In this document: in pieces, positions 1-64,000 of the stretch
How positions within the stretch are numbered: position 1 is the stretch's first letter
How the letters are laid out: every line of letters starts with the position of its first letter
Assembly (NCBI RefSeq): GCF_025147325.1
Contig: NZ_CP102262.1
Location: forward strand, 744,001 to 808,000
Length of the DNA: 64,000 nt
Direction of reading: 5' to 3'
Origin: Bacteroides stercoris ATCC 43183
Lineage (GTDB): Bacteria; Bacteroidota; Bacteroidia; Bacteroidales; Bacteroidaceae
Made by a program: the position numbers and the translations under genes
The notes under the pieces: model-generated
Database searches by the model: none
What the model was told of the DNA's origin: nothing
What the model saw: only the letters and a program-made list of their open reading frames with translations

Positions 1-290
1 CGTGCCTGATATTCAAAAACCTTTATCTGCACAACCATCGGAGCATCGGCCAATTTATCCAGTCCGGCTTCCCCTATGGCAAGAACCTGCGGATGCCCGG
101 CTAAAGAAGCCAAAACATTCATTTCATTCCGAACAACCGGAGTAACGGTTGCCGGGATATGCCAGGGATGTATGCCTACCGAATACCACGCCCCCTCTTC
201 CGGAACAAAAGTATCGGGATAACGGTTCGCAATAGCCGTTCCGGGCACAGGCGGCAAGCGATGCGTATGTATATCGACAGGAAATTTCAT
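1..290 (-). CDS. tatD: TatD-family metal-dependent hydrolase, N-terminal part (runs off the left edge)
   Basis: The protein starts [19 protein letters not shown] is the first metal-binding HxH motif of the TatD/amidohydrolase fold, and it is followed by GIHPWHI and AIGEAGLDK, which hold the next conserved His and Glu of TatD DNases. Only about 96 residues lie in the window; the family is usually 200-260 residues long. The start codon overlaps the yidD stop as ATGA, so translation is probably coupled. TatD proteins are cytoplasmic metal-dependent 3'-5' exonucleases or related hydrolases; the substrate here is not shown by the sequence. The family call is fairly safe. Confidence 0.85.
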
Positions 291-508
291 GGAACAGGAT
301 CATATCCGGAACCACCCCAGGGATGGCAACGCAATATACGTTTTACCGCCAGATAAAGGCCTTTGAAAGGGCCATGTTTCTTAATAGCCTCAACTGCATA
401 TTGAGAACAGGTAGGAGTAAATCTGCACGAAGGGGAAGTCATGGGCGAAATGCACTTCCGGTAAAAATAAATAGGAAGCAACAGCAGATATGAAAGCAGG
501 CGTTTCAT
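287..508 (-). CDS. yidD: Membrane protein insertion efficiency factor YidD
   Basis: This 73-residue protein has the YidD hallmarks: an amphipathic/hydrophobic N-terminus ([18 protein letters not shown]), the cysteine segment [15 protein letters not shown] and the C-terminal [12 protein letters not shown]. YidD acts at the inner face of the membrane and assists YidC/Sec-dependent insertion. It overlaps rnpA upstream and tatD downstream by four bases each (ATGA at both junctions), so the three are very likely translated as one coupled unit. The rnpA-yidD order is widespread in bacteria, though usually after rpmH; here hemD precedes it instead. Confidence 0.95.
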
Positions 509-927
509 GGCTTCATAGGCGCTACGGCTGCCATATTCGCATCCGATACGGTAACTTTCTCAACAATACGCGCCAAAGCAGTCTTCACCCTCTCTTCTAT
601 TACGGAAGATTCCGTCAGCTGGTCGGAAAGGTAAATAAAGGCAATGGCCAACCGGCACTTCTTTTCTGCCAAAGCGTTCAACAGTTCATGTTTGTTTACA
701 CGGTAAGCCTCGCGTATCTGACGCTTTACGCGGTTGCGCTTCACCGCACGTTTGAAGCGGCGCTTCGAAACACTGATAAGAATGGAAGCATCCGCCTCCA
801 GCTCCTCTACCGGCAAATACACCACACGCAACGGGAAGACCGAAAACGAACGCGAACCGCCCGCAAACATCTTCTCTATTATCTTTTTTTTATCCAGCCT
901 TTCGACTTTATGTAAGGTATTCGCCAT
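505..927 (-). CDS. rnpA: Ribonuclease P protein component
   Basis: This 140-residue basic protein contains [20 protein letters not shown], matching the RNR motif of the bacterial RNase P protein that binds the RNA subunit and the 5' leader of pre-tRNA. A central left-handed beta-alpha-beta core is implied by [17 protein letters not shown]. The start is ATG at 927. It overlaps yidD by four bases. Upstream, 164 bases separate it from hemD and contain a terminator-like hairpin (967-1021), so rnpA depends either on readthrough or on a promoter close to its start that I cannot identify. Confidence 0.95.
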
Positions 928-1088
928 GAAGTATAAGGTATAATGTAAAATATAGAGGGGGATATGAAAAAACGGGCTACAGGTAGTGCTGCTAAGATTC
1001 CGCAGTCTGCCCGCCGCCCGTTATTGCTTCGTTACGATTATAAATGTATCCGACAGGCTTATAACTTATAATTCATAACTTATACTTC
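928..1088. repeat. Imperfect inverted repeat spanning the rnpA/hemD gap
   Basis: GAAGTATAAG at 928-937 is matched by its exact reverse complement CTTATACTTC at 1079-1088, and weaker complementarity extends inward through TATAA-rich words. The right arm holds two copies of ATAACTTATA. The same word recurs in the queA/truB gap near 14450 and 14533. Similar long, short-word inverted repeats fill several other gaps between co-oriented housekeeping genes in this window. Confidence 0.6.
967..1021 (-). terminator. Branched terminator-like hairpin after hemD
   Basis: Read on the minus strand, ACGGGC and GCCCGT can pair across about 43 bases that themselves hold a CTGC/GCAG stem. The closing strand is followed at once by six T residues. 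This is the form of an intrinsic terminator or attenuator, placed about 70 bases after the hemD stop and 40 bases before the rnpA start. Confidence 0.55.
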
Positions 1089-1091
1089 TTT

Positions 1092-1844
1092 TCACTTTCC
1101 CTTGTTGTTCTCCTTTATGAACATATCAAGCGCTGCCGTCATAGAGGGCGCCTGCACACTGGGAGCTTCCAAATCCAAACGGAGTCCGGCATCACGGACA
1201 GCCTGTGCTGTTGTAGAGCCGAATGTTCCGATTTTAATCTCTTTCTGCTCGAAATCCGGGAAATTCTTCTTCAAAGAAGACACACCGGCAGGGCTGAAGA
1301 ATACCAGCATGTCATAGTCAAACTTTTCATCCGGAGTAAAATCATTACTTACCGTACGATACATGACTACTTCCGTATGCTGGATTTTACTCTTGTCCAA
1401 CAGATTCTTAATATCGTCTGTATGTACATCCGACATCGGCACCAAATACTTTTCAGTCTTATGCTTTATAATGGAAGACAACAGGTCATCAAACTTTCCG
1501 GTATTTCCAAAGAAAATCTTACGCTTGCGGTATTGTACATATTTCTGAATATACAAAGCAATCGCCTCCGTCACACAGAAATATTTCATGGTCTCAGGGA
1601 TTGTTACGCGCAATTCCGTACAAAGATGAAAAAAGTGATCGATTGCATGACGCGAAGTGAAAATAACGGCGGTATGATCCAATATAGAGACCTTCTGCTG
1701 TCTGAACTCTTTTGCTGAAAGGCTCTCTACTTTGATAAACGGGCGAAAATCGATTTTCACACCGTACTTCTCGGCAATGTCGTAGTAAGGAGATTTCTCT
1801 GATGCCGGTTTCGGCTGCGACACAAGTACTTTCTTAATTTTCAA
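1092..1844 (-). CDS. hemD: Uroporphyrinogen-III synthase
   Basis: The 250-residue product begins MKIKKVLVSQPKP and has the two-lobed HemD pattern: an N-terminal lobe with VIFTSRHAIDHFF and a C-terminal lobe with MLVFFSPAGVSSL and IGTFGSTTAQAVRDAGL. HemD cyclises hydroxymethylbilane to uroporphyrinogen III in the cytoplasm, feeding tetrapyrrole synthesis. The sequence is divergent, as is normal for this family. The start must be TTG: positions 1844-1842 encode TTG, no in-frame ATG lies upstream before the DUF4271 stop, and the next internal Met would remove much of the first lobe. The upstream stop (TAG) is four bases away, so the pair is operonic. Confidence 0.9.
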   Translation of the reverse strand: MKIKKVLVSQPKPASEKSPYYDIAEKYGVKIDFRPFIKVESLSAKEFRQQKVSILDHTAVIFTSRHAIDHFFHLCTELRVTIPETMKYFCVTEAIALYIQKYVQYRKRKIFFGNTGKFDDLLSSIIKHKTEKYLVPMSDVHTDDIKNLLDKSKIQHTEVVMYRTVSNDFTPDEKFDYDMLVFFSPAGVSSLKKNFPDFEQKEIKIGTFGSTTAQAVRDAGLRLDLEAPSVQAPSMTAALDMFIKENNKGK

Positions 1845-1848
1845 CGTC

Positions 1849-2580
1849 CTAAAATTTTATTATCAAATAATCGTTTAGTTGTATCACTCCTTGGTATAGC
1901 ATAAAACAAGGCATGATTTCAAGGGCACAAAAGTACAAAATTAAAAGGAAACTGCCATGTAAATTGCTACAAAAAAGCTTGAACCACTTATAGAACATCA
2001 ATATTTTAGTAAAAAAGGCTAAAATCAATCCAATTATTACTGTAAGTTGCAGACTTAAATCGAAATAAACAATAAACAGCACAAACGGGAAAAGAGTGAA
2101 ACCAAGATAATAAAGCAGGGTAGAATATGACTCAAGCCAAAGAGTCGTAGTACTTTCGTCAAAAAAAATCCAACCTAATACAGAGTATAAAATCCATTTC
2201 AGAAATAAATACAAAAGACTTATCCCGATATAAAGCCCCAATAGCGCAAAAGGCGGAACATGATGCACCAATTCAGGCTGAATATCATTGCAGTAATTAA
2301 AAATGCAGACCCCGGAGAGTATGCAAGTCTGCAAAATCAACAATAGCAGGTAGCGCATATCACCCGCCGTTGAGGTTGCAAATATGCTGGTACGCTCACG
2401 ATGCAACAGGAAATCCTTTACCAGCTGCAACAGAAACCTACGGCTACGGGAAAGCACATAGGCCGACAGAAAAAAACAACACAGCAGCACAATGGTGATG
2501 CCGTCGTCCATTCTCGGAGAATAGGGAATAGGCACACCTTCCGCTCCACCGGGTATCCATGCCGCCAACCAACTTATCAT
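1849..2580 (-). CDS. DUF4271 integral membrane protein
   Basis: This 243-residue protein has about six hydrophobic segments, for example ITIVLLCCFFLSAYVL and LLYYLGFTLFPFVLFIVYF. It matches the DUF4271 family, which is confined to Bacteroidota and often lies beside hemD. Its function is unknown. The ATG overlaps the stop of the upstream LOG gene by four bases (ATGA), and hemD begins four bases after its stop, so the order LOG, DUF4271, hemD is probably one transcript. No catalytic motif is visible. Confidence 0.8.
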   Translation of the reverse strand: MISWLAAWIPGGAEGVPIPYSPRMDDGITIVLLCCFFLSAYVLSRSRRFLLQLVKDFLLHRERTSIFATSTAGDMRYLLLLILQTCILSGVCIFNYCNDIQPELVHHVPPFALLGLYIGISLLYLFLKWILYSVLGWIFFDESTTTLWLESYSTLLYYLGFTLFPFVLFIVYFDLSLQLTVIIGLILAFFTKILMFYKWFKLFCSNLHGSFLLILYFCALEIMPCFMLYQGVIQLNDYLIIKF

Positions 2581-3167
2581 ATCGCTGCAAACTTACGGAT
2601 AGAGGCATCCCACAAAGGTACGGTATGTACCAGTTCAACCGCTTCCCCGGCTGTCGCGGCTACATGCCAGATGGCACTGTGCTGCGCACGCATGAAGTTT
2701 TCGTCTACAGCCTTCTGCAACATAGCCAGCAACGGGTCGAAATACCCCTTGATATTCAATATGACTATCGGATTCAGATACAGTCCCAATTGTTTCCAGG
2801 TAATGACTTCGAGCAATTCTTCCAAAGTACCGCAACCGCCGGGCAATGCAATCACGGCATCGCTCAAATCCGCCATCAGTTGCTTGCGTTCATGCATATT
2901 TTCCACCTCTACAAGCTTGGTCAGTCCTGTATGATGCCACCCCTGCTCAATCATAAAACGGGGTATCACTCCGGTCACCTCACCGCCTGCCGCAAGTGTG
3001 GCATCCGCCACCGCAGCCATAAGTCCCATATTACCGGCACCGTTCACCAAACGGATATGCCGCTGCCCCAGCAACGTTCCCAGTTCACGGGCGGCATCAA
3101 AATAAACGGGGTCTATTTTAGTGCTCGAAGCACTGTATACACATACGGAGGTTATTTTATTCATCAT
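2577..3167 (-). CDS. LOG-family protein (TIGR00730-type nucleotide phosphoribohydrolase)
   Basis: The 196-residue Rossmann-like protein carries PGGCGTLEELLEVITWKQLG, the PGGxGTxxE motif of LOG (Lonely Guy) proteins, plus GAGNMGLMAAVADA and the MHERK arginine region. Family members hydrolyse nucleoside 5'-monophosphates, such as cytokinin ribotides or AMP, to the base and ribose phosphate; the bacterial substrate is often uncertain. Two consecutive ATGs start it (3167 and 3164). A TAccTTTG -7 box lies 31 bases upstream. It is the first gene of the run through DUF4271 and hemD. Confidence 0.88.
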   Translation of the reverse strand: MMNKITSVCVYSASSTKIDPVYFDAARELGTLLGQRHIRLVNGAGNMGLMAAVADATLAAGGEVTGVIPRFMIEQGWHHTGLTKLVEVENMHERKQLMADLSDAVIALPGGCGTLEELLEVITWKQLGLYLNPIVILNIKGYFDPLLAMLQKAVDENFMRAQHSAIWHVAATAGEAVELVHTVPLWDASIRKFAAI

Positions 3168-3197
3168 CTTTCAGCTATATCAATTATTACCTTGTTG

Positions 3198-3205
3198 CAA
3201 AGGTA
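3198..3205 (-). promoter_or_regulatory. Bacteroides -7 box upstream of the LOG gene
   Basis: The minus strand reads TACCTTTG, an exact TAnnTTTG match, about 30 bases before the start codon. At -33 only a T-rich stretch is present, so the call rests on the -7 box. Confidence 0.6.
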
Positions 3206-3225
3206 TATGATTTTAAGGAGATTTG

Positions 3226-3281
3226 AAAAAAGAAGCTGCTCATTCTACCCCGGAATATTCCGAAGGCAGAAAGGCAGCTTT
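3226..3281 (-). terminator. Intrinsic terminator downstream of metK
   Basis: On the minus strand AAGCTGC and GCAGCTT form the outer stem, enclosing the 12-base palindrome CGGAATATTCCG, and the closing strand is followed by C and a run of T. It lies about 60 bases after the metK stop and separates metK from the LOG-hemD run. Confidence 0.65.
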
Positions 3282-3341
3282 CTATAATAAATAGCTGTAA
3301 AGCTATGCTGATTACTGTTTTCTTTAACGAAGAACGGAGAA

Positions 3342-4634
3342 TTAGAGGCCGAAAGCCGCTTTCACCTTATCAACGTAATCCAGTTTCTCCCAGGTGAACA
3401 GTTCTACAGTCACGTCTTTATCGCCTTCATAGCGAGACTTGAAGTGTTTGGTGACAACCTGCGGCTCACGTCCCATATGACCGTAAGCGGCTGTTTCCTG
3501 ATAGATAGGGTTACGCAGTTTCAAACGGTCTTCAATGGCTTTCGGACGAAGGTCGAAAAGCTCATCGATCTTTCTGGCTATCTCGCCGTCGCTCATATTT
3601 ACATGGCTGCGCCCGTAGGTATTTACATATATATTGATAGGACGCGCCACACCGATGGCGTAAGATACCTGTACCAGCATTTCATCCGCCACACCGGCAG
3701 CTACCAGGTTCTTGGCAATGTGACGTGCAGCGTATGCGGCACTGCGGTCTACCTTGCTGGGGTCCTTACCGGAGAAAGCGCCACCGCCGTGTGCACCTTT
3801 ACCGCCGTAAGTATCCACAATAATCTTACGTCCGGTCAAACCGGTATCCCCATGAGGACCGCCGATTACGAATTTGCCGGTAGGATTCACATGATACTTG
3901 ATATTATCGTTAAACAGCGACAATACTTTCTCGTGATGGATAGACGCGATGACACGGGGCATCAGGATATTAACGACGTCGTTGCGGATAATGCCCAACA
4001 TCTCCTCGTCCGCCTTCAACTGTGCAGCTTCGCCGTCGTCGGCAGGCTGAATGAAATCATCGTGTTGGGTAGAAACTACAATCGTATCGATACGGACAGG
4101 ATTGCCGTTATCATCATATTCAATGGTTACCTGGCTCTTGGAGTCCGGACGCAGATACGTCATCACCTCTCCTTCGCGACGGATATCCGCCAGCACTTGC
4201 AGGATACGGTGGGCAAGATCCAGGGAGAGCGGCATATAATTTTCCGTTTCGTTAGTGGCATAACCGAACATCATGCCCTGGTCGCCCGCACCTTGTTCCA
4301 TAGGATCCTGGCGCTCCACACCACGGTTGATGTCGGGGCTCTGCTCGTGAATGGCGGAAAGCACGCCACACGAATTGCTCTCGAACATATACTCGCCTTT
4401 GGTATAGCCGATTTTCTTGATTACTTCACGCGCGATAAGTTGAAGGTCAACATACGCTTTGGTTTTCACTTCTCCAGCCAGCACTACCTGTCCGGTAGTA
4501 ACCAGAGTTTCGCAAGCTACTTTCGAACTGGGGTCATACGCCAACAGTTTGTCAAGCACAGCGTCCGATATTTGATCGGCCACTTTGTCGGGGTGTCCTT
4601 CCGACACCGATTCGGATGTGAATAAGTATCCCAT
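3342..4634 (-). CDS. metK: S-adenosylmethionine synthase
   Basis: The 430-residue protein has all MetK signatures: [11 protein letters not shown] near the N-terminus, [15 protein letters not shown] (adenosine/methionine loop) and [15 protein letters not shown] (phosphate-binding region). It joins methionine and ATP to make S-adenosylmethionine in the cytoplasm and normally acts as a tetramer. Length and motifs are complete. It is monocistronic here: a terminator follows it, and its own promoter and a roughly 160-base leader precede it. The leader holds a SAM-II-like riboswitch (4735-4795), which would give feedback control by the product of the enzyme. Confidence 0.98.
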
Positions 4635-4705
4635 TTCAATTAGAAATTAAAAATGAATAATTAAAAAGGAGATGAGGAAAGCGTCATTAATGAGTAGGTA
4701 TGCAA

Positions 4706-4727
4706 ATCCCGGTACACCGGAGTACCG
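4706..4727 (-). promoter_or_regulatory. Hairpin and GGAT anti-element downstream of the SAM-II-like core
   Basis: On the minus strand CGGTAC and GTACCG form a six-base-pair stem around TCCGGT (4710-4727), followed directly by GGAT (4709-4706). GGAT can pair with the ATCC at the 3' end of the riboswitch core, the same ATCC needed for the pseudoknot. This suggests mutually exclusive structures, but no U-tract follows, so a classical terminator is not seen. Confidence 0.4.
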
Positions 4728-4734
4728 TCAGAAA

Positions 4735-4795
4735 AGGATGTGTTTTAGCATTTTTTTCCGTGGTTGCAAGCTACCCAAATCTTTCCACATATCGT
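4735..4795 (-). ncRNA. SAM-II-type riboswitch candidate in the metK leader
   Basis: Read on the minus strand, the leader holds GATTT, then seven bases, then TTGCA, then 15 bases, then GCTAAA. These are the three invariant blocks of the SAM-II (SAM_alpha) aptamer as I recall it, and the seven-base spacing between the first two is the same. P1 can form from TGTGG and CCACG. The pseudoknot can form from GGGT, just after GATTT, and ATCC, eight bases after GCTAAA. It begins about ten bases after a TATCTTTG promoter box and precedes metK. The 3' spacer is longer than in the classic class. Confidence 0.65.
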
Positions 4796-4804
4796 TTTCG
4801 GCTG

Positions 4805-4812
4805 CAAAGATA
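4805..4812 (-). promoter_or_regulatory. metK promoter -7 box
   Basis: The minus strand reads TATCTTTG, an exact TAnnTTTG box. A TTG-containing -33 region (GTTGTG) lies about 20 bases upstream. Transcription would begin near 4798, at the 5' edge of the riboswitch. Confidence 0.65.
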
Positions 4813-4893
4813 AAGGTTTTATGGGAATATGGTACACAACGGGCAAAGTATTAACTAAAAAACACGCTTATTACTGCAAAATATCTATTTTTG

Positions 4894-4926
4894 CAAAAAA
4901 AGTGCGCCGATATCCCATCGCCGCAC
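4894..4926 (-). terminator. Intrinsic terminator at the end of the phosphatase-SusD-SusC operon
   Basis: On the minus strand GTGCG pairs with CGCAC and, after one C/C mismatch, CGAT pairs with ATCG. The stem is followed by seven T residues. It lies about 40 bases after the stop of the histidine phosphatase gene. Confidence 0.75.
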
Positions 4927-4963
4927 TCCCATAATCGTTTCTATATTGTTAACTTCAAAAAAC

Positions 4964-6238
4964 TCAATTCAACAAATTTCGATAAAACCTCTCGACATCC
5001 TCCCATTTATAATAAGGAAACATATCAGTCTCTACCGGAATATGCACTTCATTCTCATTGTGCATAACCTTTACCAGAATATCCCCGGACTTCTCGTTCC
5101 GGAAAAAGATAATCTGTACATTAGCAGCCATAGGAACCACCTTGAAATCACTCCATACCTTATAAACTTCATACGGATCGCTAACTACAACATTACAATT
5201 CTCTATCTGCATCAACGCAACCAAAGGAATCACATTACCATCGTGCCCGAAGCGGAGAGTAGCGGCAATTCCCCCTTTCCGGATAGCCTCGTCAGCACTG
5301 TCCAGAATATTTCTTAACAGAGATTTGGCATTGGCCACTACAATACCTTTTCCATCGGCATGATTGGCATTCCCCACATAAAAACGGTAATTGACACACT
5401 GCCACAAATCAAATAATTCCTGTGCTTCGAACAAATCATAGAAAGAAACTTTTGTTTCAGCATTCTGCATGTCACTGGCTACCCAGTACATTCCCCACAT
5501 CAATTCCTTAGGATTTACTTTCTTTACGACAAAATGTTTATCCTTGAACAAGGATACGACCAAACGCTCCGGATTGGTATGGGCTTCCTCAAATTTCCTG
5601 TATTCCTCGGCCCAAGGACCGTCCTGGGAAGAAGTAAAACGGTTGGATTCGTCGGTGTGATAATTCAGATAATCCATATATTTCTCACTTGCCTCATAAG
5701 AAATCCGCAAATCCGGATTCAGCTCTTTCAAACGGTCACCAAAAGCCACCATACTCATAGCACAACGCAATACAACGGTAGAACGGGCAGATATAAAGGG
5801 ATTGCCTTTGAATACCTCCGGAAACGAAGCATACATTCTTTCAGCAATGCCGCGATGCTGCCTGACTCCCAATGGAGTCAAATCCCCGCCATGTCCTTCC
5901 GCCTCTTCCCATACCTTGAGCAAACGCCGGTAGGTATCTTCACCCAAACCGGTAAGCGCATGTGCACGATGCGCCTCTTCAAACAGGTCTACCAGCCATT
6001 TATAATCACGGTCGCCAATCAGGTAACGGGAACCATGCCGTCCGTAATGACTGATATAAAAAGGCTTATATCCCTTAGGCGCTTTAGTCTGTGGCGCGAA
6101 ATCCAACGGATATGCCCAATAGACTCCTCCCGTCTTCTCAGGAGTAGCAAACATCTCTTCTTTGGATGTCTGTGCCCCAAGCGGAGCACAGCACAGCACC
6201 ATCAAACCACATAACAGAATTTGTTTCAGTTTCATCAT
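4964..6238 (-). CDS. Secreted histidine acid phosphatase (phytase/MINPP-like superfamily)
   Basis: The 424-residue protein has a signal peptide ending near ALGAQ-type residue 23 and the branch-2 histidine phosphatase motif HYGRHGSRY (R67, H68 is the phosphorylated His). A GHDGN segment (H332-D333) fits the proton-donor HD pair. Such enzymes hydrolyse phosphomonoesters; relatives include phytases, acid glucose-1-phosphatase and MINPP, the last of which usually has HAE rather than HD. It is the third gene after SusC and SusD, four bases after the SusD stop and followed by a terminator. The context suggests it removes phosphate from the ligand taken up by the SusC/D pair. The substrate is not proven. 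Confidence 0.85.
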   Translation of the reverse strand: MMKLKQILLCGLMVLCCAPLGAQTSKEEMFATPEKTGGVYWAYPLDFAPQTKAPKGYKPFYISHYGRHGSRYLIGDRDYKWLVDLFEEAHRAHALTGLGEDTYRRLLKVWEEAEGHGGDLTPLGVRQHRGIAERMYASFPEVFKGNPFISARSTVVLRCAMSMVAFGDRLKELNPDLRISYEASEKYMDYLNYHTDESNRFTSSQDGPWAEEYRKFEEAHTNPERLVVSLFKDKHFVVKKVNPKELMWGMYWVASDMQNAETKVSFYDLFEAQELFDLWQCVNYRFYVGNANHADGKGIVVANAKSLLRNILDSADEAIRKGGIAATLRFGHDGNVIPLVALMQIENCNVVVSDPYEVYKVWSDFKVVPMAANVQIIFFRNEKSGDILVKVMHNENEVHIPVETDMFPYYKWEDVERFYRNLLN

Positions 6239-6242
6239 ATTT

Positions 6243-7940
6243 TTACTTTATTACTTTATAGCCATCGTTTTGCACCAGAGTAGGATTGTTCGTCAGTTCA
6301 CTTTCCGGAATCGGGAACAAATTGTATTTATCGTCCACATCCGCCCCTAAACGCACACCGTTTTTCCAATCCCAGTTATTCCCTTTCGTATATTTGCCGA
6401 ACCGAATCAAATCGGTGCGCCTTGTCAATTCAGAAGCCAGTTCTTTCTGACGTTCAACCAACAGAAAGTCCAGATTAAGTTCATTGGCCGTAATTTCACC
6501 GGACACATCGGAACGTACGCCGTTTTTCGCATATTTACCGGACATATAAGCCCTTGTTCTGACCTCATTGACATACCCCAACGCTTCACTTTGCGTACCG
6601 TTCGCTCCGCGCAAAATGGCCTCAGCAGCCATCAAATAGGCATCTGCTGTGCGGAACAGCGGAAAATCAATGGAAGTATAGGCATCTCCCGAAGGACAAA
6701 GTTCATCCTCTTTCGTAACGTTTCTCCACTTGATATAACCGTATCCGCATGTAAACGTACTGGTCATATCCATATTTACATCCCATGTGTCTTTCACCTG
6801 ATTAGGAAGAGCGGTCATGAACTGTGCTCTCTTATCTTTCTTATTATTTCCCCAAGTATCATTGCCGTCGAACATGACATCATCCGCATCGAACGCATCC
6901 ACCAATGATACTTTAGCGCGGACATTACCCCAGCCTCTGGAGCCGACACCGGTCTTATAAAGTTCATCCATAGGACCGTTTACAAAAGCTTTCACATAGA
7001 AATTCGTTCCGGCAGAACTCTGTGCACGCAAGCCGTCCTGTACCAGCGGCCAGATAATCTCCTTACAGGTATTATTATCCGCTAAAAAGATTTCACGATA
7101 ATCGGAAGCCAATGGATAATGCCCGTCGGCAATGACTTTTACCGCATAAGCATATGCTTCCTGGTATTTATTCTCATTAATCCAAGTCTGTGCATTCAGA
7201 TACATTCGGGCCAGCAGGAACCAGCCGGCTACCCGGTCAACACGTCCGTACTCATTGCTTCCCGGAGCTTTCAGTTCGTTTTCGATAGCCAGCAATTCAC
7301 TTTCTGCAAACTCAAAAATCTGCTTACGCGTATATTGAACCGGAATTTCTTTCACACCCGTATTTTCATCCACATAAGGAACCGCACCAAACAAATCGCA
7401 AAGCATCGAATAGCAATAAGCACGTATGAAGCGGGCTTCTGCGCGATAGCTCACATAATCATCTTTCATCTCTTCCCAAAGTCCTCTGCTCTGCAACTTG
7501 CCTTCCGTACATTCACGCAAAAGCTCGTTACAATAGGCAATACTCATATAAAGTCTCTGGTAAGTCCATGTAATGACCGAAGCATTGGAAGCATCCCACT
7601 GCAAATTCAAACATTTACGCAAACCGTTGGAAGAGGAAGGCATCAAAAAATTATCCGTACTCAACTCCTGCAAATAAAACAACAGGCGCACATAACCGGA
7701 ATAGCCCTCATTAGCACCTTCGAGGTCGCCGTCACCTCCGTCACCACCTTTCTGCCCTGTCAGAACCAGTGATGCATAACACTTTGCCAAAACACCGGTG
7801 TAGCCGTCTTTTGTCTGGTATACCTTTTCACTTACCAGCTGGTTATCATCCAAAGGCATCGTGTCCAGGTCGCCCAAGCAAGAAACCAGACTTATGCCCG
7901 CGAAGAACAAAATAAACGAATAAGCAATTATATTTTTCAT
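6243..7940 (-). CDS. SusD/RagB-family surface lipoprotein (locus 1)
   Basis: The 565-residue protein has a lipoprotein signal (VSCLGDLDTMPLDD, lipid-bearing C21 followed by acidic residues that favour surface export). The SusD pattern is present: N-terminal TPR-like helices with EARFIRAYCYSMLCDLFGAVP, the FPLFRTADAYLMAAEAIL helix and the C-terminal ERQKELASELTRRTDLIRFG. SusD proteins cap the SusC barrel and help capture the ligand. It lies 19 bases after the SusC stop and four bases before the phosphatase, so it is in the same operon. Family assignment is secure; the ligand is unknown. Confidence 0.95.
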   Translation of the reverse strand: MKNIIAYSFILFFAGISLVSCLGDLDTMPLDDNQLVSEKVYQTKDGYTGVLAKCYASLVLTGQKGGDGGDGDLEGANEGYSGYVRLLFYLQELSTDNFLMPSSSNGLRKCLNLQWDASNASVITWTYQRLYMSIAYCNELLRECTEGKLQSRGLWEEMKDDYVSYRAEARFIRAYCYSMLCDLFGAVPYVDENTGVKEIPVQYTRKQIFEFAESELLAIENELKAPGSNEYGRVDRVAGWFLLARMYLNAQTWINENKYQEAYAYAVKVIADGHYPLASDYREIFLADNNTCKEIIWPLVQDGLRAQSSAGTNFYVKAFVNGPMDELYKTGVGSRGWGNVRAKVSLVDAFDADDVMFDGNDTWGNNKKDKRAQFMTALPNQVKDTWDVNMDMTSTFTCGYGYIKWRNVTKEDELCPSGDAYTSIDFPLFRTADAYLMAAEAILRGANGTQSEALGYVNEVRTRAYMSGKYAKNGVRSDVSGEITANELNLDFLLVERQKELASELTRRTDLIRFGKYTKGNNWDWKNGVRLGADVDDKYNLFPIPESELTNNPTLVQNDGYKVIK

Positions 7941-7959
7941 ATTGTATAGTTTTAAGCCG

Positions 7960-10935
7960 TTAGAAATTTAAATTAGCACTTAATGAGAATACGCGCGGAC
8001 GGGGATATACCTCTTTATCGATGCCGCTGTAAATCTCCGGGTCGATACCGGAATAGCTTGTAAAGGTAGCAACATTCTGTACACCGAACGTCAGGCGTAA
8101 AGAGCTGGAGCTATTCCATAACTTCTGGAACGTATATCCCAAAGAAATATTGTCAATACGGAAGAAGTTGCCCTTTTCCAGGAAATAATCCGAATAAAGC
8201 TGCTGGTTCTGGAAACCGGAATCTTTGGTTCTGCGCAATATGTTGGAGAAGTTGCCCTGATCGCTGTACACGGATTGTACATACTGGTCGGCAGCCACAT
8301 AATTGTATACATAGTTGCCGAATGCCCCGTGTCCGCTGATGGCAAAATCCCAATTCTTATAAGTAAGCTGGGTATTGAATCCCAGATAGGAAGTAGGCAA
8401 TGCGCTTTTGTCCGTAGCATATTTGGTTTCCGTGGCAGAGATGGAACCATCCGGTTGCACATACTGCCCTTCCATAGGTTTGCCATCATCGTCATAGGCC
8501 TGCTTTGCCAGGTAGAAAGTATAAGGACGCTGACCTACCATAAACACCTGAACTGTCTTGCCCGTACCGGAAATGGCTCCTGTCTGCACAAAATTGGCAT
8601 CCGAATCGATAACATTCAGCTTCGTGATTTCAGAATCATTCCACGTATAATTCATGCCTACTGTCCATTTCCAGTTTTTTGTATGTACAGGCACTGCATT
8701 GATAGCAAATTCCACACCTTTATTATCCATCTCGCCGATATTTGTTGTGATGACGGAAGAATAGTTGGTTCCTGAAATTACATTGATAGTATTCAGCAAG
8801 TCTTTCGTATGGCGTTGGTAATAATCGACAGAACCGTAAATGCGGTTATTCAGGAAACCGTAATCCAAACCGATATTGTAGGTTTCGGTAGTCTCCCATT
8901 TAATATCCGAGTCATAACCGTTCGGACGATAGGTATAATACCATTTGTCTCCGAATTGATAACAAGATTCCGGATAAGATACCGTAAAGGTAGTCATATA
9001 CGGATAGTCATTCAGAATATCCTGCTGTCCGGTCTGACCGTAGCTCAAACGCAGTTTCAAGTCTGACAACACTTCCGAGTCGCGCAAGAATGCTTCCTGA
9101 CTGATTTTCCATCCCAACGCTACGGAAGGGAATAATCCCCAACGGTTATCTTTGGCAAAACGCGAAGACGCATCCGAACGTAAAGTGGCGGTAATCATAT
9201 AGCGGTTGTCATACGAGTAATTCAGACGTCCGTAAAAAGAGAGCAGGTAATATTCAGACTCATAATGATTGGGCGAAAACAGTTCTTTGCCTTCCGGAGA
9301 AAGAGTGGTTGCATCGAATTTCTTCCAGAAATGCTGCCAACCGTATCCCGCCATTGCGCTGAAATTATGTTTTTCATTGAATACATGAGCATAGTTGGCA
9401 TATAAGTCCAGCAAGTAGTTACGCTTGTTCTGTTTAGAATCATACACAAGCCCTGTACCGTCTTTCATGTTAGATGTATACATCATACCGGCCATATCGG
9501 GCACATTCTTGGTATATTTGCTTTTCAGCACATCATAACCCAAATTCGCATTCAGCTGCAAATCCTCCAAACGATGTACCTTATAATTGATAGCGGCATT
9601 ACCGATGGAGCGGGTCACTTTATTATGCAAATCCTGCAATTCAAGCTGTGCCACAGGATTATCGGTTTGGATAGCCATGGGGGAGTTTCCATTCATCCAG
9701 ATGAAATAACCCAGTCCCGGTTCATCAGCACCCGTTGCACTTCCGGTCATAACAGGACGGGTAGGGTCATATCGCAATGCATTATTAACGACACTCTCAT
9801 CTACTTTCTGATTGTCTTCATACGAAACCTTAACATTCAAATCAACGGTAAGATGGTTATCAAAGAATTTGGGTGATATACCGCCATTAAAGGTAAAGCG
9901 TTCGTAGTTGTTTGTTTTCACCACACCGTTCTGGTTATTATAGCCTACCGACAGACGATAAGGTGCATTTTTCTTCACCTTGCCGGAAACGGAAAAGTTG
10001 TGCTCTTGTCCGAATGCCGTACGGTAAATCTCATCCTGCCAATCCGTGGAAGCCGTCCCTAAAGTTACAGAACCCGGGACACCCGATACCGTAGGAACAA
10101 ATTCACGGAATTCATCGGCAGAAAGCACATCCAATTTTTCCGTAATGGTACTTACAGAAAGGTTAGTGGAATAGTTGAAACGCAGATTGGAATCGGACCC
10201 TTTCTTAGTAGTAATCACAATCACGCCATTAGATGCCCGGGAACCGTAGATAGCAGTTGCCGAAGCATCTTTCAATACGGTAAATGTCTCGATATCGTTC
10301 GGGTTGATACCGCCGATTACGTTTCCACCACCTTCGATAGTGGAGTTATCCACCGGTACACCGTCAACAACGATTAGCGGATCATTGGATGCGGAAAGCG
10401 ATGCACCGCTTCTGATGCGGATAGTAGCACCCGCTCCCGGAGCGCCGGAGCTTGCAACAACATTTACGCCCGGCACTTTACCTACCAATGCATCCTGGGC
10501 AGTAGTTCGCAGTCCCTTATTGAAATCATCCGGCTTGATAGCGGTTACCGACCCTGTCGCATCAGACTTCTTCACACTTCCATAACCTATAACGACTACG
10601 TCTTCGAGCATCTCACTATCTTCCTCCATCACAATTTTCATCATTGGAGAAACCGCCTTTTCCACATCTTTATAGCCGATGTATTTAATGAGTAAAACAG
10701 CTTTGGGGCTGCTTACGGCGATTGTGAAGTTACCGTCTACATCACTGATTGTTCCATTTGTCGTCCCTTTTTCCAAAATATTGGCTCCGATAACGGGTAG
10801 ATTGTCCCTGTCAAGGATATTGCCTTTCACAACTGTCTTTTGTGCAGAACCCCCTACACTGAAAACCAAAGCGAGTATCATAAACAGATACCGCCACTTT
10901 CTTCCAAAAGTCTCTGGATTTTTCTTGCCTTTCAT
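7960..10935 (-). CDS. SusC/RagA-family TonB-dependent outer-membrane transporter (locus 1)
   Basis: The 991-residue protein has a signal peptide, a carboxypeptidase-regulatory-like domain (about 33-105, GNILDRDNLPVIGANIL), a plug with EDVVVIGYGSVKKSDATGSV and the DPLIVVDGVPVDN segment typical of SusC, then a long beta barrel ending RVFSLSANLNF. It imports a ligand across the outer membrane using TonB energy. No N-terminal STN domain is present, so it is not the type that signals to an anti-sigma factor; control is more likely through the SusR-like protein encoded upstream. The promoter TTTG-N20-TACTTTCG lies 63 bases before the start. Confidence 0.97.
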   Translation of the reverse strand: MKGKKNPETFGRKWRYLFMILALVFSVGGSAQKTVVKGNILDRDNLPVIGANILEKGTTNGTISDVDGNFTIAVSSPKAVLLIKYIGYKDVEKAVSPMMKIVMEEDSEMLEDVVVIGYGSVKKSDATGSVTAIKPDDFNKGLRTTAQDALVGKVPGVNVVASSGAPGAGATIRIRSGASLSASNDPLIVVDGVPVDNSTIEGGGNVIGGINPNDIETFTVLKDASATAIYGSRASNGVIVITTKKGSDSNLRFNYSTNLSVSTITEKLDVLSADEFREFVPTVSGVPGSVTLGTASTDWQDEIYRTAFGQEHNFSVSGKVKKNAPYRLSVGYNNQNGVVKTNNYERFTFNGGISPKFFDNHLTVDLNVKVSYEDNQKVDESVVNNALRYDPTRPVMTGSATGADEPGLGYFIWMNGNSPMAIQTDNPVAQLELQDLHNKVTRSIGNAAINYKVHRLEDLQLNANLGYDVLKSKYTKNVPDMAGMMYTSNMKDGTGLVYDSKQNKRNYLLDLYANYAHVFNEKHNFSAMAGYGWQHFWKKFDATTLSPEGKELFSPNHYESEYYLLSFYGRLNYSYDNRYMITATLRSDASSRFAKDNRWGLFPSVALGWKISQEAFLRDSEVLSDLKLRLSYGQTGQQDILNDYPYMTTFTVSYPESCYQFGDKWYYTYRPNGYDSDIKWETTETYNIGLDYGFLNNRIYGSVDYYQRHTKDLLNTINVISGTNYSSVITTNIGEMDNKGVEFAINAVPVHTKNWKWTVGMNYTWNDSEITKLNVIDSDANFVQTGAISGTGKTVQVFMVGQRPYTFYLAKQAYDDDGKPMEGQYVQPDGSISATETKYATDKSALPTSYLGFNTQLTYKNWDFAISGHGAFGNYVYNYVAADQYVQSVYSDQGNFSNILRRTKDSGFQNQQLYSDYFLEKGNFFRIDNISLGYTFQKLWNSSSSLRLTFGVQNVATFTSYSGIDPEIYSGIDKEVYPRPRVFSLSANLNF

Positions 10936-10964
10936 AATGTTTTTAAATTAAAGTGTAACAAAGT

Positions 10965-10982
10965 ATACCGAAAATCCGGTAT
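10965..10982 (-). promoter_or_regulatory. Hairpin in the SusC locus-1 leader
   Basis: ATACCG and CGGTAT pair perfectly around six bases, about 30 bases before the susC start codon. It sits within the predicted 5' leader. It may affect translation or RNA stability; no T-run makes it a terminator. Confidence 0.4.
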
Positions 10983-10997
10983 GAATTAGATTGTGAG

Positions 10998-11029
10998 CGA
11001 AAGTAGATATTACAAATTCGCCGAACAAA
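10998..11029 (-). promoter_or_regulatory. Promoter of the SusC/SusD/phosphatase operon
   Basis: On the minus strand TTTG (11029-11026), a 20-base spacer and TACTTTCG (11005-10998) match the Bacteroides -33/-7 consensus with a single mismatch. Transcription should start near 10991. Confidence 0.65.
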
Positions 11030-11084
11030 GACACTGAATGAAAAAGTAAGTGAAAGGAAAGTATTATATAGGATAATACATTTA

Positions 11085-11121
11085 TTTACAACGACATACC
11101 AAACACACTATATGTTGTAAA
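11085..11121. promoter_or_regulatory. TTTACAAC/GTTGTAAA dyad between regulator and SusC
   Basis: Eight-base perfect arms (11085-11092 and 11114-11121) flank 21 bases. The dyad is centred about 112 bases upstream of the predicted susC start of transcription and just after the SusR-like gene. It could be the end of the regulator transcript or an operator for the regulator. There is no T-run on either strand, which weakens the terminator reading. Confidence 0.4.
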
Positions 11122-11144
11122 AGTAAGTCCGGAGGAAGTGTTTT

Positions 11145-12761
11145 TTAAAGCTTTTGTACCTGAACAGCCAGGTCTTTTCCGGGAACAATCGCTTTATTCC
11201 GCATTTTCAAACGATAGTTATATACGGTTTGAAGCGAATAGTGAAGGAAGTTGGCAATTTTGGAATTATCGTTGATACCTAAACGGATAAGTGCATAGAT
11301 ACGTAATTCGGGAGTCAGCAACTCGCCTTCTTTCACCTGTATACGTTCATCCTCTTTCAAAAGAGCATTGAACGATTCCACAAAATCCGGAAATATAGAT
11401 AGGAAGATAGTATCGAACTTACTGATGAACAGTTTGAAATCTTCCGTTGTCGAAGACTGATTATGAAGCATTTTGGAAATATCCGCCATAGAACCGGTAT
11501 TGACGATTTTCAGTAAACTCTTGCGGTTATTCTCCTGCTTATAAATATATTCGGAACAGATATTGAATAACAAACCGATATACTCTTCCTTAATATGGTT
11601 GGATTCTTTAATCTCTTCATTCATCCGGGTCAGATTTCCGGTCACTTCCTGTAAGCGTTGGTTCTGTTCGGCCAACGACTTCTTTACCTTCAGCAGATTA
11701 TGATTTTTCTTACGAAGGAAAAAGAAAACGATTACCAATGCAATAACAAGTACGGATAAAGCCAAAAGAAAAAACAAGACCCTGTCTCTATCAGCCTTGA
11801 TGCGGCTGTCATTAGCCGCTTTGATAATAGGAAGATATTCGGCAATATCTATTATGCGGTAACGGGCTTTCCCGAAGCTCACATCTTCCAGTGAACAGGA
11901 GATATAATTATAGGCTCTTGCAATGTCTCCTTCCTGAAAAAGCAGGATTGCCAATTGCTGCAAAGACATATATACTTTCTTGGCATTCGCTATGTCGGTA
12001 ATGGAAGCCCGGATAAGGAAGTGCTTTGCCTGCTGTATGTCACGTTTGCCCAAATATAATTCCGCCAACAGATATTCCACCCTCGCCTTGTCGGGGTTCG
12101 TATCCGTACAGTGTTCATAATATCCGGTCAGTATCCGGATAGCCTCATCCCATTTTCCCTGCAAACCCAGGCGACCGCACTGATTGGTCACATAACTGGC
12201 CGTATTAGGGTCGCTGATAGCTATCAAAGTATCTTTATAAGCCTTTATCTGCCGCATAAACAACCGCTTCCTGGAAGCCTCCGTTTCATCATTATAGCAG
12301 GACAGATAGGTAGTATGATACAGATAATAAAAGTAAGTATCCTTCCGTACCGCCCCGGTTCTTTTCACCCTGTCAAGAACATTCAACGCATTTTCATGTT
12401 TTCCTATCTTATTCAAAGCGTCGGCCAGGTTCATTAATCCTTGATTAACATACTCTTCACCCAACCTGTCTGCCAATTGCAGCCTTTGCTCCGCTACAAT
12501 CAGCGCCGTATCGACTTTAAAGGAGCGGTACATAACAAACAAATCGCCCAGAATATCAAACTTAGCTTTATCGTCTCCCACATAATCCAGCATCTTGCGG
12601 AGCTCTGTAATCTCCTTTTCCACCTTCTCCTGATAGACCTCCCGTTGCTCAATCATCTTATCCAGCTGCAACAGCAAGGCATCGTCATCAGTCTTATCCG
12701 CGGCCGCCAAACCGGAATAAAAACAAAAAAGGAACAGTATGAAAGCCGAATATCTGAACAT
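11145..12761 (-). CDS. SusR-like inner-membrane regulator (DUF6377-type: TPR, membrane helix, C-terminal HTH)
   Basis: The 538-residue protein has a signal-like N-terminus (FRYSAFILFLFCFYSGLAAA), a helical periplasmic region with TPR-like repeats (about 30-300), one membrane helix (LFFLLALSVLVIALVIVFFF, about 322-343), a coiled coil, and a C-terminal winged or LuxR-like HTH (ELRIYALIRLGINDNSKIAN). This is the layout of SusR-type regulators that sense a periplasmic ligand and activate a neighbouring SusC/D operon. It is encoded upstream and in the same direction. The ATG at 12761 is preferred over an upstream TTG. The family number is from recognition. Confidence 0.82.
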   Translation of the reverse strand: MFRYSAFILFLFCFYSGLAAADKTDDDALLLQLDKMIEQREVYQEKVEKEITELRKMLDYVGDDKAKFDILGDLFVMYRSFKVDTALIVAEQRLQLADRLGEEYVNQGLMNLADALNKIGKHENALNVLDRVKRTGAVRKDTYFYYLYHTTYLSCYNDETEASRKRLFMRQIKAYKDTLIAISDPNTASYVTNQCGRLGLQGKWDEAIRILTGYYEHCTDTNPDKARVEYLLAELYLGKRDIQQAKHFLIRASITDIANAKKVYMSLQQLAILLFQEGDIARAYNYISCSLEDVSFGKARYRIIDIAEYLPIIKAANDSRIKADRDRVLFFLLALSVLVIALVIVFFFLRKKNHNLLKVKKSLAEQNQRLQEVTGNLTRMNEEIKESNHIKEEYIGLLFNICSEYIYKQENNRKSLLKIVNTGSMADISKMLHNQSSTTEDFKLFISKFDTIFLSIFPDFVESFNALLKEDERIQVKEGELLTPELRIYALIRLGINDNSKIANFLHYSLQTVYNYRLKMRNKAIVPGKDLAVQVQKL

Positions 12762-12786
12762 GAGCAAACTTATTTATGCACGGAAA

Positions 12787-12794
12787 CAAAGATA
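12787..12794 (-). promoter_or_regulatory. -7 box of the SusR-like gene
   Basis: TATCTTTG on the minus strand, an exact TAnnTTTG match, lies in the 40-base gap between folK and the regulator, 25 bases before its ATG. No clear -33 TTTG is seen because that region is folK coding sequence. Confidence 0.55.
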
Positions 12795-12801
12795 CTATTT
12801 T

Positions 12802-13254
12802 TCACAACAACTCCCGCATCTTTTTCTTTAATATCGGATGCACCAGGTCCGGTGCAATCTCCGCCAACGGTTCCATCACAAAGCGGCGTTCGTGCATCAG
12901 CGGGTGAGGCAGCTTCAATTCGGGAGTATCCAGCACCAGGTCACCGTATAAAAGCAGGTCGATATCAATCACCCGATCGCTATAGACCCCGCCTACAGAC
13001 TTATGCGTACGCCCTATCTCGCGTTCTATCTCCTGGGTGAGATGAAGCACGGACAAAGGCGGAAGAAGCGTTTCCACGCAGGCCGCCGCATTCAGAAACG
13101 TATGTTCCGAAGAAAAGCCCCACGGAGCAGTAGCATAAAAAGCGGACAGGGAAACGACTTTCCCTACCCGCTCTTCTATTTTCCGGACAGCGAGGCGGAG
13201 ATTGTGCTCCTTGTCGCCGAGATTAGTTCCTAAGCCAAAGTAAACGTACATCAT
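12802..13254 (-). CDS. folK: 2-amino-4-hydroxy-6-hydroxymethyldihydropteridine diphosphokinase
   Basis: The 150-residue protein starts with FGLGTNLGDKEHNLR (the GSNxGD region) and contains the HPPK signature: RVIDIDLLLYG and HPLMHERRFVMEPLAEIAP. It transfers pyrophosphate from ATP to the pterin in folate synthesis. Length is normal. Two ATGs in a row can serve as start (13254 and 13251). It is the last gene of the run that begins with the methyltransferase at 18234, separated from queA by a repeat-filled gap. Confidence 0.96.
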   Translation of the reverse strand: MMYVYFGLGTNLGDKEHNLRLAVRKIEERVGKVVSLSAFYATAPWGFSSEHTFLNAAACVETLLPPLSVLHLTQEIEREIGRTHKSVGGVYSDRVIDIDLLLYGDLVLDTPELKLPHPLMHERRFVMEPLAEIAPDLVHPILKKKMRELL

Positions 13255-13262
13255 TTAAGTTT

Positions 13263-13376
13263 AGTGATTAGTGTTCAGTGATTAGCGATTAGTGCCCTGC
13301 GGCGTAATAACGCAACCTGCCTGCATAGTGCTAATCACTAATCATTAAACACTAACCGCTAATCCCTAACCGCTAT
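13263..13376. repeat. GTGATTAGTG-word inverted repeat between folK and queA
   Basis: The left arm contains three variants of (A)GTGATTAG(TG), and the right arm (about 13328-13376) carries the complementary CTAATCACTAATC words. The arms pair imperfectly over about 27 bases and flank a GC-richer loop (CCCTGCGGCGTAATAACGC). It fills nearly the whole gap. It may form a hairpin in the transcript. Confidence 0.6.
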
Positions 13377-13377
13377 T

Positions 13378-14436
13378 TTACCTGTCTGTTATCAACATCG
13401 CATCTCCATAAGTACCGAAACGGTAATCTTCTTTCAATGCCACGTTATAGGCTTCCATCACCTGCTCGTAACCGCCGAAAGCGGCAACAATCATCAGCAG
13501 CGTGGAAAGCGGCATATGGAAATTGGATACCATCGCATTGGCCACCGTAAAGTCATACGGCGGGAAGATGAACTTATTCGTCCAGCCTTCATATTCCTTC
13601 AAATGGCCGTCTGTGCTGACGGTACTCTCTATCGCACGCATCACCGTAGTACCTACGGCACACACCTGCCTGTTCAAATCCTTGGCACGGTTTACAACCT
13701 TTACGGCTTCTTCCGTAACAATCATCTGCTCGGAATCCGTCTTATGCTTGGTAAGGTCCTCTACATCGATGTCGCGGAAGTTGCCCAAACCGGCATGCAA
13801 TGTAATATAGGCAAAGTCAATTCCCTTAATCTCCATGCGCTTCATCAGCTCGCGGCTGAAATGCAGGCTTGCCGTAGGAGCCGTTACAGCACCTTCGTTG
13901 CGGGCAAAGATAGACTGGAAACGTTCCGAATCCTCCGGTTCCACGGGACGGTTGATGATGCTGTGCGGCAGCGGCGTCTCGCCCAAAGCATACAATGCCT
14001 TCTTGAACTCGTCGTGCGGCCCGTCATACAGAAAACGAAGGGTACGTCCGCGCGAAGTGGTATTGTCAATCACCTCGGCTACCATAGAGTCATCTTCACC
14101 GAAATAGAGTTTGTTGCCGATACGGATTTTGCGGGCAGGGTCTACCAGCACGTCCCACAAGCGCAACTCCTCATTCAACTCACGCAACAGAAATACCTCG
14201 ATACGTGCACCGGTTTTTTCCTTGTTGCCGTACAGCCGGGCGGGAAACACCTTCGTATCATTAAAGATAAATACATCCTTATCATCGAAATAATCCAAAA
14301 TATCCTTGAACATACGGTGTTCGATTTCGCCCGTCTTTCTGTGCAGTACCATCAGGCGCGACTCATCTCTATACCTTGTAGGATGTAAGGCAATCTTCTC
14401 TTCAGGAAGTTTAAACTTAAATTGCGACAGTTTCAT
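13378..14436 (-). CDS. queA: S-adenosylmethionine:tRNA ribosyltransferase-isomerase
   Basis: The 352-residue protein carries QueA landmarks: [53 protein letters not shown] and [19 protein letters not shown]. It adds the epoxycyclopentanediol unit from S-adenosylmethionine to preQ1 in tRNA, giving epoxyqueuosine. It is full length. Downstream of truB in the same direction, with a 101-base gap that holds an inverted repeat, it is probably part of the same transcript. As a SAM user it shares a metabolite with metK, but no linkage in control is visible. Confidence 0.97.
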
Positions 14437-14440
14437 AATC

Positions 14441-14559
14441 AGTTATGAGTTATAAGTTATTTATTGTTTATTTCAGTATATTTTTTAGTCATAAATGGCA
14501 TGAGTTATCCAGCAGTATGCTCCTTCGTAGCAATAACTTATAACCCATCACTCATAACT
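14441..14559. repeat. AGTTATGAGTTATAAGTTATT inverted repeat between queA and truB
   Basis: The left arm at 14441-14461 is repeated inverted at 14532-14559 with a seven-base insertion. About 70 bases lie between. The right arm overlaps the last codons of truB. The TAACTTATAA word is the same as in the rnpA/hemD gap, so these gaps share sequence vocabulary. Confidence 0.6.
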
Positions 14560-15248
14560 AAATCCTGCCCGTCTATCCACTCTTTGAAATCAAGCGGATT
14601 CAGACAGTCTTCTATGCGGACATCCCCCACACGGGTACGTTCCAGGGCCGTGAGATGAGCACCGCTATGCAGCGCTTCACCGATGTCGCGTGCCAAGGCG
14701 CGGATGTAAGTGCCTTTGCTGCACACTACCCGGACTTTTATTTCCGGCAGGTTGCATTCCAGCAGTTCAATCTCGTCAATCACCAGCAACTTGGGCTTCA
14801 GCTCTACCTCCTCACCTTTGCGGGCAAGGTCGTAGGCACGCTTGCCGTTCACCATACAAGCCGAAAAAGCAGGCGGCACCTGCTGTATCTCGCCTGTGAA
14901 CTTCTTCAATGTCTCCTCCACCAGCTCCCGCGTGATATGCTCCGTAGGATAGGTAGCGTCTATCTCGTGCTCCAAATCATAGGAAGGGGTGGTAGCGCCC
15001 AACCGAATGGTGGCGATATACTCCTTGGTATGATACTGGAACTCCTCAATCCGCTTTGTCGCCTTGCCCGTACATACTATCATCACGCCCGTGGCAAGCG
15101 GGTCGAGTGTACCGGCATGGCCTACTTTCAACTTCTTTACCTTCATCCGCCGGCAAATGTGGTAACGCGCATGCCCTACGACCTTGAACGATGTCCACCC
15201 CAGCGGTTTATTGAAATACAGAACTTCTCCCTCTTTAAAATCCATCAT
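14538..15248 (-). CDS. truB: tRNA pseudouridine(55) synthase
   Basis: The 236-residue protein contains VGHAGTLDPLATGVM with the catalytic Asp of the TruB family, FNKPLGWTSF at the N-terminus and SKGTYIRALARDIGEAL. It converts U55 of tRNA to pseudouridine. I place the start at ATG 15248, which overlaps the uppP stop as TGATG; a start 24 codons further upstream would add a non-homologous tail within uppP. The size fits short Bacteroidota TruB proteins that lack the PUA domain. Confidence 0.95.
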   Translation of the reverse strand: MMDFKEGEVLYFNKPLGWTSFKVVGHARYHICRRMKVKKLKVGHAGTLDPLATGVMIVCTGKATKRIEEFQYHTKEYIATIRLGATTPSYDLEHEIDATYPTEHITRELVEETLKKFTGEIQQVPPAFSACMVNGKRAYDLARKGEEVELKPKLLVIDEIELLECNLPEIKVRVVCSKGTYIRALARDIGEALHSGAHLTALERTRVGDVRIEDCLNPLDFKEWIDGQDLVMSDGL

Positions 15249-16102
15249 CACACCACCTCTAAATTGTGTCCCGTAAGCAACAGCAGAAGGATGATTCCTC
15301 CGACGATGATACGATACCATCCGAATGCCTTGAAACCATATTTCGTTACAAAGCTGATGAAGAACTTGATAGCAAGCAAAGCCACCACAAATGCCACCAC
15401 ATTGCCTATTATCAGCGCCGGCAGATTATTCATGATAATCTCCGTTCCTCCGTCCAGAAAGAGTTTCAGCATCTTATATACCGTAGCTGCAAACATCGTG
15501 GGAACAGCCAGGAAGAAAGAGAACTCGGCCGCAGCCTTACGCGTCATCTTCTGTGCCATACCGCCGACAATCGTTGCCATGGAACGGGACACACCCGGTA
15601 TCATCGCAATACACTGGAACAGACCGATATTAAAGGCTTTCTTCTCCGTCAGAACGGTATCCTCACTGTTTTTCGAGAATATCTTGTCACAGAACAGCAT
15701 GAACACACCGCCAATCACGAGCATCACGGCCACTACGGTCACGCTCTCCAGCATTTCGTCGACCTTGTCGCTGAACAGAAATCCCAGCACAGCCGCCGGA
15801 ACGAACGCCACCAGCAGTTTCCAGTAAAAATCAAACTTATGCAGGAAGCGTTTCAGCGCGGAAGTATCTGCCGGAACCGGAGTATGGTTCAGACGGAAGA
15901 AACGTTTCCAATACAGCCAGACCACCGAAAGGATTGCACCGAACTGTATGATTACCGTAAAGGCTTTCACAAATTCCGTACTCTCTATGCCCAACAGATT
16001 TTGTGTAATAATCATGTGTCCCGTAGAAGAAACCGGCAAAAATTCCGTCAGTCCCTCTACAATAGCGATAATAATCACTTCAAGCGTACTCAAATCTCCC
16101 AT
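15248..16102 (-). CDS. uppP: Undecaprenyl-diphosphate phosphatase
   Basis: The 284-residue multi-pass membrane protein has both BacA/UppP motifs: [17 protein letters not shown] (about 15-31) and [13 protein letters not shown]. It dephosphorylates undecaprenyl pyrophosphate so that the lipid carrier can be reused in peptidoglycan and polysaccharide synthesis. The stop overlaps the truB start by one base, and DUF3098 ends two bases upstream, so this is a tight operon. Confidence 0.97.
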
Positions 16103-16104
16103 AG

Positions 16105-16347
16105 TTATTCTTCTGTTTTATCTTCTGTTTTCGGTTTACGTAATACTGCATATATCATAAAGACAAACCCCAGCAGGCATACCAGCGGCGCCACTTTAAT
16201 GCGTCTTACACTAAAGATATCCGGCTCAAAGTGTGTCGGTGTGGATACGGGACCGGTCATTAAGATAAAACCAAGTATCACTACCGCCATGCCGACAGCA
16301 AGCAAAATAAAATTGGTCTTGTCGAAAGCGAACTTCTGTTTACTCAT
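16105..16347 (-). CDS. DUF3098 small membrane protein
   Basis: An 80-residue protein with two membrane helices ([18 protein letters not shown] and [18 protein letters not shown]), joined by a short loop, and a charged C-terminus. It matches DUF3098, a Bacteroidota family that nearly always sits between ftsX and uppP, which suggests a role in the cell envelope; its function is unknown. The 12-base word TAAATAGTAAAT occurs twice just before its start codon. Confidence 0.85.
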
Positions 16348-16353
16348 CTGTTT

Positions 16354-16380
16354 ATTTACTATTTAACGATTTACTATTTA
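16354..16380 (-). repeat. Tandem 12-mer ATTTACTATTTA before the DUF3098 start
   Basis: ATTTACTATTTA occurs at 16354-16365 and 16369-16380. A third exact copy is at 62930-62941, again immediately upstream of a minus-strand start codon. On the coding strand each reads TAAATAGTAAAT. An A/T-rich translation-enhancing leader is one explanation. Confidence 0.5.
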
Positions 16381-16412
16381 CTATCTGAAACTTTGCTTTT
16401 CGGAAAGCAGTG

Positions 16413-17294
16413 TTATATGTAATACAGGGTGCTTGCCTTCATTTTCAGATATTTGTTGATGGAAAGCAATGCACACAACCAGGTAATAAGCACTCCGAAC
16501 ACCAGTACGGAAACAGACACCAGCAGCATCACCTCCGGAGTGATAACCCTGATCAGTTCCGGTTCGTAAGAAACCAGCCAATAGGCGGCTCCCCACAAAA
16601 TGGCATCGGCAATGACAGCCGACAATACGCCTATCCGGAAGTTGCGCCGCAGGAACGGACGCCTGATGAAGCCCCAGCTTGCCCCCACCAGCTTCATCGT
16701 ATGGATAAGGAACCTTTTGGAGTAAATGGTCAGGCGGATTGTATTGTTTATCAAGGCAAAAGAGATGAAAGTCAGAATGACTGCCAGCCCCAGCAACATC
16801 AGACTGATATTGCGGATGTTCTCATTCACCGCATCAATCAGGTCTTTCTGATAAAGCACCTCCTGTATATCCGTATTCTTCCTGATTTTCTTCTCTATCT
16901 TGGCGATGCTGTCCGAATTGGCGTAACCGGAATGCAGTTTAATTTCAATGGACGCCGTAAAAGGGTTATAGCCGAGAAACTCCTGCGGGTCTGTTCCCAT
17001 TGCCTCGGTCTGCTCGCGGAGCGCCTGCTTTTTGGAGATATACTCCGTTTCCTTCACAAACGGTTCTTTATCCAGTTTTTTCTGCAACTTCAGTATATCG
17101 CTCTCCTTCATGTCGTCGCTGATGAGAATGGAGAAGTTGATATTCTCCTTTACGTATACGGAAAGGTTGTGAGCGCCCAATACAAAGAACACCACCAGCC
17201 CCAGCAGCAGCAACACCAACGTAGTGCTTATGCTGGATGTGATGAACTGCATATCAAAACAGGGCACAGACTTGTTTTTAGCTTTCTTATTCAT
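16413..17294 (-). CDS. ftsX: Cell division protein FtsX
   Basis: The 293-residue protein has the FtsX/ABC3 layout: an N-terminal cytoplasmic tail, TM1 (LVLLLLGLVVFFVLGA), a periplasmic domain (about 50-160, with NINFSILISDDMKESD), then three C-terminal helices ending before INKYLKMKASTLYYI. FtsX with FtsE links divisome assembly to peptidoglycan hydrolase activation. The start is set at ATG 17294; a TTG two codons earlier is possible. ftsE is not adjacent, which is common in Bacteroidota. Confidence 0.93.
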   Translation of the reverse strand: MNKKAKNKSVPCFDMQFITSSISTTLVLLLLGLVVFFVLGAHNLSVYVKENINFSILISDDMKESDILKLQKKLDKEPFVKETEYISKKQALREQTEAMGTDPQEFLGYNPFTASIEIKLHSGYANSDSIAKIEKKIRKNTDIQEVLYQKDLIDAVNENIRNISLMLLGLAVILTFISFALINNTIRLTIYSKRFLIHTMKLVGASWGFIRRPFLRRNFRIGVLSAVIADAILWGAAYWLVSYEPELIRVITPEVMLLVSVSVLVFGVLITWLCALLSINKYLKMKASTLYYI

Positions 17295-17316
17295 TTTCAA
17301 TCCCTTCTCACATTTA

Positions 17317-18234
17317 TCACTCTACCGTTTTTTCGCTCTTTTTCTTACGGAATACGTAAATCATGGAGCTGCTGCGTTCTTTCCTTACCAACGCATGAAA
17401 CCATGCCAGCGTACCGACAACCATGCCGCGCAGAAACGGGCACGAACGACGCATGTTCTTCTCCGTCAACATAGACACGTAAAACGCGTCAAACGGCATG
17501 GGATGCCGCTCTGCCAGAATAAAGCCGTGCCTGGAGCCTAATTTCTGGATAGTAGCGGGAGTGAAATGCCACAAATGACGGGGAACATCGTAGGCAGCCC
17601 AATATGCACCGTACTTTCTGGCATCATATGAAGAACAGTTGGGTACGGCCACTATCAGCACACCTTTATCCGTCAGCAACGAGTTCAAGGTTTCCCAAGT
17701 CCCGTTCAATACTTCAAGATGCTCCATTACATGCCACAACGTGATGACATCGAAGCTCCCCGGCTCAAAATCCTTCAACGCAGTATCCGGCTTCACTTCC
17801 AATCCAAAATGTTCTTTGGCAAACACACGCGCTCCGGCATTCTTTTCAACGGCTTCCACCTGCCAGCCGGCACGGTTCATCGTATCGGCAAAGTAACCGG
17901 TACCCGTACCTATATCCAGCAGACGTCCCGTCTTGCGATGCGCCTCATGCGCTACCAGACGCGCTTTCCGCTTCAGCATATAACTGCGTACACGGTGGTA
18001 TACGGAGTTCATCGCTCCTTTTTTCGTATCCGAGTGGGAAATATAATCGGGAGTTTCGTAATAGCGTCCGATTTCCGCTTCCACAGGAAAATCCTGAGTA
18101 AAGATAAAACCGCAATCTCGGCAACGGCACAAATGGAATGCCTCGCCCGAAGCATAATGGTCTATGCAGGTCAAGGTACGCTCCAAATGCGTTCCTCCAC
18201 ATACCGGACAAGCTTTTATAGTGAGTTTATTCAT
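17317..18234 (-). CDS. Class I SAM-dependent methyltransferase with N-terminal zinc ribbon
   Basis: The 305-residue protein begins MNKLTIKACPVCGG and has paired cysteines CPVCGG and CRCRDCG, a likely structural zinc ribbon (about 8-45). It is followed by LLDIGTGTGYFADTMNRAGW (SAM motif I), ITLWHVMEHLE and the C-terminal PRHLWHFTP segment seen in many sugar or polyketide methyltransferases. The substrate is not evident. It is the first gene of the ftsX-uppP-truB-queA-folK run, ending 22 bases before ftsX. The start at 18234 removes a 16-residue tail. Confidence 0.85.
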   Translation of the reverse strand: MNKLTIKACPVCGGTHLERTLTCIDHYASGEAFHLCRCRDCGFIFTQDFPVEAEIGRYYETPDYISHSDTKKGAMNSVYHRVRSYMLKRKARLVAHEAHRKTGRLLDIGTGTGYFADTMNRAGWQVEAVEKNAGARVFAKEHFGLEVKPDTALKDFEPGSFDVITLWHVMEHLEVLNGTWETLNSLLTDKGVLIVAVPNCSSYDARKYGAYWAAYDVPRHLWHFTPATIQKLGSRHGFILAERHPMPFDAFYVSMLTEKNMRRSCPFLRGMVVGTLAWFHALVRKERSSSMIYVFRKKKSEKTVE

Positions 18235-18434
18235 CGAACGTTTACCGATAAGGAAATGCAGCCTGAAACGGACAGACCGCATTAATCCTAAATTTGGTGC
18301 AAAATAACAAATAAAAAGTGATTTACAAGGCTTTCATTAAGGAGATTTAATATTAACATGAAATAAAAGTCCGCCCTACTGCAACCCGATATTGAAAAGA
18401 CAGAGAAATCCCAACTCAGGTTTTCTTCACAAAA

Positions 18435-18482
18435 CGGACCGGTTATCACCTTTGTGTCCGTTCTTAGGCGGACAACTGTCCG
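18435..18482. promoter_or_regulatory. Array of CGGAC/GTCCG half-sites upstream of the DUF3836 gene
   Basis: CGGAC (18435-18439), TGTCCG (18455-18460), CGGACA (18469-18474) and TGTCCG (18477-18482) lie in alternating orientation. The middle pair forms a perfect TGTCCG-N8-CGGACA dyad. Its centre is about 100 bases upstream of the transcription start implied by the sigma-54-like element, the usual distance for an enhancer-binding activator. Confidence 0.5.
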
Positions 18483-18536
18483 ATAATGAACAGAGATAAA
18501 AACAAGAAATACACTGTTAATCAAACAGTTAATCTA

Positions 18537-18553
18537 TTGGCACGGTTATTGAC
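18537..18553 (+). promoter_or_regulatory. rpoN site: Sigma-54-like promoter element
   Basis: TTGGCACGGTTATTGAC matches the sigma-54 consensus TTGGCACG-N4-TTGC except for A in place of the -12 C. GG and GA are separated by ten bases, as required. Transcription would begin near 18565, about 99 bases before the DUF3836 ATG. The same stretch also has a weak TATAAT-like sequence at 18557-18562, so the call is tentative. Confidence 0.5.
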
Positions 18554-18663
18554 TTTTATAATGCGAAGACGTTCGAGAAAAAAAGACGGAAAAAGCAACT
18601 TTTTATATCGGCAGTCACGTCTAACGGTAAAACAGGAATAGTAACAATAAAAAAATAAAGATT

Positions 18664-19119
18664 ATGAAAACTACAAATTTATTCAAAGCAGTCGCATTCG
18701 TAGCAATGATTATCGTAAGTATCATGAACTCAGAAGTCAAAGCCCAGGACAGATTCATTACCAATGAGGAAGTACAGAATGACCTGATAGTGGCAAAAAC
18801 CATCTTCAGACAAAGCGGAACTTACCTCTACAACCACATGCGTTATGAATTTACATACGATGACGAAAACCGCCTGACAAATAAAACCGCCTCCAAATGG
18901 GACAGCGTCAAAGAAAAATGGATGCCTTATTTCAGGATGTCCTATCAGTATGCCGACAATGAAATCACCTTATCCTACGCCCGCTGGAACGAAAAGCATC
19001 AGTCTTATGATAAAGATGTGAGAAAGAGCGTGTACGAAATGAATGCGGAGAATATGCCGGTAGCCTACAAAAGCAACCGCATATACCACACGGTAAACCT
19101 ACTGACAATGGCAGAATAA
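18664..19119 (+). CDS. Small secreted DUF3836-type protein
   Basis: The 151-residue protein has a clear signal peptide (MKTTNLFKAVAFVAMIIVSI, cleavage after VKAQ near residue 28) and a short mature domain rich in Tyr, Trp and charged residues (YEFTYDDENRLTNKTASKWD, RMSYQYADNEITLSYARWN). It resembles DUF3836, a family of small exported proteins in Bacteroides with many paralogs and no known role. It stands alone on the plus strand between two minus-strand operons, with its own control region upstream and a strong terminator 31 bases after the stop. Probably periplasmic or surface-located. Confidence 0.75.
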   Translation: MKTTNLFKAVAFVAMIIVSIMNSEVKAQDRFITNEEVQNDLIVAKTIFRQSGTYLYNHMRYEFTYDDENRLTNKTASKWDSVKEKWMPYFRMSYQYADNEITLSYARWNEKHQSYDKDVRKSVYEMNAENMPVAYKSNRIYHTVNLLTMAE

Positions 19120-19150
19120 TGAAAAATTAAAGTTAACAATACATTAATAA

Positions 19151-19182
19151 GGGGAGTACGGTCCGTGAGGTTCGTACTCCCC
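19151..19182. terminator. Strong bidirectional terminator between DUF3836 and EEP genes
   Basis: GGGGAGTACG (19151-19160) and CGTACTCCCC (19173-19182) form a perfect ten-base-pair stem with a 12-base loop. It is flanked by T-rich sequence on both strands (GTCTTTG on plus, TTATT on minus) and lies between two convergent genes. Confidence 0.85.
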
Positions 19183-19197
19183 GTCTTTGTACCTTAC

Positions 19198-20232
19198 TCA
19201 GAGTTCTTTTACAAAATAAGTCAAAGTAGGCAAATGGTCACTGTATCCGTTCTGGAAAGTAGTTCCGGAGAAAGTGCGCAACGGATAGCCTTTATACTTT
19301 CCTTCCTGCTGGATAAGGAACGGACGGTTAAAGACTTCCGATTTCCAAAACTTCAATGTACTGCGGTCCTTTCCTATCAGATTACCCGAAACAATCTGCT
19401 GGTCGAACAAGTTCCACTGATTCTGGTAACAGAGCGAACCGATGCCTTGCTCAAAGAGCTTCCAGGTAGCATTATAATAACCGCCGGGCTTCACTTCCCT
19501 GATGCTCTTCACAGCTCCCAGCACTTGGCTGCAACTCTTGTTATCGGGGTCGTCATTCATGTCGCCTACAATTATCACCTTTGCCTGCGGGTTATCGGCA
19601 TGCAGCGAGTCGGCTATATGGCGAGTGATGCCGGCTGCAAACTCGCGCAAGGGTGATGATTTGGAACCGCCATAGCGTGACGGCCAATGGTTTACAATCA
19701 TGTGAAAAGGCTCTCCTGCCAGTATACCGCTCACCAAAAGCTGGTCGCGTGTTTTATAGCCCGGCATGTCGGGCTTGGCAAACGGATAAGTACGTGCAGA
19801 CACAAAAGTAAACAGTCGCGGATTGTAAAGGGCAGCCACATCGATGCCACGGTGGTCGGGACTCTCGAAATGCACTATCCGGTAGCCCAATGAGGCGATA
19901 GGCTCTGTCTTTACCAGGTCCTCCAGGACTTTTTTGTTTTCTACTTCGGAGATGCCGATAATGGCAGGTCCGGCAGGACAATAGTCACGCGCCAATTGTG
20001 AAATCACCTTGGCAACATTCTGCAATTTCTGTTCGTATTTGACCTGTGTCCATTCGTACTTACCGCCCGGAGTAAAGTCATCATCGCCCGGATTATCCGG
20101 ATTGTCTTCCGTATCCCACAGATTCTCCAGATTATAAAAGGCGGCAGCATATACACGCAGCTTGCCCTGTGCGAGCAAGCCGGTGGACAGGCATAATACC
20201 AAAAAAGCTGACAATATGAGTCGTCTGTTCAT
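19198..20232 (-). CDS. Secreted endonuclease/exonuclease/phosphatase (EEP) family protein
   Basis: The 344-residue product has a signal peptide (LILSAFLVLCLSTGLLAQG) and a complete EEP catalytic set: FYNLENLWD (metal-binding Asn), ISEVENKK (Glu), DHRGIDVAALYNP, NHWPSRYGG, VGDMNDDPDN and YSDHLPTL (Asp-His). These Mg-dependent enzymes cut phosphodiester bonds in DNA, RNA or small phosphoesters; relatives are secreted bacterial nucleases. The start at 20232 is chosen because the signal peptide follows directly. It lies 13 bases after the DUF5689 stop, in an operon with a TonB receptor, suggesting action on nucleic acid outside the cytoplasm. Confidence 0.88.
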   Translation of the reverse strand: MNRRLILSAFLVLCLSTGLLAQGKLRVYAAAFYNLENLWDTEDNPDNPGDDDFTPGGKYEWTQVKYEQKLQNVAKVISQLARDYCPAGPAIIGISEVENKKVLEDLVKTEPIASLGYRIVHFESPDHRGIDVAALYNPRLFTFVSARTYPFAKPDMPGYKTRDQLLVSGILAGEPFHMIVNHWPSRYGGSKSSPLREFAAGITRHIADSLHADNPQAKVIIVGDMNDDPDNKSCSQVLGAVKSIREVKPGGYYNATWKLFEQGIGSLCYQNQWNLFDQQIVSGNLIGKDRSTLKFWKSEVFNRPFLIQQEGKYKGYPLRTFSGTTFQNGYSDHLPTLTYFVKEL

Positions 20233-20245
20233 AAAGCGCAATTTT

Positions 20246-21631
20246 TTAATTACCGGTAGGAGTAGGTTCGATAACTGTTCCGCCGTTACCGGTATTGCCA
20301 CCGGTAACCGCTGTTACTTTTACTTTTTGTATCTGCCACCTCAAAGCATTAGCCGTCGAACTCTTATAATGGAACGCAAATTGAATTTTCTTACCTGTAT
20401 AAGTATCCAATTTAATATCACCGGAAGCAACGAACTTATTATCTGTTCCTGTAGAATAGGTAGGAATGCCGACTTCTGTCCATACGTCTCCCCCTTCTTC
20501 TCTTACTTCCAGTTTCAAATCTTCCAAATGCGTATCGGCAGCAAATGTTTTAAAGGTGTGGTCGAAAGTCAAGATTACACTATTTTTGCCTGTCAAATCA
20601 AGTACAGGAGAAACAAGACGGCTTTCAGAGGCTTGATTAGCGCCATTAACATAGGCGCTTGCCATCATATAATAAGTTTCATTATAGTTAGACGCTTTCC
20701 ACACATAATCACTTCCCTGCGGAAGCTGGACATCCTCTATGGTAAATGCACCTTGCCCGCTCTCCTTGCCAAAAGACTCTTCAAGGATTGTCACCATCTC
20801 CTCCGGCTGTTCCGGCGTCTCATCTCCCCCCGGAGTTTCCGTAAAGTCCGCCACATCATCCGCACTTCTTACCGTAAGTTGCCAGCCTCCTTTGAAACGT
20901 CCCAGGATACCGGTTACGCTTCCTTTTCCTTTCGGCAGCTGATTGGCTGCAAAGTTGGCATACGAGCTGGTGCGTATCATAATGACATTCCCGTGACTGT
21001 CCTCTATGTTCTCTTCCCCATAGTCATCCTCCGGAGCAAAAGTGCCTTTTCCGCCATTTTGGAATGTTACGCCGGTAAATTTCACCAATTTGAACTTATA
21101 GCCGTTCACATCGGCATTCACCTTGCTGATATCATCTATTACAAGCGGAGTCACATTCTCCGGATTTGCCCAACTGTCTTTCTTCACGTGTGCCTGAAAC
21201 TCTTCCCACGGTGTACGGTAAAGATACCCGTCGGGGTGTCCCAGTTGCAACTCATCGCCATACATGGAAAGGCTCAATCCTTTCAGGTCGATATAAACCG
21301 TCTGCCCTACGGGATAGTAATTATACACGCTGTTCTGGTCCACTTCCATTTCGATGGCGCCGGTTTCGTCCTGCAAATAAATCTTCTTGAAGATATTTCC
21401 CGACTCGTCATTGGCAGTGATAACGGCTTTCATCACTTTTTCCTCGCCAATGGTATAGGGAGCATCCTCCCCTACTGTTGCCCCCATAGCACGCAGTTCC
21501 TCTATCGTGGTATTGGCTGCCGGACCATCATACTTGGGCTCGTTCAAAGGCGGCGCATCATAATCGCGCTCGCAGGCTGCGAACACAAGAGAAGAGATAA
21601 GCAATAAGCTGATTCTATTGAAAAGTTTCAT
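20246..21631 (-). CDS. DUF5689 lipoprotein with C-terminal beta-sandwich domain
   Basis: The 461-residue protein has a lipobox (VFAACERDYD, C20). Residues about 40-260 form a DUF5689 region with OB-fold-like strands (KAVITANDESGNIFKKIYLQ, VYIDLKGLSLSMYGDELQLG), and residues about 275-445 form a choice-of-anchor-like beta sandwich (SFGKESGQGAFTIEDVQLP). DUF5689 proteins are often encoded or fused with extracellular nucleases in Bacteroidota; a nucleic-acid-binding role is plausible but unproven. The neighbours are a TonB receptor 33 bases upstream and the EEP enzyme 13 bases downstream, so the three form a unit. Confidence 0.8.
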   Translation of the reverse strand: MKLFNRISLLLISSLVFAACERDYDAPPLNEPKYDGPAANTTIEELRAMGATVGEDAPYTIGEEKVMKAVITANDESGNIFKKIYLQDETGAIEMEVDQNSVYNYYPVGQTVYIDLKGLSLSMYGDELQLGHPDGYLYRTPWEEFQAHVKKDSWANPENVTPLVIDDISKVNADVNGYKFKLVKFTGVTFQNGGKGTFAPEDDYGEENIEDSHGNVIMIRTSSYANFAANQLPKGKGSVTGILGRFKGGWQLTVRSADDVADFTETPGGDETPEQPEEMVTILEESFGKESGQGAFTIEDVQLPQGSDYVWKASNYNETYYMMASAYVNGANQASESRLVSPVLDLTGKNSVILTFDHTFKTFAADTHLEDLKLEVREEGGDVWTEVGIPTYSTGTDNKFVASGDIKLDTYTGKKIQFAFHYKSSTANALRWQIQKVKVTAVTGGNTGNGGTVIEPTPTGN

Positions 21632-21664
21632 ATTCTTATAATTTTTCTGATTATATAGGATTGG

Positions 21665-24385
21665 TTAAAAACGATAACTTACGTTGAGGAAACAATTCAG
21701 TCCCTGCATATAGTAATACTTGCCACCAAAACGCGTAGGATAGCTCAGGTCGGAACGGCCCTGTTCATAGCCGCCCGTACATATATCTTTCTTGTTCAGC
21801 AGGTTGTTTACCGAAAGGTTGAAGTTGACAGACTGGCGTCCGGGCAGATAGAATATCTTACCCACCGAAATGTCCACCGTATAAGCTGCCGGAAAACGTT
21901 CCTGCGTAGTCAGTGTACGGTAGGCCTCCATCTGTTCCGGATTGTAGGGATTGACGGAAGCATAGTTGGACGACAGGCGGCGCAACGGTGCAACCTCGAT
22001 ATAATTGCGGGCAAAACCGTTGACATTGGCTCCCAGGAACCAGTAGTTCACAAAGTAACGCACACCGAAAGTGCCGGCAAACTGCGGCATTCCACCCACA
22101 TAAACATCTTTCATGTACACCTTTTCCTGATCCGTTATCTTACCGTTTTCGGAGTGCTTCACACCGTCAGGGTTATTGCTGTAATAATATTCGGAAATGG
22201 TTCCTGCAAGGTCGAAGCTCCAATGGTCGTCCAACTTGTAGGTAGCCCCCAGTTCCAGTCCGCGGTGAATGCGGTTTACACCGTACAACACGTGATTGAT
22301 GAATGTGCCCTCTATGCCGTCGTAATAACTGTTACGCTCCATCTGGTCGTAGAAATTGGTTTGGAAAACACCGATACGTCCAGCCAGTTGGGGCATGGAG
22401 AATACATAGTTGAGGTCGGCGCTGAAGATGCGTCCGCTCTTCATGTTGTCGATTGTGCGGTCGGTGATACGGGGTGAGATATACGCCTCATTGGGCAGCG
22501 GCGCTTCGCTGCCGTAACTGATGTTGGCGGTCAGCATATGGCGCCCGTTAAACTTATAAGTGAGACCGCCCTTTACGGTAATATCGGTAAACTGATGACG
22601 GATACCCTTGCCATAGGAACTGTCCGGATAGCGTCCGTTGCGCATCTTTCCGTCGCGGCGGAAATTGGTATAAGTCAGCTTGGCTCCATAGTAGTAGTCC
22701 CAGTGCCGCGAAGTATAGCGGTTCACCGCCCAGGCATTTGCCGAGTAGATGTTCAGATTGAAATTGTAACCGAAGATACCGTCCTTATACACTTTACGGT
22801 CCGGACGGTTCAAGTCGTTCTGCAACTTGTCGTGGTCGCCCGAAAAATCGCGTTCGGCAAACTTGTCGATATCCAGCACATAGTTGCTGCCCAGCAGGTC
22901 GTCTACCGTCTTGAACTGGCGCGACTGCGTAAAGCGCGCCCCTACTCCCGCCGTCAAACCCAGATGACGGTTAAACTGCTTGTTCAGTGTGGAGTTGAAC
23001 GAGGTCTCCAACAGGTCGCTGCGGCGCTCTTCCACCATATATACGGCAGCACCGTTACCGGCACGCAGGTTATTGGCATTGGCCAGATAAAGGTTGTCCC
23101 AGTTTATCTGGGTGAAATCGGGACGTCCGCTACGCCATAAGTCACGGTACTGCATCTGCATATCCTCGTCTTCAAAATAAGAGGGCAGGTAGCGATAGTA
23201 GTCGGGACGCGGGTCGGGAGCGTTATACCAGTTCAGCGCCGTATTGCCATAGCGTGCATAATGCGCACCCACACCAGTGGTGAGCGTCGTAGTATCGTCT
23301 ATCTTCCAGATATGCGAGATAACGGCGGTCGGGTCGAATGCGGTCACTACTTTCGCATTGCGTTTCTTGCCATTCTGGTATCCCCAATTAGGATTGTAAA
23401 GGTAGTTGTCGGTCAGCTCGTAGACCTCACGGTATGAGTTACCTTGCTGTCCGCGCTGTACGGGCGATACGAAAGCGGTCATCGAAAGGCTGTGCTTGCC
23501 GCCCTGCCACTGCTTCTCGGCAGAGAAAGCAAGAGCCAGGTTGTTGTAAAACGTACCGTCTATGTTTCCCTCGTGCGAATAGCGGCCACCTGCCGATGCG
23601 GTAAACGCCCATCCTTTTTCGTTGAGTCCGGTGGAATAGGTAAACATGCCCCGCAGGTAGTAGTTACGGTTGGTATAGCTCACGGTAGCCTTGCCGCCGG
23701 GAGTATAGGACGATGCACGCATATTTATATTTTCGGCACCGCCCAGTGCTCCGAAAGTAAAGGTAGAGGGTGCGGTGAAGTTGGTTACGTCACCGTTGCG
23801 GGTCATGTCATTCAATGCTCCAACAGAGGCATAATTAAACACTCCGCGGTTCTGGTCATTAAACTCCACGCCGTTGATGTATTTCAGTTCCTGCGAACCG
23901 GTATAGCCGCGCGGCGAGAAACGGGCGGGCGACAACTGGTAGGCGGCGCGGTTCAGAAAGACATCGTTAGAGAGGATTACGGTGGAGCTCACATCCTGCG
24001 AAGCGTTCTCCACATCGTCATCCACCATGCCTGCGTCTATCACGCCAATCATGGAGATGTCTTCGGTGGCATTCAGCTCGGTCACCTTAATGGGCTCAAG
24101 TTCTGTAACGCCCAGTTTTTCCACTTCAATGGTTACACTCTTCGGAGTAATCAATACGGAGTTGAGCTGTATGACATGGCTTCCCGGCTGCAAATTACGG
24201 AGAATGAAATTACCGTTTGCATCGGTAGTAACCTGTCTGTCCTGCCCGGTCAGAGTGACGATGACTCCGGGTACAGGCTCATTGCTCACTGCTCCGACTA
24301 CACTGCCTTTCACCGTACCTGCACTTTGAGCAAAGGCGAGACAGGGGAAGAAGAATGTAATGAAGAACAGTAATTTTAGTTTCAT
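21665..24385 (-). CDS. TonB-dependent receptor with carboxypeptidase-regulatory-like domain (not SusC type)
   Basis: The 906-residue protein has a signal peptide (LLFFITFFFPCLAFAQ), a beta-sandwich N-terminal domain (about 24-100, GSVVGAVSNEPVPGVIVTL), a plug with SPARFSPRGYTGSQELKYIN and NMRASSYTPGGKATVSY, and a long barrel ending FLNVSYRF with the usual terminal Phe. It lacks the SusC length and signature motifs and has no SusD partner; the DUF5689 lipoprotein may fill that place. The cargo is unknown; nuclease neighbours suggest oligonucleotides or nucleosides. An imperfect inverted repeat lies in the 190-base gap upstream. Confidence 0.92.
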   Translation of the reverse strand: MKLKLLFFITFFFPCLAFAQSAGTVKGSVVGAVSNEPVPGVIVTLTGQDRQVTTDANGNFILRNLQPGSHVIQLNSVLITPKSVTIEVEKLGVTELEPIKVTELNATEDISMIGVIDAGMVDDDVENASQDVSSTVILSNDVFLNRAAYQLSPARFSPRGYTGSQELKYINGVEFNDQNRGVFNYASVGALNDMTRNGDVTNFTAPSTFTFGALGGAENINMRASSYTPGGKATVSYTNRNYYLRGMFTYSTGLNEKGWAFTASAGGRYSHEGNIDGTFYNNLALAFSAEKQWQGGKHSLSMTAFVSPVQRGQQGNSYREVYELTDNYLYNPNWGYQNGKKRNAKVVTAFDPTAVISHIWKIDDTTTLTTGVGAHYARYGNTALNWYNAPDPRPDYYRYLPSYFEDEDMQMQYRDLWRSGRPDFTQINWDNLYLANANNLRAGNGAAVYMVEERRSDLLETSFNSTLNKQFNRHLGLTAGVGARFTQSRQFKTVDDLLGSNYVLDIDKFAERDFSGDHDKLQNDLNRPDRKVYKDGIFGYNFNLNIYSANAWAVNRYTSRHWDYYYGAKLTYTNFRRDGKMRNGRYPDSSYGKGIRHQFTDITVKGGLTYKFNGRHMLTANISYGSEAPLPNEAYISPRITDRTIDNMKSGRIFSADLNYVFSMPQLAGRIGVFQTNFYDQMERNSYYDGIEGTFINHVLYGVNRIHRGLELGATYKLDDHWSFDLAGTISEYYYSNNPDGVKHSENGKITDQEKVYMKDVYVGGMPQFAGTFGVRYFVNYWFLGANVNGFARNYIEVAPLRRLSSNYASVNPYNPEQMEAYRTLTTQERFPAAYTVDISVGKIFYLPGRQSVNFNLSVNNLLNKKDICTGGYEQGRSDLSYPTRFGGKYYYMQGLNCFLNVSYRF

Positions 24386-24439
24386 ACGTTAATTGGGGTA
24401 TAATAATGAGGGGTTAAAAACTATTCTGATAATAATGCG

Positions 24440-24539
24440 TCAAAATCTACTATAGGTACACAGATAAACACAAGATTAAGGAATTGATTACCATCCATAT
24501 CTATATTTACCTGTATAGTCTATGATAAGAAGATTTTGA
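24440..24539. repeat. Inverted repeat between the fimbrillin and TonB-receptor genes
   Basis: TCAAAATCT...TAGGTA (24440-24458) pairs with TACCTGTATAG...AGATTTTGA (24508-24539). The outer nine bases are perfect and the inner TAGGTA/TACCT block extends the stem. It lies inside the presumed operon and could process or attenuate the transcript. No T-run follows the stem. Confidence 0.5.
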
Positions 24540-24575
24540 CACACTATGCAAAATACAAAGAAGAAAAAAGTTGGA

Positions 24576-26504
24576 TTAATCAAGCTGGATTAACTCCATA
24601 TCATCGTAATAGATATAGCCTCCTGCTTCATTTGTAGTCATATTTCTATAAGCTCTTATCTCAAAACGTACTTTAACCACATTTTCAGGCATTGTAATCT
24701 CAATTTTTACTTGTTGCCAATCAGGATTGTCGACAGAATATTCCTCTTGCTGTATTTCGGCATTCAAATCATTAACAGTTTTCCCATTAGCATCAACTAA
24801 AGCAAACCAATAACGACTGCTGGCTTTGGCATCATTATCTAAGAACCAATAGGACAAGCGATATTTCTTTCCGCCCAAAACCTCAGCTTCCTGCTGTATT
24901 TTACTTGTCTTACTACTTGATGTTTGTCTCAAAGAATAATCTCCACTATGTTTTATGGTTGCTTCCTTTACAATTTCACCTATATTATAATTATTATCCC
25001 ATTTGATAGGAAGTTTTTCTCCCCATTCTTCAAATCCAGGGTTAATTAAAAGATTATTACCCGGCGTTGGCTCCGGTTCCGGCTCCGGTTCAACAGTGCC
25101 TCCACCTTCTCCTGAAGATAATTTAACACTAAATAAACGTAAACCACAAGTATTATCAGTTGATGTACAATAGAATTCCAATGTAGTTTTATCACTTACT
25201 GCAACATTCTCAATAACTAATTTAAACGGAAGATTAGCTTCGTTATTCTCTTTACTTACCACTTTACTCGGTACGGCAAGGTCTACACCGTTACAACGAA
25301 CCTTTAAAGTAGCCAAGTCCTGGCTGGCACCCGGATCATAAACATTTGCCCCAACTTCATATTCCAAAGTAGCAGTAGTAGCTCCTTTCATATCAATGTT
25401 CTTTATCTTCAATGAATGCTCTACATTTGTGGAGAACCAAACATTAGTTTTTTTATCAGTACCAGTAGTACGCACACTAAGTTTTCCCGTAGCATCCTCA
25501 AACATTTCTTTAGGATTATCAAACCCTGTATAATCTTTTACCAATGGCCATTGGTTACCATTTTTTTCCGGTGTACCAAAAGTTTCAATAAATACCACTC
25601 CTTCCGGCTGCTCACCGCCACCTTCACCAAAGTCCACATTAATATCGCCACCAGGCTGGTCTGTCCACGATTCAATGCTTGCTCCGCCCATAGTAACGGC
25701 AGGTTTACCGTTTTCCGTGGACAAAGTAGCAGTGTACGTGTACTTATATCCGGCCTCAAAACCGGCACCGCCATTTACGGAAACAGGCCATTCGAAAGTC
25801 TTACCGTCCAGCACGAATGTCATCTTGACGCCATCCAGTGTAGTGGTAGGCAAGATAATCGCCTCAGCAGTAGTGCCATCGGCACTGACATTCATCTCGA
25901 TATCGGCTTTACTCTCTTTAGCTGCCAGCGTACCGTCAGCCAGATTAAAATCGGCTTGTGTATTCATTCCGGAAAGAGAGATTTTCAATCCGCTTATATC
26001 GGGAAGAGTCTCATCGCTACCGACAGCAATCACAATCTGACTCAGTTTATGTTTGAAAGCCAGGTCTACAGCCTCTCCGGCAGCAATTGCCTTGGCATTA
26101 TCAGAATAAAGCAAGTCTACTTTGGCAGGGTCTGCCTGATTATCTACAGACACGGCTAAAGTCTTACCGTTTAAAGATGCGGAATAAGGATAATAAGCAA
26201 TGAAATTTGCCGTTCCTTCTTCCGGATACCTCAATGTCTGTCCCGGAGCAGCCGTAAGCGTACCGCCGTCCGATGCAACATATTTCTTGTTGGCAAATTC
26301 AGCAGTTTGCGTCGTCATAAAGATACCTACCTCATCACCATTGCTCCAAACGTCTTTGGAAGCTTTGGTCTGCAGGCCGTCAATGCGGGAATTGAAAGTA
26401 ACGCTGTTACTGTCCAACCATTCACTATTGTCATCATTGTTAGTACATCCCGTAAAAACAAGGGCTGACAATGCGCCCATAATCAATAAATTACTGACTC
26501 TCAT
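24576..26504 (-). CDS. Fimbrillin-family lipoprotein with C-terminal ligand-binding-like domains
   Basis: The 642-residue protein has a lipobox (LVFTGCTNNDDN, C20) and an N-terminal fimbrillin domain (about 35-290; VWSNGDEVGIFMT, LRYPEEGTANFIAYYPYS). A beta-sandwich (about 305-465; VVFIETFGTPEKNGNQWPLV) and a CBM-like module (about 480-640; LLINPGFEEWGEKLPIKWD) follow. The N-terminal domain is plainly homologous to that of the next gene upstream. The C-terminal half is more AT-rich than the N-terminal half, which hints at domain exchange. It is not obviously a pilus subunit; surface display of a binding module is more likely. Confidence 0.82.
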   Translation of the reverse strand: MRVSNLLIMGALSALVFTGCTNNDDNSEWLDSNSVTFNSRIDGLQTKASKDVWSNGDEVGIFMTTQTAEFANKKYVASDGGTLTAAPGQTLRYPEEGTANFIAYYPYSASLNGKTLAVSVDNQADPAKVDLLYSDNAKAIAAGEAVDLAFKHKLSQIVIAVGSDETLPDISGLKISLSGMNTQADFNLADGTLAAKESKADIEMNVSADGTTAEAIILPTTTLDGVKMTFVLDGKTFEWPVSVNGGAGFEAGYKYTYTATLSTENGKPAVTMGGASIESWTDQPGGDINVDFGEGGGEQPEGVVFIETFGTPEKNGNQWPLVKDYTGFDNPKEMFEDATGKLSVRTTGTDKKTNVWFSTNVEHSLKIKNIDMKGATTATLEYEVGANVYDPGASQDLATLKVRCNGVDLAVPSKVVSKENNEANLPFKLVIENVAVSDKTTLEFYCTSTDNTCGLRLFSVKLSSGEGGGTVEPEPEPEPTPGNNLLINPGFEEWGEKLPIKWDNNYNIGEIVKEATIKHSGDYSLRQTSSSKTSKIQQEAEVLGGKKYRLSYWFLDNDAKASSRYWFALVDANGKTVNDLNAEIQQEEYSVDNPDWQQVKIEITMPENVVKVRFEIRAYRNMTTNEAGGYIYYDDMELIQLD

Positions 26505-26571
26505 AATGATTTGTTTTTGAGATTGGTTTTGTTTTTATGTTGTCTTAATTGAGTACCTTTGTACAGTAGGA

Positions 26572-28209
26572 TTATTGCCATTTGGATAAATCCAATTGGC
26601 TCTTTGTGCTCTCATCAAGTCCCGGGAAGAACTCAAATCCGGTATTCTTTTCCAAATCACTGACGGAAACCGCATATTTCATATAGGATTGAGAATCTGT
26701 ATAGTCCCTATGTTGCATCCAGAAAGCAATCGTATGATACTTGCCGCCTATCTTACGCGCCACAGCCTTAAAATAATAGGACGGAATAGGAATATCCTTG
26801 CCATCATTATCCTTTATAGATTTTTCTTTTATCCAAGTAGCATCATCTGAAGGCGGTACTGCACCGGTCACAACATAAACTGTATCCGAAGCCGTAGACC
26901 AACTATTAATTCTATGTTCCAAATTCATCCAAATAGCTCCGTTAAATTTGTCTTGTCTTTGCGGAGTCTGATTGGTAAAATAAAATGTCTGATTATTCAT
27001 CTCCATGGTAGCTACACGGTCATTACTCGGTATTTGATGTCCTCTTCTATAAATCTTCCCACCATAGGATTTTGAAACCACAGTTTGAAATTCATTCTCC
27101 CTCACAAGAGGATCAGAAACCCAGTTATCCTTTCGCTCTACATTTTTCTCAGTATAGCACCGATGCAAAGGATAAGCCACCCAATGTGCCATCTTCATCT
27201 TTTTATCATACAGCATACTATAATTACGTATCATCTGTCCCTCCATATCCGGTCGGGCAGTACCCTTATATTTTTGCTTCGTATTATGAGTAACATACAT
27301 CAAATCATGATTTTCCATCTGTGCCTTCGTTATAACCGGCGTCTCAAACCACTTGGCATACTTAGGCGCTTCAGGGTCTACCGTTGTATTTCCCCCTGTA
27401 TTACTGATTTTCAAATTAAGCGTATACCTTTCTCCTGCCTCAATATTTCCCGCTACATTTGTTTCAATCTCCTTATCTTTCCCGTTGATGGATAATGTAA
27501 TTTTCAGTTTTCCTTCAAAGGATTGCGGTATCAGCACAGCATCCGCCTGCGTACACTCTTTATTGACGCACATGGAAACAGCTTTTTCTTCATTTCCCAA
27601 TTCAATGTTATCACTCTCTTTCGAAAGGTCTATGGTAGCCTTGCTTATCAGTGGCTGCACCGTTGCTTTGATGCCCGTTAGCGAACTGCCGTCGGCACTG
27701 CTCAGATTCAGCACCAGTTTTGCCAGCAAATGGCGGAATTGAAGATTGCCGGTAGGGGACGTCGCAGTTCTGCCTGTCAGGTTAACAGCTGCCATCAGGT
27801 CTATATCCTGCTGACGGCTCTGGTCTGTCACATCAAGGACATACCGGGTATGATCCGTCACTTGCTCATCATACGGATAATAAGCAATGAAATCCACCGC
27901 CGTTCCGTCTTCCGGATAATAAACGGCATTGCCCGCTTTGCCCACGAAATTGCCGTCACCTCGTGCGGTGACATACGCCGCATTGGCTTTAAGGACCTTT
28001 TTATCGGCATTGTCGAGCATAAAAAGACCGATCACATCATTCGCTTCCCACGAAGCATTGACCGCTCTCGACATCACCCTATCATCTATGACAGATGTAA
28101 ATGTGGCTTCCGCAGCCTGATTACCCTGCGGCAATTCAGCAAATTTACTTTCACAAGCCTGAAGAACGATAAACAAGGATAGAAATCCGATTGCACTTTT
28201 AATTGTCAT
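26572..28209 (-). CDS. Fimbrillin domain fused to a DNA/RNA non-specific endonuclease (lipoprotein)
   Basis: The 545-residue product starts MTIKSAIGFLSLFIVLQACE with lipid-bearing C19. Residues about 35-270 are a fimbrillin domain (VYYPEDGTAVDFIAYYPYDE). Residues about 285-540 are a NUC/endonuclease_NS domain with YRRGHQIPSNDR (H391 as general base), FYFTNQTPQRQDKFNGAIW and EHRINSW, the Asn and Glu metal region. The usual DRGH is RRGH here. The start at 28209 is chosen over a 76-codon upstream extension that lacks any signal peptide. It is first in the nuclease/TonB operon and likely acts on the cell surface. Confidence 0.85.
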   Translation of the reverse strand: MTIKSAIGFLSLFIVLQACESKFAELPQGNQAAEATFTSVIDDRVMSRAVNASWEANDVIGLFMLDNADKKVLKANAAYVTARGDGNFVGKAGNAVYYPEDGTAVDFIAYYPYDEQVTDHTRYVLDVTDQSRQQDIDLMAAVNLTGRTATSPTGNLQFRHLLAKLVLNLSSADGSSLTGIKATVQPLISKATIDLSKESDNIELGNEEKAVSMCVNKECTQADAVLIPQSFEGKLKITLSINGKDKEIETNVAGNIEAGERYTLNLKISNTGGNTTVDPEAPKYAKWFETPVITKAQMENHDLMYVTHNTKQKYKGTARPDMEGQMIRNYSMLYDKKMKMAHWVAYPLHRCYTEKNVERKDNWVSDPLVRENEFQTVVSKSYGGKIYRRGHQIPSNDRVATMEMNNQTFYFTNQTPQRQDKFNGAIWMNLEHRINSWSTASDTVYVVTGAVPPSDDATWIKEKSIKDNDGKDIPIPSYYFKAVARKIGGKYHTIAFWMQHRDYTDSQSYMKYAVSVSDLEKNTGFEFFPGLDESTKSQLDLSKWQ

Positions 28210-28610
28210 ACTGAAAAATATTAAATATCTTACAATTGTTTTTATTGAACTGTTTTCTGTTTTTTTAAAATAAGTGCATAAAATTATAAAATAAAATACA
28301 CATAAATAAAGACCCGGAACAAAATCTGCATAGCATACAGTAAAAAAGTCCTTTTTTACCAAAAATATGACAATAATATGAAAATATAATGTCAAATATA
28401 AACCCTTCCCATTATAGACCCAATGGGAAATAAACAAGAAAATAAAAAGAATAGGATGAAAACAACAACTATACAGGTTAGAAATATCAAGTAAAAAAAC
28501 AGAGCATCAATAATAAAAAATCCATTTAACAATAAAGATAGCGTCAATCGAAATATCTAAAAATGAATAACCTGTAGTTTGTTTTTGAAAAGTGAATTAT
28601 TTAAAAAGAA
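28210..28610. other. AT-rich leader and spacer upstream of the fimbrillin-nuclease gene
   Basis: No convincing gene is present. It holds the predicted promoter (28393-28423), an approximately 177-base leader, and a perfect GTAAAAAAG/CTTTTTTAC hairpin at about 28340-28358 inside that leader. A second TATTTTTG box (28360-28367, minus) is an alternative start. Beyond 28424 I see only AT-rich sequence. Confidence 0.5.
28393..28423 (-). promoter_or_regulatory. Promoter candidate of the nuclease/TonB operon
   Basis: On the minus strand TTG (28423-28421), a 20-base spacer and TATATTTG (28400-28393) match the Bacteroides promoter. Transcription would begin near 28386, leaving a leader of about 177 bases. 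Confidence 0.5.
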
Positions 28611-28735
28611 AATGCCGTGAGTTTGCTCCTGAAATGCCAGGCATTTCAAACACAAATGCCGGGCGTTTTCATGACAAACACACGGCATTTCGGGAGTAAA
28701 CTCACGGTATTTCGGAAGCAAACCCGCGGCATTCC
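28611..28735. repeat. Palindromic repeat block built from AAATGCCGTGAGTTTGCTCC-type modules
   Basis: A module of about 28 bases (AATGCCGTGAGTTTGCTCC and so on) occurs once forward at 28611-28638 and twice inverted, at about 28683-28712 and about 28711-28735, with a few substitutions. Between them GGCATTT/AAATGCC and AAATGCCG/CGGCATTT form further hairpins. The block is distinctly more GC-rich than its surroundings and encodes nothing convincing. It looks like an interspersed palindromic element. Confidence 0.65.
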
Positions 28736-28832
28736 GGAAACGGACCTTGCAGGATAGTAAAATTGCGTTTTTTACGCTTCAAACCGATCAGTATTTATAC
28801 TGACTGGTATTATATATATTATATATATCACT

Positions 28833-28876
28833 TGCGGTAATATTACCGGTAAAATTACCGGCAATATTACCGCAAA
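28833..28876. repeat. Nested TAATATTACCG palindromes downstream of miaB
   Basis: TTGCGGTAATATT and AATATTACCGCAA form a perfect 13-base inverted repeat around a second palindromic core (ACCGGTAAAATTACCGG). It lies directly after the miaB stop and before an (AT)n tract. It may stop or protect the 3' end of the miaB transcript, although the following sequence is TA-alternating rather than a T-run. Confidence 0.6.
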
Positions 28877-28877
28877 A

Positions 28878-30245
28878 TCACACTTCTTCTCCTTTCAGCG
28901 TAGCCGAACTGCTTTCCGTGATTTTCACGTTCACAAAATCGCCCACGCGATGCGTACCCCTATCGAAAACCACTACCCGGTTCTGCTCGGTACGTCCGAA
29001 GAGCTGGTCGCGCGAACGCTTGGACACTCCCTCCACCAATACTTCGTAGGTTTTACCCATGCAGCGGGCGTTGGCTTCGGCAGAAAGGCGGTTCTGCAAA
29101 GCGATAATTTCATTCAGACGGCGGATCTTCACCTCTTCCGGCACATCATCCGGCAAATGCTTGCTGGCATACGTACCCGGACGCTCGGAATACTTGAACA
29201 TAAAGGCGGCATCATAACCGCATTCTTCCATCAGGGAAAGAGAAAGCCGGTGGTCTTCTTCCGTCTCGGAATGGAAACCGGAAAATATATCCGTAGACAA
29301 ACCGCAGTCGGAAATGATACGGCGGATAGCATCTACACGCTCCAGATACCATTCACGGGTATACTTACGGTTCATCAGTTTCAGGATACGGCTGCTTCCG
29401 CTCTGCACGGGCAGGTGGATATGCTTGCACACATTGGGCACTTCCGCAATAACCTGCAGGGTTTCATCGCTCATATCCTTGGGGTGCGAAGTAGTGAAAC
29501 GGATGCGTACGCCCGGTGCAGACTCTGCTACGGTGCGCAACAACATAGGGAAAGTGACAACCTCCCCGTCCGCCTTCTCAAAACGGTACGAGTTGACATT
29601 CTGCCCCAGCAGGGTCACTTCCTTATAGCCTTTAGCCACCAAATCCGCCACTTCATTCAAGATACTTTCCACATCACGGCTGCGTTCCCGTCCGCGTGTA
29701 TAGGGAACGATGCAGTAGGTACAGAAGTTATTGCAACCGCGCATGATAGAGACAAAGCCGGAGATGTGGTTACCGCAGATACGCGAAGGTATCACATCGC
29801 GGTAAGTCTCCGTTGTGGACAGCTCCACGTTAATGGCTTTCTCACCGGCTTCCACAGCCGCAATCAAATCGGGCAGGCTGAGATAAGCATCCGGCCCCAC
29901 CACCAAGTCGACATGGTGGTTCGTAATCAGGTCGTCCTTGACACGTTCCGCCATACATCCCAACACACCGACAATCAGATTCTTCTTTTTCTTCTTGAGC
30001 GAATGAAAAAACTCCAGCCGGTTTAAAATTTTCTGTTCGGCATTGTCGCGGATAGAACAGGTATTCATGAATACCGCATCCGCCTCTTCCAGTGTATCGG
30101 CCACCGAATACCCCGCCATCTGCATCACAGAGGCTATCACTTCACTGTCTGCCACATTCATCTGGCAGCCGTACGTCTCGATGAACAACTTTCTGTTGTC
30201 ATCAGCAGTTGCAGATTTAAAGTCTGCTCCCGTCATATTTTCCAT
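28878..30245 (-). CDS. miaB: tRNA-2-methylthio-N6-dimethylallyladenosine synthase
   Basis: The 455-residue protein has the three N-terminal cluster cysteines (ETYGCQMN, NTCSIRDNA, LGCMAER), the radical SAM motif GCNNFCTYCIVPYTRGRERS (CxxxCxxC) and a C-terminal TRAM domain with DQLFGRTEQNRVVVFDRG. It methylthiolates i6A37 of tRNAs and uses S-adenosylmethionine twice. It is full length and monocistronic, with a TATCTTTG box 26 bases upstream of the start and palindromes after the stop. Confidence 0.97.
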   Translation of the reverse strand: MENMTGADFKSATADDNRKLFIETYGCQMNVADSEVIASVMQMAGYSVADTLEEADAVFMNTCSIRDNAEQKILNRLEFFHSLKKKKKNLIVGVLGCMAERVKDDLITNHHVDLVVGPDAYLSLPDLIAAVEAGEKAINVELSTTETYRDVIPSRICGNHISGFVSIMRGCNNFCTYCIVPYTRGRERSRDVESILNEVADLVAKGYKEVTLLGQNVNSYRFEKADGEVVTFPMLLRTVAESAPGVRIRFTTSHPKDMSDETLQVIAEVPNVCKHIHLPVQSGSSRILKLMNRKYTREWYLERVDAIRRIISDCGLSTDIFSGFHSETEEDHRLSLSLMEECGYDAAFMFKYSERPGTYASKHLPDDVPEEVKIRRLNEIIALQNRLSAEANARCMGKTYEVLVEGVSKRSRDQLFGRTEQNRVVVFDRGTHRVGDFVNVKITESSSATLKGEEV

Positions 30246-30271
30246 TGTTTCTTATTTTTTTAGTTTCGCCG

Positions 30272-30279
30272 CAAAGATA
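30272..30279 (-). promoter_or_regulatory. miaB -7 box
   Basis: The minus strand reads TATCTTTG, an exact match to TAnnTTTG, 26 bases before the ATG. No clear -33 element is seen. Confidence 0.5.
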
Positions 30280-30392
30280 CATCTTCACGTTCAATAAAGC
30301 AGTGAAACTGTGGAAAAATAACACTTAACTTCCTCTAATTGACAGATTTCTACTAATTAATGTTAAGTGACTAAACATTTTCCGAGTGTTAA

Positions 30393-30424
30393 TTTGGCAT
30401 TATTAGAATAAATTTCCATTTTTG
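30393..30424 (+). promoter_or_regulatory. Promoter candidate for the small RNA
   Basis: TTTG (30393-30396), a 20-base spacer and CATTTTTG (30417-30424) match the Bacteroides consensus with one mismatch in the -7 box. No protein-coding gene follows before a terminator at 30482. Confidence 0.5.
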
Positions 30425-30430
30425 TGAAAT

Positions 30431-30507
30431 GAAAGAAACATTAGATTTTTTCATAGTTAAGGTTTAGGTTAAAAAAAATAAGGGGAGCTGTGAAGCTGCC
30501 CTTTTTT
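30431..30507 (+). ncRNA. Candidate 77-nt small RNA ending in an intrinsic terminator
   Basis: The stretch between the promoter at 30393-30424 and the terminator (GGGGAGCT 30482-30489, AGCTGCCC 30494-30501, then six T) has no open reading frame. The terminator lies between divergent genes (miaB and the 30578 gene), where none is needed unless a separate transcript exists. The RNA is A/U-rich with one long A-run before the stem. The hairpin is also followed by T-rich sequence on the minus strand, so an RNA on that strand cannot be excluded. Confidence 0.45.
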
Positions 30508-30519
30508 AATGCCAATTTA

Positions 30520-30551
30520 TTGGTTACAATCAGATTAAATAATTACCTTTG
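30520..30551 (+). promoter_or_regulatory. Promoter of the 30578 gene
   Basis: TTG (30520-30522), a 21-base spacer and TACCTTTG (30544-30551) fit the Bacteroides -33/-7 pattern. The start codon is 26 bases after the -7 box. Confidence 0.6.
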
Positions 30552-30577
30552 GCGATGTAAAAAACAAAGAAAGACTT

Positions 30578-30958
30578 ATGGAAGACATCTTCAAATTTCT
30601 GTTCGTGATAGGCATCATTGCTATTGGCTTCGTAAGACAGGCCAGGAAAGAAGCGAAAACCAGTACCGGCAACGGTCCCGCCATGCCTATGCCTGATGCA
30701 GAAAGTCCTTTTCCGGAAAATTGGAACGGCGTACCCTATGACGGATATAACCCCGAAAACCCCGGACCGGAAGTAAGCGCGCCGCGAAAGAAAGCCGCAA
30801 AGAAACATAAGTCCGCTCCCAAACAACCTCCCGTCTGTCCAAACACCGACAATATGTCTCCCGAACCCACCGAGGCCTCATCCCAATTTGAAATACACTC
30901 GGCAGAAGAGGCACGCAAAGCCATCATCTGGGGAGAGATATTACAACGAAAGTATTAA
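30578..30958 (+). CDS. Small single-pass membrane protein of unknown function
   Basis: The 126-residue protein has one N-terminal hydrophobic helix (IFKFLFVIGIIAIGFVRQAR, about 4-23), a Pro-rich, positively charged middle (PRKKAAKKHKSAPKQPP) and a short conserved-looking C-terminus (SAEEARKAIIWGEILQRKY). It is probably anchored in the inner membrane with a disordered cytoplasmic tail. I do not recognise a named family. It lies 50 bases before the CoA-transferase gene and could share its transcript. Confidence 0.7.
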   Translation: MEDIFKFLFVIGIIAIGFVRQARKEAKTSTGNGPAMPMPDAESPFPENWNGVPYDGYNPENPGPEVSAPRKKAAKKHKSAPKQPPVCPNTDNMSPEPTEASSQFEIHSAEEARKAIIWGEILQRKY

Positions 30959-31008
30959 TGCGATTGAAAATAAGTTGATTCCTTACACGAAAAAATAACT
31001 ATAACATT

Positions 31009-32505
31009 ATGGCATTTAATTACATTTCAGCAGCAGAAGCTGCAAGCCTGATTAAACATGGCTACAATATCGGCCTGAGCGGATTTACTCCCGCAGGCAC
31101 AGCCAAAGCCGTTACGGCTGAACTGGCAAAAATAGCAGAAGCGGAACATGCCAAAGGAAACCCTTTCCAGGTAGGCATTTTTACAGGAGCTTCAACCGGC
31201 GACTCCTGTGACGGTGTCCTCTCACGCGTCAAAGCCATCCGCTACCGTGCTCCTTACACAACCAACCCCGATTTCCGCAAAGCGGTGAACAACGGCGAGA
31301 TTGCCTACAATGATATCCATTTGTCGCAAATGGCGCAAGAAGTACGCTACGGTTTCATGGGAAAAGTAAATGTCGCCATCATCGAAGCCTGCGAGGTGAC
31401 TCCCGACGGTAAAATCTACCTGACTGCTGCCGGAGGTATCGCTCCCACTATCTGCTGCCTTGCCGACCAGATTATCATAGAGCTGAATGCAGCACACAGC
31501 AAAAACGCCATGGGCCTGCACGACGTCTACGAACCGCTCGACCCGCCTTACCGCCGCGAAATACCTATCTTCAAGCCGAGCGACCGTATCGGACAGCCTT
31601 ACATCCAGGTAGACCCGAAAAAGATTGTGGGCATCGTGGAAACCAACTGGCCGGACGAAGCCCGCTCTTTCGCCGCTGCCGACCCGCTGACCGACAAAAT
31701 CGGACAGAACGTAGCCGACTTCCTTGCCGCAGATATGAAACGCGGTATCATCCCTTCCACCTTCCTCCCGTTACAGTCGGGCGTAGGCAACATCGCCAAC
31801 GCAGTATTAGGTGCTTTGGGACGTGACAAGACGATTCCGGCATTCGAGATGTACACAGAGGTTATCCAGAACTCCGTTATCGGACTGATTCGCGAAGGCC
31901 GCGTGAAGTTTGGCAGCGCCTGCTCACTGACCGTAACCAACGACTGCCTGAACGGTATATACGAGGATATGGACTTCTTCCGCGACAAGCTGGTTCTCCG
32001 TCCGTCGGAAATATCCAACAGTCCCGAAGTGGTGCGCCGTTTAGGTATTATCTCCATCAACACGGCCATCGAAGCCGACCTCTACGGAAACGTAAACTCC
32101 ACCCATATCGGCGGCACGAAGATGATGAACGGTATCGGCGGTTCGGGCGACTTTACGCGCAACGCCTACATCTCCATCTTCACCTGCCCGTCCGTAGCCA
32201 AAGAAGGCAAAATCAGCGCCATCGTACCGATGGTATCCCATGTGGACCACAGCGAGCATGATGTCAACATCATCGTTACCGAACAAGGTGTTGCCGACCT
32301 GCGCGGCAAGAGCCCGAAAGAACGTGCACAGGCAATCATCGAGAACTGTGTTCATCCGGACTACAAGAATATCCTGTGGGATTATCTGAAACTGACCGAC
32401 GGCAAAGCGCAGACTCCTCATTCCATGCGTGCCGCTCTGGCTATGCACGCCGAACTGGCAAAAAGCGGGGATATGAAGAATGTGGACTGGGCACAGTATA
32501 AATAA
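31009..32505 (+). CDS. Acetyl-CoA hydrolase/transferase family protein (succinate/propionate CoA-transferase)
   Basis: The 498-residue protein is a class I CoA-transferase of the Cat1/ScpC type. The catalytic Glu is probably in FEMYTEVIQNSVIGLIREG, and the CoA-binding glycine loop in TKMMNGIGGSGDFTRNA. In Bacteroides such enzymes exchange CoA between succinyl-CoA or propionyl-CoA and acetate or succinate during fermentation to propionate and succinate. Length is normal. The exact acid pair cannot be read from sequence. A long inverted repeat follows the stop. Confidence 0.9.
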   Translation: MAFNYISAAEAASLIKHGYNIGLSGFTPAGTAKAVTAELAKIAEAEHAKGNPFQVGIFTGASTGDSCDGVLSRVKAIRYRAPYTTNPDFRKAVNNGEIAYNDIHLSQMAQEVRYGFMGKVNVAIIEACEVTPDGKIYLTAAGGIAPTICCLADQIIIELNAAHSKNAMGLHDVYEPLDPPYRREIPIFKPSDRIGQPYIQVDPKKIVGIVETNWPDEARSFAAADPLTDKIGQNVADFLAADMKRGIIPSTFLPLQSGVGNIANAVLGALGRDKTIPAFEMYTEVIQNSVIGLIREGRVKFGSACSLTVTNDCLNGIYEDMDFFRDKLVLRPSEISNSPEVVRRLGIISINTAIEADLYGNVNSTHIGGTKMMNGIGGSGDFTRNAYISIFTCPSVAKEGKISAIVPMVSHVDHSEHDVNIIVTEQGVADLRGKSPKERAQAIIENCVHPDYKNILWDYLKLTDGKAQTPHSMRAALAMHAELAKSGDMKNVDWAQYK

Positions 32506-32531
32506 AGACAGTTCCTTCCGTTAAAAAGACC

Positions 32532-32627
32532 TTTCAGGCACGGGATTACGCGGATTGCACGGATGAAAAGTGCAGCATGGATTAAACTGAAAAAATCCGT
32601 GCAACCTGCGTAATTCCGTGCCTGAAA
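32532..32627. repeat. Near-perfect long inverted repeat after the CoA-transferase gene
   Basis: TTTCAGGCACGG...GGAT (32532-32564) is mirrored by ATCCGTGCAA...CCTGAAA (32595-32627). The arms of about 33 bases have only a few mismatches and a loop of 30 bases. It lies between convergent genes and would act as a bidirectional terminator or RNA end. The GGATTACGCGGATTGCACGGAT vocabulary resembles intergenic repeats I associate with Bacteroides genomes. Confidence 0.75.
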
Positions 32628-32652
32628 AATAAAGTTCACACCAACCGGCCAT

Positions 32653-34083
32653 TCATCGGATAAGCATGTCACAGACTGCATCCTGGAATTTACGCGCCTC
32701 CCTGCCGGAAAGCACATTCTGATTCATAATGGCAAAAGCAATGTGGTGTCCGTTATTCGCCTTCAAATAACCAGCCAGGCAGTTTATAGCCGTAAAAGAA
32801 CCGGTCTTGGCATGCACATTCTTATAAGAAAGCGTCCCTTTCCTCATACGGTTCTTCAGTGTTCCGTCCACTCCTCCGATAGGCAACGCCTTATACAGTT
32901 TCTGAAACACATCCGTGCGTGAATAAGCGAATTTCAAGAAAGCGACTAAAAGTTCAGAGGAGATGTAGTTATAGTTGGAAAGCCCGCAACCGTCTGCCAG
33001 ATTATAGCGGTCGGGGAGATAACCCAGCTTTCCGATTAACTGACGGACAGCCGAAAGCCCGTCCGCAGCCGAAACATGCCTGCCGCCCGTAAACTGTGCA
33101 CCCAAACGGCATAACAAAGCTTCTGCATTCAGATTGTCGCTCTCCTTCATTATCCGGTTGACTACCGCCTGTACAGAAGTGCTATAAGATGCCATTCGCA
33201 CTGAAACACTGTCTTTTTGAAACTCGCGGAAAGAATAATCCGACAGACAATGAATGCCTTTTGCCCGTAAACGCTCCAGGAAGGTGTGCATAAAGAAATC
33301 CTGAGAAGAGTAGATATTCACCGTACCGGTACGCCTCCCATCCACATTACCCGATACCGCCAGTTCATTGCCGTTCTCCAGCCAGTTGCGGGATACGCGG
33401 AAACGTCCGGCAGAGGGAGTACGGGTTTTCGTTGTATTGGCCAGCGTGTAATAAGACGAAGCGGGCGTACATTCCAAACGTGCCGCATCACCTTGTGCAC
33501 CGGGAAAAGCGGTCACCGTAACCACTCCTTTATCGAGCATCAGCGGCGACAGGTACGGCTGAAAAGAATGGGGCGTATCGTCCCACAGCCAGCCGCTTCC
33601 CCAATACAGGGAGTCTTTCATGGAAACATCGCCATATATCCTGCCTTGAACCACAGAGAAAGGCAGCCGCGCCACGCTGCCTACCAAAGAATCCAGCGCC
33701 TCGTCGTCAAACTCAGGGTCGAAGCCGCCGACAACGTATATATCCCCTTTCAGCGTATCACGCTCAATCACTCCCTTATACCAGACTTCCGTACGGAAAG
33801 GCTCGTCCGCCTCAGGACGCGCAAGCGCCGTAATCGTAGTCAGCAGCTTCATCGTAGAGGCCGGACGGGAAAGTTTATCCGCCTGATAATCATACAGAAC
33901 CTTATTGGCGGTCAGGTCGTATGCTGAAACAGATACATTGGAGCCTGCGGGCAATTGATACTTTATCAATGTATCCAGTTGCGAAGACAAAGAGTTTGTT
34001 TCAGGTGATATTCCCTGTGCAGGCAATACACAGGGAATCAACGTCAAAATCAATACAATCGGGAATAAGCAATATTTTCTCAT
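32653..34083 (-). CDS. dacB: D-alanyl-D-alanine carboxypeptidase/endopeptidase (PBP4, DacB type)
   Basis: The protein of about 476 residues has a signal peptide (LFPIVLILTLIPCVLPAQG) and the three penicillin-binding motifs: SRPASTMKLLTT (SxxK), DGCGLSNYNYIS (SxN) and HAKTGSFTAI (KTG). It cleaves D-Ala peptides or cross-links in periplasmic peptidoglycan. The insert between SxxK and SxN is long, as in class C PBP4. ATG 34083 is chosen since the signal peptide follows at once; ATG 34101 is possible. Its gene converges with the CoA-transferase across an inverted repeat. Confidence 0.92.
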   Translation of the reverse strand: MRKYCLFPIVLILTLIPCVLPAQGISPETNSLSSQLDTLIKYQLPAGSNVSVSAYDLTANKVLYDYQADKLSRPASTMKLLTTITALARPEADEPFRTEVWYKGVIERDTLKGDIYVVGGFDPEFDDEALDSLVGSVARLPFSVVQGRIYGDVSMKDSLYWGSGWLWDDTPHSFQPYLSPLMLDKGVVTVTAFPGAQGDAARLECTPASSYYTLANTTKTRTPSAGRFRVSRNWLENGNELAVSGNVDGRRTGTVNIYSSQDFFMHTFLERLRAKGIHCLSDYSFREFQKDSVSVRMASYSTSVQAVVNRIMKESDNLNAEALLCRLGAQFTGGRHVSAADGLSAVRQLIGKLGYLPDRYNLADGCGLSNYNYISSELLVAFLKFAYSRTDVFQKLYKALPIGGVDGTLKNRMRKGTLSYKNVHAKTGSFTAINCLAGYLKANNGHHIAFAIMNQNVLSGREARKFQDAVCDMLIR

Positions 34084-34216
34084 CTTCTTACAAGCTATCA
34101 TTCAGTTTCTCTGTTATCCGGCTGTTTCCGGCAACCGGACAACAAAGAAACGATAACCGCCGCAGAATCGCAAGTCATCAGCTTCACGATTTTCATAACA
34201 CCCCGTATTTTGTCTA

Positions 34217-35578
34217 TCAAAGCGCTTCCTTAAAGATTTCGCCTACCGTAGGATGCGGGAATACCATCTTTTTCCATTCCGAGGCCGTCAGTTTGAGTTC
34301 GACAGCCATACCGGCCAGCGTGATAATCTCCGAAGCCGGATTGCCCAGCACATGTGCTCCCAAAACGGTATTATCTTCCGCCAGCAACAACTTGCACATA
34401 CCGTTAATGCCCTCATTCTCCGCGACAAAGCGACCGGAATAAGCCATAGGCAGCTTGACGGCACGATAAGGAATACCCTTTCTTTGCAAGGCCTCTTCCG
34501 TATCTCCCACACCCGCAATCTCAGGATTGGTATATACTACACCGGGAATAGCCCTGTAACTCATACAGTCTTTCTTCCCCAGTACGGCATGTACCGCCAC
34601 TTCCGCCTCGCGCACAGCGGTATGGGCCAGCAAAGAAAATCCGGTTAAATCCCCGCAGGCATATACCCCCGGAACGGAAGTCTGCATCTGTCCGTCCACC
34701 TGTATATTTCCGCGCGCCGTTTTATCTAAATTCAGGTTCTCCAATCCGAAGCCTTTCGTTACGGGACGGCGGCCGACGCTCATCAATAATCTTTCCGCAA
34801 TTACACAACCCGCACCTTCGGCATTTTCATAATTTACCTGTATCTGCTGCGTGTCTCCATTTCCGGACGCAACTTCGGACAGTGCCACCACCTTTGTGTC
34901 CAGCATGAATTTAATGCCGCGCTTGGCATACTCCGCACGAAGCATGGCCGACAGCTCCTTGTCCATTCCACCCAATATCTCGTCCAGCATCTCGATGACA
35001 GTGACCTCTACCCCCAGGCTGTTGAAGAATGAGGCAAACTCCATACCGATTACCCCACCACCGATAATGGCCAGTGACTTTGGAAGCTCCTTATTGTCCA
35101 ACGCATCGCGATGCGTCCAGTAAGGCACCGTATCCACTCCGGGAATGGGCGGAATAAATGTTTCCGAACCTGTGCAGAGCAATAGATTATCGCATTCATA
35201 AGTTTCGTCACCGCACAGAACATGATTCTTATCTATGACGGAAGCCTCGCCGGTCACAATGGTTACATTGCCGGCAGTCAGTTTTCCTTTGACACCCAAC
35301 ACCAGTTTCCGCACAACCTTCTGCTTGCGTGCTATAATCTTGGACAAATCAAACGAAACTTCCGACACGCTGACCGCGTATTTGGATGCGTGGCATGCAT
35401 TGTCATACGTTTTTGCAGAGTACAATAAAGTCTTGGTAGGAATACACCCCTCGTTCAGACACACTCCGCCAAGATTCCGCTTTTCAAAAAGCACAACACT
35501 CAAACCGGCCTTTCCGGCTGTTTCCGCAGCCGTATATCCCGCAGGACCGCCGCCGATAATGGCAACTTGATATTTCAT
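34217..35578 (-). CDS. lpdA: Dihydrolipoyl dehydrogenase
   Basis: The 453-residue flavoprotein begins MKYQVAIIGGGPAGYTAAE (FAD site) and has the redox pair GGVCLNEGCIPTK, an NAD site (SLAIIGGGVIGMEFASF), PGVYACGDLTG and the C-terminal HPTVGEIFKEAL with the active-site His. It reoxidises dihydrolipoamide of 2-oxoacid dehydrogenases or the glycine cleavage system. No E1, E2 or gcv gene is adjacent, so its partner lies elsewhere. The start at 35578 is preferred to a TTG- or ATG-extended form since the FAD motif is expected close to the N-terminus. Confidence 0.95.
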   Translation of the reverse strand: MKYQVAIIGGGPAGYTAAETAGKAGLSVVLFEKRNLGGVCLNEGCIPTKTLLYSAKTYDNACHASKYAVSVSEVSFDLSKIIARKQKVVRKLVLGVKGKLTAGNVTIVTGEASVIDKNHVLCGDETYECDNLLLCTGSETFIPPIPGVDTVPYWTHRDALDNKELPKSLAIIGGGVIGMEFASFFNSLGVEVTVIEMLDEILGGMDKELSAMLRAEYAKRGIKFMLDTKVVALSEVASGNGDTQQIQVNYENAEGAGCVIAERLLMSVGRRPVTKGFGLENLNLDKTARGNIQVDGQMQTSVPGVYACGDLTGFSLLAHTAVREAEVAVHAVLGKKDCMSYRAIPGVVYTNPEIAGVGDTEEALQRKGIPYRAVKLPMAYSGRFVAENEGINGMCKLLLAEDNTVLGAHVLGNPASEIITLAGMAVELKLTASEWKKMVFPHPTVGEIFKEAL

Positions 35579-35662
35579 AGTTCTTACATTTATGGATTTC
35601 TGCATGCAAGATACGACAAGAAATTCAGAAAAAAAAGCGTAATGCCTTACATAATTATCATC

Positions 35663-36058
35663 TTATTGCGACATACGCTGCTCAAGCAGGCGGATAAACT
35701 CTTCCTCTTTGACGGGAAGAAGCGCTGCACACTTACCCTCGCCATACCTCACCAGGACATAGCGCATAACGGCAAATCCGCCTATCTGCATGGAGGAAGC
35801 GCGCTCTACCGACGTAATATCCTTCAGCAGGATTTCCTTCCCCCGTGAAAACCGGCCGAAAAACAGCAACAGTTTATTGTCGGCAGTAACGGTATAGGTA
35901 GTATGAATCAACTTCTCGATACTGACAACCAGCAGAAGCATAAAAAGGACAGCGATGAGAATTTGCTTTTCCCAAAGGCCGTAAACGGCTATTACACCTG
36001 CCAAAGCAACAAACAAATACTGTCCGGCAGCGATACGCGCATGAAAAATTCGATTCAT
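35663..36058 (-). CDS. PH-like domain membrane protein
   Basis: The 131-residue protein has two N-terminal membrane helices (YLFVALAGVIAVYGL and ILIAVLFMLLLVVSI), followed by a small beta-rich domain (about 55-125: TYTVTADNKLLLFFGRFSRG, ITSVERASS, YVLVRYGEG). This is the layout of bacterial PH-domain (DUF304-like) proteins, in which two helices precede a soluble PH fold on the cytoplasmic face. Function unknown. It is monocistronic, diverging from nadB. Confidence 0.7.
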   Translation of the reverse strand: MNRIFHARIAAGQYLFVALAGVIAVYGLWEKQILIAVLFMLLLVVSIEKLIHTTYTVTADNKLLLFFGRFSRGKEILLKDITSVERASSMQIGGFAVMRYVLVRYGEGKCAALLPVKEEEFIRLLEQRMSQ

Positions 36059-36137
36059 TTTATCCGGTTTTTGCCGCTAAGGTAGGTATTTTTACGAATT
36101 AATGCCCATAAGGGAGACAAGGAACGTACTTATTTTG

Positions 36138-36145
36138 TAGTTTTG
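36138..36145 (+). promoter_or_regulatory. nadB -7 box
   Basis: TAGTTTTG is an exact TAnnTTTG match 21 bases before the nadB ATG. A -33 TTTG is not seen at the expected distance. Confidence 0.5.
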
Positions 36146-36166
36146 CGGTGTTAAATACACGAAACT

Positions 36167-37738
36167 ATGGTAAGAAAGTTCGATTTCCTCGTTATCGGCT
36201 CCGGAATTGCCGGTATGAGTTTTGCGCTGAAAGTGGCGCATAAAGGAACAGTAGCCCTCATCTGCAAGGCCGGCCTGGAAGAGGCAAACACTTATTTCGC
36301 ACAAGGCGGGATAGCCTCCGTCACCAACCTGGCGGTAGACAATTTCGACAAGCATATCGAAGACACCATGATTGCCGGAGACTGGATAAGCGACCGTGCA
36401 GCCGTAGAAAAGGTAGTGCGCAATGCTCCAGGACAAATCAGTGAACTCATTAAATGGGGAGTGAATTTCGACAAAAAAGATAACGGAGAATTCGACCTGC
36501 ACAAGGAAGGCGGACACTCGGAATTCCGCATCCTGCACCACAAGGACAATACGGGTGCGGAGATACAGGAAAGCCTGATTGAAGCCGTGAAGCAGCACCC
36601 CAACATCACCGTATTTACCAATTTCTTTGCGGTGGAAATCATTACGCAGCACCACTTGGGCATTATCGTCACCCGCTATACTCCGGGCATCAAATGCTAT
36701 GGCGCCTATGTGCTGAACGAAAATACCGGAGAGGTGGATACGTTCCTCTCCAAAGTAACCATTATGGCTACGGGCGGTTGCGAAGCTGTATACCGCAACA
36801 CCACCAACCCGCTGGTGGCCACGGGCGACGGCATCGCCATGGTCTACCGCGCCAAAGGCGCCGTGAAGGACATGGAGTTTATCCAGTTCCACCCCACCGC
36901 CCTCTATCATCCGGGCGACCGCCCCTGCTTCCTGATAACGGAAGCCATGCGCGGCTACGGCGGCGTGCTCCGTACCATGGACGGCAAGGAATTCATGCAG
37001 AAGTACGACCCGCGTCTTTCACTCGCCCCGCGCGACATCGTGGCACGTGCCATCGACAACGAGATGAAGCAGCGCGGCGACGAGCATGTGTATCTGGATG
37101 TCACCCACAAAGACCCCGAAGAAACCAAGAAACACTTCCCGAATATCTATAAGAAATGCCTCAGCATAGGCATCGACATTACGAAAGACTACATTCCGGT
37201 AGCCCCTGCGGCACACTATCTCTGCGGCGGTATCAAGGTAGACCTGGACGGACAGTCCAGCATCCGCCGCCTGTATGCCATCGGCGAATGCTCTTGCACC
37301 GGTCTTCACGGAGGCAACCGCCTGGCTTCCAACTCATTGATTGAAGCGGTAGTTTATGCCGATGCAGCCGCCAAGCATGCGTTGAGCGTATTGGAACGTT
37401 ATGATTTCAACGAAGACATCCCCGAATGGAACGACGAGGGCACCATCTCCAACGAAGAGCGTGTGCTCATTACGCAAAGCATGAAGGAAGTGAACCAGAT
37501 TATGGAATCCTACGTAGGCATCGTCCGCAGCAACACCCGCCTGACCCGCGCATGGAACCGCCTGGATATTCTTTACGAGGAGACGGAAAAACTGTTCAAG
37601 AGCAGCAAGGCCACCCGCGAGCTTTGCGAACTGCGCAACATGATTAACGTAGGATACCTGATTACCCGCCAGGCCATGGAGCGCAAGGAAAGCCGCGGAC
37701 TGCACTATACGATAGACTATCCGCATCCGCAGAAATAA
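36167..37738 (+). CDS. nadB: L-aspartate oxidase
   Basis: The 523-residue flavoprotein has FDFLVIGSGIAGMSFALKVA (FAD site), TYFAQGGIASV, GGCEAVYRNTTNPLVATGDG, FIQFHPTALYHP and GLHGGNRLASNSLIEAVVYA, matching NadB. It oxidises aspartate to iminoaspartate, the first step of de novo NAD synthesis; the anaerobic electron acceptor may be fumarate. nadA and nadC are not adjacent. A Crp/Fnr-like regulator begins seven bases after the stop and is probably co-transcribed. Confidence 0.96.
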   Translation: MVRKFDFLVIGSGIAGMSFALKVAHKGTVALICKAGLEEANTYFAQGGIASVTNLAVDNFDKHIEDTMIAGDWISDRAAVEKVVRNAPGQISELIKWGVNFDKKDNGEFDLHKEGGHSEFRILHHKDNTGAEIQESLIEAVKQHPNITVFTNFFAVEIITQHHLGIIVTRYTPGIKCYGAYVLNENTGEVDTFLSKVTIMATGGCEAVYRNTTNPLVATGDGIAMVYRAKGAVKDMEFIQFHPTALYHPGDRPCFLITEAMRGYGGVLRTMDGKEFMQKYDPRLSLAPRDIVARAIDNEMKQRGDEHVYLDVTHKDPEETKKHFPNIYKKCLSIGIDITKDYIPVAPAAHYLCGGIKVDLDGQSSIRRLYAIGECSCTGLHGGNRLASNSLIEAVVYADAAAKHALSVLERYDFNEDIPEWNDEGTISNEERVLITQSMKEVNQIMESYVGIVRSNTRLTRAWNRLDILYEETEKLFKSSKATRELCELRNMINVGYLITRQAMERKESRGLHYTIDYPHPQK

Positions 37739-37744
37739 ACGGTT

Positions 37745-38314
37745 ATGGCACACTTCAACGAGTATCTGAACTTTTTGGAACTTTCTCCTTTGATTAAACA
37801 TTTCCTGCAAAACGGGAAAAAACGTCTTTACAAGAAAGGAGAGTTCTTTTGTCAGGCAAGTGAAGTGTGCCATAACATTGCCTATATCTCCCAAGGAGGT
37901 TTCCGTTACTTCTACCTTGATACGGAAGAAGACAAACATATCATTGGCTACAGTTTTGAAAAGGATTTTGTGGTAGACTATGAGTCATTCACAAAACAGA
38001 CACCCGCCATTGTTTATACGGAAGCAATCAAGGCGAGTACCGTCTATCAATTATCTTATAACCAATTGGAAGCATTTTGGGCAGCAAGCCAGCAAAACCA
38101 GTTATTAGGCCGTAAGATTGCAGAAAACCTGTTCTGTATGACTTATCACCGGCTATTGAGTCTATATCCGAATTCTCCTAGAATACGCTATCAAGAATTA
38201 TTGAGAAGATGTCCCGACATCGTTCACCAGATAAGTCTGAAGGAAATCGCTTCTTTCTTGAATATCTCTCCATATACCTTAAGCCGCATCCGACGGGAAA
38301 TAACTTTCGGATAA
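37745..38314 (+). CDS. Crp/Fnr-family transcriptional regulator
   Basis: The 189-residue protein has a cyclic-nucleotide-binding-like beta roll (about 25-115; KKRLYKKGEFFCQASEVCHN, FRYFYLDTEEDKHIIGYSF) and a short C-terminal HTH (ISLKEIASFLNISPYTLSRI). The phosphate-binding RxS/T motif of true cAMP receptors is not evident, and Fnr cluster cysteines are absent, so the signal is unknown. It follows nadB by seven bases and is ended by a perfect hairpin, which suggests a nadB-regulator operon. Confidence 0.88.
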   Translation: MAHFNEYLNFLELSPLIKHFLQNGKKRLYKKGEFFCQASEVCHNIAYISQGGFRYFYLDTEEDKHIIGYSFEKDFVVDYESFTKQTPAIVYTEAIKASTVYQLSYNQLEAFWAASQQNQLLGRKIAENLFCMTYHRLLSLYPNSPRIRYQELLRRCPDIVHQISLKEIASFLNISPYTLSRIRREITFG

Positions 38315-38321
38315 AAAGATT

Positions 38322-38347
38322 AATTTCTTGCTTCAAGGCAAGAAATT
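38322..38347 (+). terminator. Terminator after the nadB-regulator operon
   Basis: AATTTCTTGC and GCAAGAAATT form a perfect ten-base-pair stem with a six-base loop, eight bases after the stop, followed by GCAATTTTAAT. The T-run is short. Confidence 0.65.
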
Positions 38348-38367
38348 GCAATTTTAATATATTTATT

Positions 38368-38398
38368 TTTGTCAAAATATTACAAACTGCTATCTTTG
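38368..38398 (+). promoter_or_regulatory. Promoter of the DUF3857/transglutaminase-like pair
   Basis: TTTG (38368-38371), a 19-base spacer and TATCTTTG (38391-38398) are exact matches to both Bacteroides promoter boxes. Transcription should start near 38405, 29 bases before the ATG. Confidence 0.75.
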
Positions 38399-38433
38399 TA
38401 AATACCTATTATCTAATCTTATAGCAGACTGAC

Positions 38434-40260
38434 ATGAAAAGCAGTTGTATCTATACATGTATACTTTTGTGCTTGTACGTTTGCAACTTACACGGACAAA
38501 CACTTGATGACAACATTGTCATTACACAATGCAGCGACTCCTATATCTTTATGGAAGAAGACGGTATTCCTACCGTACGCAACAGAAAAGAAACATCCTA
38601 TGAAGCCACAAGAATGGGAACTGCATTGCAACCCTACACCTACTACGGAGAATTCATTTCATTGGACGGAGCTTCCGCCAAAGGCGGAGGAAAGGCAGAA
38701 TATAAAAGCATCACGCCGGAAAATGTCTTCTTCGACGACAGCAAGGTTTGCTTCTTCAACATCAATCTTGACCGTAAAGGAAAAAAGACGGAAGTTACGT
38801 TTAAACGTACTTTTCATGACCTGCATTATTTTACACGAATCTATTTGGGTGAGGATTATTTTATAAAAACAAAGCAAATAACATTCATCATTCCGCAATC
38901 CCTCTCCCATTTCCGGTTGACAGAAAGGAATTTTACTCCTTCTATTCACTGTGAACGCGGCATCAACAGTGCCGGAGACTCCTTATTCACTTATACCGTG
39001 ACGGACATGCCGGCCATGAAAGACGAAAAACATATGCCGGCATCGGGTAAAATATACCCGCACATACTGATAACCGGCTCATTTAAAGATGTTCACGATA
39101 TGTACCGGTGGTCTAACGGACTGGCACAAGTAGACTGCAACATACCCGAACTCGACAGTCTATTAGCAGAAATCACCGAAGGCTGCCGTACGGACATGGA
39201 AAAAATACGTAACACATATGCCTGGGTACAACAAAATATCCGTTATATCGCTTTTGAAGCAGGTATATTGGGACACAAACCCGATACTCCCGCAGAAGTG
39301 TTGCGTAAACGGTACGGCGACTGCAAAGGAATGGCAATCTTGCTCCGTACATTGCTGAAAGCACAAGGTTTTGATGCCCGCCTTACCGATATAGGCACTG
39401 TAGACATCCCCTACCGGATGAGCGAAATAGCTACACTTGCATCCGTCAATCACATGATATGCAGCCTTATCTACCGGGGAAAAACCTATTATCTGGATGC
39501 CACCAACGAATATATAAACGCGGAATTCATACCCGAAAGCATACAAGGAAGGGAAGCTGTAATAGAAAATGGAGAAAACTGTATCGTGCACACATTGCCC
39601 ATGCTGAACAGCAGTGCATCTATAGACAGTTTGTCCTATATCTGTAGCCTATCCGACAAACAAGCGAACAAAGTATTGCAGGGCAATGCAACCCGTAGTT
39701 GGAGTGGAGACATGAAAGAATTTTTCCTCACAGCCTACCATGAAAACGATAAAAGCGGTCGGAAAGAGTATCTTTCCCGTATCCTGACCGGAGATAATCA
39801 CAATTATCAGATTAATTCGGTCAGTTGGATACAGCAGGAACCTCAACAGGAATGGGCTGCTCTGACCGGAGAAGTAATAAACAGCAGTGCTGTACAAATA
39901 GCCGATAACGAGTTTTACATAGAGCTGGACCTTCACAATGACCTGTTTGACCAACCGATAGACACCGCCAAACGCATCCATGATTACGAGCTCCCGCTCC
40001 GTTGCCGCATCGTACGCCACACAGAACTGGAAATACCCGCAGGCTACGTACTTTCTTATTGCCCCAAAGGCATCTCAATCCATACGCCGCAAGGTATACT
40101 CTGTTGCTCTTACAAAACAGAAAGAAACAAAATCATTTTCCGGAAAGTAATGGAGATAACCGAAAAACGTATTCCCCGCAACGAAATTGCAACCTGGAAT
40201 ACACACTTGCGGAAATGGGCTGATGCATCCCACGAACAAATCATCCTCAAAAAACAATAA
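38434..40260 (+). CDS. DUF3857/transglutaminase-like exported protein with intact Cys-His-Asp triad
   Basis: The 608-residue protein has a signal peptide (IYTCILLCLYVCNLHGQ). After an N-terminal beta-rich DUF3857-like region there is a transglutaminase/protease-like core with RKRYGDCKGMAILLRTLL (C297), ASVNHMICSLIY (H340) and TYYLDATNEY (D355), the expected catalytic triad. A C-terminal DUF3858-like beta domain completes it. Such proteins occur in Bacteroidota periplasm or surface and may cleave or cross-link amide bonds; no substrate is known. The next gene, two bases later, is a relative with a degraded active site. Confidence 0.8.
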   Translation: MKSSCIYTCILLCLYVCNLHGQTLDDNIVITQCSDSYIFMEEDGIPTVRNRKETSYEATRMGTALQPYTYYGEFISLDGASAKGGGKAEYKSITPENVFFDDSKVCFFNINLDRKGKKTEVTFKRTFHDLHYFTRIYLGEDYFIKTKQITFIIPQSLSHFRLTERNFTPSIHCERGINSAGDSLFTYTVTDMPAMKDEKHMPASGKIYPHILITGSFKDVHDMYRWSNGLAQVDCNIPELDSLLAEITEGCRTDMEKIRNTYAWVQQNIRYIAFEAGILGHKPDTPAEVLRKRYGDCKGMAILLRTLLKAQGFDARLTDIGTVDIPYRMSEIATLASVNHMICSLIYRGKTYYLDATNEYINAEFIPESIQGREAVIENGENCIVHTLPMLNSSASIDSLSYICSLSDKQANKVLQGNATRSWSGDMKEFFLTAYHENDKSGRKEYLSRILTGDNHNYQINSVSWIQQEPQQEWAALTGEVINSSAVQIADNEFYIELDLHNDLFDQPIDTAKRIHDYELPLRCRIVRHTELEIPAGYVLSYCPKGISIHTPQGILCCSYKTERNKIIFRKVMEITEKRIPRNEIATWNTHLRKWADASHEQIILKKQ

Positions 40261-40262
40261 TA

Positions 40263-42464
40263 ATGAAACAGAACATGTTATTCCTGATGGGGGTGTTGGC
40301 ACTTTTATTAACCACCCCTAATGCCAATGCCGATGACAAAGAGAAATACAAACTCTTTGCAGAGGAAACGAGAAAAGAAGTCTGGGCATTGAAACTGCCC
40401 GAATTTACCAACACGGCTGTTCCCGATAAATATAAAGATGAGTCAGCCGTCATTCTGGCAGCACACAGCCGGTTGGAAATCACCAAAAAGACCCGATTCA
40501 ACGTCGGCGCCTTCCTCGGAGGATTTCATTATATCGACCGTGAAGTAAATTGTCGCGACTTATACCGTATGCTTGTGCAAATTAACGATAAAGCCGCTTT
40601 GAAAGAGTTCTCCGAATTTGATTATAAAGCGGAAATACGTAAAAAAGACTGGCGGTACGACGAAAACTACCAGCAAGTACTGGGCGTGCGCATCATCAAA
40701 CCGGATGGTACCGTAAACGAAATAAGCACCGACGAATACATGACAGCCACCGAAGGCAAGAAAGATCAGGAACAACTTCAGAAACTTGCCGTACCCGGAC
40801 TGGAAATCGGTGATAAGATAGATATTTTCTTCTTCAACTACACTTCATTGGAAAACCACAATCTCGACCCGTTCGTCTTCCGGTTTCGCCAAAGCCACCC
40901 GATGCTTTCCTATACGGTACATTGCGAGATAGATGACAAACTTACTACCCAGTACCGTACTCTGAACGGCGCACCGGACTTTAAACAAAGCAAAGACGAA
41001 AACGGAAACATCCTGCTTGATGTGGCTGTAAAGGATATAGAACAAACCGAACCCGACTTATGGTACAACCCTATGCAGCAAACTCCAATGACATTGATGT
41101 ACATCACCAATAGCAAGATGAAAAAATACACCTATATTCCAAAAAGCACCACAGAAAAAGGACTACAATCCAATCCTGATGCGGCTGCCATACAGGAAGA
41201 CGACTGGGAATTTATAAAGCAAGCTCAAAAATATAGCGGATATGGCGGTTTAAGTAGCCCCAAGAAAGGTATCCGGCTTCTCCGCAACGTAAAGCAAATA
41301 AAGAAAAAAGACTGGACAGACGAAAAAAAAGCAGATTTCATCTACAATTACTATCGTTTTGCATTGTTATCGGACATTAAAAGTGATTGCAACAACGAGC
41401 TGTTCATCATCTATTTTCAGGGATTGCTGGATTGGGTGGATGTTCCCAATCTGTTTGGAATGGTTACCAACGAAGACAAAGAACCGCTTGACAAATTGAC
41501 GAATTACCGCAACACCACCTGGCTTCTTGCACTTCCGGAAAGTCAGAAATACTACCTCCCGCCTACAGCCTACCTTATTCCCCATGAAATTCCTGCCCGT
41601 TATCAAGGCAGACAAGCCATCCTGGAACCGGATAAGAAGAAAGCCAAGAAGCTGAAGACAAAGGCCGAGCGGGAACATTTCAATCTGCCAGCAGGTACAG
41701 CCGATGATAACCAAAACATCACTACCATACAGGCCGACATCGACAATACGCTGCTCACCGTCAGCCGGAACGAATACCGCACCGGAACACAAAAAGAATA
41801 CATGCAGTCTGCATTGGTTAAGCTGGAAGATGTGGATGCAGCCTATCGGCGCCTGCTTAGCATTGATAAGGAGTTTGCCGAAGAAGTAGGCAAGAAATAC
41901 GCGGATGATCTTCGAGAAGCATTCCGAAAGGGCCGCGAACAGGAAAAGGAAGATTATAAATGGGAAATAGACTTCTACCACGGCGAAAATGCCAAAGAGT
42001 TGCTCGGCTATCAGATGCAATGTTTGGGTAATCGTCCGGACAGCGCAGCCTTTATTTATAACGTTCGTTATACAATGGATGGCTATATCCGAAAAGCAGG
42101 ACCTAATTACGTGCTTTCCGCAGGCAGACTCATAGGTGAGCAGACGCAGATTGAAGGTAAGGAACGTAAACGCTCCGCCGACATTTATATGTCCGCTCCC
42201 CGCACTTTCCAATGGAATATCACTGTAAATCTTCCGGAAGGGTACAAAGCGGCTCCCGAAGGAGTAGAGAAGTTAAATGTAAAAGTAGAAAACGAATGTG
42301 GTGCTTTCATTGCAAAAGCTGTTACAGAAAACGGCAAACTTATATTGAATATCCTCAAACGATATAATCATAAGATAGAACCGGCTGCCAATTGGGAAAA
42401 ACTGCTTCAGATTCAAGATGCTTCCAAAGCCTATGAAGCGCTTTCCGTAGTACTAAAGAAATAA
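40263..42464 (+). CDS. DUF3857 protein with a degenerate transglutaminase-like core
   Basis: The 733-residue protein has a signal peptide (MLFLMGVLALLLTTPNANA) and a DUF3857 region (about 60-300; LYRMLVQINDKAALKEFSEF). Where the preceding protein has its catalytic core, this one has SDIKSDCNNELFIIYFQ (C376), but the aligned His and Asp positions fall in YRNTTWLLALPESQKYYLPP, so the triad is lost. It starts two bases after its neighbour and is surely co-translated. An enzyme plus non-catalytic partner complex is a reasonable inference. Confidence 0.78.
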   Translation: MKQNMLFLMGVLALLLTTPNANADDKEKYKLFAEETRKEVWALKLPEFTNTAVPDKYKDESAVILAAHSRLEITKKTRFNVGAFLGGFHYIDREVNCRDLYRMLVQINDKAALKEFSEFDYKAEIRKKDWRYDENYQQVLGVRIIKPDGTVNEISTDEYMTATEGKKDQEQLQKLAVPGLEIGDKIDIFFFNYTSLENHNLDPFVFRFRQSHPMLSYTVHCEIDDKLTTQYRTLNGAPDFKQSKDENGNILLDVAVKDIEQTEPDLWYNPMQQTPMTLMYITNSKMKKYTYIPKSTTEKGLQSNPDAAAIQEDDWEFIKQAQKYSGYGGLSSPKKGIRLLRNVKQIKKKDWTDEKKADFIYNYYRFALLSDIKSDCNNELFIIYFQGLLDWVDVPNLFGMVTNEDKEPLDKLTNYRNTTWLLALPESQKYYLPPTAYLIPHEIPARYQGRQAILEPDKKKAKKLKTKAEREHFNLPAGTADDNQNITTIQADIDNTLLTVSRNEYRTGTQKEYMQSALVKLEDVDAAYRRLLSIDKEFAEEVGKKYADDLREAFRKGREQEKEDYKWEIDFYHGENAKELLGYQMQCLGNRPDSAAFIYNVRYTMDGYIRKAGPNYVLSAGRLIGEQTQIEGKERKRSADIYMSAPRTFQWNITVNLPEGYKAAPEGVEKLNVKVENECGAFIAKAVTENGKLILNILKRYNHKIEPAANWEKLLQIQDASKAYEALSVVLKK

Positions 42465-42515
42465 TATTACAGATAAAAAGCGGCCGAAAACCGGTCGCCG
42501 AATGAACCGGAATCA

Positions 42516-42578
42516 AGGCGCGGATTATACGAATATAACAGACAAAATATTCTGTATGCCTTCGTATAATCCGCGCCT
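42516..42578. repeat. Perfect 18-bp inverted repeat between convergent genes
   Basis: AGGCGCGGATTATACGAA (42516-42533) and its exact complement (42561-42578) flank 27 bases, with an inner ACAGA/TCTGT stem; weaker pairing extends outward (GGAATC/GAATCC). It lies between the DUF3857 gene and rubrerythrin and probably ends both transcripts. Confidence 0.75.
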
Positions 42579-42609
42579 GAATCCAGTATTCGGACAGATG
42601 TACCGACTA

Positions 42610-43188
42610 TCAATAGTTTTCCTTCTTCACCTCGAAATAAGCCTGCGGATGCAAACAAGCCGGACATACCTGAGGAGCTTCCTTGCCTGTGTAGATGAAA
42701 CCGCAGTTACGGCACTGCCATACTACTTCGCCTTCCTTAGCGAAAACAGTAGCATTTTCAATGTTCTGTACAAAAGCGCGGTAGCGTTCTTCGTGTCCTT
42801 TCTCTGCAATGGAAATATTACGGTACATGGCGGCAATTTCAGGAAAGCCTTCCTGCTCGGCAACATCGGCAAAGTGAGGATAGTCCAACGCCCACTCTTC
42901 ATGTTCGCCTGCAGCGGCAGCCTGTAAATTCTCCAGTGTAGTGCCGATAACTCCTGCAGGATAAGAGGCGGTGATTTCTACCATACCGCCTTCCAGAAAC
43001 TTAAACATACGTTTCGCATGTTCTTTCTCCTGATCGGCTGTTTCGGTAAAGATAGCGGAGATTTGCTCGTAACCCTCTTTCTTTGCCACGCTTGCAAAAT
43101 AAGTGTAGCGCATTCTTGCTTGTGATTCACCGGCGAATGAAGTCAACAGATTTTTTTCTGTCTGAGTTCCTTTGATACTCTTGCTCAT
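42610..43188 (-). CDS. rbr: Rubrerythrin
   Basis: The 192-residue protein has the ferritin-like diiron domain (FAGESQARMRYTYFASVAKK, TADQEKEHAKRMFKFLEGG, ISIAEKGHEERYRAF) and a C-terminal rubredoxin-like iron site (CRNCGFIYTGKEAPQVCPAC). It reduces hydrogen peroxide in anaerobes and protects against oxygen stress. Full length. A TATTTTTG -7 box overlapped by a nine-base inverted repeat lies upstream, a candidate for redox-responsive control. Confidence 0.97.
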   Translation of the reverse strand: MSKSIKGTQTEKNLLTSFAGESQARMRYTYFASVAKKEGYEQISAIFTETADQEKEHAKRMFKFLEGGMVEITASYPAGVIGTTLENLQAAAAGEHEEWALDYPHFADVAEQEGFPEIAAMYRNISIAEKGHEERYRAFVQNIENATVFAKEGEVVWQCRNCGFIYTGKEAPQVCPACLHPQAYFEVKKENY

Positions 43189-43231
43189 AATTCTTTTTTA
43201 TTAGTTAATGTAATTACGTATAGATAGATTG

Positions 43232-43267
43232 TTCGTATTTCCTTTATTTACAAGACAAAAATACGAA
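43232..43267 (-). promoter_or_regulatory. rbr promoter with overlapping dyad
   Basis: The minus strand reads TATTTTTG (43263-43256), an exact TAnnTTTG box. TTCGTATTT (43232-43240) and AAATACGAA (43259-43267) form a perfect nine-base inverted repeat that covers the -7 box and the predicted start of transcription. This is the place for an operator or a 5' hairpin. Confidence 0.5.
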
Positions 43268-43296
43268 TTTAGTTTTAATAAAACCCCACTTTGCCT

Positions 43297-43353
43297 CATT
43301 GGATTTATCTACCGCCTAATAGGTAAAATCTATTTCGTTCCATAAATCCAATG
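43297..43353. repeat. 12-bp inverted repeat upstream of rbr
   Basis: CATTGGATTTAT (43297-43308) and ATAAATCCAATG (43342-43353) are exact complements around 33 bases, which themselves contain TACC/GGTA. It is in the divergent region between rbr and the SulP gene. It may be a regulator-binding site or a small palindromic repeat. Confidence 0.5.
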
Positions 43354-43517
43354 AAGCTATTTTTTATTTCTGATTAATAACAAGCAGTCTGATGTTAATA
43401 ACAAGAAACACCTTGTTTATGTTCAAGCACCCACAAAAAACAATCAGTCATCGTGCCCGAAACGGTGCATAAAAACAAAAAGAGCGGAATAATTATAGCT
43501 GTTTGCATTATTTTACC

Positions 43518-43547
43518 TAATTTTGCAATCTCTTTTCAAAAAAAGAG
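43518..43547 (+). promoter_or_regulatory. -7 box and 5' stem-loop of the SulP gene
   Basis: TAATTTTG (43518-43525) fits TAnnTTTG. CTCTTTT (43530-43536) and AAAAGAG (43541-43547) form a perfect seven-base stem that would lie at the 5' end of the RNA. No -33 TTTG is seen at the right distance. Confidence 0.45.
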
Positions 43548-43605
43548 AACGTATCGAAATCGGATCGGTGCATCCTCACAGGTAAAACAAAGTTTCTAAA
43601 ATAAA

Positions 43606-45285
43606 ATGAAAGCGTTCGAATTCAAGCCAAAGCTATACACGGCTTTAAAAAATTACTCGAAAGAACTCTTCATGGCAGACCTGATGGCCGGTATCATTGT
43701 GGGTATCGTTGCCTTGCCGCTTGCCATTGCGTTCGGTATTGCATCAGGCGTATCGCCCGAGAAAGGTATTATCACGGCAATCATCGCCGGTTTTATCATC
43801 TCCCTGTTAGGAGGAAGTAAAGTTCAGATCGGCGGCCCTACCGGTGCGTTCATCGTCATTATCTACGGCATTATCCAGCAATACGGAGAGGCCGGGCTGA
43901 TTGTCGCCACACTGATGGCGGGTGTCATCCTCATTCTTCTGGGAGTATTCAAACTGGGGGCAGTCATTAAGTTTATCCCCTATCCTATTATCGTAGGCTT
44001 TACAAGCGGTATCGCCGTTACTATCTTCACCACCCAGATTGCGGATGTATTCGGATTGAATTTCGGCGGAGAGAAAGTTCCGGGAGACTTCATCGGGAAA
44101 TGGCTGGTTTATTTCCGTCATTTCGATACCGTCAACTGGTGGAATACGGCTGTCAGCATCGTCAGCATCGTTATCATTGCCATCACTCCGAAGTTCTCGA
44201 AGAAGATTCCCGGCTCGCTCATCGCCATTATCGTAGTGACCGTAGCCGTGTACCTGATGAAGATGTATGGCGGCATCGACTGCATCGACACTATCGGCGA
44301 CCGTTTCAGCATCAAAGCCGAACTGCCCGATGCCGTAATGCCCGCGCTGAACTGGGAAGCGATTAAGAATCTGTTTCCCGTTGCCATCACGATTGCCGTA
44401 CTGGGAGCGATAGAATCCTTGCTGTCCGCCACCGTAGCCGATGGTGTTATCGGCGACAAGCACGACTCCAATACCGAACTGATAGCCCAGGGCGTTGCCA
44501 ATATGGCTACTCCCCTTTTCGGCGGTATCCCCGCTACGGGCGCCATTGCCCGCACAATGGCGAATATCAACAACGGCGGCAAATCGCCCGTGGCCGGTAT
44601 AGTACATGCAGTGGTGCTGCTCCTGATTCTTCTGCTGCTGATGCCGCTGGCGCAATACATTCCGATGGGCTGCCTGGCAGGCGTACTGGTGGTTGTGTCC
44701 TATAATATGAGTGGCTGGCGCGTGTTCAAGGCATTGTTGAAGAACCCGAAATCGGACGTTACCGTGTTACTGATAACCTTCTTCCTGACGGTTATCTTCG
44801 ACCTTACAGTTGCCATCGAAGTGGGTCTGGTCATCGCCTGCGTGCTCTTCATGCGCCGTGTAATGGAGACGACCGAAATTTCGGTTATCAAGGATGAAAT
44901 AGACCCGAACGCCGAAACGGACATCACAACGAACGAAGAGCATCTTATTATTCCGAAAGGCGTAGAGGTGTACGAAATCAACGGCCCTTACTTCTTCGGC
45001 ATTGCAACGAAGTTCGAGGAAGTGATGGCACAGCTCGGCGACCGCCCCAAAGTACGCATCATCCGTATGCGCAAGGTTCCTTTCATCGACTCCACGGGTA
45101 TCCATAACCTAGAAAGCCTTTGCAAAATGTCTCAGAAAGAAAAGATAACCGTCGTGCTCTCCGGCGTAAACACAAAGGTACATCAGGTATTGGAAAAGGC
45201 GGATTTCTACACGCTTTTAGGCAAAGAGAATATCTGCCCCAACATCAACGTGGCACTGGAACGGGCACACAAACTGGTTGAATGA
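43606..45285 (+). CDS. SulP-family inorganic anion transporter with STAS domain
   Basis: The 559-residue protein has an SLC26/SulP membrane part of about 10-14 helices (LMAGIIVGIVALPLAIAFGI, KVQIGGPTGAFIVIIYGI) and a C-terminal STAS domain (about 440-555; VEVYEINGPYFFGIATKFEE, KVPFIDSTGIHNLESL). SulP proteins move sulfate, bicarbonate or other anions across the inner membrane; the substrate cannot be told from sequence. A 5' hairpin starts the predicted leader. A membrane-anchored nuclease follows by 55 bases. Confidence 0.93.
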   Translation: MKAFEFKPKLYTALKNYSKELFMADLMAGIIVGIVALPLAIAFGIASGVSPEKGIITAIIAGFIISLLGGSKVQIGGPTGAFIVIIYGIIQQYGEAGLIVATLMAGVILILLGVFKLGAVIKFIPYPIIVGFTSGIAVTIFTTQIADVFGLNFGGEKVPGDFIGKWLVYFRHFDTVNWWNTAVSIVSIVIIAITPKFSKKIPGSLIAIIVVTVAVYLMKMYGGIDCIDTIGDRFSIKAELPDAVMPALNWEAIKNLFPVAITIAVLGAIESLLSATVADGVIGDKHDSNTELIAQGVANMATPLFGGIPATGAIARTMANINNGGKSPVAGIVHAVVLLLILLLLMPLAQYIPMGCLAGVLVVVSYNMSGWRVFKALLKNPKSDVTVLLITFFLTVIFDLTVAIEVGLVIACVLFMRRVMETTEISVIKDEIDPNAETDITTNEEHLIIPKGVEVYEINGPYFFGIATKFEEVMAQLGDRPKVRIIRMRKVPFIDSTGIHNLESLCKMSQKEKITVVLSGVNTKVHQVLEKADFYTLLGKENICPNINVALERAHKLVE

Positions 45286-45340
45286 CCCGGCAATTGCAAA
45301 CCGCCTCTCTTTAATAACAGGAAAAGAAAACCGTATCGTC

Positions 45341-46201
45341 ATGGCAAAAAGAAAAAGCAGCAAGAAGCAATCTCAAGGAGTGATTTACCTGATAGTGCTG
45401 GCATGTCTGGCACTCATCTGCCGTGAACCGATAGCCCGTGCGCTGCAAGACAAGCTTCCTGTAATTAAAGAGAGGATAACGCAAAAAGCAACACCCGCCA
45501 TCACCGGAAGCCCCCTGCTTCCCGCTCCCCTGAAAAACGTACCCGAACAGATATTGCACCGCAAGGGCTATACCACTTCGTACAACCGCGAACATAAGAT
45601 ACCCAACTGGGTGGCATGGGAACTGACACCCGAAAAACTGATAGAGCGGGAAAGCCGTACCGACAAATTCCTGCCCGACCCCGACCTGCCCGAAAGCCAA
45701 GCTGTGACTACCGACGATTATAAACGCTCCGGCATGGACCGCGGACACATGTGCCCTGCCGGCGACAACCGCTGGCACTGGAAAGCCATGCAGGAAAGTT
45801 TCTACATGACCAACATCTGCCCCCAAAACCACAATCTGAACCGGGGCGACTGGAAAGAACTGGAAGATGCCTGCCGCCTGTGGACAAAAAAAGAAGGAAA
45901 GCTATACATCGTATGCGGTCCGATTCTTTACCGGCAAAAACACCGTACCATAGGCAGGAAACACAAAGTTACCGTGCCCGAAGCTTTCTTCAAAGTCATA
46001 CTCAGTACCCGCAACGGGCATCCTAAAGCCATTGGCTTTATCTTTAAAAATTTATCAGGAAATCATCCGTTAAAAAACTATGTCAACAGCGTGGATGAAG
46101 TGGAACGCATCACTGGCATTGACTTTTTTCCTGCTCTGCCGGATGATGTTGAGAAAAAGGTTGAAGCCATGCAAGATTTAAATTTATGGAGCTTTCGCTA
46201 A
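45341..46201 (+). CDS. Membrane-anchored DNA/RNA non-specific endonuclease
   Basis: The 286-residue protein has a Lys/Arg-rich N-terminus (MAKRKSSKKQ), a single membrane helix (VIYLIVLACLALICRE) and a NUC domain with the intact DRGHMCPAGDNRW motif (D133-H136) and FYMTNICPQNHNLNRGDWKE, which holds the metal-binding Asn and Glu. It should act in the periplasm on DNA or RNA. ATG 45341 is chosen because the basic tail and helix follow; an upstream start at 45278 would overlap the SulP gene by eight bases. Co-transcription with the transporter is likely. Confidence 0.88.
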   Translation: MAKRKSSKKQSQGVIYLIVLACLALICREPIARALQDKLPVIKERITQKATPAITGSPLLPAPLKNVPEQILHRKGYTTSYNREHKIPNWVAWELTPEKLIERESRTDKFLPDPDLPESQAVTTDDYKRSGMDRGHMCPAGDNRWHWKAMQESFYMTNICPQNHNLNRGDWKELEDACRLWTKKEGKLYIVCGPILYRQKHRTIGRKHKVTVPEAFFKVILSTRNGHPKAIGFIFKNLSGNHPLKNYVNSVDEVERITGIDFFPALPDDVEKKVEAMQDLNLWSFR

Positions 46202-46418
46202 CTGTTAACCTTTTTTAAGCTTACAAATTTAAACAACATAATGTCATTGTATGTAGCATATATTATACATACAACTCCCTCTGTATTTATCAAAATGTAA
46301 TAGTAAAAGCGTTTAAACGATATTTTACTTTATATTTATATAATATATCGTTTCTATATACTTACATTTTATCACCTTATTATTTTCTTTTTTTCAAACC
46401 TTATTATTATTAATTTAA

Positions 46419-46426
46419 TATCTTTG
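46419..46426 (+). promoter_or_regulatory. -7 box of the LRR/SusCD operon
   Basis: TATCTTTG is an exact TAnnTTTG match. A TTTG is absent at -33 (TTTCAAA is closest), which may mean that activation is needed. Transcription near 46433 would leave a leader of about 185 bases. Confidence 0.55.
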
Positions 46427-46479
46427 CGCCCCGATAATAACAGGCTTAATTTTAACAAAATAAAATGAATTTGTATACA

Positions 46480-46529
46480 GTGTCAAAAAGAATTTTTGTT
46501 TGGAGAAACATAAAAAAGCGTGATGACAC
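46480..46529 (+). promoter_or_regulatory. Leader stem-loop GTGTCA/TGACAC
   Basis: GTGTCA (46480-46485) and TGACAC (46524-46529) close a 38-base loop and are followed by TTAATTTTT. This is weakly attenuator-like; the stem has only six base pairs. Confidence 0.35.
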
Positions 46530-46616
46530 TTAATTTTTAGATAATTACTTTCTGAAATTCTACAACATTAGGCATTTATCAATTCAATTTTAATCAATAA
46601 TAATTTAAAGACAAGG

Positions 46617-49565
46617 ATGAGAAAATCAATTCTTTGGTTTGTACTTTTAACATTATTCGAGATTCCTTATGTGCTTGCACAAAATGGATTTCGGGTGACG
46701 GGACAAATCATCTCGGCTGATGACAATCAACCGGTTATTGGTGTGTCCATTATAGAAAAAGGTACAACAAATGGTGTAATTACCGATGTTGACGGTAATT
46801 ATAGTATTATGGTGACAAAATCACCTACGAGTTTACAGTTTTCTTATATTGGTATGAAAACTGTAGAAAAAGAGTTTACGGCTGCCACCCGCTTTGATTT
46901 GAAGATGGAATCCAGTGCGGAAATGGTAGATGAAGTGGTAGTTGTGGCTTACGGTGTGCGTAAGAAAGGAACAACAACAGGTTCAATGTCGGTTGTAAAA
47001 GACAAAATCATGGAAGCTGTTCCTACTCCAAGTTTCGACCAGGCACTGCAAGGACAAGCTTCAGGATTACAGGTTTTGTCCAGCAGCGGTGAACCCGGTG
47101 CCGTAGCTAATTTCAAAATCCGCGGTATCAACTCTATCAATGCTGGTACAGAACCTTTATTTATCCTGGACGGAGTAGCCGTTTCGTCAGAAGACTTTTC
47201 AGCTATCAACCCCAGTGATATAGAAAGCGTATCGGTATTGAAAGATGCCTCCTCCACTTCCATCTATGGAGCACGTGCAGCCAACGGTGTAATTGTGATT
47301 ACCACCAAACGCGGACGTGTAGGAGATAACGGTAAGATTGCAGTACGTGCACAATACGGTGTATCTTCACTTGCCTATGGCAAATGGGACGTAATGAATA
47401 CGACCGAACGACTTAACTATGAAGAAGAAATAGGATTGCGTAAGGCGGGTTCATACGACCGTGAACTGCTGGAACGCACAAACATAGACTGGCGTGATGT
47501 AGTATATAACGATGCTGCAAGTTTCTACAGCACCGAAATCCAAACAAGCGGAGCTACGCAAGGCGGATTTAACTACTTCATCTCAGGAAATATATTTTCG
47601 CAAGACGGTATCGCCGTTGGGTCCAGCTACGACCGTTATACTTTCCGTGCCAACCTGGAAGCTAAAATCAACAATTGGTTCAAAGTAGGAAGCAACGCCA
47701 CTTTCGCATACGAAAAAATAAGCGAAGCTCAGGAAGGAGAGTACACAACCTCTACTCCTATTTCCGCGTCACGCCTGATGCTTCCCTACTGGAACCCTTA
47801 TAAAGAAGACGGAAGCTGGGCTTCTGCCGCCGACGGAAGTTGGACTGGTTCCAATGTTAACCCTATGGAGTGGCAGACAACTAACTGGAACGATACGAAC
47901 AAATGGAAAGTCATTGCCACGGCTTTTGCCGAACTGCGTCCGCTCCCCGGTTTAACGCTCCGTACATTGGGAGGTATAGACTTCCTGGATATGAGAAGCA
48001 ACAACGAAACTTCTCCCGACTTTGTCGGCAACCAGGGTGAAGGTGCCATTGGCCGCGGTTTCTCCCGTGCAACGAACCTTACCTGGACCAATACCATCTC
48101 TTATTTGTTCGACATCAAAGACGATCATCACTTCAATGTGCTATTGGGACAGGAAGCTGTGGATAACCAATCTGACGCTTTCTCCGTAATAGGCCGCGGA
48201 CAGACAAACTCTTATCTTGTGAACCTGTCTGCTGCAACCCGTGCCGATATTCCTACCGATTCAAGAAGCGGCAGTACTTACCTCTCTTTCTTCGGTCGTG
48301 CGGAATATAACTATTTAGGTAAATACTTCGTTGACCTCAGCGCACGCCGGGATGCATCTTCACGTTTCGGTACCAATTCGCGTTGGGCCAACTTCTGGTC
48401 GGTAGGTACAATGTGGAATGCAAAAGCCGAAAGCTTCTTGGAAAATGTATCTTGGCTGGACAACGCACAGCTACTTGCCAGCATCGGTACATCCGGTAAC
48501 TCTTCCATCCCCGACTATGATCATCTGGCATTAGTGGCAGGCGGTCCTATCTACGGACTCGAAGGCCAGGTTCTTCCGGGTCTTGCTCCTTACTCCAAAG
48601 GAAACGAAGACTTAACTTGGGAAAAGACCACTATCCTGAACATCACCATGAAATTGGGATTCCTGAACAGATTTAACCTGACTGCGGAATTCTATAACAA
48701 ATATACCTCGGACATGCTGATGGCTGTTCCCGTTTCCGTAGTAGGCGGATACTCCACCCGCTGGAGCAACATGGGTGCCATGGTTAACCGCGGTGTAGAC
48801 CTGGACTTGAATGTAAATGTGCTGAAATTCAAAGATTTCCTTTGGACTGTTTCAGCCAACGCATCTTACAACAAAAATGAAATCAAGGAACTCTATGAGG
48901 GTCGCGATGAATACGAACTCTCTACCACCGGTCTGTTCCTGAAAAAAGGACACTCTTTCGGTGAGTTCTACACCAACCGTTTCGCTGGAGTCAACCCCGC
49001 CAATGGTGATGCTTTGTGGTACGACAAAAACGGTAACCTCACCAACGAATGTCTGGACGAAGACAAAGTGCTGGTAGGTAAAAGCTATATCGCTCCCTGG
49101 CAGGGCGGTTTCGGTACATCCCTTTCCTGGAAAGGACTTACCGTATCTACTCAGTTCAGTTGGGTGGCCGACCGTTGGATGATGAACAACGACCGCTATT
49201 TCAATGAAAGCAACGGTACGTTCGTCAACTATAACCAGTCGAAGAAAATGCTTTACGACCGCTGGAAGAAACCGGGCGACGTAGCCACAGTTCCTCGTTA
49301 CGGCATCGCCGCACAGTTGGACAGCCGTTTCTTGGAAGACGCGTCTTTCTTGCGTTGGAAAAACCTGATGGTTTCTTATACATTGCCCGCCAACCTGCTT
49401 GCTCCGTTGAAAGTAGTTGAGAATATCCGCGTATATGCACAAGGACAAAATCTACTTACATTCACGAAGTTCCAGGGCATGGACCCGGAATCGAGCATGA
49501 ACATCTATGCGGCGCAATATCCGATGTCTCGCCAGTTCTCCATAGGACTTGAGATAGGTTTTTAA
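46617..49565 (+). CDS. SusC/RagA-family TonB-dependent outer-membrane transporter (locus 2)
   Basis: The 982-residue protein has a signal peptide (ILWFVLLTLFEIPYVLAQ), a carboxypeptidase-regulatory-like domain (about 25-100; GQIISADDNQPVIGVSIIEK), a plug with VDEVVVVAYGVRKKGTTTGS and TEPLFILDGVAVSSED, and a barrel ending MSRQFSIGLEIGF. There is no STN domain, so trans-envelope signalling to a sigma factor is not expected. It heads an eight-gene operon of surface lipoproteins with no hydrolase. RagA-type importers of peptides share this architecture, but the ligand is not shown. Confidence 0.97.
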   Translation: MRKSILWFVLLTLFEIPYVLAQNGFRVTGQIISADDNQPVIGVSIIEKGTTNGVITDVDGNYSIMVTKSPTSLQFSYIGMKTVEKEFTAATRFDLKMESSAEMVDEVVVVAYGVRKKGTTTGSMSVVKDKIMEAVPTPSFDQALQGQASGLQVLSSSGEPGAVANFKIRGINSINAGTEPLFILDGVAVSSEDFSAINPSDIESVSVLKDASSTSIYGARAANGVIVITTKRGRVGDNGKIAVRAQYGVSSLAYGKWDVMNTTERLNYEEEIGLRKAGSYDRELLERTNIDWRDVVYNDAASFYSTEIQTSGATQGGFNYFISGNIFSQDGIAVGSSYDRYTFRANLEAKINNWFKVGSNATFAYEKISEAQEGEYTTSTPISASRLMLPYWNPYKEDGSWASAADGSWTGSNVNPMEWQTTNWNDTNKWKVIATAFAELRPLPGLTLRTLGGIDFLDMRSNNETSPDFVGNQGEGAIGRGFSRATNLTWTNTISYLFDIKDDHHFNVLLGQEAVDNQSDAFSVIGRGQTNSYLVNLSAATRADIPTDSRSGSTYLSFFGRAEYNYLGKYFVDLSARRDASSRFGTNSRWANFWSVGTMWNAKAESFLENVSWLDNAQLLASIGTSGNSSIPDYDHLALVAGGPIYGLEGQVLPGLAPYSKGNEDLTWEKTTILNITMKLGFLNRFNLTAEFYNKYTSDMLMAVPVSVVGGYSTRWSNMGAMVNRGVDLDLNVNVLKFKDFLWTVSANASYNKNEIKELYEGRDEYELSTTGLFLKKGHSFGEFYTNRFAGVNPANGDALWYDKNGNLTNECLDEDKVLVGKSYIAPWQGGFGTSLSWKGLTVSTQFSWVADRWMMNNDRYFNESNGTFVNYNQSKKMLYDRWKKPGDVATVPRYGIAAQLDSRFLEDASFLRWKNLMVSYTLPANLLAPLKVVENIRVYAQGQNLLTFTKFQGMDPESSMNIYAAQYPMSRQFSIGLEIGF

Positions 49566-49594
49566 TGTGTAATAAATTATATAACAGCATATAT

Positions 49595-51124
49595 ATGAAA
49601 AAAATAAAAATAGCATCGCTTTGCTTCCTGTTTGCTTTGGGAGCGACATCGTGCAGTGATTTTCTGGACCGCTATCCGGACTCGGCTATTCCGGAAAAAG
49701 ACGCCATGAAGACATTGGACGATTGCAGCGAAGTTGTGACCGGTATTTATAGCGCGTTTAAAAACGGTGCGCTTTATAGTGGTCCTTTGACTATCCTGCC
49801 CGATATTCAGGCAGATATGGCATATGCTTCTTCCACCAACATGGGACAGTATACGGCTGCCTACCGCTGGGAAATAAAACCCAACGATACTGACGTGGAA
49901 AGCATTTATGCAGGACTTTACCAGATTGTAGCCCGCTGCAACTTCTTTCTGGACTACAAAGACCAAGTGTATGAAACACTGACGAAAGAAGAAGATAAAA
50001 AGACTTTCGAAAAGCGTTTGGGTGATGTATATTTTGCCCGTGCGCTGGCTTTTGCCGATTTAATCCGTACTTTCTGTGAGGCATATACGGAAGAAAACAA
50101 AGATACTCCGGATATGGGTATCTCACTTCCGATGACGTATGCCGAAGCGGTTCCCAAGGTAAAGCGTTCCACACTGTACGAATCTTACAAACAAGTACTG
50201 GACGACCTGGAACAAGCCGAGAAATATATACCGGCCGAACGTTCGGTTGCCGACTCTCCCTACTTCAGTATCGGTGCCGTTAATGCGCTCCGTGCACGTG
50301 TCTGCCTATATATGCTCGACTATGAAGGTGCCGTGAAAGCAGCTACCAAAGTTATCGGAAGCAAAATCTATACATTGGCCGATGCCACTACTCCCTATGC
50401 TACTGTAGGCGATACTCAGATATCCGAATATCAATATATGTGGAGATATGATGAAGCCGATGAAATCATCTGGAAAGTAGCCATGTCATCCGACAGCTAT
50501 GGAGGAAGCCTGGGCAATGTGTTCCTTAACTATAACGGAGCTACTTACAACCCGCAATATATCTTCTCCGAGCAAATTCTGAATTTATATGAAAGCAACG
50601 ACTTCCGTACGAGCGTATTCTGTGCGCAACAGGAAAATTCGGCCGGAAACACTGTTTACATGATTGTAAAATATCCGGGCAACCCGAATTTGGATGGTGG
50701 TCTGCAGCAGAATTTCATCAACATGCCGAAACCTCTCCGCCTTTCGGAAGTATATCTGATTCGCGCCGAAGCTTATTACAATTTAGGAAAAGCTACGGAA
50801 GCTTCCCAAGACCTTACAGCACTGAAACGCAAACGTTATCAGTCGTTCGGCAGCTTTAGTGCTGAAGGTGAAGACCTCATTAAGGAAATCCGCAACGAAC
50901 GCATACGCGAATTATACATGGAAGGTTTCCGTCTTTCGGACATGAAGCGCTGGGGACTTGACTTGGTACGCAAAAAACAGCTTTATACAATGGACGGACC
51001 GAGCAACAATGAACTGAAACGTACGAAAGACCATCCGCTCTTTACATGGCCTATCCCCAAAAATGAGATTGAGGCTACCAACGGAGTGGTAAAAGGCAAT
51101 AGAAGTAATGGAAGTAATAATTAA
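49595..51124 (+). CDS. SusD/RagB-family surface lipoprotein (locus 2)
   Basis: The 509-residue protein begins MKKIKIASLCFLFALGATSC (C20), followed by SDFLDRYPDSAIPEKD, the usual SusD N-terminus. Other family features are GDVYFARALAFADLIRTFCE, SEVYLIRAEAYYNLGKATEA and the C-terminal RNERIRELYMEGFRLSDMKR. It should cap the SusC barrel and bind the ligand. The start at 49595 is chosen from the signal peptide; a start at 49565 would overlap the susC stop. It ends just before the DUF4843 gene. Confidence 0.95.
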   Translation: MKKIKIASLCFLFALGATSCSDFLDRYPDSAIPEKDAMKTLDDCSEVVTGIYSAFKNGALYSGPLTILPDIQADMAYASSTNMGQYTAAYRWEIKPNDTDVESIYAGLYQIVARCNFFLDYKDQVYETLTKEEDKKTFEKRLGDVYFARALAFADLIRTFCEAYTEENKDTPDMGISLPMTYAEAVPKVKRSTLYESYKQVLDDLEQAEKYIPAERSVADSPYFSIGAVNALRARVCLYMLDYEGAVKAATKVIGSKIYTLADATTPYATVGDTQISEYQYMWRYDEADEIIWKVAMSSDSYGGSLGNVFLNYNGATYNPQYIFSEQILNLYESNDFRTSVFCAQQENSAGNTVYMIVKYPGNPNLDGGLQQNFINMPKPLRLSEVYLIRAEAYYNLGKATEASQDLTALKRKRYQSFGSFSAEGEDLIKEIRNERIRELYMEGFRLSDMKRWGLDLVRKKQLYTMDGPSNNELKRTKDHPLFTWPIPKNEIEATNGVVKGNRSNGSNN

Positions 51125-51146
51125 CAATAAAACCCGATTAGCAAAA

Positions 51147-52058
51147 ATGAAGAAACTTTTAAAAGTTCTATGGGCATTGCCTTTAACGGCACTGCTGGCT
51201 GTAGGTTGCCAGTCGGAAGACGTGGTGTACAACGGCGGAGACTACGTAATGTTCTCCGACTCTGTCTATACCATGCCTGTATTGGAAGACGACAAGGTGT
51301 TTGAAGTACCCGTATCGGCTACCAATGCCACAGACTATGACCGCAACTATGCTGTAGAAATCATCAATGAGAAATCTACAGCCATACGCGGCTATCATTT
51401 CGATTTTGTAGATGGCACCAATAATATCACTATCAAAGCCGGTGAACGTGTGGGTATAGTAAAACTGAAACCGACATACGCCAATGTAGCTCGTGAAGAC
51501 AGCCTGGTTATTAGCCTGCGATTGTTGGAACCGAAAGACGAAGAACTCGACCTGTACGGTAATGTAACGCGTGTGGATATGCAGAAATGCTATCCTTTCA
51601 GTATGGATAATTTCATGTATCCGGGCGCTTACACATATATGCTCGCTTCTTTCCCGTTCGGTGACCAATTGCAGCAGATACGTGTGGATGCCGAAGTGGT
51701 GGATGACCATACAATCAAATTAAAGAACGCTTTCAGCGACCTGTATCCCATCCGACTCATTTTCGATGACAGCGACCCGCTGAATTATGTCATTAACGTA
51801 CCTGAACAGGAAGCGTTTAAAGACAGCAATTACGGTACCATTTATTTACGCTCTGTAGAGATGTATCCTTCGTACTTCAATGTACCCGACCGTTTCTTTA
51901 TTCTTTATCTGGAAATGTATATCCCGCAAGTAGGTAGTTTTGGCGTATACCAATACATCTTCAAATGCATCACCAAAGAAGAAGCCTGGGAAATGGACAA
52001 CGGTGAAATCAATACAGGAGGTTCTATTTTGAGCCTCAGAGCACTATCTGAAAACTAA
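51147..52058 (+). CDS. DUF4843 lipoprotein
   Basis: The 303-residue protein has a lipoprotein signal (LPLTALLAVGCQSEDVV, C21), a beta-rich N-terminal half with Calx-like strands (FEVPVSATNATDYDRNYAVE, DSLVISLRLLEPKDEELDLY) and a C-terminal half containing AYTYMLASFPFGDQLQQIRV. It resembles DUF4843, a family usually encoded right after SusC and SusD in loci without glycoside hydrolases. Function unknown; probably a surface-exposed accessory ligand-binding protein of the complex. Confidence 0.8.
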   Translation: MKKLLKVLWALPLTALLAVGCQSEDVVYNGGDYVMFSDSVYTMPVLEDDKVFEVPVSATNATDYDRNYAVEIINEKSTAIRGYHFDFVDGTNNITIKAGERVGIVKLKPTYANVAREDSLVISLRLLEPKDEELDLYGNVTRVDMQKCYPFSMDNFMYPGAYTYMLASFPFGDQLQQIRVDAEVVDDHTIKLKNAFSDLYPIRLIFDDSDPLNYVINVPEQEAFKDSNYGTIYLRSVEMYPSYFNVPDRFFILYLEMYIPQVGSFGVYQYIFKCITKEEAWEMDNGEINTGGSILSLRALSEN

Positions 52059-52069
52059 AATAACACAGT

Positions 52070-54025
52070 ATGAAAACTACATTTTTTTATTTAAAAGCAA
52101 TGTTTGCCGCATGCCTTACACTGGCAATATTTGCAGCTTGTAGTGATGACGACGACAAGAGTTCTTTATCTTCAAAGATAGAACTGTCCTCCAATGAGAG
52201 TGAAGCTGTGTTGGCAAAACCTGCCGAAGGCGCTACAGCTATCACCTTCGATATAAAGTTTACCGCTACAGGAGAATGGAAAGCTAAAACATCTCACGGC
52301 TGGTTATCTCTTGACAAAAAAAGAGGTACGGCCGGTGAACATACTATTCTCGTCACTGTAAAAGAAAACAAAGAAGTCGCCAACCGTGAGGCAAAAATAA
52401 CCATTGCCGGCAATAATAACGCAGAACCTGTTGTAGTAACAGTTGTTCAACACGGAATTGATGCCGAACTGGTGTTCAACACGCCCGACGGTGACGGTAA
52501 CAGTGACAATAGTATGGAACTGAAGATCAATAATGAAGCTGGTAGCATCGCAGGTACTGTAGAAGTAGTCAGCAATTATGACTGGACGGTCGAAATCGCA
52601 GAAGAGTGGTTAAGCTACGAAATTACAGAAGCTGGTGACAATGGCGTCAGCAAAAATATAAGCTTCTACGCAGATCCCCAAAAACTCTCTTCTTTTTCGG
52701 AAGAAGCATCCGTTTCATTTACTTACAAAAGTGCAACCAAAGCAACTCCCGTAGTTGTGTCTTATAAAGTAAAAGTAAACATTGTGCCCACGGTTACCTT
52801 TACTGTTAATGATGAAGAAATAAGCGAGTTTAGTCTTGAAAGAGACATAGATGACAATTTTAAAAAAATAGTAACGGTTACTTCCAATTTTAAAGGAATA
52901 TTCTCCGACTTGCCCGAATGGCTGGTTATCGAAAATATCACAGGCGAGAGTATAACCGACCAAGAGGGAATTGCTCCATTTGGTGAAGCGGATTTCTTTA
53001 CATCTGAACAAACTCTTATCTTTTCATTAAAAGACGAGTATCTGGATACAGAAAAATATGAGCCTGCATCGCTAAAAATTACTGGAAACAAAACCGGAGA
53101 AATCGAATTTACTCCATTGACTGTTAAATTTAATGGAGCCGGGAATGATTATATTTCGGTTAATGCAGAAGGTTTCGGTCAGCAAAATACTGAAAACGGA
53201 TATTATACTTTTGAGGCTGAAGGAAATACAGAAATAGATGATTTTGGCAAAGGTATTTCTAAAAGTTTTAGTGTAAAGGCAGGAGACAATACTAACTGTT
53301 ATTTGGCTAAAATGGTAAATAACCGCCCTACAAATACGTATATAAATGGGAAAGATGATAATGCAGATGAATGGTGGGCAATGGTTAGACCTAAACCTGC
53401 TACCCGAAGTAAAATAGAAAGCCAAGAGTATGATTTGATTTTAAAAGATCGCTACATATATGAGAGCCCTATGGATCCTAACGCTGCATCTAAAAAACGT
53501 TACTTGGCATTATTTGTTGTTCCGAATACAGTTGAAACGTTTGCAGATCTATTTGACGAGGATGGTGAACTACTTCCCGAATACGAAGACAAATTCATCA
53601 AAGTCGAGCAAAAAGGATTGAAGAAAAACTATGAATTTGTTGTTAAAGGACTTTCTTTAGGTGGTACCATCTATGAATTAAAAGATGGTAATATTACAGT
53701 TCCCGCAACAGGCGGTGAATTCCAAGTAGTGCTCGAAGCAAATAATATCGATATGGAAACTGACGGTTTAGGATTCTATTATCGAATAACGGGCGAACCT
53801 TATCAAGAAGGTTGGGACGGTATAGCTTCTTATGCTCCAGACGCCCCGGATTCATTCGTTACTGCTACAATTAAGGGTAATGAAGATGGTAGTGTTAGTA
53901 GCACTTTGACAATTACTGAAAATGAAAGCCCATCACCACGCACAGAGAGATCTTGCGGATTTGTAGCAGATACAGGAAATGAATTATTGTGTAAGTTTAC
54001 TATTACACAAAAAGGTAAAGAATAA
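52070..54025 (+). CDS. BACON-domain surface lipoprotein
   Basis: The 651-residue protein has a lipobox (IFAACSDDDDK, C24) with four aspartates after the cysteine, a strong surface-export signal. Two BACON-like Ig repeats are recognisable at about 35-135 (GEWKAKTSHGWLSLDKKRGT) and about 145-240 (NYDWTVEIAEEWLSYEITEA), each with the WL and paired strands of that domain. The rest is beta-rich and unrecognised. Codon use turns distinctly AT-rich after about 52800, unlike the neighbours, which suggests a replaced or fast-changing C-terminal region. Confidence 0.75.
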   Translation: MKTTFFYLKAMFAACLTLAIFAACSDDDDKSSLSSKIELSSNESEAVLAKPAEGATAITFDIKFTATGEWKAKTSHGWLSLDKKRGTAGEHTILVTVKENKEVANREAKITIAGNNNAEPVVVTVVQHGIDAELVFNTPDGDGNSDNSMELKINNEAGSIAGTVEVVSNYDWTVEIAEEWLSYEITEAGDNGVSKNISFYADPQKLSSFSEEASVSFTYKSATKATPVVVSYKVKVNIVPTVTFTVNDEEISEFSLERDIDDNFKKIVTVTSNFKGIFSDLPEWLVIENITGESITDQEGIAPFGEADFFTSEQTLIFSLKDEYLDTEKYEPASLKITGNKTGEIEFTPLTVKFNGAGNDYISVNAEGFGQQNTENGYYTFEAEGNTEIDDFGKGISKSFSVKAGDNTNCYLAKMVNNRPTNTYINGKDDNADEWWAMVRPKPATRSKIESQEYDLILKDRYIYESPMDPNAASKKRYLALFVVPNTVETFADLFDEDGELLPEYEDKFIKVEQKGLKKNYEFVVKGLSLGGTIYELKDGNITVPATGGEFQVVLEANNIDMETDGLGFYYRITGEPYQEGWDGIASYAPDAPDSFVTATIKGNEDGSVSSTLTITENESPSPRTERSCGFVADTGNELLCKFTITQKGKE

Positions 54026-54048
54026 TGATTTATAAGAGAAAAACAACG

Positions 54049-56676
54049 ATGAATTTAAGGAAAAATATAACCTACTTATTCTTTTCCTTCCTCTCCTTGT
54101 TAGCAGTTACAGCATGTTCCGATGAGGATGATGCTGTAATTGCAGGAGGAAAAGGATACTTGCAGTTACGTCTGTTTGCCGAGGGTACCACACGTGCCTT
54201 AAACGATATGGCAGATGCTAAAAAGATAGAACTCGAGTTGGACTGTGATGGTCTGACTGTCGTTCAAACTTTAGGACTTTCTTCCGTACCGGAAGCTGAA
54301 GGTGCAGGCTTGATAACAGAAAAAATAGAATTACTGACCGGTGACTATCAATTGATGAGTTACACTATTTACGGTGCAGTAAAACCGGGCAAAGATACAC
54401 CGGAAGAGTTAGCATACGGCTATCCGGGCGATTTAAACTTCCAAATCGCACAAGGACATCTCACAGAAATAGATGTTAATGTAGAAGCTACCTTACGAGG
54501 TAAAATCAGCTTTAATCTGATAAAGGACCTCTCCAATTATCAGGAAGAGATGGATAAGGTGAACAACGCATCTACACGCGCAACTGCAAAAGATGAGACA
54601 CTGTTCCAGTACGACCAGATAGCCGAGGTAGACGTTACGTACAAAATGGGTAGCCAAGTGGCACGTACCTCACAAGCAAAAGTATACTTGGCAACCGATG
54701 CGGATTATTTCCACACTGATACACTTTCACTGGTTGCAGGTGAATATACCGTTACGGAAGTGAAGTATTATGACAAGAAGCGCCAGAATCTGTTGCTCGT
54801 TACCAATCCGAACATCGAGATTACCGTAGCTCCTAATGTACTTAACAAACAGGACATTGATGTAACCTATCCTGAAAACATGAAAGCCATTTCCGATTAT
54901 ATGGCTCTTTATGAAATTTGGAAAGCAATGGATGGTCCAAATTGGAGTTATGCGGGCGAAACTTATGTAGCCAAATCCAACTGGAAATTCGATGGTCGTC
55001 CCATCGATGAATGGGGTAATCAACCGGGTGTACAAGTAAATGCTGACGGCCGTGTGAAATCATTGGACTTGGGTTCGTTCAATGCCAAAGGAGACATTCC
55101 CGAGGCATTGGGTAAACTGACCGAACTGGAAAGCCTGTGGTTGGGAAAACATGATGATGACTTATATGAAACCGAAAGTGTTTCTTACAAATTAAGTAAA
55201 TACAGTCTTTATCACAAAGGAGTGGATTTACGGAAAAACCGTTTGTCCATTGCCCGCGAAGAACTGGCTCTGCGTCATCCTCGCCGCAAAGCATCTCCCA
55301 TGTGCAACCAGAAGAAACAGGCTTATACTTATGCCGAGCATGCTACATACGATGTGAACAAGGGCGATATATTCAACGGAATTACAAGCATTCCTACCAC
55401 TATCAAAAACTTGCAAAAGTTGGAAATTCTGTATATCGCCAATGGCCGGATTACCAATCTTCCTGAGGAATTGGTAGAATTGCCCAACCTGACAGATATG
55501 GAACTCTATAACTGTAAGTTGGAAGAATTCCCCGAAGCATTGAAGAAGATGCAGAATATCATTGCATTGAACCTCAGTACGACTTCCATCGAAGGTGATA
55601 CGGACGGTAAACAGATGATGGAAGGTTTGAATGCACTGTTCAATAGCTCTAAGAACCTACAGATACTCTATGCACAGGAATGCGGACTGACCGAATTCCC
55701 AATGGGTATATTAGATGCAGAAAATCTTGTTATGCTCGACATGACGGATAATAAACTGACTAAATTGCCCCAAAAAGAAAATGCTGAATTTGCTCCGAAG
55801 TTTGCACCTATACAAGCATTCTTTGATAATAATTTGATTACCAAAGTAGAGCAGTTTTTCTGCGGAACCAATGACATTGAAAAATTCTCAATTGTCAGCA
55901 ACCACATCGAAGAATTCCCGTTATTGTTTAATCAAGGTGCAATAGACGGCAAATATGCAGCTGAAACCATTGATTTTACAGACAACCGGATTTCCAAGTT
56001 CCCGGAAGACTTCAAGGGTATCCGCACTGAAACGCTTTCATTGAGCTGGAATCCGATTGGCGAGGTTAAAAACGGAGTAAGCTACTTCCCTTCTGCTTTT
56101 GCCAAAGCTACAGAAAACGGCCAGTCTCCCGAGCGCGTATCCATCCAAAACTTGGAAACAATGAACTGTAATTTGGACTCCATTACTTATACAGACGGTT
56201 TCCAGTACTTCAAGAATCTTCAGGCATGGGACCTCTCGGGCAACAATTTGCGCTACATTCCTTACAAATTCAATGTAGAGACTTTCCCGTACCTGACTGG
56301 CTTGAATCTGAGTCAAAACTGCTTCTCTAAATTTCCGATAGAGGTATTCAATGTACAAAGACTGTACAAACTTTATATCTCCAGCCAGACCGACAGAGAT
56401 GGCAACACACGTTGTCTGAAAGAATTCCCAAGCGGTATGGACCAGGTATTCGGTTTGCGTTTTCTGGATGTATCGGGCAATGACATCCGGATAATTTCGG
56501 AAGAAGATTTCCCAGGCATACTGATGGAATTTAACGTTGCAGATAATCCAAACCTGGAAATGACGATTCCGTCCAGTGTTTGCGAATCAATTGTTAAAGG
56601 AACATACATGTTGGGATTTGATTCAGACCAGTACATATTAGGTTGTCCGGCATTGGATTTGGATATAAATAAATAA
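54049..56676 (+). CDS. Leucine-rich-repeat surface lipoprotein with DUF4458-like N-terminus (large)
   Basis: The 875-residue protein has a lipoprotein signal (LLAVTACSDEDDAV, C23), a DUF4458-like N-terminal region (GYLQLRLFAEGTTRALNDMA; LLTGDYQLMSYTIYG), a linker, then a DGPNW...NWKFDGRPIDEWG N-cap like those that precede plant-type LRRs. Leucine-rich repeats (LTELESLWLGKHDDD, LQKLEILYIANGRITNLP, LVMLDMTDNKLTKLP) run to near the C-terminus. LRR arcs bind proteins or glycans. It shares its N-terminal design with the gene at 58501, so the two are probably paralogs. Confidence 0.82.
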   Translation: MNLRKNITYLFFSFLSLLAVTACSDEDDAVIAGGKGYLQLRLFAEGTTRALNDMADAKKIELELDCDGLTVVQTLGLSSVPEAEGAGLITEKIELLTGDYQLMSYTIYGAVKPGKDTPEELAYGYPGDLNFQIAQGHLTEIDVNVEATLRGKISFNLIKDLSNYQEEMDKVNNASTRATAKDETLFQYDQIAEVDVTYKMGSQVARTSQAKVYLATDADYFHTDTLSLVAGEYTVTEVKYYDKKRQNLLLVTNPNIEITVAPNVLNKQDIDVTYPENMKAISDYMALYEIWKAMDGPNWSYAGETYVAKSNWKFDGRPIDEWGNQPGVQVNADGRVKSLDLGSFNAKGDIPEALGKLTELESLWLGKHDDDLYETESVSYKLSKYSLYHKGVDLRKNRLSIAREELALRHPRRKASPMCNQKKQAYTYAEHATYDVNKGDIFNGITSIPTTIKNLQKLEILYIANGRITNLPEELVELPNLTDMELYNCKLEEFPEALKKMQNIIALNLSTTSIEGDTDGKQMMEGLNALFNSSKNLQILYAQECGLTEFPMGILDAENLVMLDMTDNKLTKLPQKENAEFAPKFAPIQAFFDNNLITKVEQFFCGTNDIEKFSIVSNHIEEFPLLFNQGAIDGKYAAETIDFTDNRISKFPEDFKGIRTETLSLSWNPIGEVKNGVSYFPSAFAKATENGQSPERVSIQNLETMNCNLDSITYTDGFQYFKNLQAWDLSGNNLRYIPYKFNVETFPYLTGLNLSQNCFSKFPIEVFNVQRLYKLYISSQTDRDGNTRCLKEFPSGMDQVFGLRFLDVSGNDIRIISEEDFPGILMEFNVADNPNLEMTIPSSVCESIVKGTYMLGFDSDQYILGCPALDLDINK

Positions 56677-56684
56677 GAGAAATT

Positions 56685-58469
56685 ATGAAATTGAATATAC
56701 TGAATTATAAACATGTTTTAGCAATAGCTTTTATGGGGTTAGCTGTCTGTATCAGCTCTTGCAAAGATGACGAAGAAGGTATCACAGGCTTCCGACTTGA
56801 TAAAGAAAGCATCGAATTGCCTGATAACGGCGGTGAGGTGGCACTTCAGATTTCAACCAACGAACGATGGACTGCTTCTTCTGATGCCGATTGGTATATG
56901 ATAACTCCTGCCAACGGTGAAGGCAGCGCTGTCTGCGTGGTTAAAGCCGACTCATCATATATGTATACGCAACGTGAGGGATTGATTACTTTCCGTACCG
57001 TATCGGGCGAATATACAGTGAAGATTCAGCAAGGCGGATACGAACGTGCCATCAAATTTGAAAGCCTGCAGGACGACACGTTGCACGTACCTCATTACAA
57101 ACCGCTGGACGAAGCATATGTAGACATCGAGGCTACAGCCAACGTATCTTATAAGGTAGTAATCCCGGAAACAGCCCGCGAATGGCTATATTTCAAGGAC
57201 GAAAACAGCCCAAAGTACGAGGAAGAGTTTAATGCGGAAACTACCATTCCACGCAAACAAAAAGTGCGTCTTTACTTCAAGACCCATATCGAATGGGATA
57301 GCGAACGTAGAGCCGATTTGCAATATATCGAAACCGGACGTACTGACGGCATTGTATCAGAAGTAGGTGTGATTCAGGAAAAAGCTCCGCGCATCATCCC
57401 TTCAAGAACCGGCGACTCATTGGCTCTGCTGACTGTAGCGCGTATGTTGAACGTAGGTGTTCCATGGAATACCAGCCGTCCTATCACACACTGGAACAAC
57501 GTCAAGACAAGACCTGTTACTTATACATACAATGACGGTACCATTGAAGAAGAACGTACTGAGGAGCGTGTTGTAGGATTTACTCTTTCCATGATTGAGA
57601 CGAAAGAATCCTTACCCGACCAACTTAAGTATTTGGACCAGTTGGAGACTCTTGCCATAACATCCAATTCAAACTCTTACATCAAAGAAATTGAACTAGG
57701 TGACGTGGTCACTACACTGAAAAAATTAAAAAGTTTATCATTGTTCGGCTATGGTATTTCCAAGCTGCCCGCTTCGATAGGCGATATGGAAAATCTGGAA
57801 GAATTGAATTTAAGCGCCAACACTTTCCAAAGCTTAGACGACGTTATCAAGCCTTTGAAAAATTTAGGACCGAAACTGAAATATCTAAATCTGGCTTCTT
57901 GCCGTATTGTAGACGGTGATGCAACCAAAAACTTGGCTGATACACCTAATGGTATCGATCCCGTATCAGGACGTCATATAGGTTTGACAGGTACACTTCC
58001 TAAAGAAATATTTACCTATTTCCCGAATATGGAATATTTGAATCTTTCTTATAACTACCTGCATGGACAAGTTCCCGACCTTGCTAAAACAGACTTCGAA
58101 GGAGGAGAAATCCTGCCTAAGTTGAAATATCTCTCTATCAATTTGAACCGTTTTACAGGCAAGCTACCTCAATGGATGATCAACCACGAATATAGAGGAT
58201 GCTGGGGCGCTGCCATTCTGATTCTCAATCAGGAAGGAAGAGACTACGAAGGAGACCTTTCAGGATTCGACAATGAAAGAGAATTTACCGATAACATGCC
58301 GGATTGTCCGACCGATGAGGAAGAAGAGGCACAGTTGCTTAACCTGCCGATTCTTAATGATGCGGAAAAAGCGGTTGCGGCTGAATTCTCAGCAAAATAT
58401 CCATGGGAAAAGTATGGTAATAACTGCCCTATCTATGGTAACTGGAGATACTATAACAGAATTAAATAA
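56685..58469 (+). CDS. BACON plus leucine-rich-repeat surface lipoprotein
   Basis: The 594-residue protein has a lipobox (VCISSCKDDEE, C26), an N-terminal BACON domain (about 35-120; NERWTASSDADWYMITPANG) and a second beta domain. LRRs from about residue 295 follow (LDQLETLAITSNSNSYIKEI, LEELNLSANTFQSLDD, MEYLNLSYNYLHGQVPDLA). The last repeats have the LxGxxP form of plant-type LRRs. The gene starts eight bases after the preceding stop. It has the LRR half of its neighbours but a different N-terminal module. Confidence 0.8.
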   Translation: MKLNILNYKHVLAIAFMGLAVCISSCKDDEEGITGFRLDKESIELPDNGGEVALQISTNERWTASSDADWYMITPANGEGSAVCVVKADSSYMYTQREGLITFRTVSGEYTVKIQQGGYERAIKFESLQDDTLHVPHYKPLDEAYVDIEATANVSYKVVIPETAREWLYFKDENSPKYEEEFNAETTIPRKQKVRLYFKTHIEWDSERRADLQYIETGRTDGIVSEVGVIQEKAPRIIPSRTGDSLALLTVARMLNVGVPWNTSRPITHWNNVKTRPVTYTYNDGTIEEERTEERVVGFTLSMIETKESLPDQLKYLDQLETLAITSNSNSYIKEIELGDVVTTLKKLKSLSLFGYGISKLPASIGDMENLEELNLSANTFQSLDDVIKPLKNLGPKLKYLNLASCRIVDGDATKNLADTPNGIDPVSGRHIGLTGTLPKEIFTYFPNMEYLNLSYNYLHGQVPDLAKTDFEGGEILPKLKYLSINLNRFTGKLPQWMINHEYRGCWGAAILILNQEGRDYEGDLSGFDNEREFTDNMPDCPTDEEEEAQLLNLPILNDAEKAVAAEFSAKYPWEKYGNNCPIYGNWRYYNRIK

Positions 58470-58500
58470 ATAGAATGATATACGAACTATGAATATATAT

Positions 58501-60321
58501 ATGAAACATATATTTCTTTATTGTCTGATGCTGTGCACAGCACTGTTCACAGCCTGCTCAGACGATGATGATGTCCAAGAAGCATTAGCGGAAGGGCAAG
58601 GAGAAGTTATATTCACGTTCGAGCGCAATCAGGTATACAGCATCACCTCCCTCGAGGAGATGGTGCGCCTGAAAGTGACGCTCGAAAAAGACGGTGAAAC
58701 AATTACATTACCTACATTTGACCTGACCGGTGACGAAAAAGCCATGACTTCCGAACCTATCCGTCTGGATAACGGTGTTTATACGGTAAAAAAATACATC
58801 GCTTATAACGATAAAGGAGTACAAGTGATGGAAGCTTATCTGGAAAGCGATAATGAACTGGTAGTAGAGCACGAAAACATAACAACGTTCTACTTCCCTA
58901 TCTCGATTCGAATTACTTACTCCAACAACATGTTGCGCAGTACTTTATTCGGAATCTGTACCGAGATATTCGGAAACGACTCTACCTTATGGCCTAAAAC
59001 CTGGCGTGAAGAAAATGAGGACTTCCTGACTTGGGAAAACCTTCATTTTGAAACCGATGACTACGGCAACATCACGTACCTTTCAGAAATCGTATTCGAT
59101 GAAAAATTCGCAGCCAATACTGAAAAAGGATTTGGCGGAATGAAAAAATTGCCGTCTGCCGTTGCCGAAATGCCTACTATCGAGAGCCTTGTAATCCGGA
59201 ATATTCCGGAATTTGAAGAGTTGCCCGACAATCTCAATAAATCCGGCATCAGTTCGATTACGGTATTGAATACTTCATTAAAGGAGTTTCCGAAGCATTT
59301 CGAGAATATAAAGCATCTCAACACCTTGAGTATCATCAACAGTAAGCTTACCGAAATCCCGGCTTCCTTACAGAAACTGGAGAATCTGTTTGCTGTAAAC
59401 CTGGATGGCAACGAGATAACTTCATTCCCGGCAGAACTTGCAAAGAGCTGGCAGAAACTAGCCTCATTGAGCATGCGAAACACAAAATTGCAGTCTCTTC
59501 CCGCTGAAATATTCAGTATGAAGAAAGTTTCTACTTTCGACTTCAGAAACAATCCGGACCTTTCTTCGCTGCCTGAAACACGCGGTGAAGGGGTAGCATT
59601 GGCAGGCTTCCTGCTCGATGGCTGCGGATTTACTTCAATTCCTGCAATTGCAGCAACGGAAGGTATCCGTATGTTGTCATTGGCAGACAACAAAATTACA
59701 TCTGTCAGCAACAATGAATTGAGCGCTACTTTACAATGTCTGATTCTGGATGGTAACCCGTTAAGCGCTGCTCCGGTAATCAATCACGAGAAATTGATGG
59801 AACTGAGCTTGGATAACTGCGGTTTGACCGAGATACCCGATGTAAGCGGATTGCCCAATTTACGTTCTCTGTACGTAGCAAAAAATCATATACAGGAAGT
59901 TAAGGCAGATGCTTTCACCAAGTGTAAAATGTTCTCGATACTGGGTCTGGAAGGCAACAATGAGTTACAAAGAATTGACAATAATGCTTTCTATACCACT
60001 ACTGATTACAAATTGGAAGAATCGACGAATACATCAATTGCAAGACCCATTTATATGGCATGTGTAGACGTAGATAATTGTCCGAATCTGACCTGGGCTA
60101 TTCCCGATTCCTGGAATCACATCCCAACTATAGATGTCACAAACAAAGTAGGACTGAAATTCGGTGATTCTCATGTAGTTGTTTATCATAAAAACTCCAA
60201 TGGAGTAACACGTACGCAACATTGTAAAGAACCACTGGAAAATGACAAAGAGTGTGGAAAAAACCATGATGCGCGTCCTGTGAAGGATTTTGAAGAGTGG
60301 AAAGAACAGAATCTTAAATAA
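58501..60321 (+). CDS. Leucine-rich-repeat surface lipoprotein with DUF4458-like N-terminus (small)
   Basis: The 606-residue protein has a lipobox (LFTACSDDDDVQ, C19), a DUF4458-like N-terminal region (EVIFTFERNQVYSITSLEEM; IRLDNGVYTVKKYIAY) that follows the same pattern as the 875-residue protein, and LRRs (LNTLSIINSKLTEIPASLQK, LFAVNLDGNEITSFPAELA, LRSLYVAKNHIQEVK). The C-terminal tail is Cys-, Lys- and Asp-containing (HCKEPLENDKECGKN). The start at 58501 gives the cleaner signal peptide; ATG 58489 is possible. The stop overlaps the next start as TAATG. Confidence 0.8.
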   Translation: MKHIFLYCLMLCTALFTACSDDDDVQEALAEGQGEVIFTFERNQVYSITSLEEMVRLKVTLEKDGETITLPTFDLTGDEKAMTSEPIRLDNGVYTVKKYIAYNDKGVQVMEAYLESDNELVVEHENITTFYFPISIRITYSNNMLRSTLFGICTEIFGNDSTLWPKTWREENEDFLTWENLHFETDDYGNITYLSEIVFDEKFAANTEKGFGGMKKLPSAVAEMPTIESLVIRNIPEFEELPDNLNKSGISSITVLNTSLKEFPKHFENIKHLNTLSIINSKLTEIPASLQKLENLFAVNLDGNEITSFPAELAKSWQKLASLSMRNTKLQSLPAEIFSMKKVSTFDFRNNPDLSSLPETRGEGVALAGFLLDGCGFTSIPAIAATEGIRMLSLADNKITSVSNNELSATLQCLILDGNPLSAAPVINHEKLMELSLDNCGLTEIPDVSGLPNLRSLYVAKNHIQEVKADAFTKCKMFSILGLEGNNELQRIDNNAFYTTTDYKLEESTNTSIARPIYMACVDVDNCPNLTWAIPDSWNHIPTIDVTNKVGLKFGDSHVVVYHKNSNGVTRTQHCKEPLENDKECGKNHDARPVKDFEEWKEQNLK

Positions 60322-61400
60322 TGAAAGTATTTGCTCTATCCATATGTACACTATTGCTGTTTTCAGTAACAGCCTGTGAAGATGATACATTGCCTGCCGG
60401 CAATGACAATCCGGCTGTACCTGAAAACGCATATATCTGGGACAATCCCCATACCTCCTTTTTCGGACTGAAGGGGAATGTCTCCGATGTACATCAACAA
60501 ATGGTTAATCCGGCCACCGGAGAAGGTACGGAAACAGAAGAGCCGTTTCATGTAACGGACTATTCCTTTGATACCAAAGGAAATCTGACTTATTATAACG
60601 GAACCGGTGTGGAACCGTCAACACGTATGTTGGGAGTAGACTTAAACTACTTCCAATATACATATGACGAACAAGGCAAAATGAGAAGCATTGCCGTTTA
60701 TACACTCGGCACAACTTCTCCCACGGTTTACAATATCTCTTATGATGAACAGGAACGTTATGTTCCGCTGCCATTCCCTTTGGGAGAGATGAGTTTCTTT
60801 TGTATAAAAGGAGTGAAACAAATTACAGACCCGTCAGGGAATATCTCTGAATGGAAATCGGACAATACATTCGTACATACACAAATAGCCAACGCAGGGT
60901 CTTTGTTTGAAACACGCACCGAAACGGTTTATACCTATAAAGATACAGAAACTTTGTTTCCTGAAAGCGCAACAGTTACAACGTATACAAACGAGGAATT
61001 GGAAAGCACGGAAAACATTCATTATCAATGGAACGAAAAAGGTGCTTTACTCTTTTCCAAGCAAGAAAGTTATACCGCTGACGGAACGCTGGAAGTGTCT
61101 GTCGCTACTAGTTACAGCGAAACCGTGCCACTTGCACCGGTACTTATCAAAACTGATGCACAAAGTTATGTTACGGAAATCGCCTATAGTTACGACAATA
61201 ACGGCCGGTTAAAATCAGCAATACGCAACCTACCGGCAACAGATAATCCGGAAGAAACCCCAAAAGAGCTATATGAATACGAAGAAACGGACGCACAAGG
61301 CAATTGGACAAAATCCATTCAGAAACAGAGTGAACAAATCGATTGGAGCCATTGGAGCGGAACTTTCTACGTACAACGTACAATCAGTTATCATTCCTGA
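60321..61400 (+). CDS. Lipoprotein with YD/RHS-like repeats
   Basis: The 359-residue protein has a lipobox (LLLFSVTACEDDTLP, C19) and repeated short strands with YD-type cores: FQYTYDEQGKMRSIAVYTLG, IHYQWNEKGALLFSKQE, IAYSYDNNGRLKSAIRN and YEYEETDAQGNWTKSIQ. These resemble RHS/YD repeats, which form beta-rich shells, but there are too few for a full toxin shell and no toxin domain follows. It is the last gene of the SusCD/LRR operon, coupled to its neighbour by a TAATG overlap. Confidence 0.7.
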   Translation: MKVFALSICTLLLFSVTACEDDTLPAGNDNPAVPENAYIWDNPHTSFFGLKGNVSDVHQQMVNPATGEGTETEEPFHVTDYSFDTKGNLTYYNGTGVEPSTRMLGVDLNYFQYTYDEQGKMRSIAVYTLGTTSPTVYNISYDEQERYVPLPFPLGEMSFFCIKGVKQITDPSGNISEWKSDNTFVHTQIANAGSLFETRTETVYTYKDTETLFPESATVTTYTNEELESTENIHYQWNEKGALLFSKQESYTADGTLEVSVATSYSETVPLAPVLIKTDAQSYVTEIAYSYDNNGRLKSAIRNLPATDNPEETPKELYEYEETDAQGNWTKSIQKQSEQIDWSHWSGTFYVQRTISYHS

Positions 61401-61409
61401 TTATCAAAT

Positions 61410-62129
61410 TTACTGACAAAGCTCATTTTTTACCAACAACTCTAACACATTCTCTCTTGAGCTTAACTCAAACAAGCGGACACACCGTTGTTCCGCTTGT
61501 TTTTGTTTTTCCGTACTCCTACGGGTAATGACTATCTCCCCTTTTTCGCCCGGAGCGAGTTTGGCTGGTATCATTACAGCAGAAAAATCCGGATCTTCCG
61601 TTTTAAACCTGATTTGAAGAGAATAATTGCCTGAATTGATTACCATGACATTTGATTTCTGCATCTGTGTCCCTAGTTTCATCGGATGAAAACGCACCAG
61701 AGTAGTACGTAATTGCAACTTGCCCAATACATACGCATATCCCGCATATTTTCGCGGCTTTCCGGGTCTTACATAGCCTTTAACCTGCAATACGAAAGGA
61801 TTCTCTTTCCCGGAAAAAAATACGGTAACAGAACGATTGAACACTCCCGGTCTTCCAGCAGGATTATAAACAATATTAATACTGCCCTGCTTTCCCGGCA
61901 ATATCGGAGCTTTGGAATAATTCGCCGTAGTACATCCGCAGGTTGTCCTGACAGTGGCAACAGCTAAAGGAGCTTTCGTTTTATTTGTAAAAATATAGGT
62001 AGCCGTAACCGGATCTGCATCTTCGGAAACAGTACCTAAATCATAAACAGTCTTATTGAAAACTATGTCTTGTGCCACAATTTCACATAAACCCAAAAGA
62101 TTCGCAACAATCAGAAAAAGAATTCGCAT
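61410..62129 (-). CDS. DUF1573 exported protein
   Basis: The 239-residue protein has a signal peptide (LFLIVANLLGLCEIVAQ) and a DUF1573 domain (about 20-120; VYDLGTVSEDADPVTATYIF, VRTTCGCTTANYSKAPILPG, INIVYNPAGRPGVFNRSVTV), an immunoglobulin-like fold with the conserved CGC. A second Ig-like domain follows. It is periplasmic or surface-located, function unknown. ATG 62129 is preferred; a TTG at 62156 would overlap the radical SAM stop. Only nine bases separate it from the convergent LRR operon. Confidence 0.8.
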   Translation of the reverse strand: MRILFLIVANLLGLCEIVAQDIVFNKTVYDLGTVSEDADPVTATYIFTNKTKAPLAVATVRTTCGCTTANYSKAPILPGKQGSINIVYNPAGRPGVFNRSVTVFFSGKENPFVLQVKGYVRPGKPRKYAGYAYVLGKLQLRTTLVRFHPMKLGTQMQKSNVMVINSGNYSLQIRFKTEDPDFSAVMIPAKLAPGEKGEIVITRRSTEKQKQAEQRCVRLFELSSRENVLELLVKNELCQ

Positions 62130-62152
62130 GAGAATATCGGAAATTATGTTTT

Positions 62153-62926
62153 TCAATAAGAGACACTCACAGCCATCCCTGCTTCTTTCACCAATGCTGC
62201 AATACGGTCCAATTCCTCATGAGTAGCCTTTTGCAGGTCATGGTCGGGAGTTTCCCTGTCGATAGTATAAATCATTACCTGGCGGGGAGAAATCTCCTTG
62301 ACGGCCTCCAACCAGGGCAAAACATACTTATCGGAAGTATTATCCATATCCTTATCTCCAAAACCGCCTTTCAAGAACATGGTTTGGATAATACAGTTAC
62401 CTTTAAAAGCCTTCATTCCCCCGATTATCCCGCGGACGGAATAATGTCCTGCCGGACGATCGAGCTCACGGATATAAGCTTCGTCTGCCGTATCCAGTTT
62501 CAGAATATTGTTATCCACTTTGTTCAAAGCCTCGAATACGGCAGGACGATGAATGAAAGTAGAATTGCTCAATACGCTTACCTTGGTTTTCGGAAAGTAT
62601 TTATCGCGCAAAGCAAGCGTGTCTTCTATGATTTCAGGAAAATGCGGATGTGCGGTCGGTTCTCCGTTTCCTGCAAAAGTCAGTACATCAGGTACGGGTC
62701 CGTTTTTCTGCATATCCTGCAGACGGGCTTCCAATGCGGCACGCACTTCTTCGCGCGTAGGGAGCGGCTTCTTGGGACGATGGTCGGAATTAAACCCGCA
62801 CTCGCAATAAATGCAGTCGAAAGTGCACACCTTACCGTCTTCCGGCAACAGATTGATTCCCAAAGATACTCCCAAACGGCGGGAATGGACGGGACCGAAT
62901 ATGGGAGACGGATAAATGACAGTCAT
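62153..62926 (-). CDS. Radical SAM protein
   Basis: The 257-residue protein has KVCTFDCIYCECGF, the CxxxCxxC cluster motif of radical SAM enzymes, near residue 34, and LTFAGNGEPTAHPHFPEI, the GNGEPT loop that binds SAM. No SPASM or auxiliary-cluster domain is visible after it. The family is conserved in Bacteroidota; the reaction is unknown. The 12-base word TAAATAGTAAAT lies three bases before the start codon, and a TATCTTTG box about 87 bases upstream may be the promoter. Confidence 0.88.
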   Translation of the reverse strand: MTVIYPSPIFGPVHSRRLGVSLGINLLPEDGKVCTFDCIYCECGFNSDHRPKKPLPTREEVRAALEARLQDMQKNGPVPDVLTFAGNGEPTAHPHFPEIIEDTLALRDKYFPKTKVSVLSNSTFIHRPAVFEALNKVDNNILKLDTADEAYIRELDRPAGHYSVRGIIGGMKAFKGNCIIQTMFLKGGFGDKDMDNTSDKYVLPWLEAVKEISPRQVMIYTIDRETPDHDLQKATHEELDRIAALVKEAGMAVSVSY

Positions 62927-62929
62927 TTG

Positions 62930-62941
62930 ATTTACTATTTA
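62930..62941 (-). repeat. Third copy of the ATTTACTATTTA 12-mer
   Basis: An exact copy of the 12-mer found twice at 16354-16380, again just before a minus-strand start codon. It may be a shared translation-leader sequence or coincidence in AT-rich spacer. Confidence 0.4.
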
Positions 62942-63012
62942 TAAATTATGATTTAACAGCGGCGATTGGCGGTTTTCCGATACTTCAAAGACAAACCGCG
63001 TAATCAGCACAG

Positions 63013-63020
63013 CAAAGATA
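63013..63020 (-). promoter_or_regulatory. -7 box upstream of the radical SAM gene
   Basis: The minus strand reads TATCTTTG, an exact match to TAnnTTTG, 87 bases before the start. No TTTG lies at the proper -33 distance. Confidence 0.45.
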
Positions 63021-63064
63021 AGAAATAAACATCCAGATATTTCCAAAAATACGACAGTTATTCT

Positions 63065-64000
63065 TCAAAACTTAACACGAAACTGCATCTGCAAGTCTGT
63101 TTTTGTATTTCCTTCTATCAAATCGTTACCCGAACCGATAGTTTCACGGTCCCGATAAACGGTTTGCCCGAACTTAACGAGAAACATAAAAGTTTTGTTC
63201 AAATCACAACGTATATGAGCGGAATAGCGAAAACCTCTGCCGTAGAAAGAAGGAGTATAGAACGTATAAACCAATCCTTTTTCGGAAGCATAAATCCGCG
63301 AATCGTAATCATCCGTATGGAAATAAGTACCTTGTACGGATACGGCCAAAGGGAATCTGGAAAAAGTATAAGCGCAGGACTGGGTACATTGCCAGCCTTG
63401 TTTTCCTTCAAACTCATGTCCTTCCCCACTCTGCTGGCAAAAATAATTGTAATCGACCGTAGTGCGACATGCAAAAGCTCCCGGCGTATAAGCAAGCCTG
63501 CAACGGAGCTTGTGATGAAAGACCGGTAATGTTACTTTCCCGCCTGTTCCCGACACATCCCTCTCCTTGCGCTTATACCGGTAATTGAGATATAGCAATA
63601 AGTTTTTCTGCGGAGAATAGGCAGCCTGAAACATTCCGTCTATTCCCTGCGAAGCCTTGCTGATACGATACTTCCACCAGGGGAAAGAGAACATATCCAA
63701 AGAAGCGAAAAACTTCCAATGCGCCCAGGGAGCAGCTTCCGTAGCCAGATACCAGCCGTTTTCGTTTTGCGGAGCACTTCCCTCGCCGAACGAACGCCCG
63801 AAGAAAGACCAATAATCGTGGGAATAACAACGATGTATTAACAGCAGTTGATAACCTGTTAATAATCTATATTTCAGTTGATTCAGCAAGGCATATCCCT
63901 GTTTGCCAACAGCCCCCTCTCCTACCCATACCCACTTTCCCCAACGGTATTTATAATCCACACCCAGATTATAAAAATCATTTCCATGCAAGTTGTATTT
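63065..64000 (-). CDS. Outer-membrane beta-barrel protein, C-terminal part (runs off the right edge)
   Basis: About 311 residues of a larger protein are present; the frame stays open to the edge (reading KYNLHGNDF there). The sequence is rich in Tyr, Trp and Phe with alternating polar and apolar residues (FGRSFGEG, LYLNYRYKRKERD, TTVDYNYFCQQ) and ends MQFRVKF with a terminal Phe, as in outer-membrane barrels. From its pattern it may be the C-terminal part of the Bacteroidota family that starts with helix-hairpin-helix domains, but that part is outside the window, so this is uncertain. Confidence 0.7.
   Translation of the reverse strand, partial: KYNLHGNDFYNLGVDYKYRWGKWVWVGEGAVGKQGYALLNQLKYRLLTGYQLLLIHRCYSHDYWSFFGRSFGEGSAPQNENGWYLATEAAPWAHWKFFASLDMFSFPWWKYRISKASQGIDGMFQAAYSPQKNLLLYLNYRYKRKERDVSGTGGKVTLPVFHHKLRCRLAYTPGAFACRTTVDYNYFCQQSGEGHEFEGKQGWQCTQSCAYTFSRFPLAVSVQGTYFHTDDYDSRIYASEKGLVYTFYTPSFYGRGFRYSAHIRCDLNKTFMFLVKFGQTVYRDRETIGSGNDLIEGNTKTDLQMQFRVKF

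What the first reader, a model, noticed from the sequence alone, without database searches (positions are those of the whole stretch)
19198..28423. A surface nucleic-acid processing and uptake locus
Seen: five co-oriented genes encode a fimbrillin-NUC nuclease lipoprotein, a fimbrillin lipoprotein with a binding-like tail, a TonB-dependent receptor without SusD, a DUF5689 lipoprotein, and an exported EEP nuclease/phosphatase. Two unrelated exported phosphodiesterase folds with an outer-membrane transporter are hard to explain except by use of extracellular DNA, RNA or nucleotides. Known: NUC and EEP families cut nucleic acids, and TonB receptors import bulky ligands. Inferred: a DNA/RNA counterpart of a polysaccharide utilisation locus, for phosphate, nucleoside or biofilm-DNA scavenging.
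Basis: partly seen in the sequence, partly recalled or inferred. Interest (0 to 1): 0.75.

Follow-up and report, generated by a model that had tools for sequence, protein, structure and literature searches.

The report
Bacteroidales DNA-uptake locus with two nucleases
Five neighbouring genes in a Bacteroidales bacterium include the likely counterparts of a receptor and a partner lipoprotein that a duck pathogen needs in order to take up DNA from outside, together with two predicted DNA-cutting enzymes, which suggests how these bacteria may pull DNA through their outer membrane.

Summary
The five genes and their domains are real. The conserved unit is three of them: an exported EEP nuclease (PF19580), a divergent TonB-receptor-like protein and a DUF5689 lipoprotein. 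Of 40 Bacteroidales loci picked by the receptor alone, 40 carry DUF5689 beside it in the same direction and 32 carry EEP. The fimbrillin genes are local additions; the NUC nuclease domain is in 6 of 6 genomes examined from the window's family but 4 of 40 order-wide loci.

The receptor and lipoprotein are homologous, with matching gene order, to RA0C_RS04915 and RA0C_RS04920 of Riemerella anatipestifer. Deleting either abolishes natural transformation there (PMC8459023). RA0C_RS04910, by gene count, is the EEP gene; I found no report of its deletion. TonB mutants transform less (PMC8383284).

Best reading: an outer-membrane DNA-import module for natural transformation, powered by TonB, with EEP (and here the surface nuclease) processing DNA. 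Function in this organism is inferred. A 2024 paper calls outer-membrane DNA import in Porphyromonas gingivalis unclear (PMC11532111); this is a testable candidate.

The parts
26572..28209 (-). Lipoprotein with N-terminal fimbrillin-like domain and C-terminal Endonuclease_NS (NUC) domain; lineage-specific partner
   Evidence: Pfam; NUC domain aligns with cyanobacterial NucA 1zm8/2o3b through the RGH and N..W..NLE motifs; start corrected by eye from the ORF 26572-28437
24576..26504 (-). Fimbrillin-like lipoprotein with a CBM_4_9-like C-terminal domain; related gene seen in G129
   Evidence: Pfam; L046 13027-14943
21665..24385 (-). TonB-receptor-like outer-membrane protein, homolog of RA0C_RS04915
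   Evidence: 30% identity, E 6e-119; best match of the Riemerella receptor in this genome, 354 bits against 111
20246..21631 (-). DUF5689 plus choice-of-anchor J lipoprotein, homolog of RA0C_RS04920
   Evidence: 24% identity, E 1e-22; the only DUF5689 match in this genome
19198..20232 (-). Exported EEP-family enzyme (PF19580), homolog of the gene beside RA0C_RS04915 (RS04910 by gene count)
   Evidence: 36% identity, E 1e-78; motif residues invariant in 68 of 68 core EEPs; start corrected by eye

Best explanation
The core (EEP enzyme, TonB-receptor-like protein, DUF5689 lipoprotein) is the outer-membrane step of natural transformation in Bacteroidota. Proposed working: the DUF5689 lipoprotein on the cell surface captures DNA and hands it to the receptor; TonB-ExbBD energy opens the receptor; DNA reaches the periplasm; the EEP enzyme trims DNA or removes one strand before ComEC carries single-stranded DNA inward. 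In this organism and its family a Serratia-type nuclease, here a lipoprotein fused to a fimbrillin domain, cuts or nicks bound DNA to give ends. Shown elsewhere (R. anatipestifer): receptor, lipoprotein and ComEC are essential, TonB contributes. Shown here: homology, gene order, conservation, intact nuclease motifs, ComEC, DprA and NamZ/DUF1343 genes in the genome. Inferred: DNA as ligand, passage through the barrel, and both nuclease roles.
For: Markerless deletion of RA0C_RS04915 or RS04920 takes transformation from about 5e-5 to below detection (PMC8459023). Homology and matching gene order with a named R. anatipestifer genome; the Riemerella receptor's best match in the window's genome is the window's receptor. 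Receptor, DUF5689 and EEP stay together across the order: 40 of 40 and 32 of 40 loci, and across the class: DUF5689 domain 38 of 40, EEP 33 of 40. tonBA and tonBB mutants transform less, and tonBA does so without an iron-uptake defect (PMC8383284). ComEC, DprA and two NamZ/DUF1343 genes are present. In G222 ComEC, ExbD and ExbB genes lie within about 6 kb of the core.
Against: No experiment in any Bacteroidales. Identities are low (24-36%). ComEC is in 291 of 296 class genomes, so its presence does not discriminate; DUF5689 is in only 126 of 296. The reverse search (window receptor against the whole Riemerella genome) was not run. The window's DUF5689 protein misses the cut-off of the NCBI subfamily of the Riemerella one (149.8 against 475 bits). 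EEP was not among the genes hit in the Riemerella screen of 3,000 mutants and 8 of 40 order-wide loci lack it. The M949_1556 family, to which the Riemerella protein belongs, is cited for LPS and antigenicity effects.
Confidence: 0.66

Rival explanations
1. Nutritional scavenging: surface nucleases cut extracellular DNA or RNA and the receptor imports oligonucleotides or nucleotides as a source of phosphate, carbon or bases. Loss of transformation in Riemerella would follow because transforming DNA uses the same door.
For: Two predicted nucleases beside a receptor. dprA and comEC transcripts rise two- and threefold without phosphate in Riemerella (PMC8383284). A dihydroorotase-like gene lies near 11 of 40 order-wide loci (named by eye).
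Against: Removing phosphate lowers transformation in Riemerella. No nucleoside transporter or phosphatase family recurred among the neighbours in the clusterings (clusters named by eye, the top ones printed). Deletion of either gene gives a complete loss of transformation.
Confidence: 0.2
2. Indirect effect: the lipoprotein and receptor shape the cell surface (LPS, adhesion), and their loss blocks transformation without their touching DNA.
For: The Riemerella DUF5689 protein belongs to the M949_1556 family (590.8 bits over a cut-off of 475); that gene is cited as associated with LPS synthesis, antigenicity and pathogenicity (PMC4976936 and PMC6557517, passages; Zou 2015 itself not read). Fimbrillin domains in the window suggest surface structures.
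Against: Transformation falls below detection, as for ComEC, DprA and RecA insertion mutants in the same table; the adjacent EEP gene in 32 of 40 loci is not explained by LPS.
Confidence: 0.1

Closest known systems
R. anatipestifer natural-transformation genes RA0C_RS04915/RS04920 (Huang et al. 2021, PMC8459023)
   Same: Homologous receptor and DUF5689/choice-of-anchor J lipoprotein, adjacent and co-directional; EEP gene beside the receptor
   Different: 24-36% identity; in Riemerella EEP is divergent and ComEC is three genes from the receptor; the window has EEP co-directional and last, adds a fimbrillin-NUC and a fimbrillin lipoprotein, and its ComEC is elsewhere (1562537)
SusC/SusD polysaccharide utilisation loci
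   Same: Outer-membrane receptor with CarboxypepD-like domain, partnered with a surface-type lipoprotein and enzymes
   Different: No SusD; receptor without Plug or barrel match in Pfam, unlike the SusC proteins elsewhere in the window; enzymes are nuclease-like
Serratia/NucA-type DNA/RNA non-specific nucleases (PF01223)
   Same: NUC domain over its Pfam cut-off with motif residues kept
   Different: Fused to a fimbrillin-like domain on a lipoprotein
P. gingivalis natural competence (ComEA, ComEC, ComF; PMC11532111, passages)
   Same: Same order of bacteria; inner-membrane step shown by deletion
   Different: That paper calls the outer-membrane step unclear; this locus is a candidate for it, not tested there

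Membership tests
Riemerella-type outer-membrane transformation module | Receptor homologous to RA0C_RS04915 | tested here: met
   30%, E 6e-119; best match in the window's genome; the reverse whole-genome search was not run
Riemerella-type outer-membrane transformation module | Adjacent co-directional DUF5689 plus choice-of-anchor J lipoprotein | tested here: met
Riemerella-type outer-membrane transformation module | Needed for natural transformation | not testable with these tools
   Needs deletion mutants
Riemerella-type outer-membrane transformation module | Rest of the essential set in the genome (ComEC, DprA, DUF1343; RecA, ComF, HHH protein) | tested here: inconclusive
   ComEC, DprA, DUF1343/NamZ present; RecA, ComF and HHH protein not searched; ComEC is near-universal in the class
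NCBIfam NF052645, M949_1556 family lipoprotein | 475-bit cut-off | tested here: not met
   Window 149.8 bits over nearly the full length; 2 of 296 class genomes pass, the Riemerella protein passes with 590.8
SusC/SusD polysaccharide utilisation locus | SusD partner beside the receptor | tested here: not met
   No SusD match in the five genes
Endonuclease_NS (PF01223) | Domain over cut-off with motif residues | tested here: met
   141.2 bits against 23; alignment to NucA
EEP superfamily, PF19580 | Domain over cut-off with motif residues | tested here: met
   405.3 bits against 27; N, E, H, D-x-N and S-D-H positions invariant in 68 of 68 core EEPs
EEP superfamily, PF19580 | Nuclease rather than phosphatase activity | not testable with these tools
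   Needs an enzyme assay; no solved relative at E<=0.01

The most novel reading that the evidence does not exclude
Across Bacteroidota a dedicated TonB-powered receptor with a DUF5689 surface lipoprotein, rather than a type IV pilus, is the general outer-membrane DNA importer of natural transformation, and the EEP enzyme beside it is the missing nuclease that prepares DNA for ComEC; some Bacteroidales add a surface nuclease that makes DNA ends.
Probability: 0.45. Interest if true: 0.9.

Novelty: new variant of a known kind. Interest (0 to 1): 0.74.

Why it matters
How Bacteroidales bring DNA through the outer membrane is stated to be unknown (PMC11532111, passages): in P. [quoted passage not shown] The Riemerella paper says in one sentence that homologs of its new genes are spread through Bacteroidetes and in another that the receptor is found only in Flavobacteriaceae (section 20; its supplementary table was not seen), and leaves the nuclease unidentified. 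Here the receptor profile is found in 175 of 295 Bacteroidales genomes at E<=1e-60 (141 of 295 at <=1e-200, my count of the table), with DUF5689 beside it in 40 of 40 loci read and EEP in 32 of 40. That gives a defined gene set to delete and assay in an order where gene transfer matters for gut and mouth. If it is only a scavenging system, it is still a widely conserved DNA-linked transport locus without a tested function in this order.

Tried and rejected
One-protein structure prediction of the DUF5689 lipoprotein (window sequence only) gave mean pLDDT 39.6 and was not used; no fold search was run.

Co-occurrence with ComEC across the class was planned as a discriminating test and failed as one: ComEC is in 291 of 296 genomes.

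The order of G222 was searched for the M949_1556 family in the hope of reaching Riemerella; it held 32 genomes and none over the cut-off.

No relative of the receptor was confirmed in viral contigs (30 pattern matches, none confirmed). PDB searches gave nothing useful for EEP or DUF5689. A Bacteroidales promoter pattern (recalled) gave no minus-strand site near these genes (6 matches in the window, 2.4 expected).

Distance-matrix correlation among the three core proteins is high (r 0.79, 0.74, 0.55 over 68 of 82 loci), but the control permutes labels and does not remove shared ancestry, so it is not used as evidence of interaction.

Clustering used greedy gene calls that dropped some true genes (for example the window's DUF5689); recount on all ORFs. 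The broad DUF5689 profile also reaches choice-of-anchor domains, so repeats the count with the DUF5689 domain alone: order-wide 40 of 40 stands; class-wide it is 38 of 40, not the 39 the broad profile gave.

Statements on what is not in print rest on ten searches of the open PMC library; most subscription papers and all preprints are missing there.

Full report
Observation. The five minus-strand genes and their domains are as described. Read from the sequence, the nuclease gene most likely starts at 28209 and the EEP gene at 20232; gaps in transcription order are 67, 190, 33 and 13 bases. The receptor has a CarboxypepD_reg domain but no Plug or barrel match in Pfam, unlike SusC proteins elsewhere in the window. 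By eye, the DUF5689, fimbrillin and nuclease proteins carry lipoprotein signals and EEP and receptor ordinary signal peptides. A simple lipobox pattern matched in 20 of 20 aligned DUF5689 proteins, many with acidic residues soon after the cysteine, which fits surface export signals of this phylum (recalled, not tested).

What is conserved. In 296 genomes of the class, DUF5689 is found in 126 at E<=0.001. I fetched 40 loci chosen by me from the better matches of that table. With a profile of the DUF5689 domain alone, 38 of 40 have it within 1.5 kb of the receptor and co-directional (exceptions L050, L060), and 33 of 40 have EEP within 4 kb (without: L050, L051, L052, L060, L063, L080, L081). 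That choice favours strong DUF5689 matches. A second sample started from the receptor: its profile matches 175 of 295 Bacteroidales genomes at E<=1e-60. I fetched 40 of these, picked at intervals among matches of 894 bits or more: DUF5689 beside the receptor and co-directional in 40 of 40; EEP within 2.5 kb in 32 of 40 (31 divergent, 1 co-directional); the NUC domain in 4 of 40. L124 ends too soon to show EEP. So the core is EEP, receptor and DUF5689. A co-directional EEP downstream of DUF5689, as in the window, was otherwise seen only in G129 (L046). The NUC domain sits near the core in 6 of 6 genomes examined of the window's family, with a fimbrillin domain only in the window and G129.

Link to an experiment. 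One paper in the library holds the term DUF5689: a transposon screen for natural transformation in Riemerella anatipestifer, PMC8459023 (abstract, part of section 15, sections 19, 20 and 21, and passages read). RA0C_RS04915 (CarboxypepD_reg, outer membrane) and RA0C_RS04920 (DUF5689, choice-of-anchor J) are essential there: markerless deletions of each fall below detection, from about 5e-5. I reached a named Riemerella genome (strain CCUG25054) through a published comEC primer and read the region: RecA, four genes, ComEC, two genes, EEP (-), receptor (+), DUF5689 (+); Pfam confirms RecA, ComEC, EEP and DUF5689. Counting in steps of five from RS04870 (RecA) gives RS04895 for ComEC, RS04910 for EEP, and RS04915 and RS04920 for the pair, as published for strain ATCC 11845. 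Identities to the window are 30% (E 6e-119), 24% (1e-22) and 36% (1e-78) for receptor, DUF5689 and EEP. The Riemerella receptor's best match in the window's genome is the window's receptor, 354 bits against 111 for the next; its next match within the Riemerella genome has 62 bits. The reverse search, window receptor against the whole Riemerella genome, was not run. The Riemerella genome has one DUF5689 match. In a FastTree tree of 72 EEPs (supports not read) the window's EEP groups with core-locus EEPs of other Bacteroidales and not with the two paralogs of its own genome; one paralog (L004) groups with the core EEPs of another genus of the family, so duplications have occurred. The window's DUF5689 protein misses the cut-off of the NCBI subfamily that holds the Riemerella one, so I call it a homolog, not a member of that subfamily.

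Energy and partners. In Riemerella, tonBA and tonBB mutants transform less, tbfA mutants do not; only tonBB affects iron uptake (PMC8383284, abstract and passages). Removing phosphate lowers transformation, while dprA and comEC transcripts rise two- and threefold. In G222, ComEC lies about 5 kb from DUF5689, with genes for ExbD, ExbB, a Mur-ligase-family enzyme and a Por_Secre_tail protein among those between; a 254-aa protein there looks TonB-like by eye but has no Pfam match. Side and intervening genes differ from Riemerella, which suggests separate associations of the core with ComEC. The window's genome has ComEC at 1562537, DprA at 712836 and two NamZ/DUF1343 genes, none next to the core. 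ComEC is in 291 of 296 class genomes, so this shows only that the inner step is available.

Nucleases. EEP motif positions checked (N, E, E-N, H, G-D-x-N-D, S-D-H) are invariant in 68 of 68 core EEPs. The NUC domain aligns with cyanobacterial NucA through the RGH and N..W..NLE motifs. The Riemerella authors leave the nuclease that makes single strands unidentified. The EEP gene, beside the receptor in most loci read, is a natural candidate; the paper's text mentions RS04910 once, as an unaffected upstream gene. Many ComEC proteins have a domain resembling a nuclease (abstract of PMC8579336 in a listing), so EEP need not be the strand-degrading enzyme.

Against this reading. There is no experiment in Bacteroidales. 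The M949_1556 gene, whose family includes the Riemerella DUF5689 protein, is cited for effects on LPS, antigenicity and pathogenicity (original not read), so a surface defect could block DNA uptake indirectly. A dihydroorotase-like gene is near 11 of 40 loci and a glycosyltransferase-like gene near 13 of 40 (named by eye), either inherited gene order or a hint of nucleotide metabolism. Flavobacterium johnsoniae has the homologs but was not competent under the conditions tried (PMC8459023, section 21).

Porphyromonas. A 2024 paper shows that ComEA and ComEC are needed in P. gingivalis and says that import into the periplasm is unclear (PMC11532111, passages). One genome read, G599 (L156), is a single contig of 2,186,370 bases, which I recall as the size of Porphyromonas asaccharolytica. 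If right, that genus carries receptor, DUF5689 and NUC together, with no EEP within 2.5 kb. Four genomes of its family (f147) are listed with matches below 1e-280 (100 genomes without a match are not listed). The name is recall, not a result.

Verdict. The locus is real and is best read as a Bacteroidales form of the outer-membrane DNA-uptake module known from Riemerella, with EEP as a newly noticed third core gene and a lineage-specific surface nuclease. Homology and conservation are shown here; function in this organism is inferred.

Noticed in passing
window 43606-46201 (+): A SulP-type sulfate permease gene overlaps by 8 bases a second Endonuclease_NS gene (45278-46201), an exported-nuclease candidate outside the locus.
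   Followed up: no
window 46617-60321 (+): A SusC/SusD pair followed by several BACON and leucine-rich-repeat proteins, without a carbohydrate enzyme among the five proteins scanned there.
   Followed up: no
window 4735-4794 (-): SAM-II riboswitch, the only Rfam match in the window, about 100 bases upstream of the gene 3342-4634.
   Followed up: no
window 18664-19119 (+): Small DUF3836 protein convergent with the EEP gene.
   Followed up: no
L082 1327-13856 (genome G222): ComEC, ExbD and ExbB genes beside the DUF5689-receptor-EEP core, plus a Por_Secre_tail protein next to DUF5689.
   Followed up: partly
L045 17067-18083 and L004 8983-10119: A second EEP gene next to an aldolase-like gene; in G069 it lies about 2 kb from the core's own cluster, in the window's genome far away.
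   Followed up: partly
G000:C1:3179299-3181896 (L008): A second, distant receptor of the same kind in the window's genome (24-25% identity); its neighbours were not read.
   Followed up: no
L114 18387-19796 (R. anatipestifer): The transformation lipoprotein belongs to the NCBI M949_1556 family, a gene cited for LPS and antigenicity effects; the two lines of work seem to concern the same gene family.
   Followed up: partly
control genomes: The DUF5689 family also scores over its cut-off in Bacillus subtilis; I recall the secreted nuclease YhcR as a candidate but did not check.
   Followed up: no
order-wide loci L123-L162: A dihydroorotase-like gene in 11 of 40 and a glycosyltransferase-like gene in 13 of 40 loci near the core (named by eye).
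   Followed up: no
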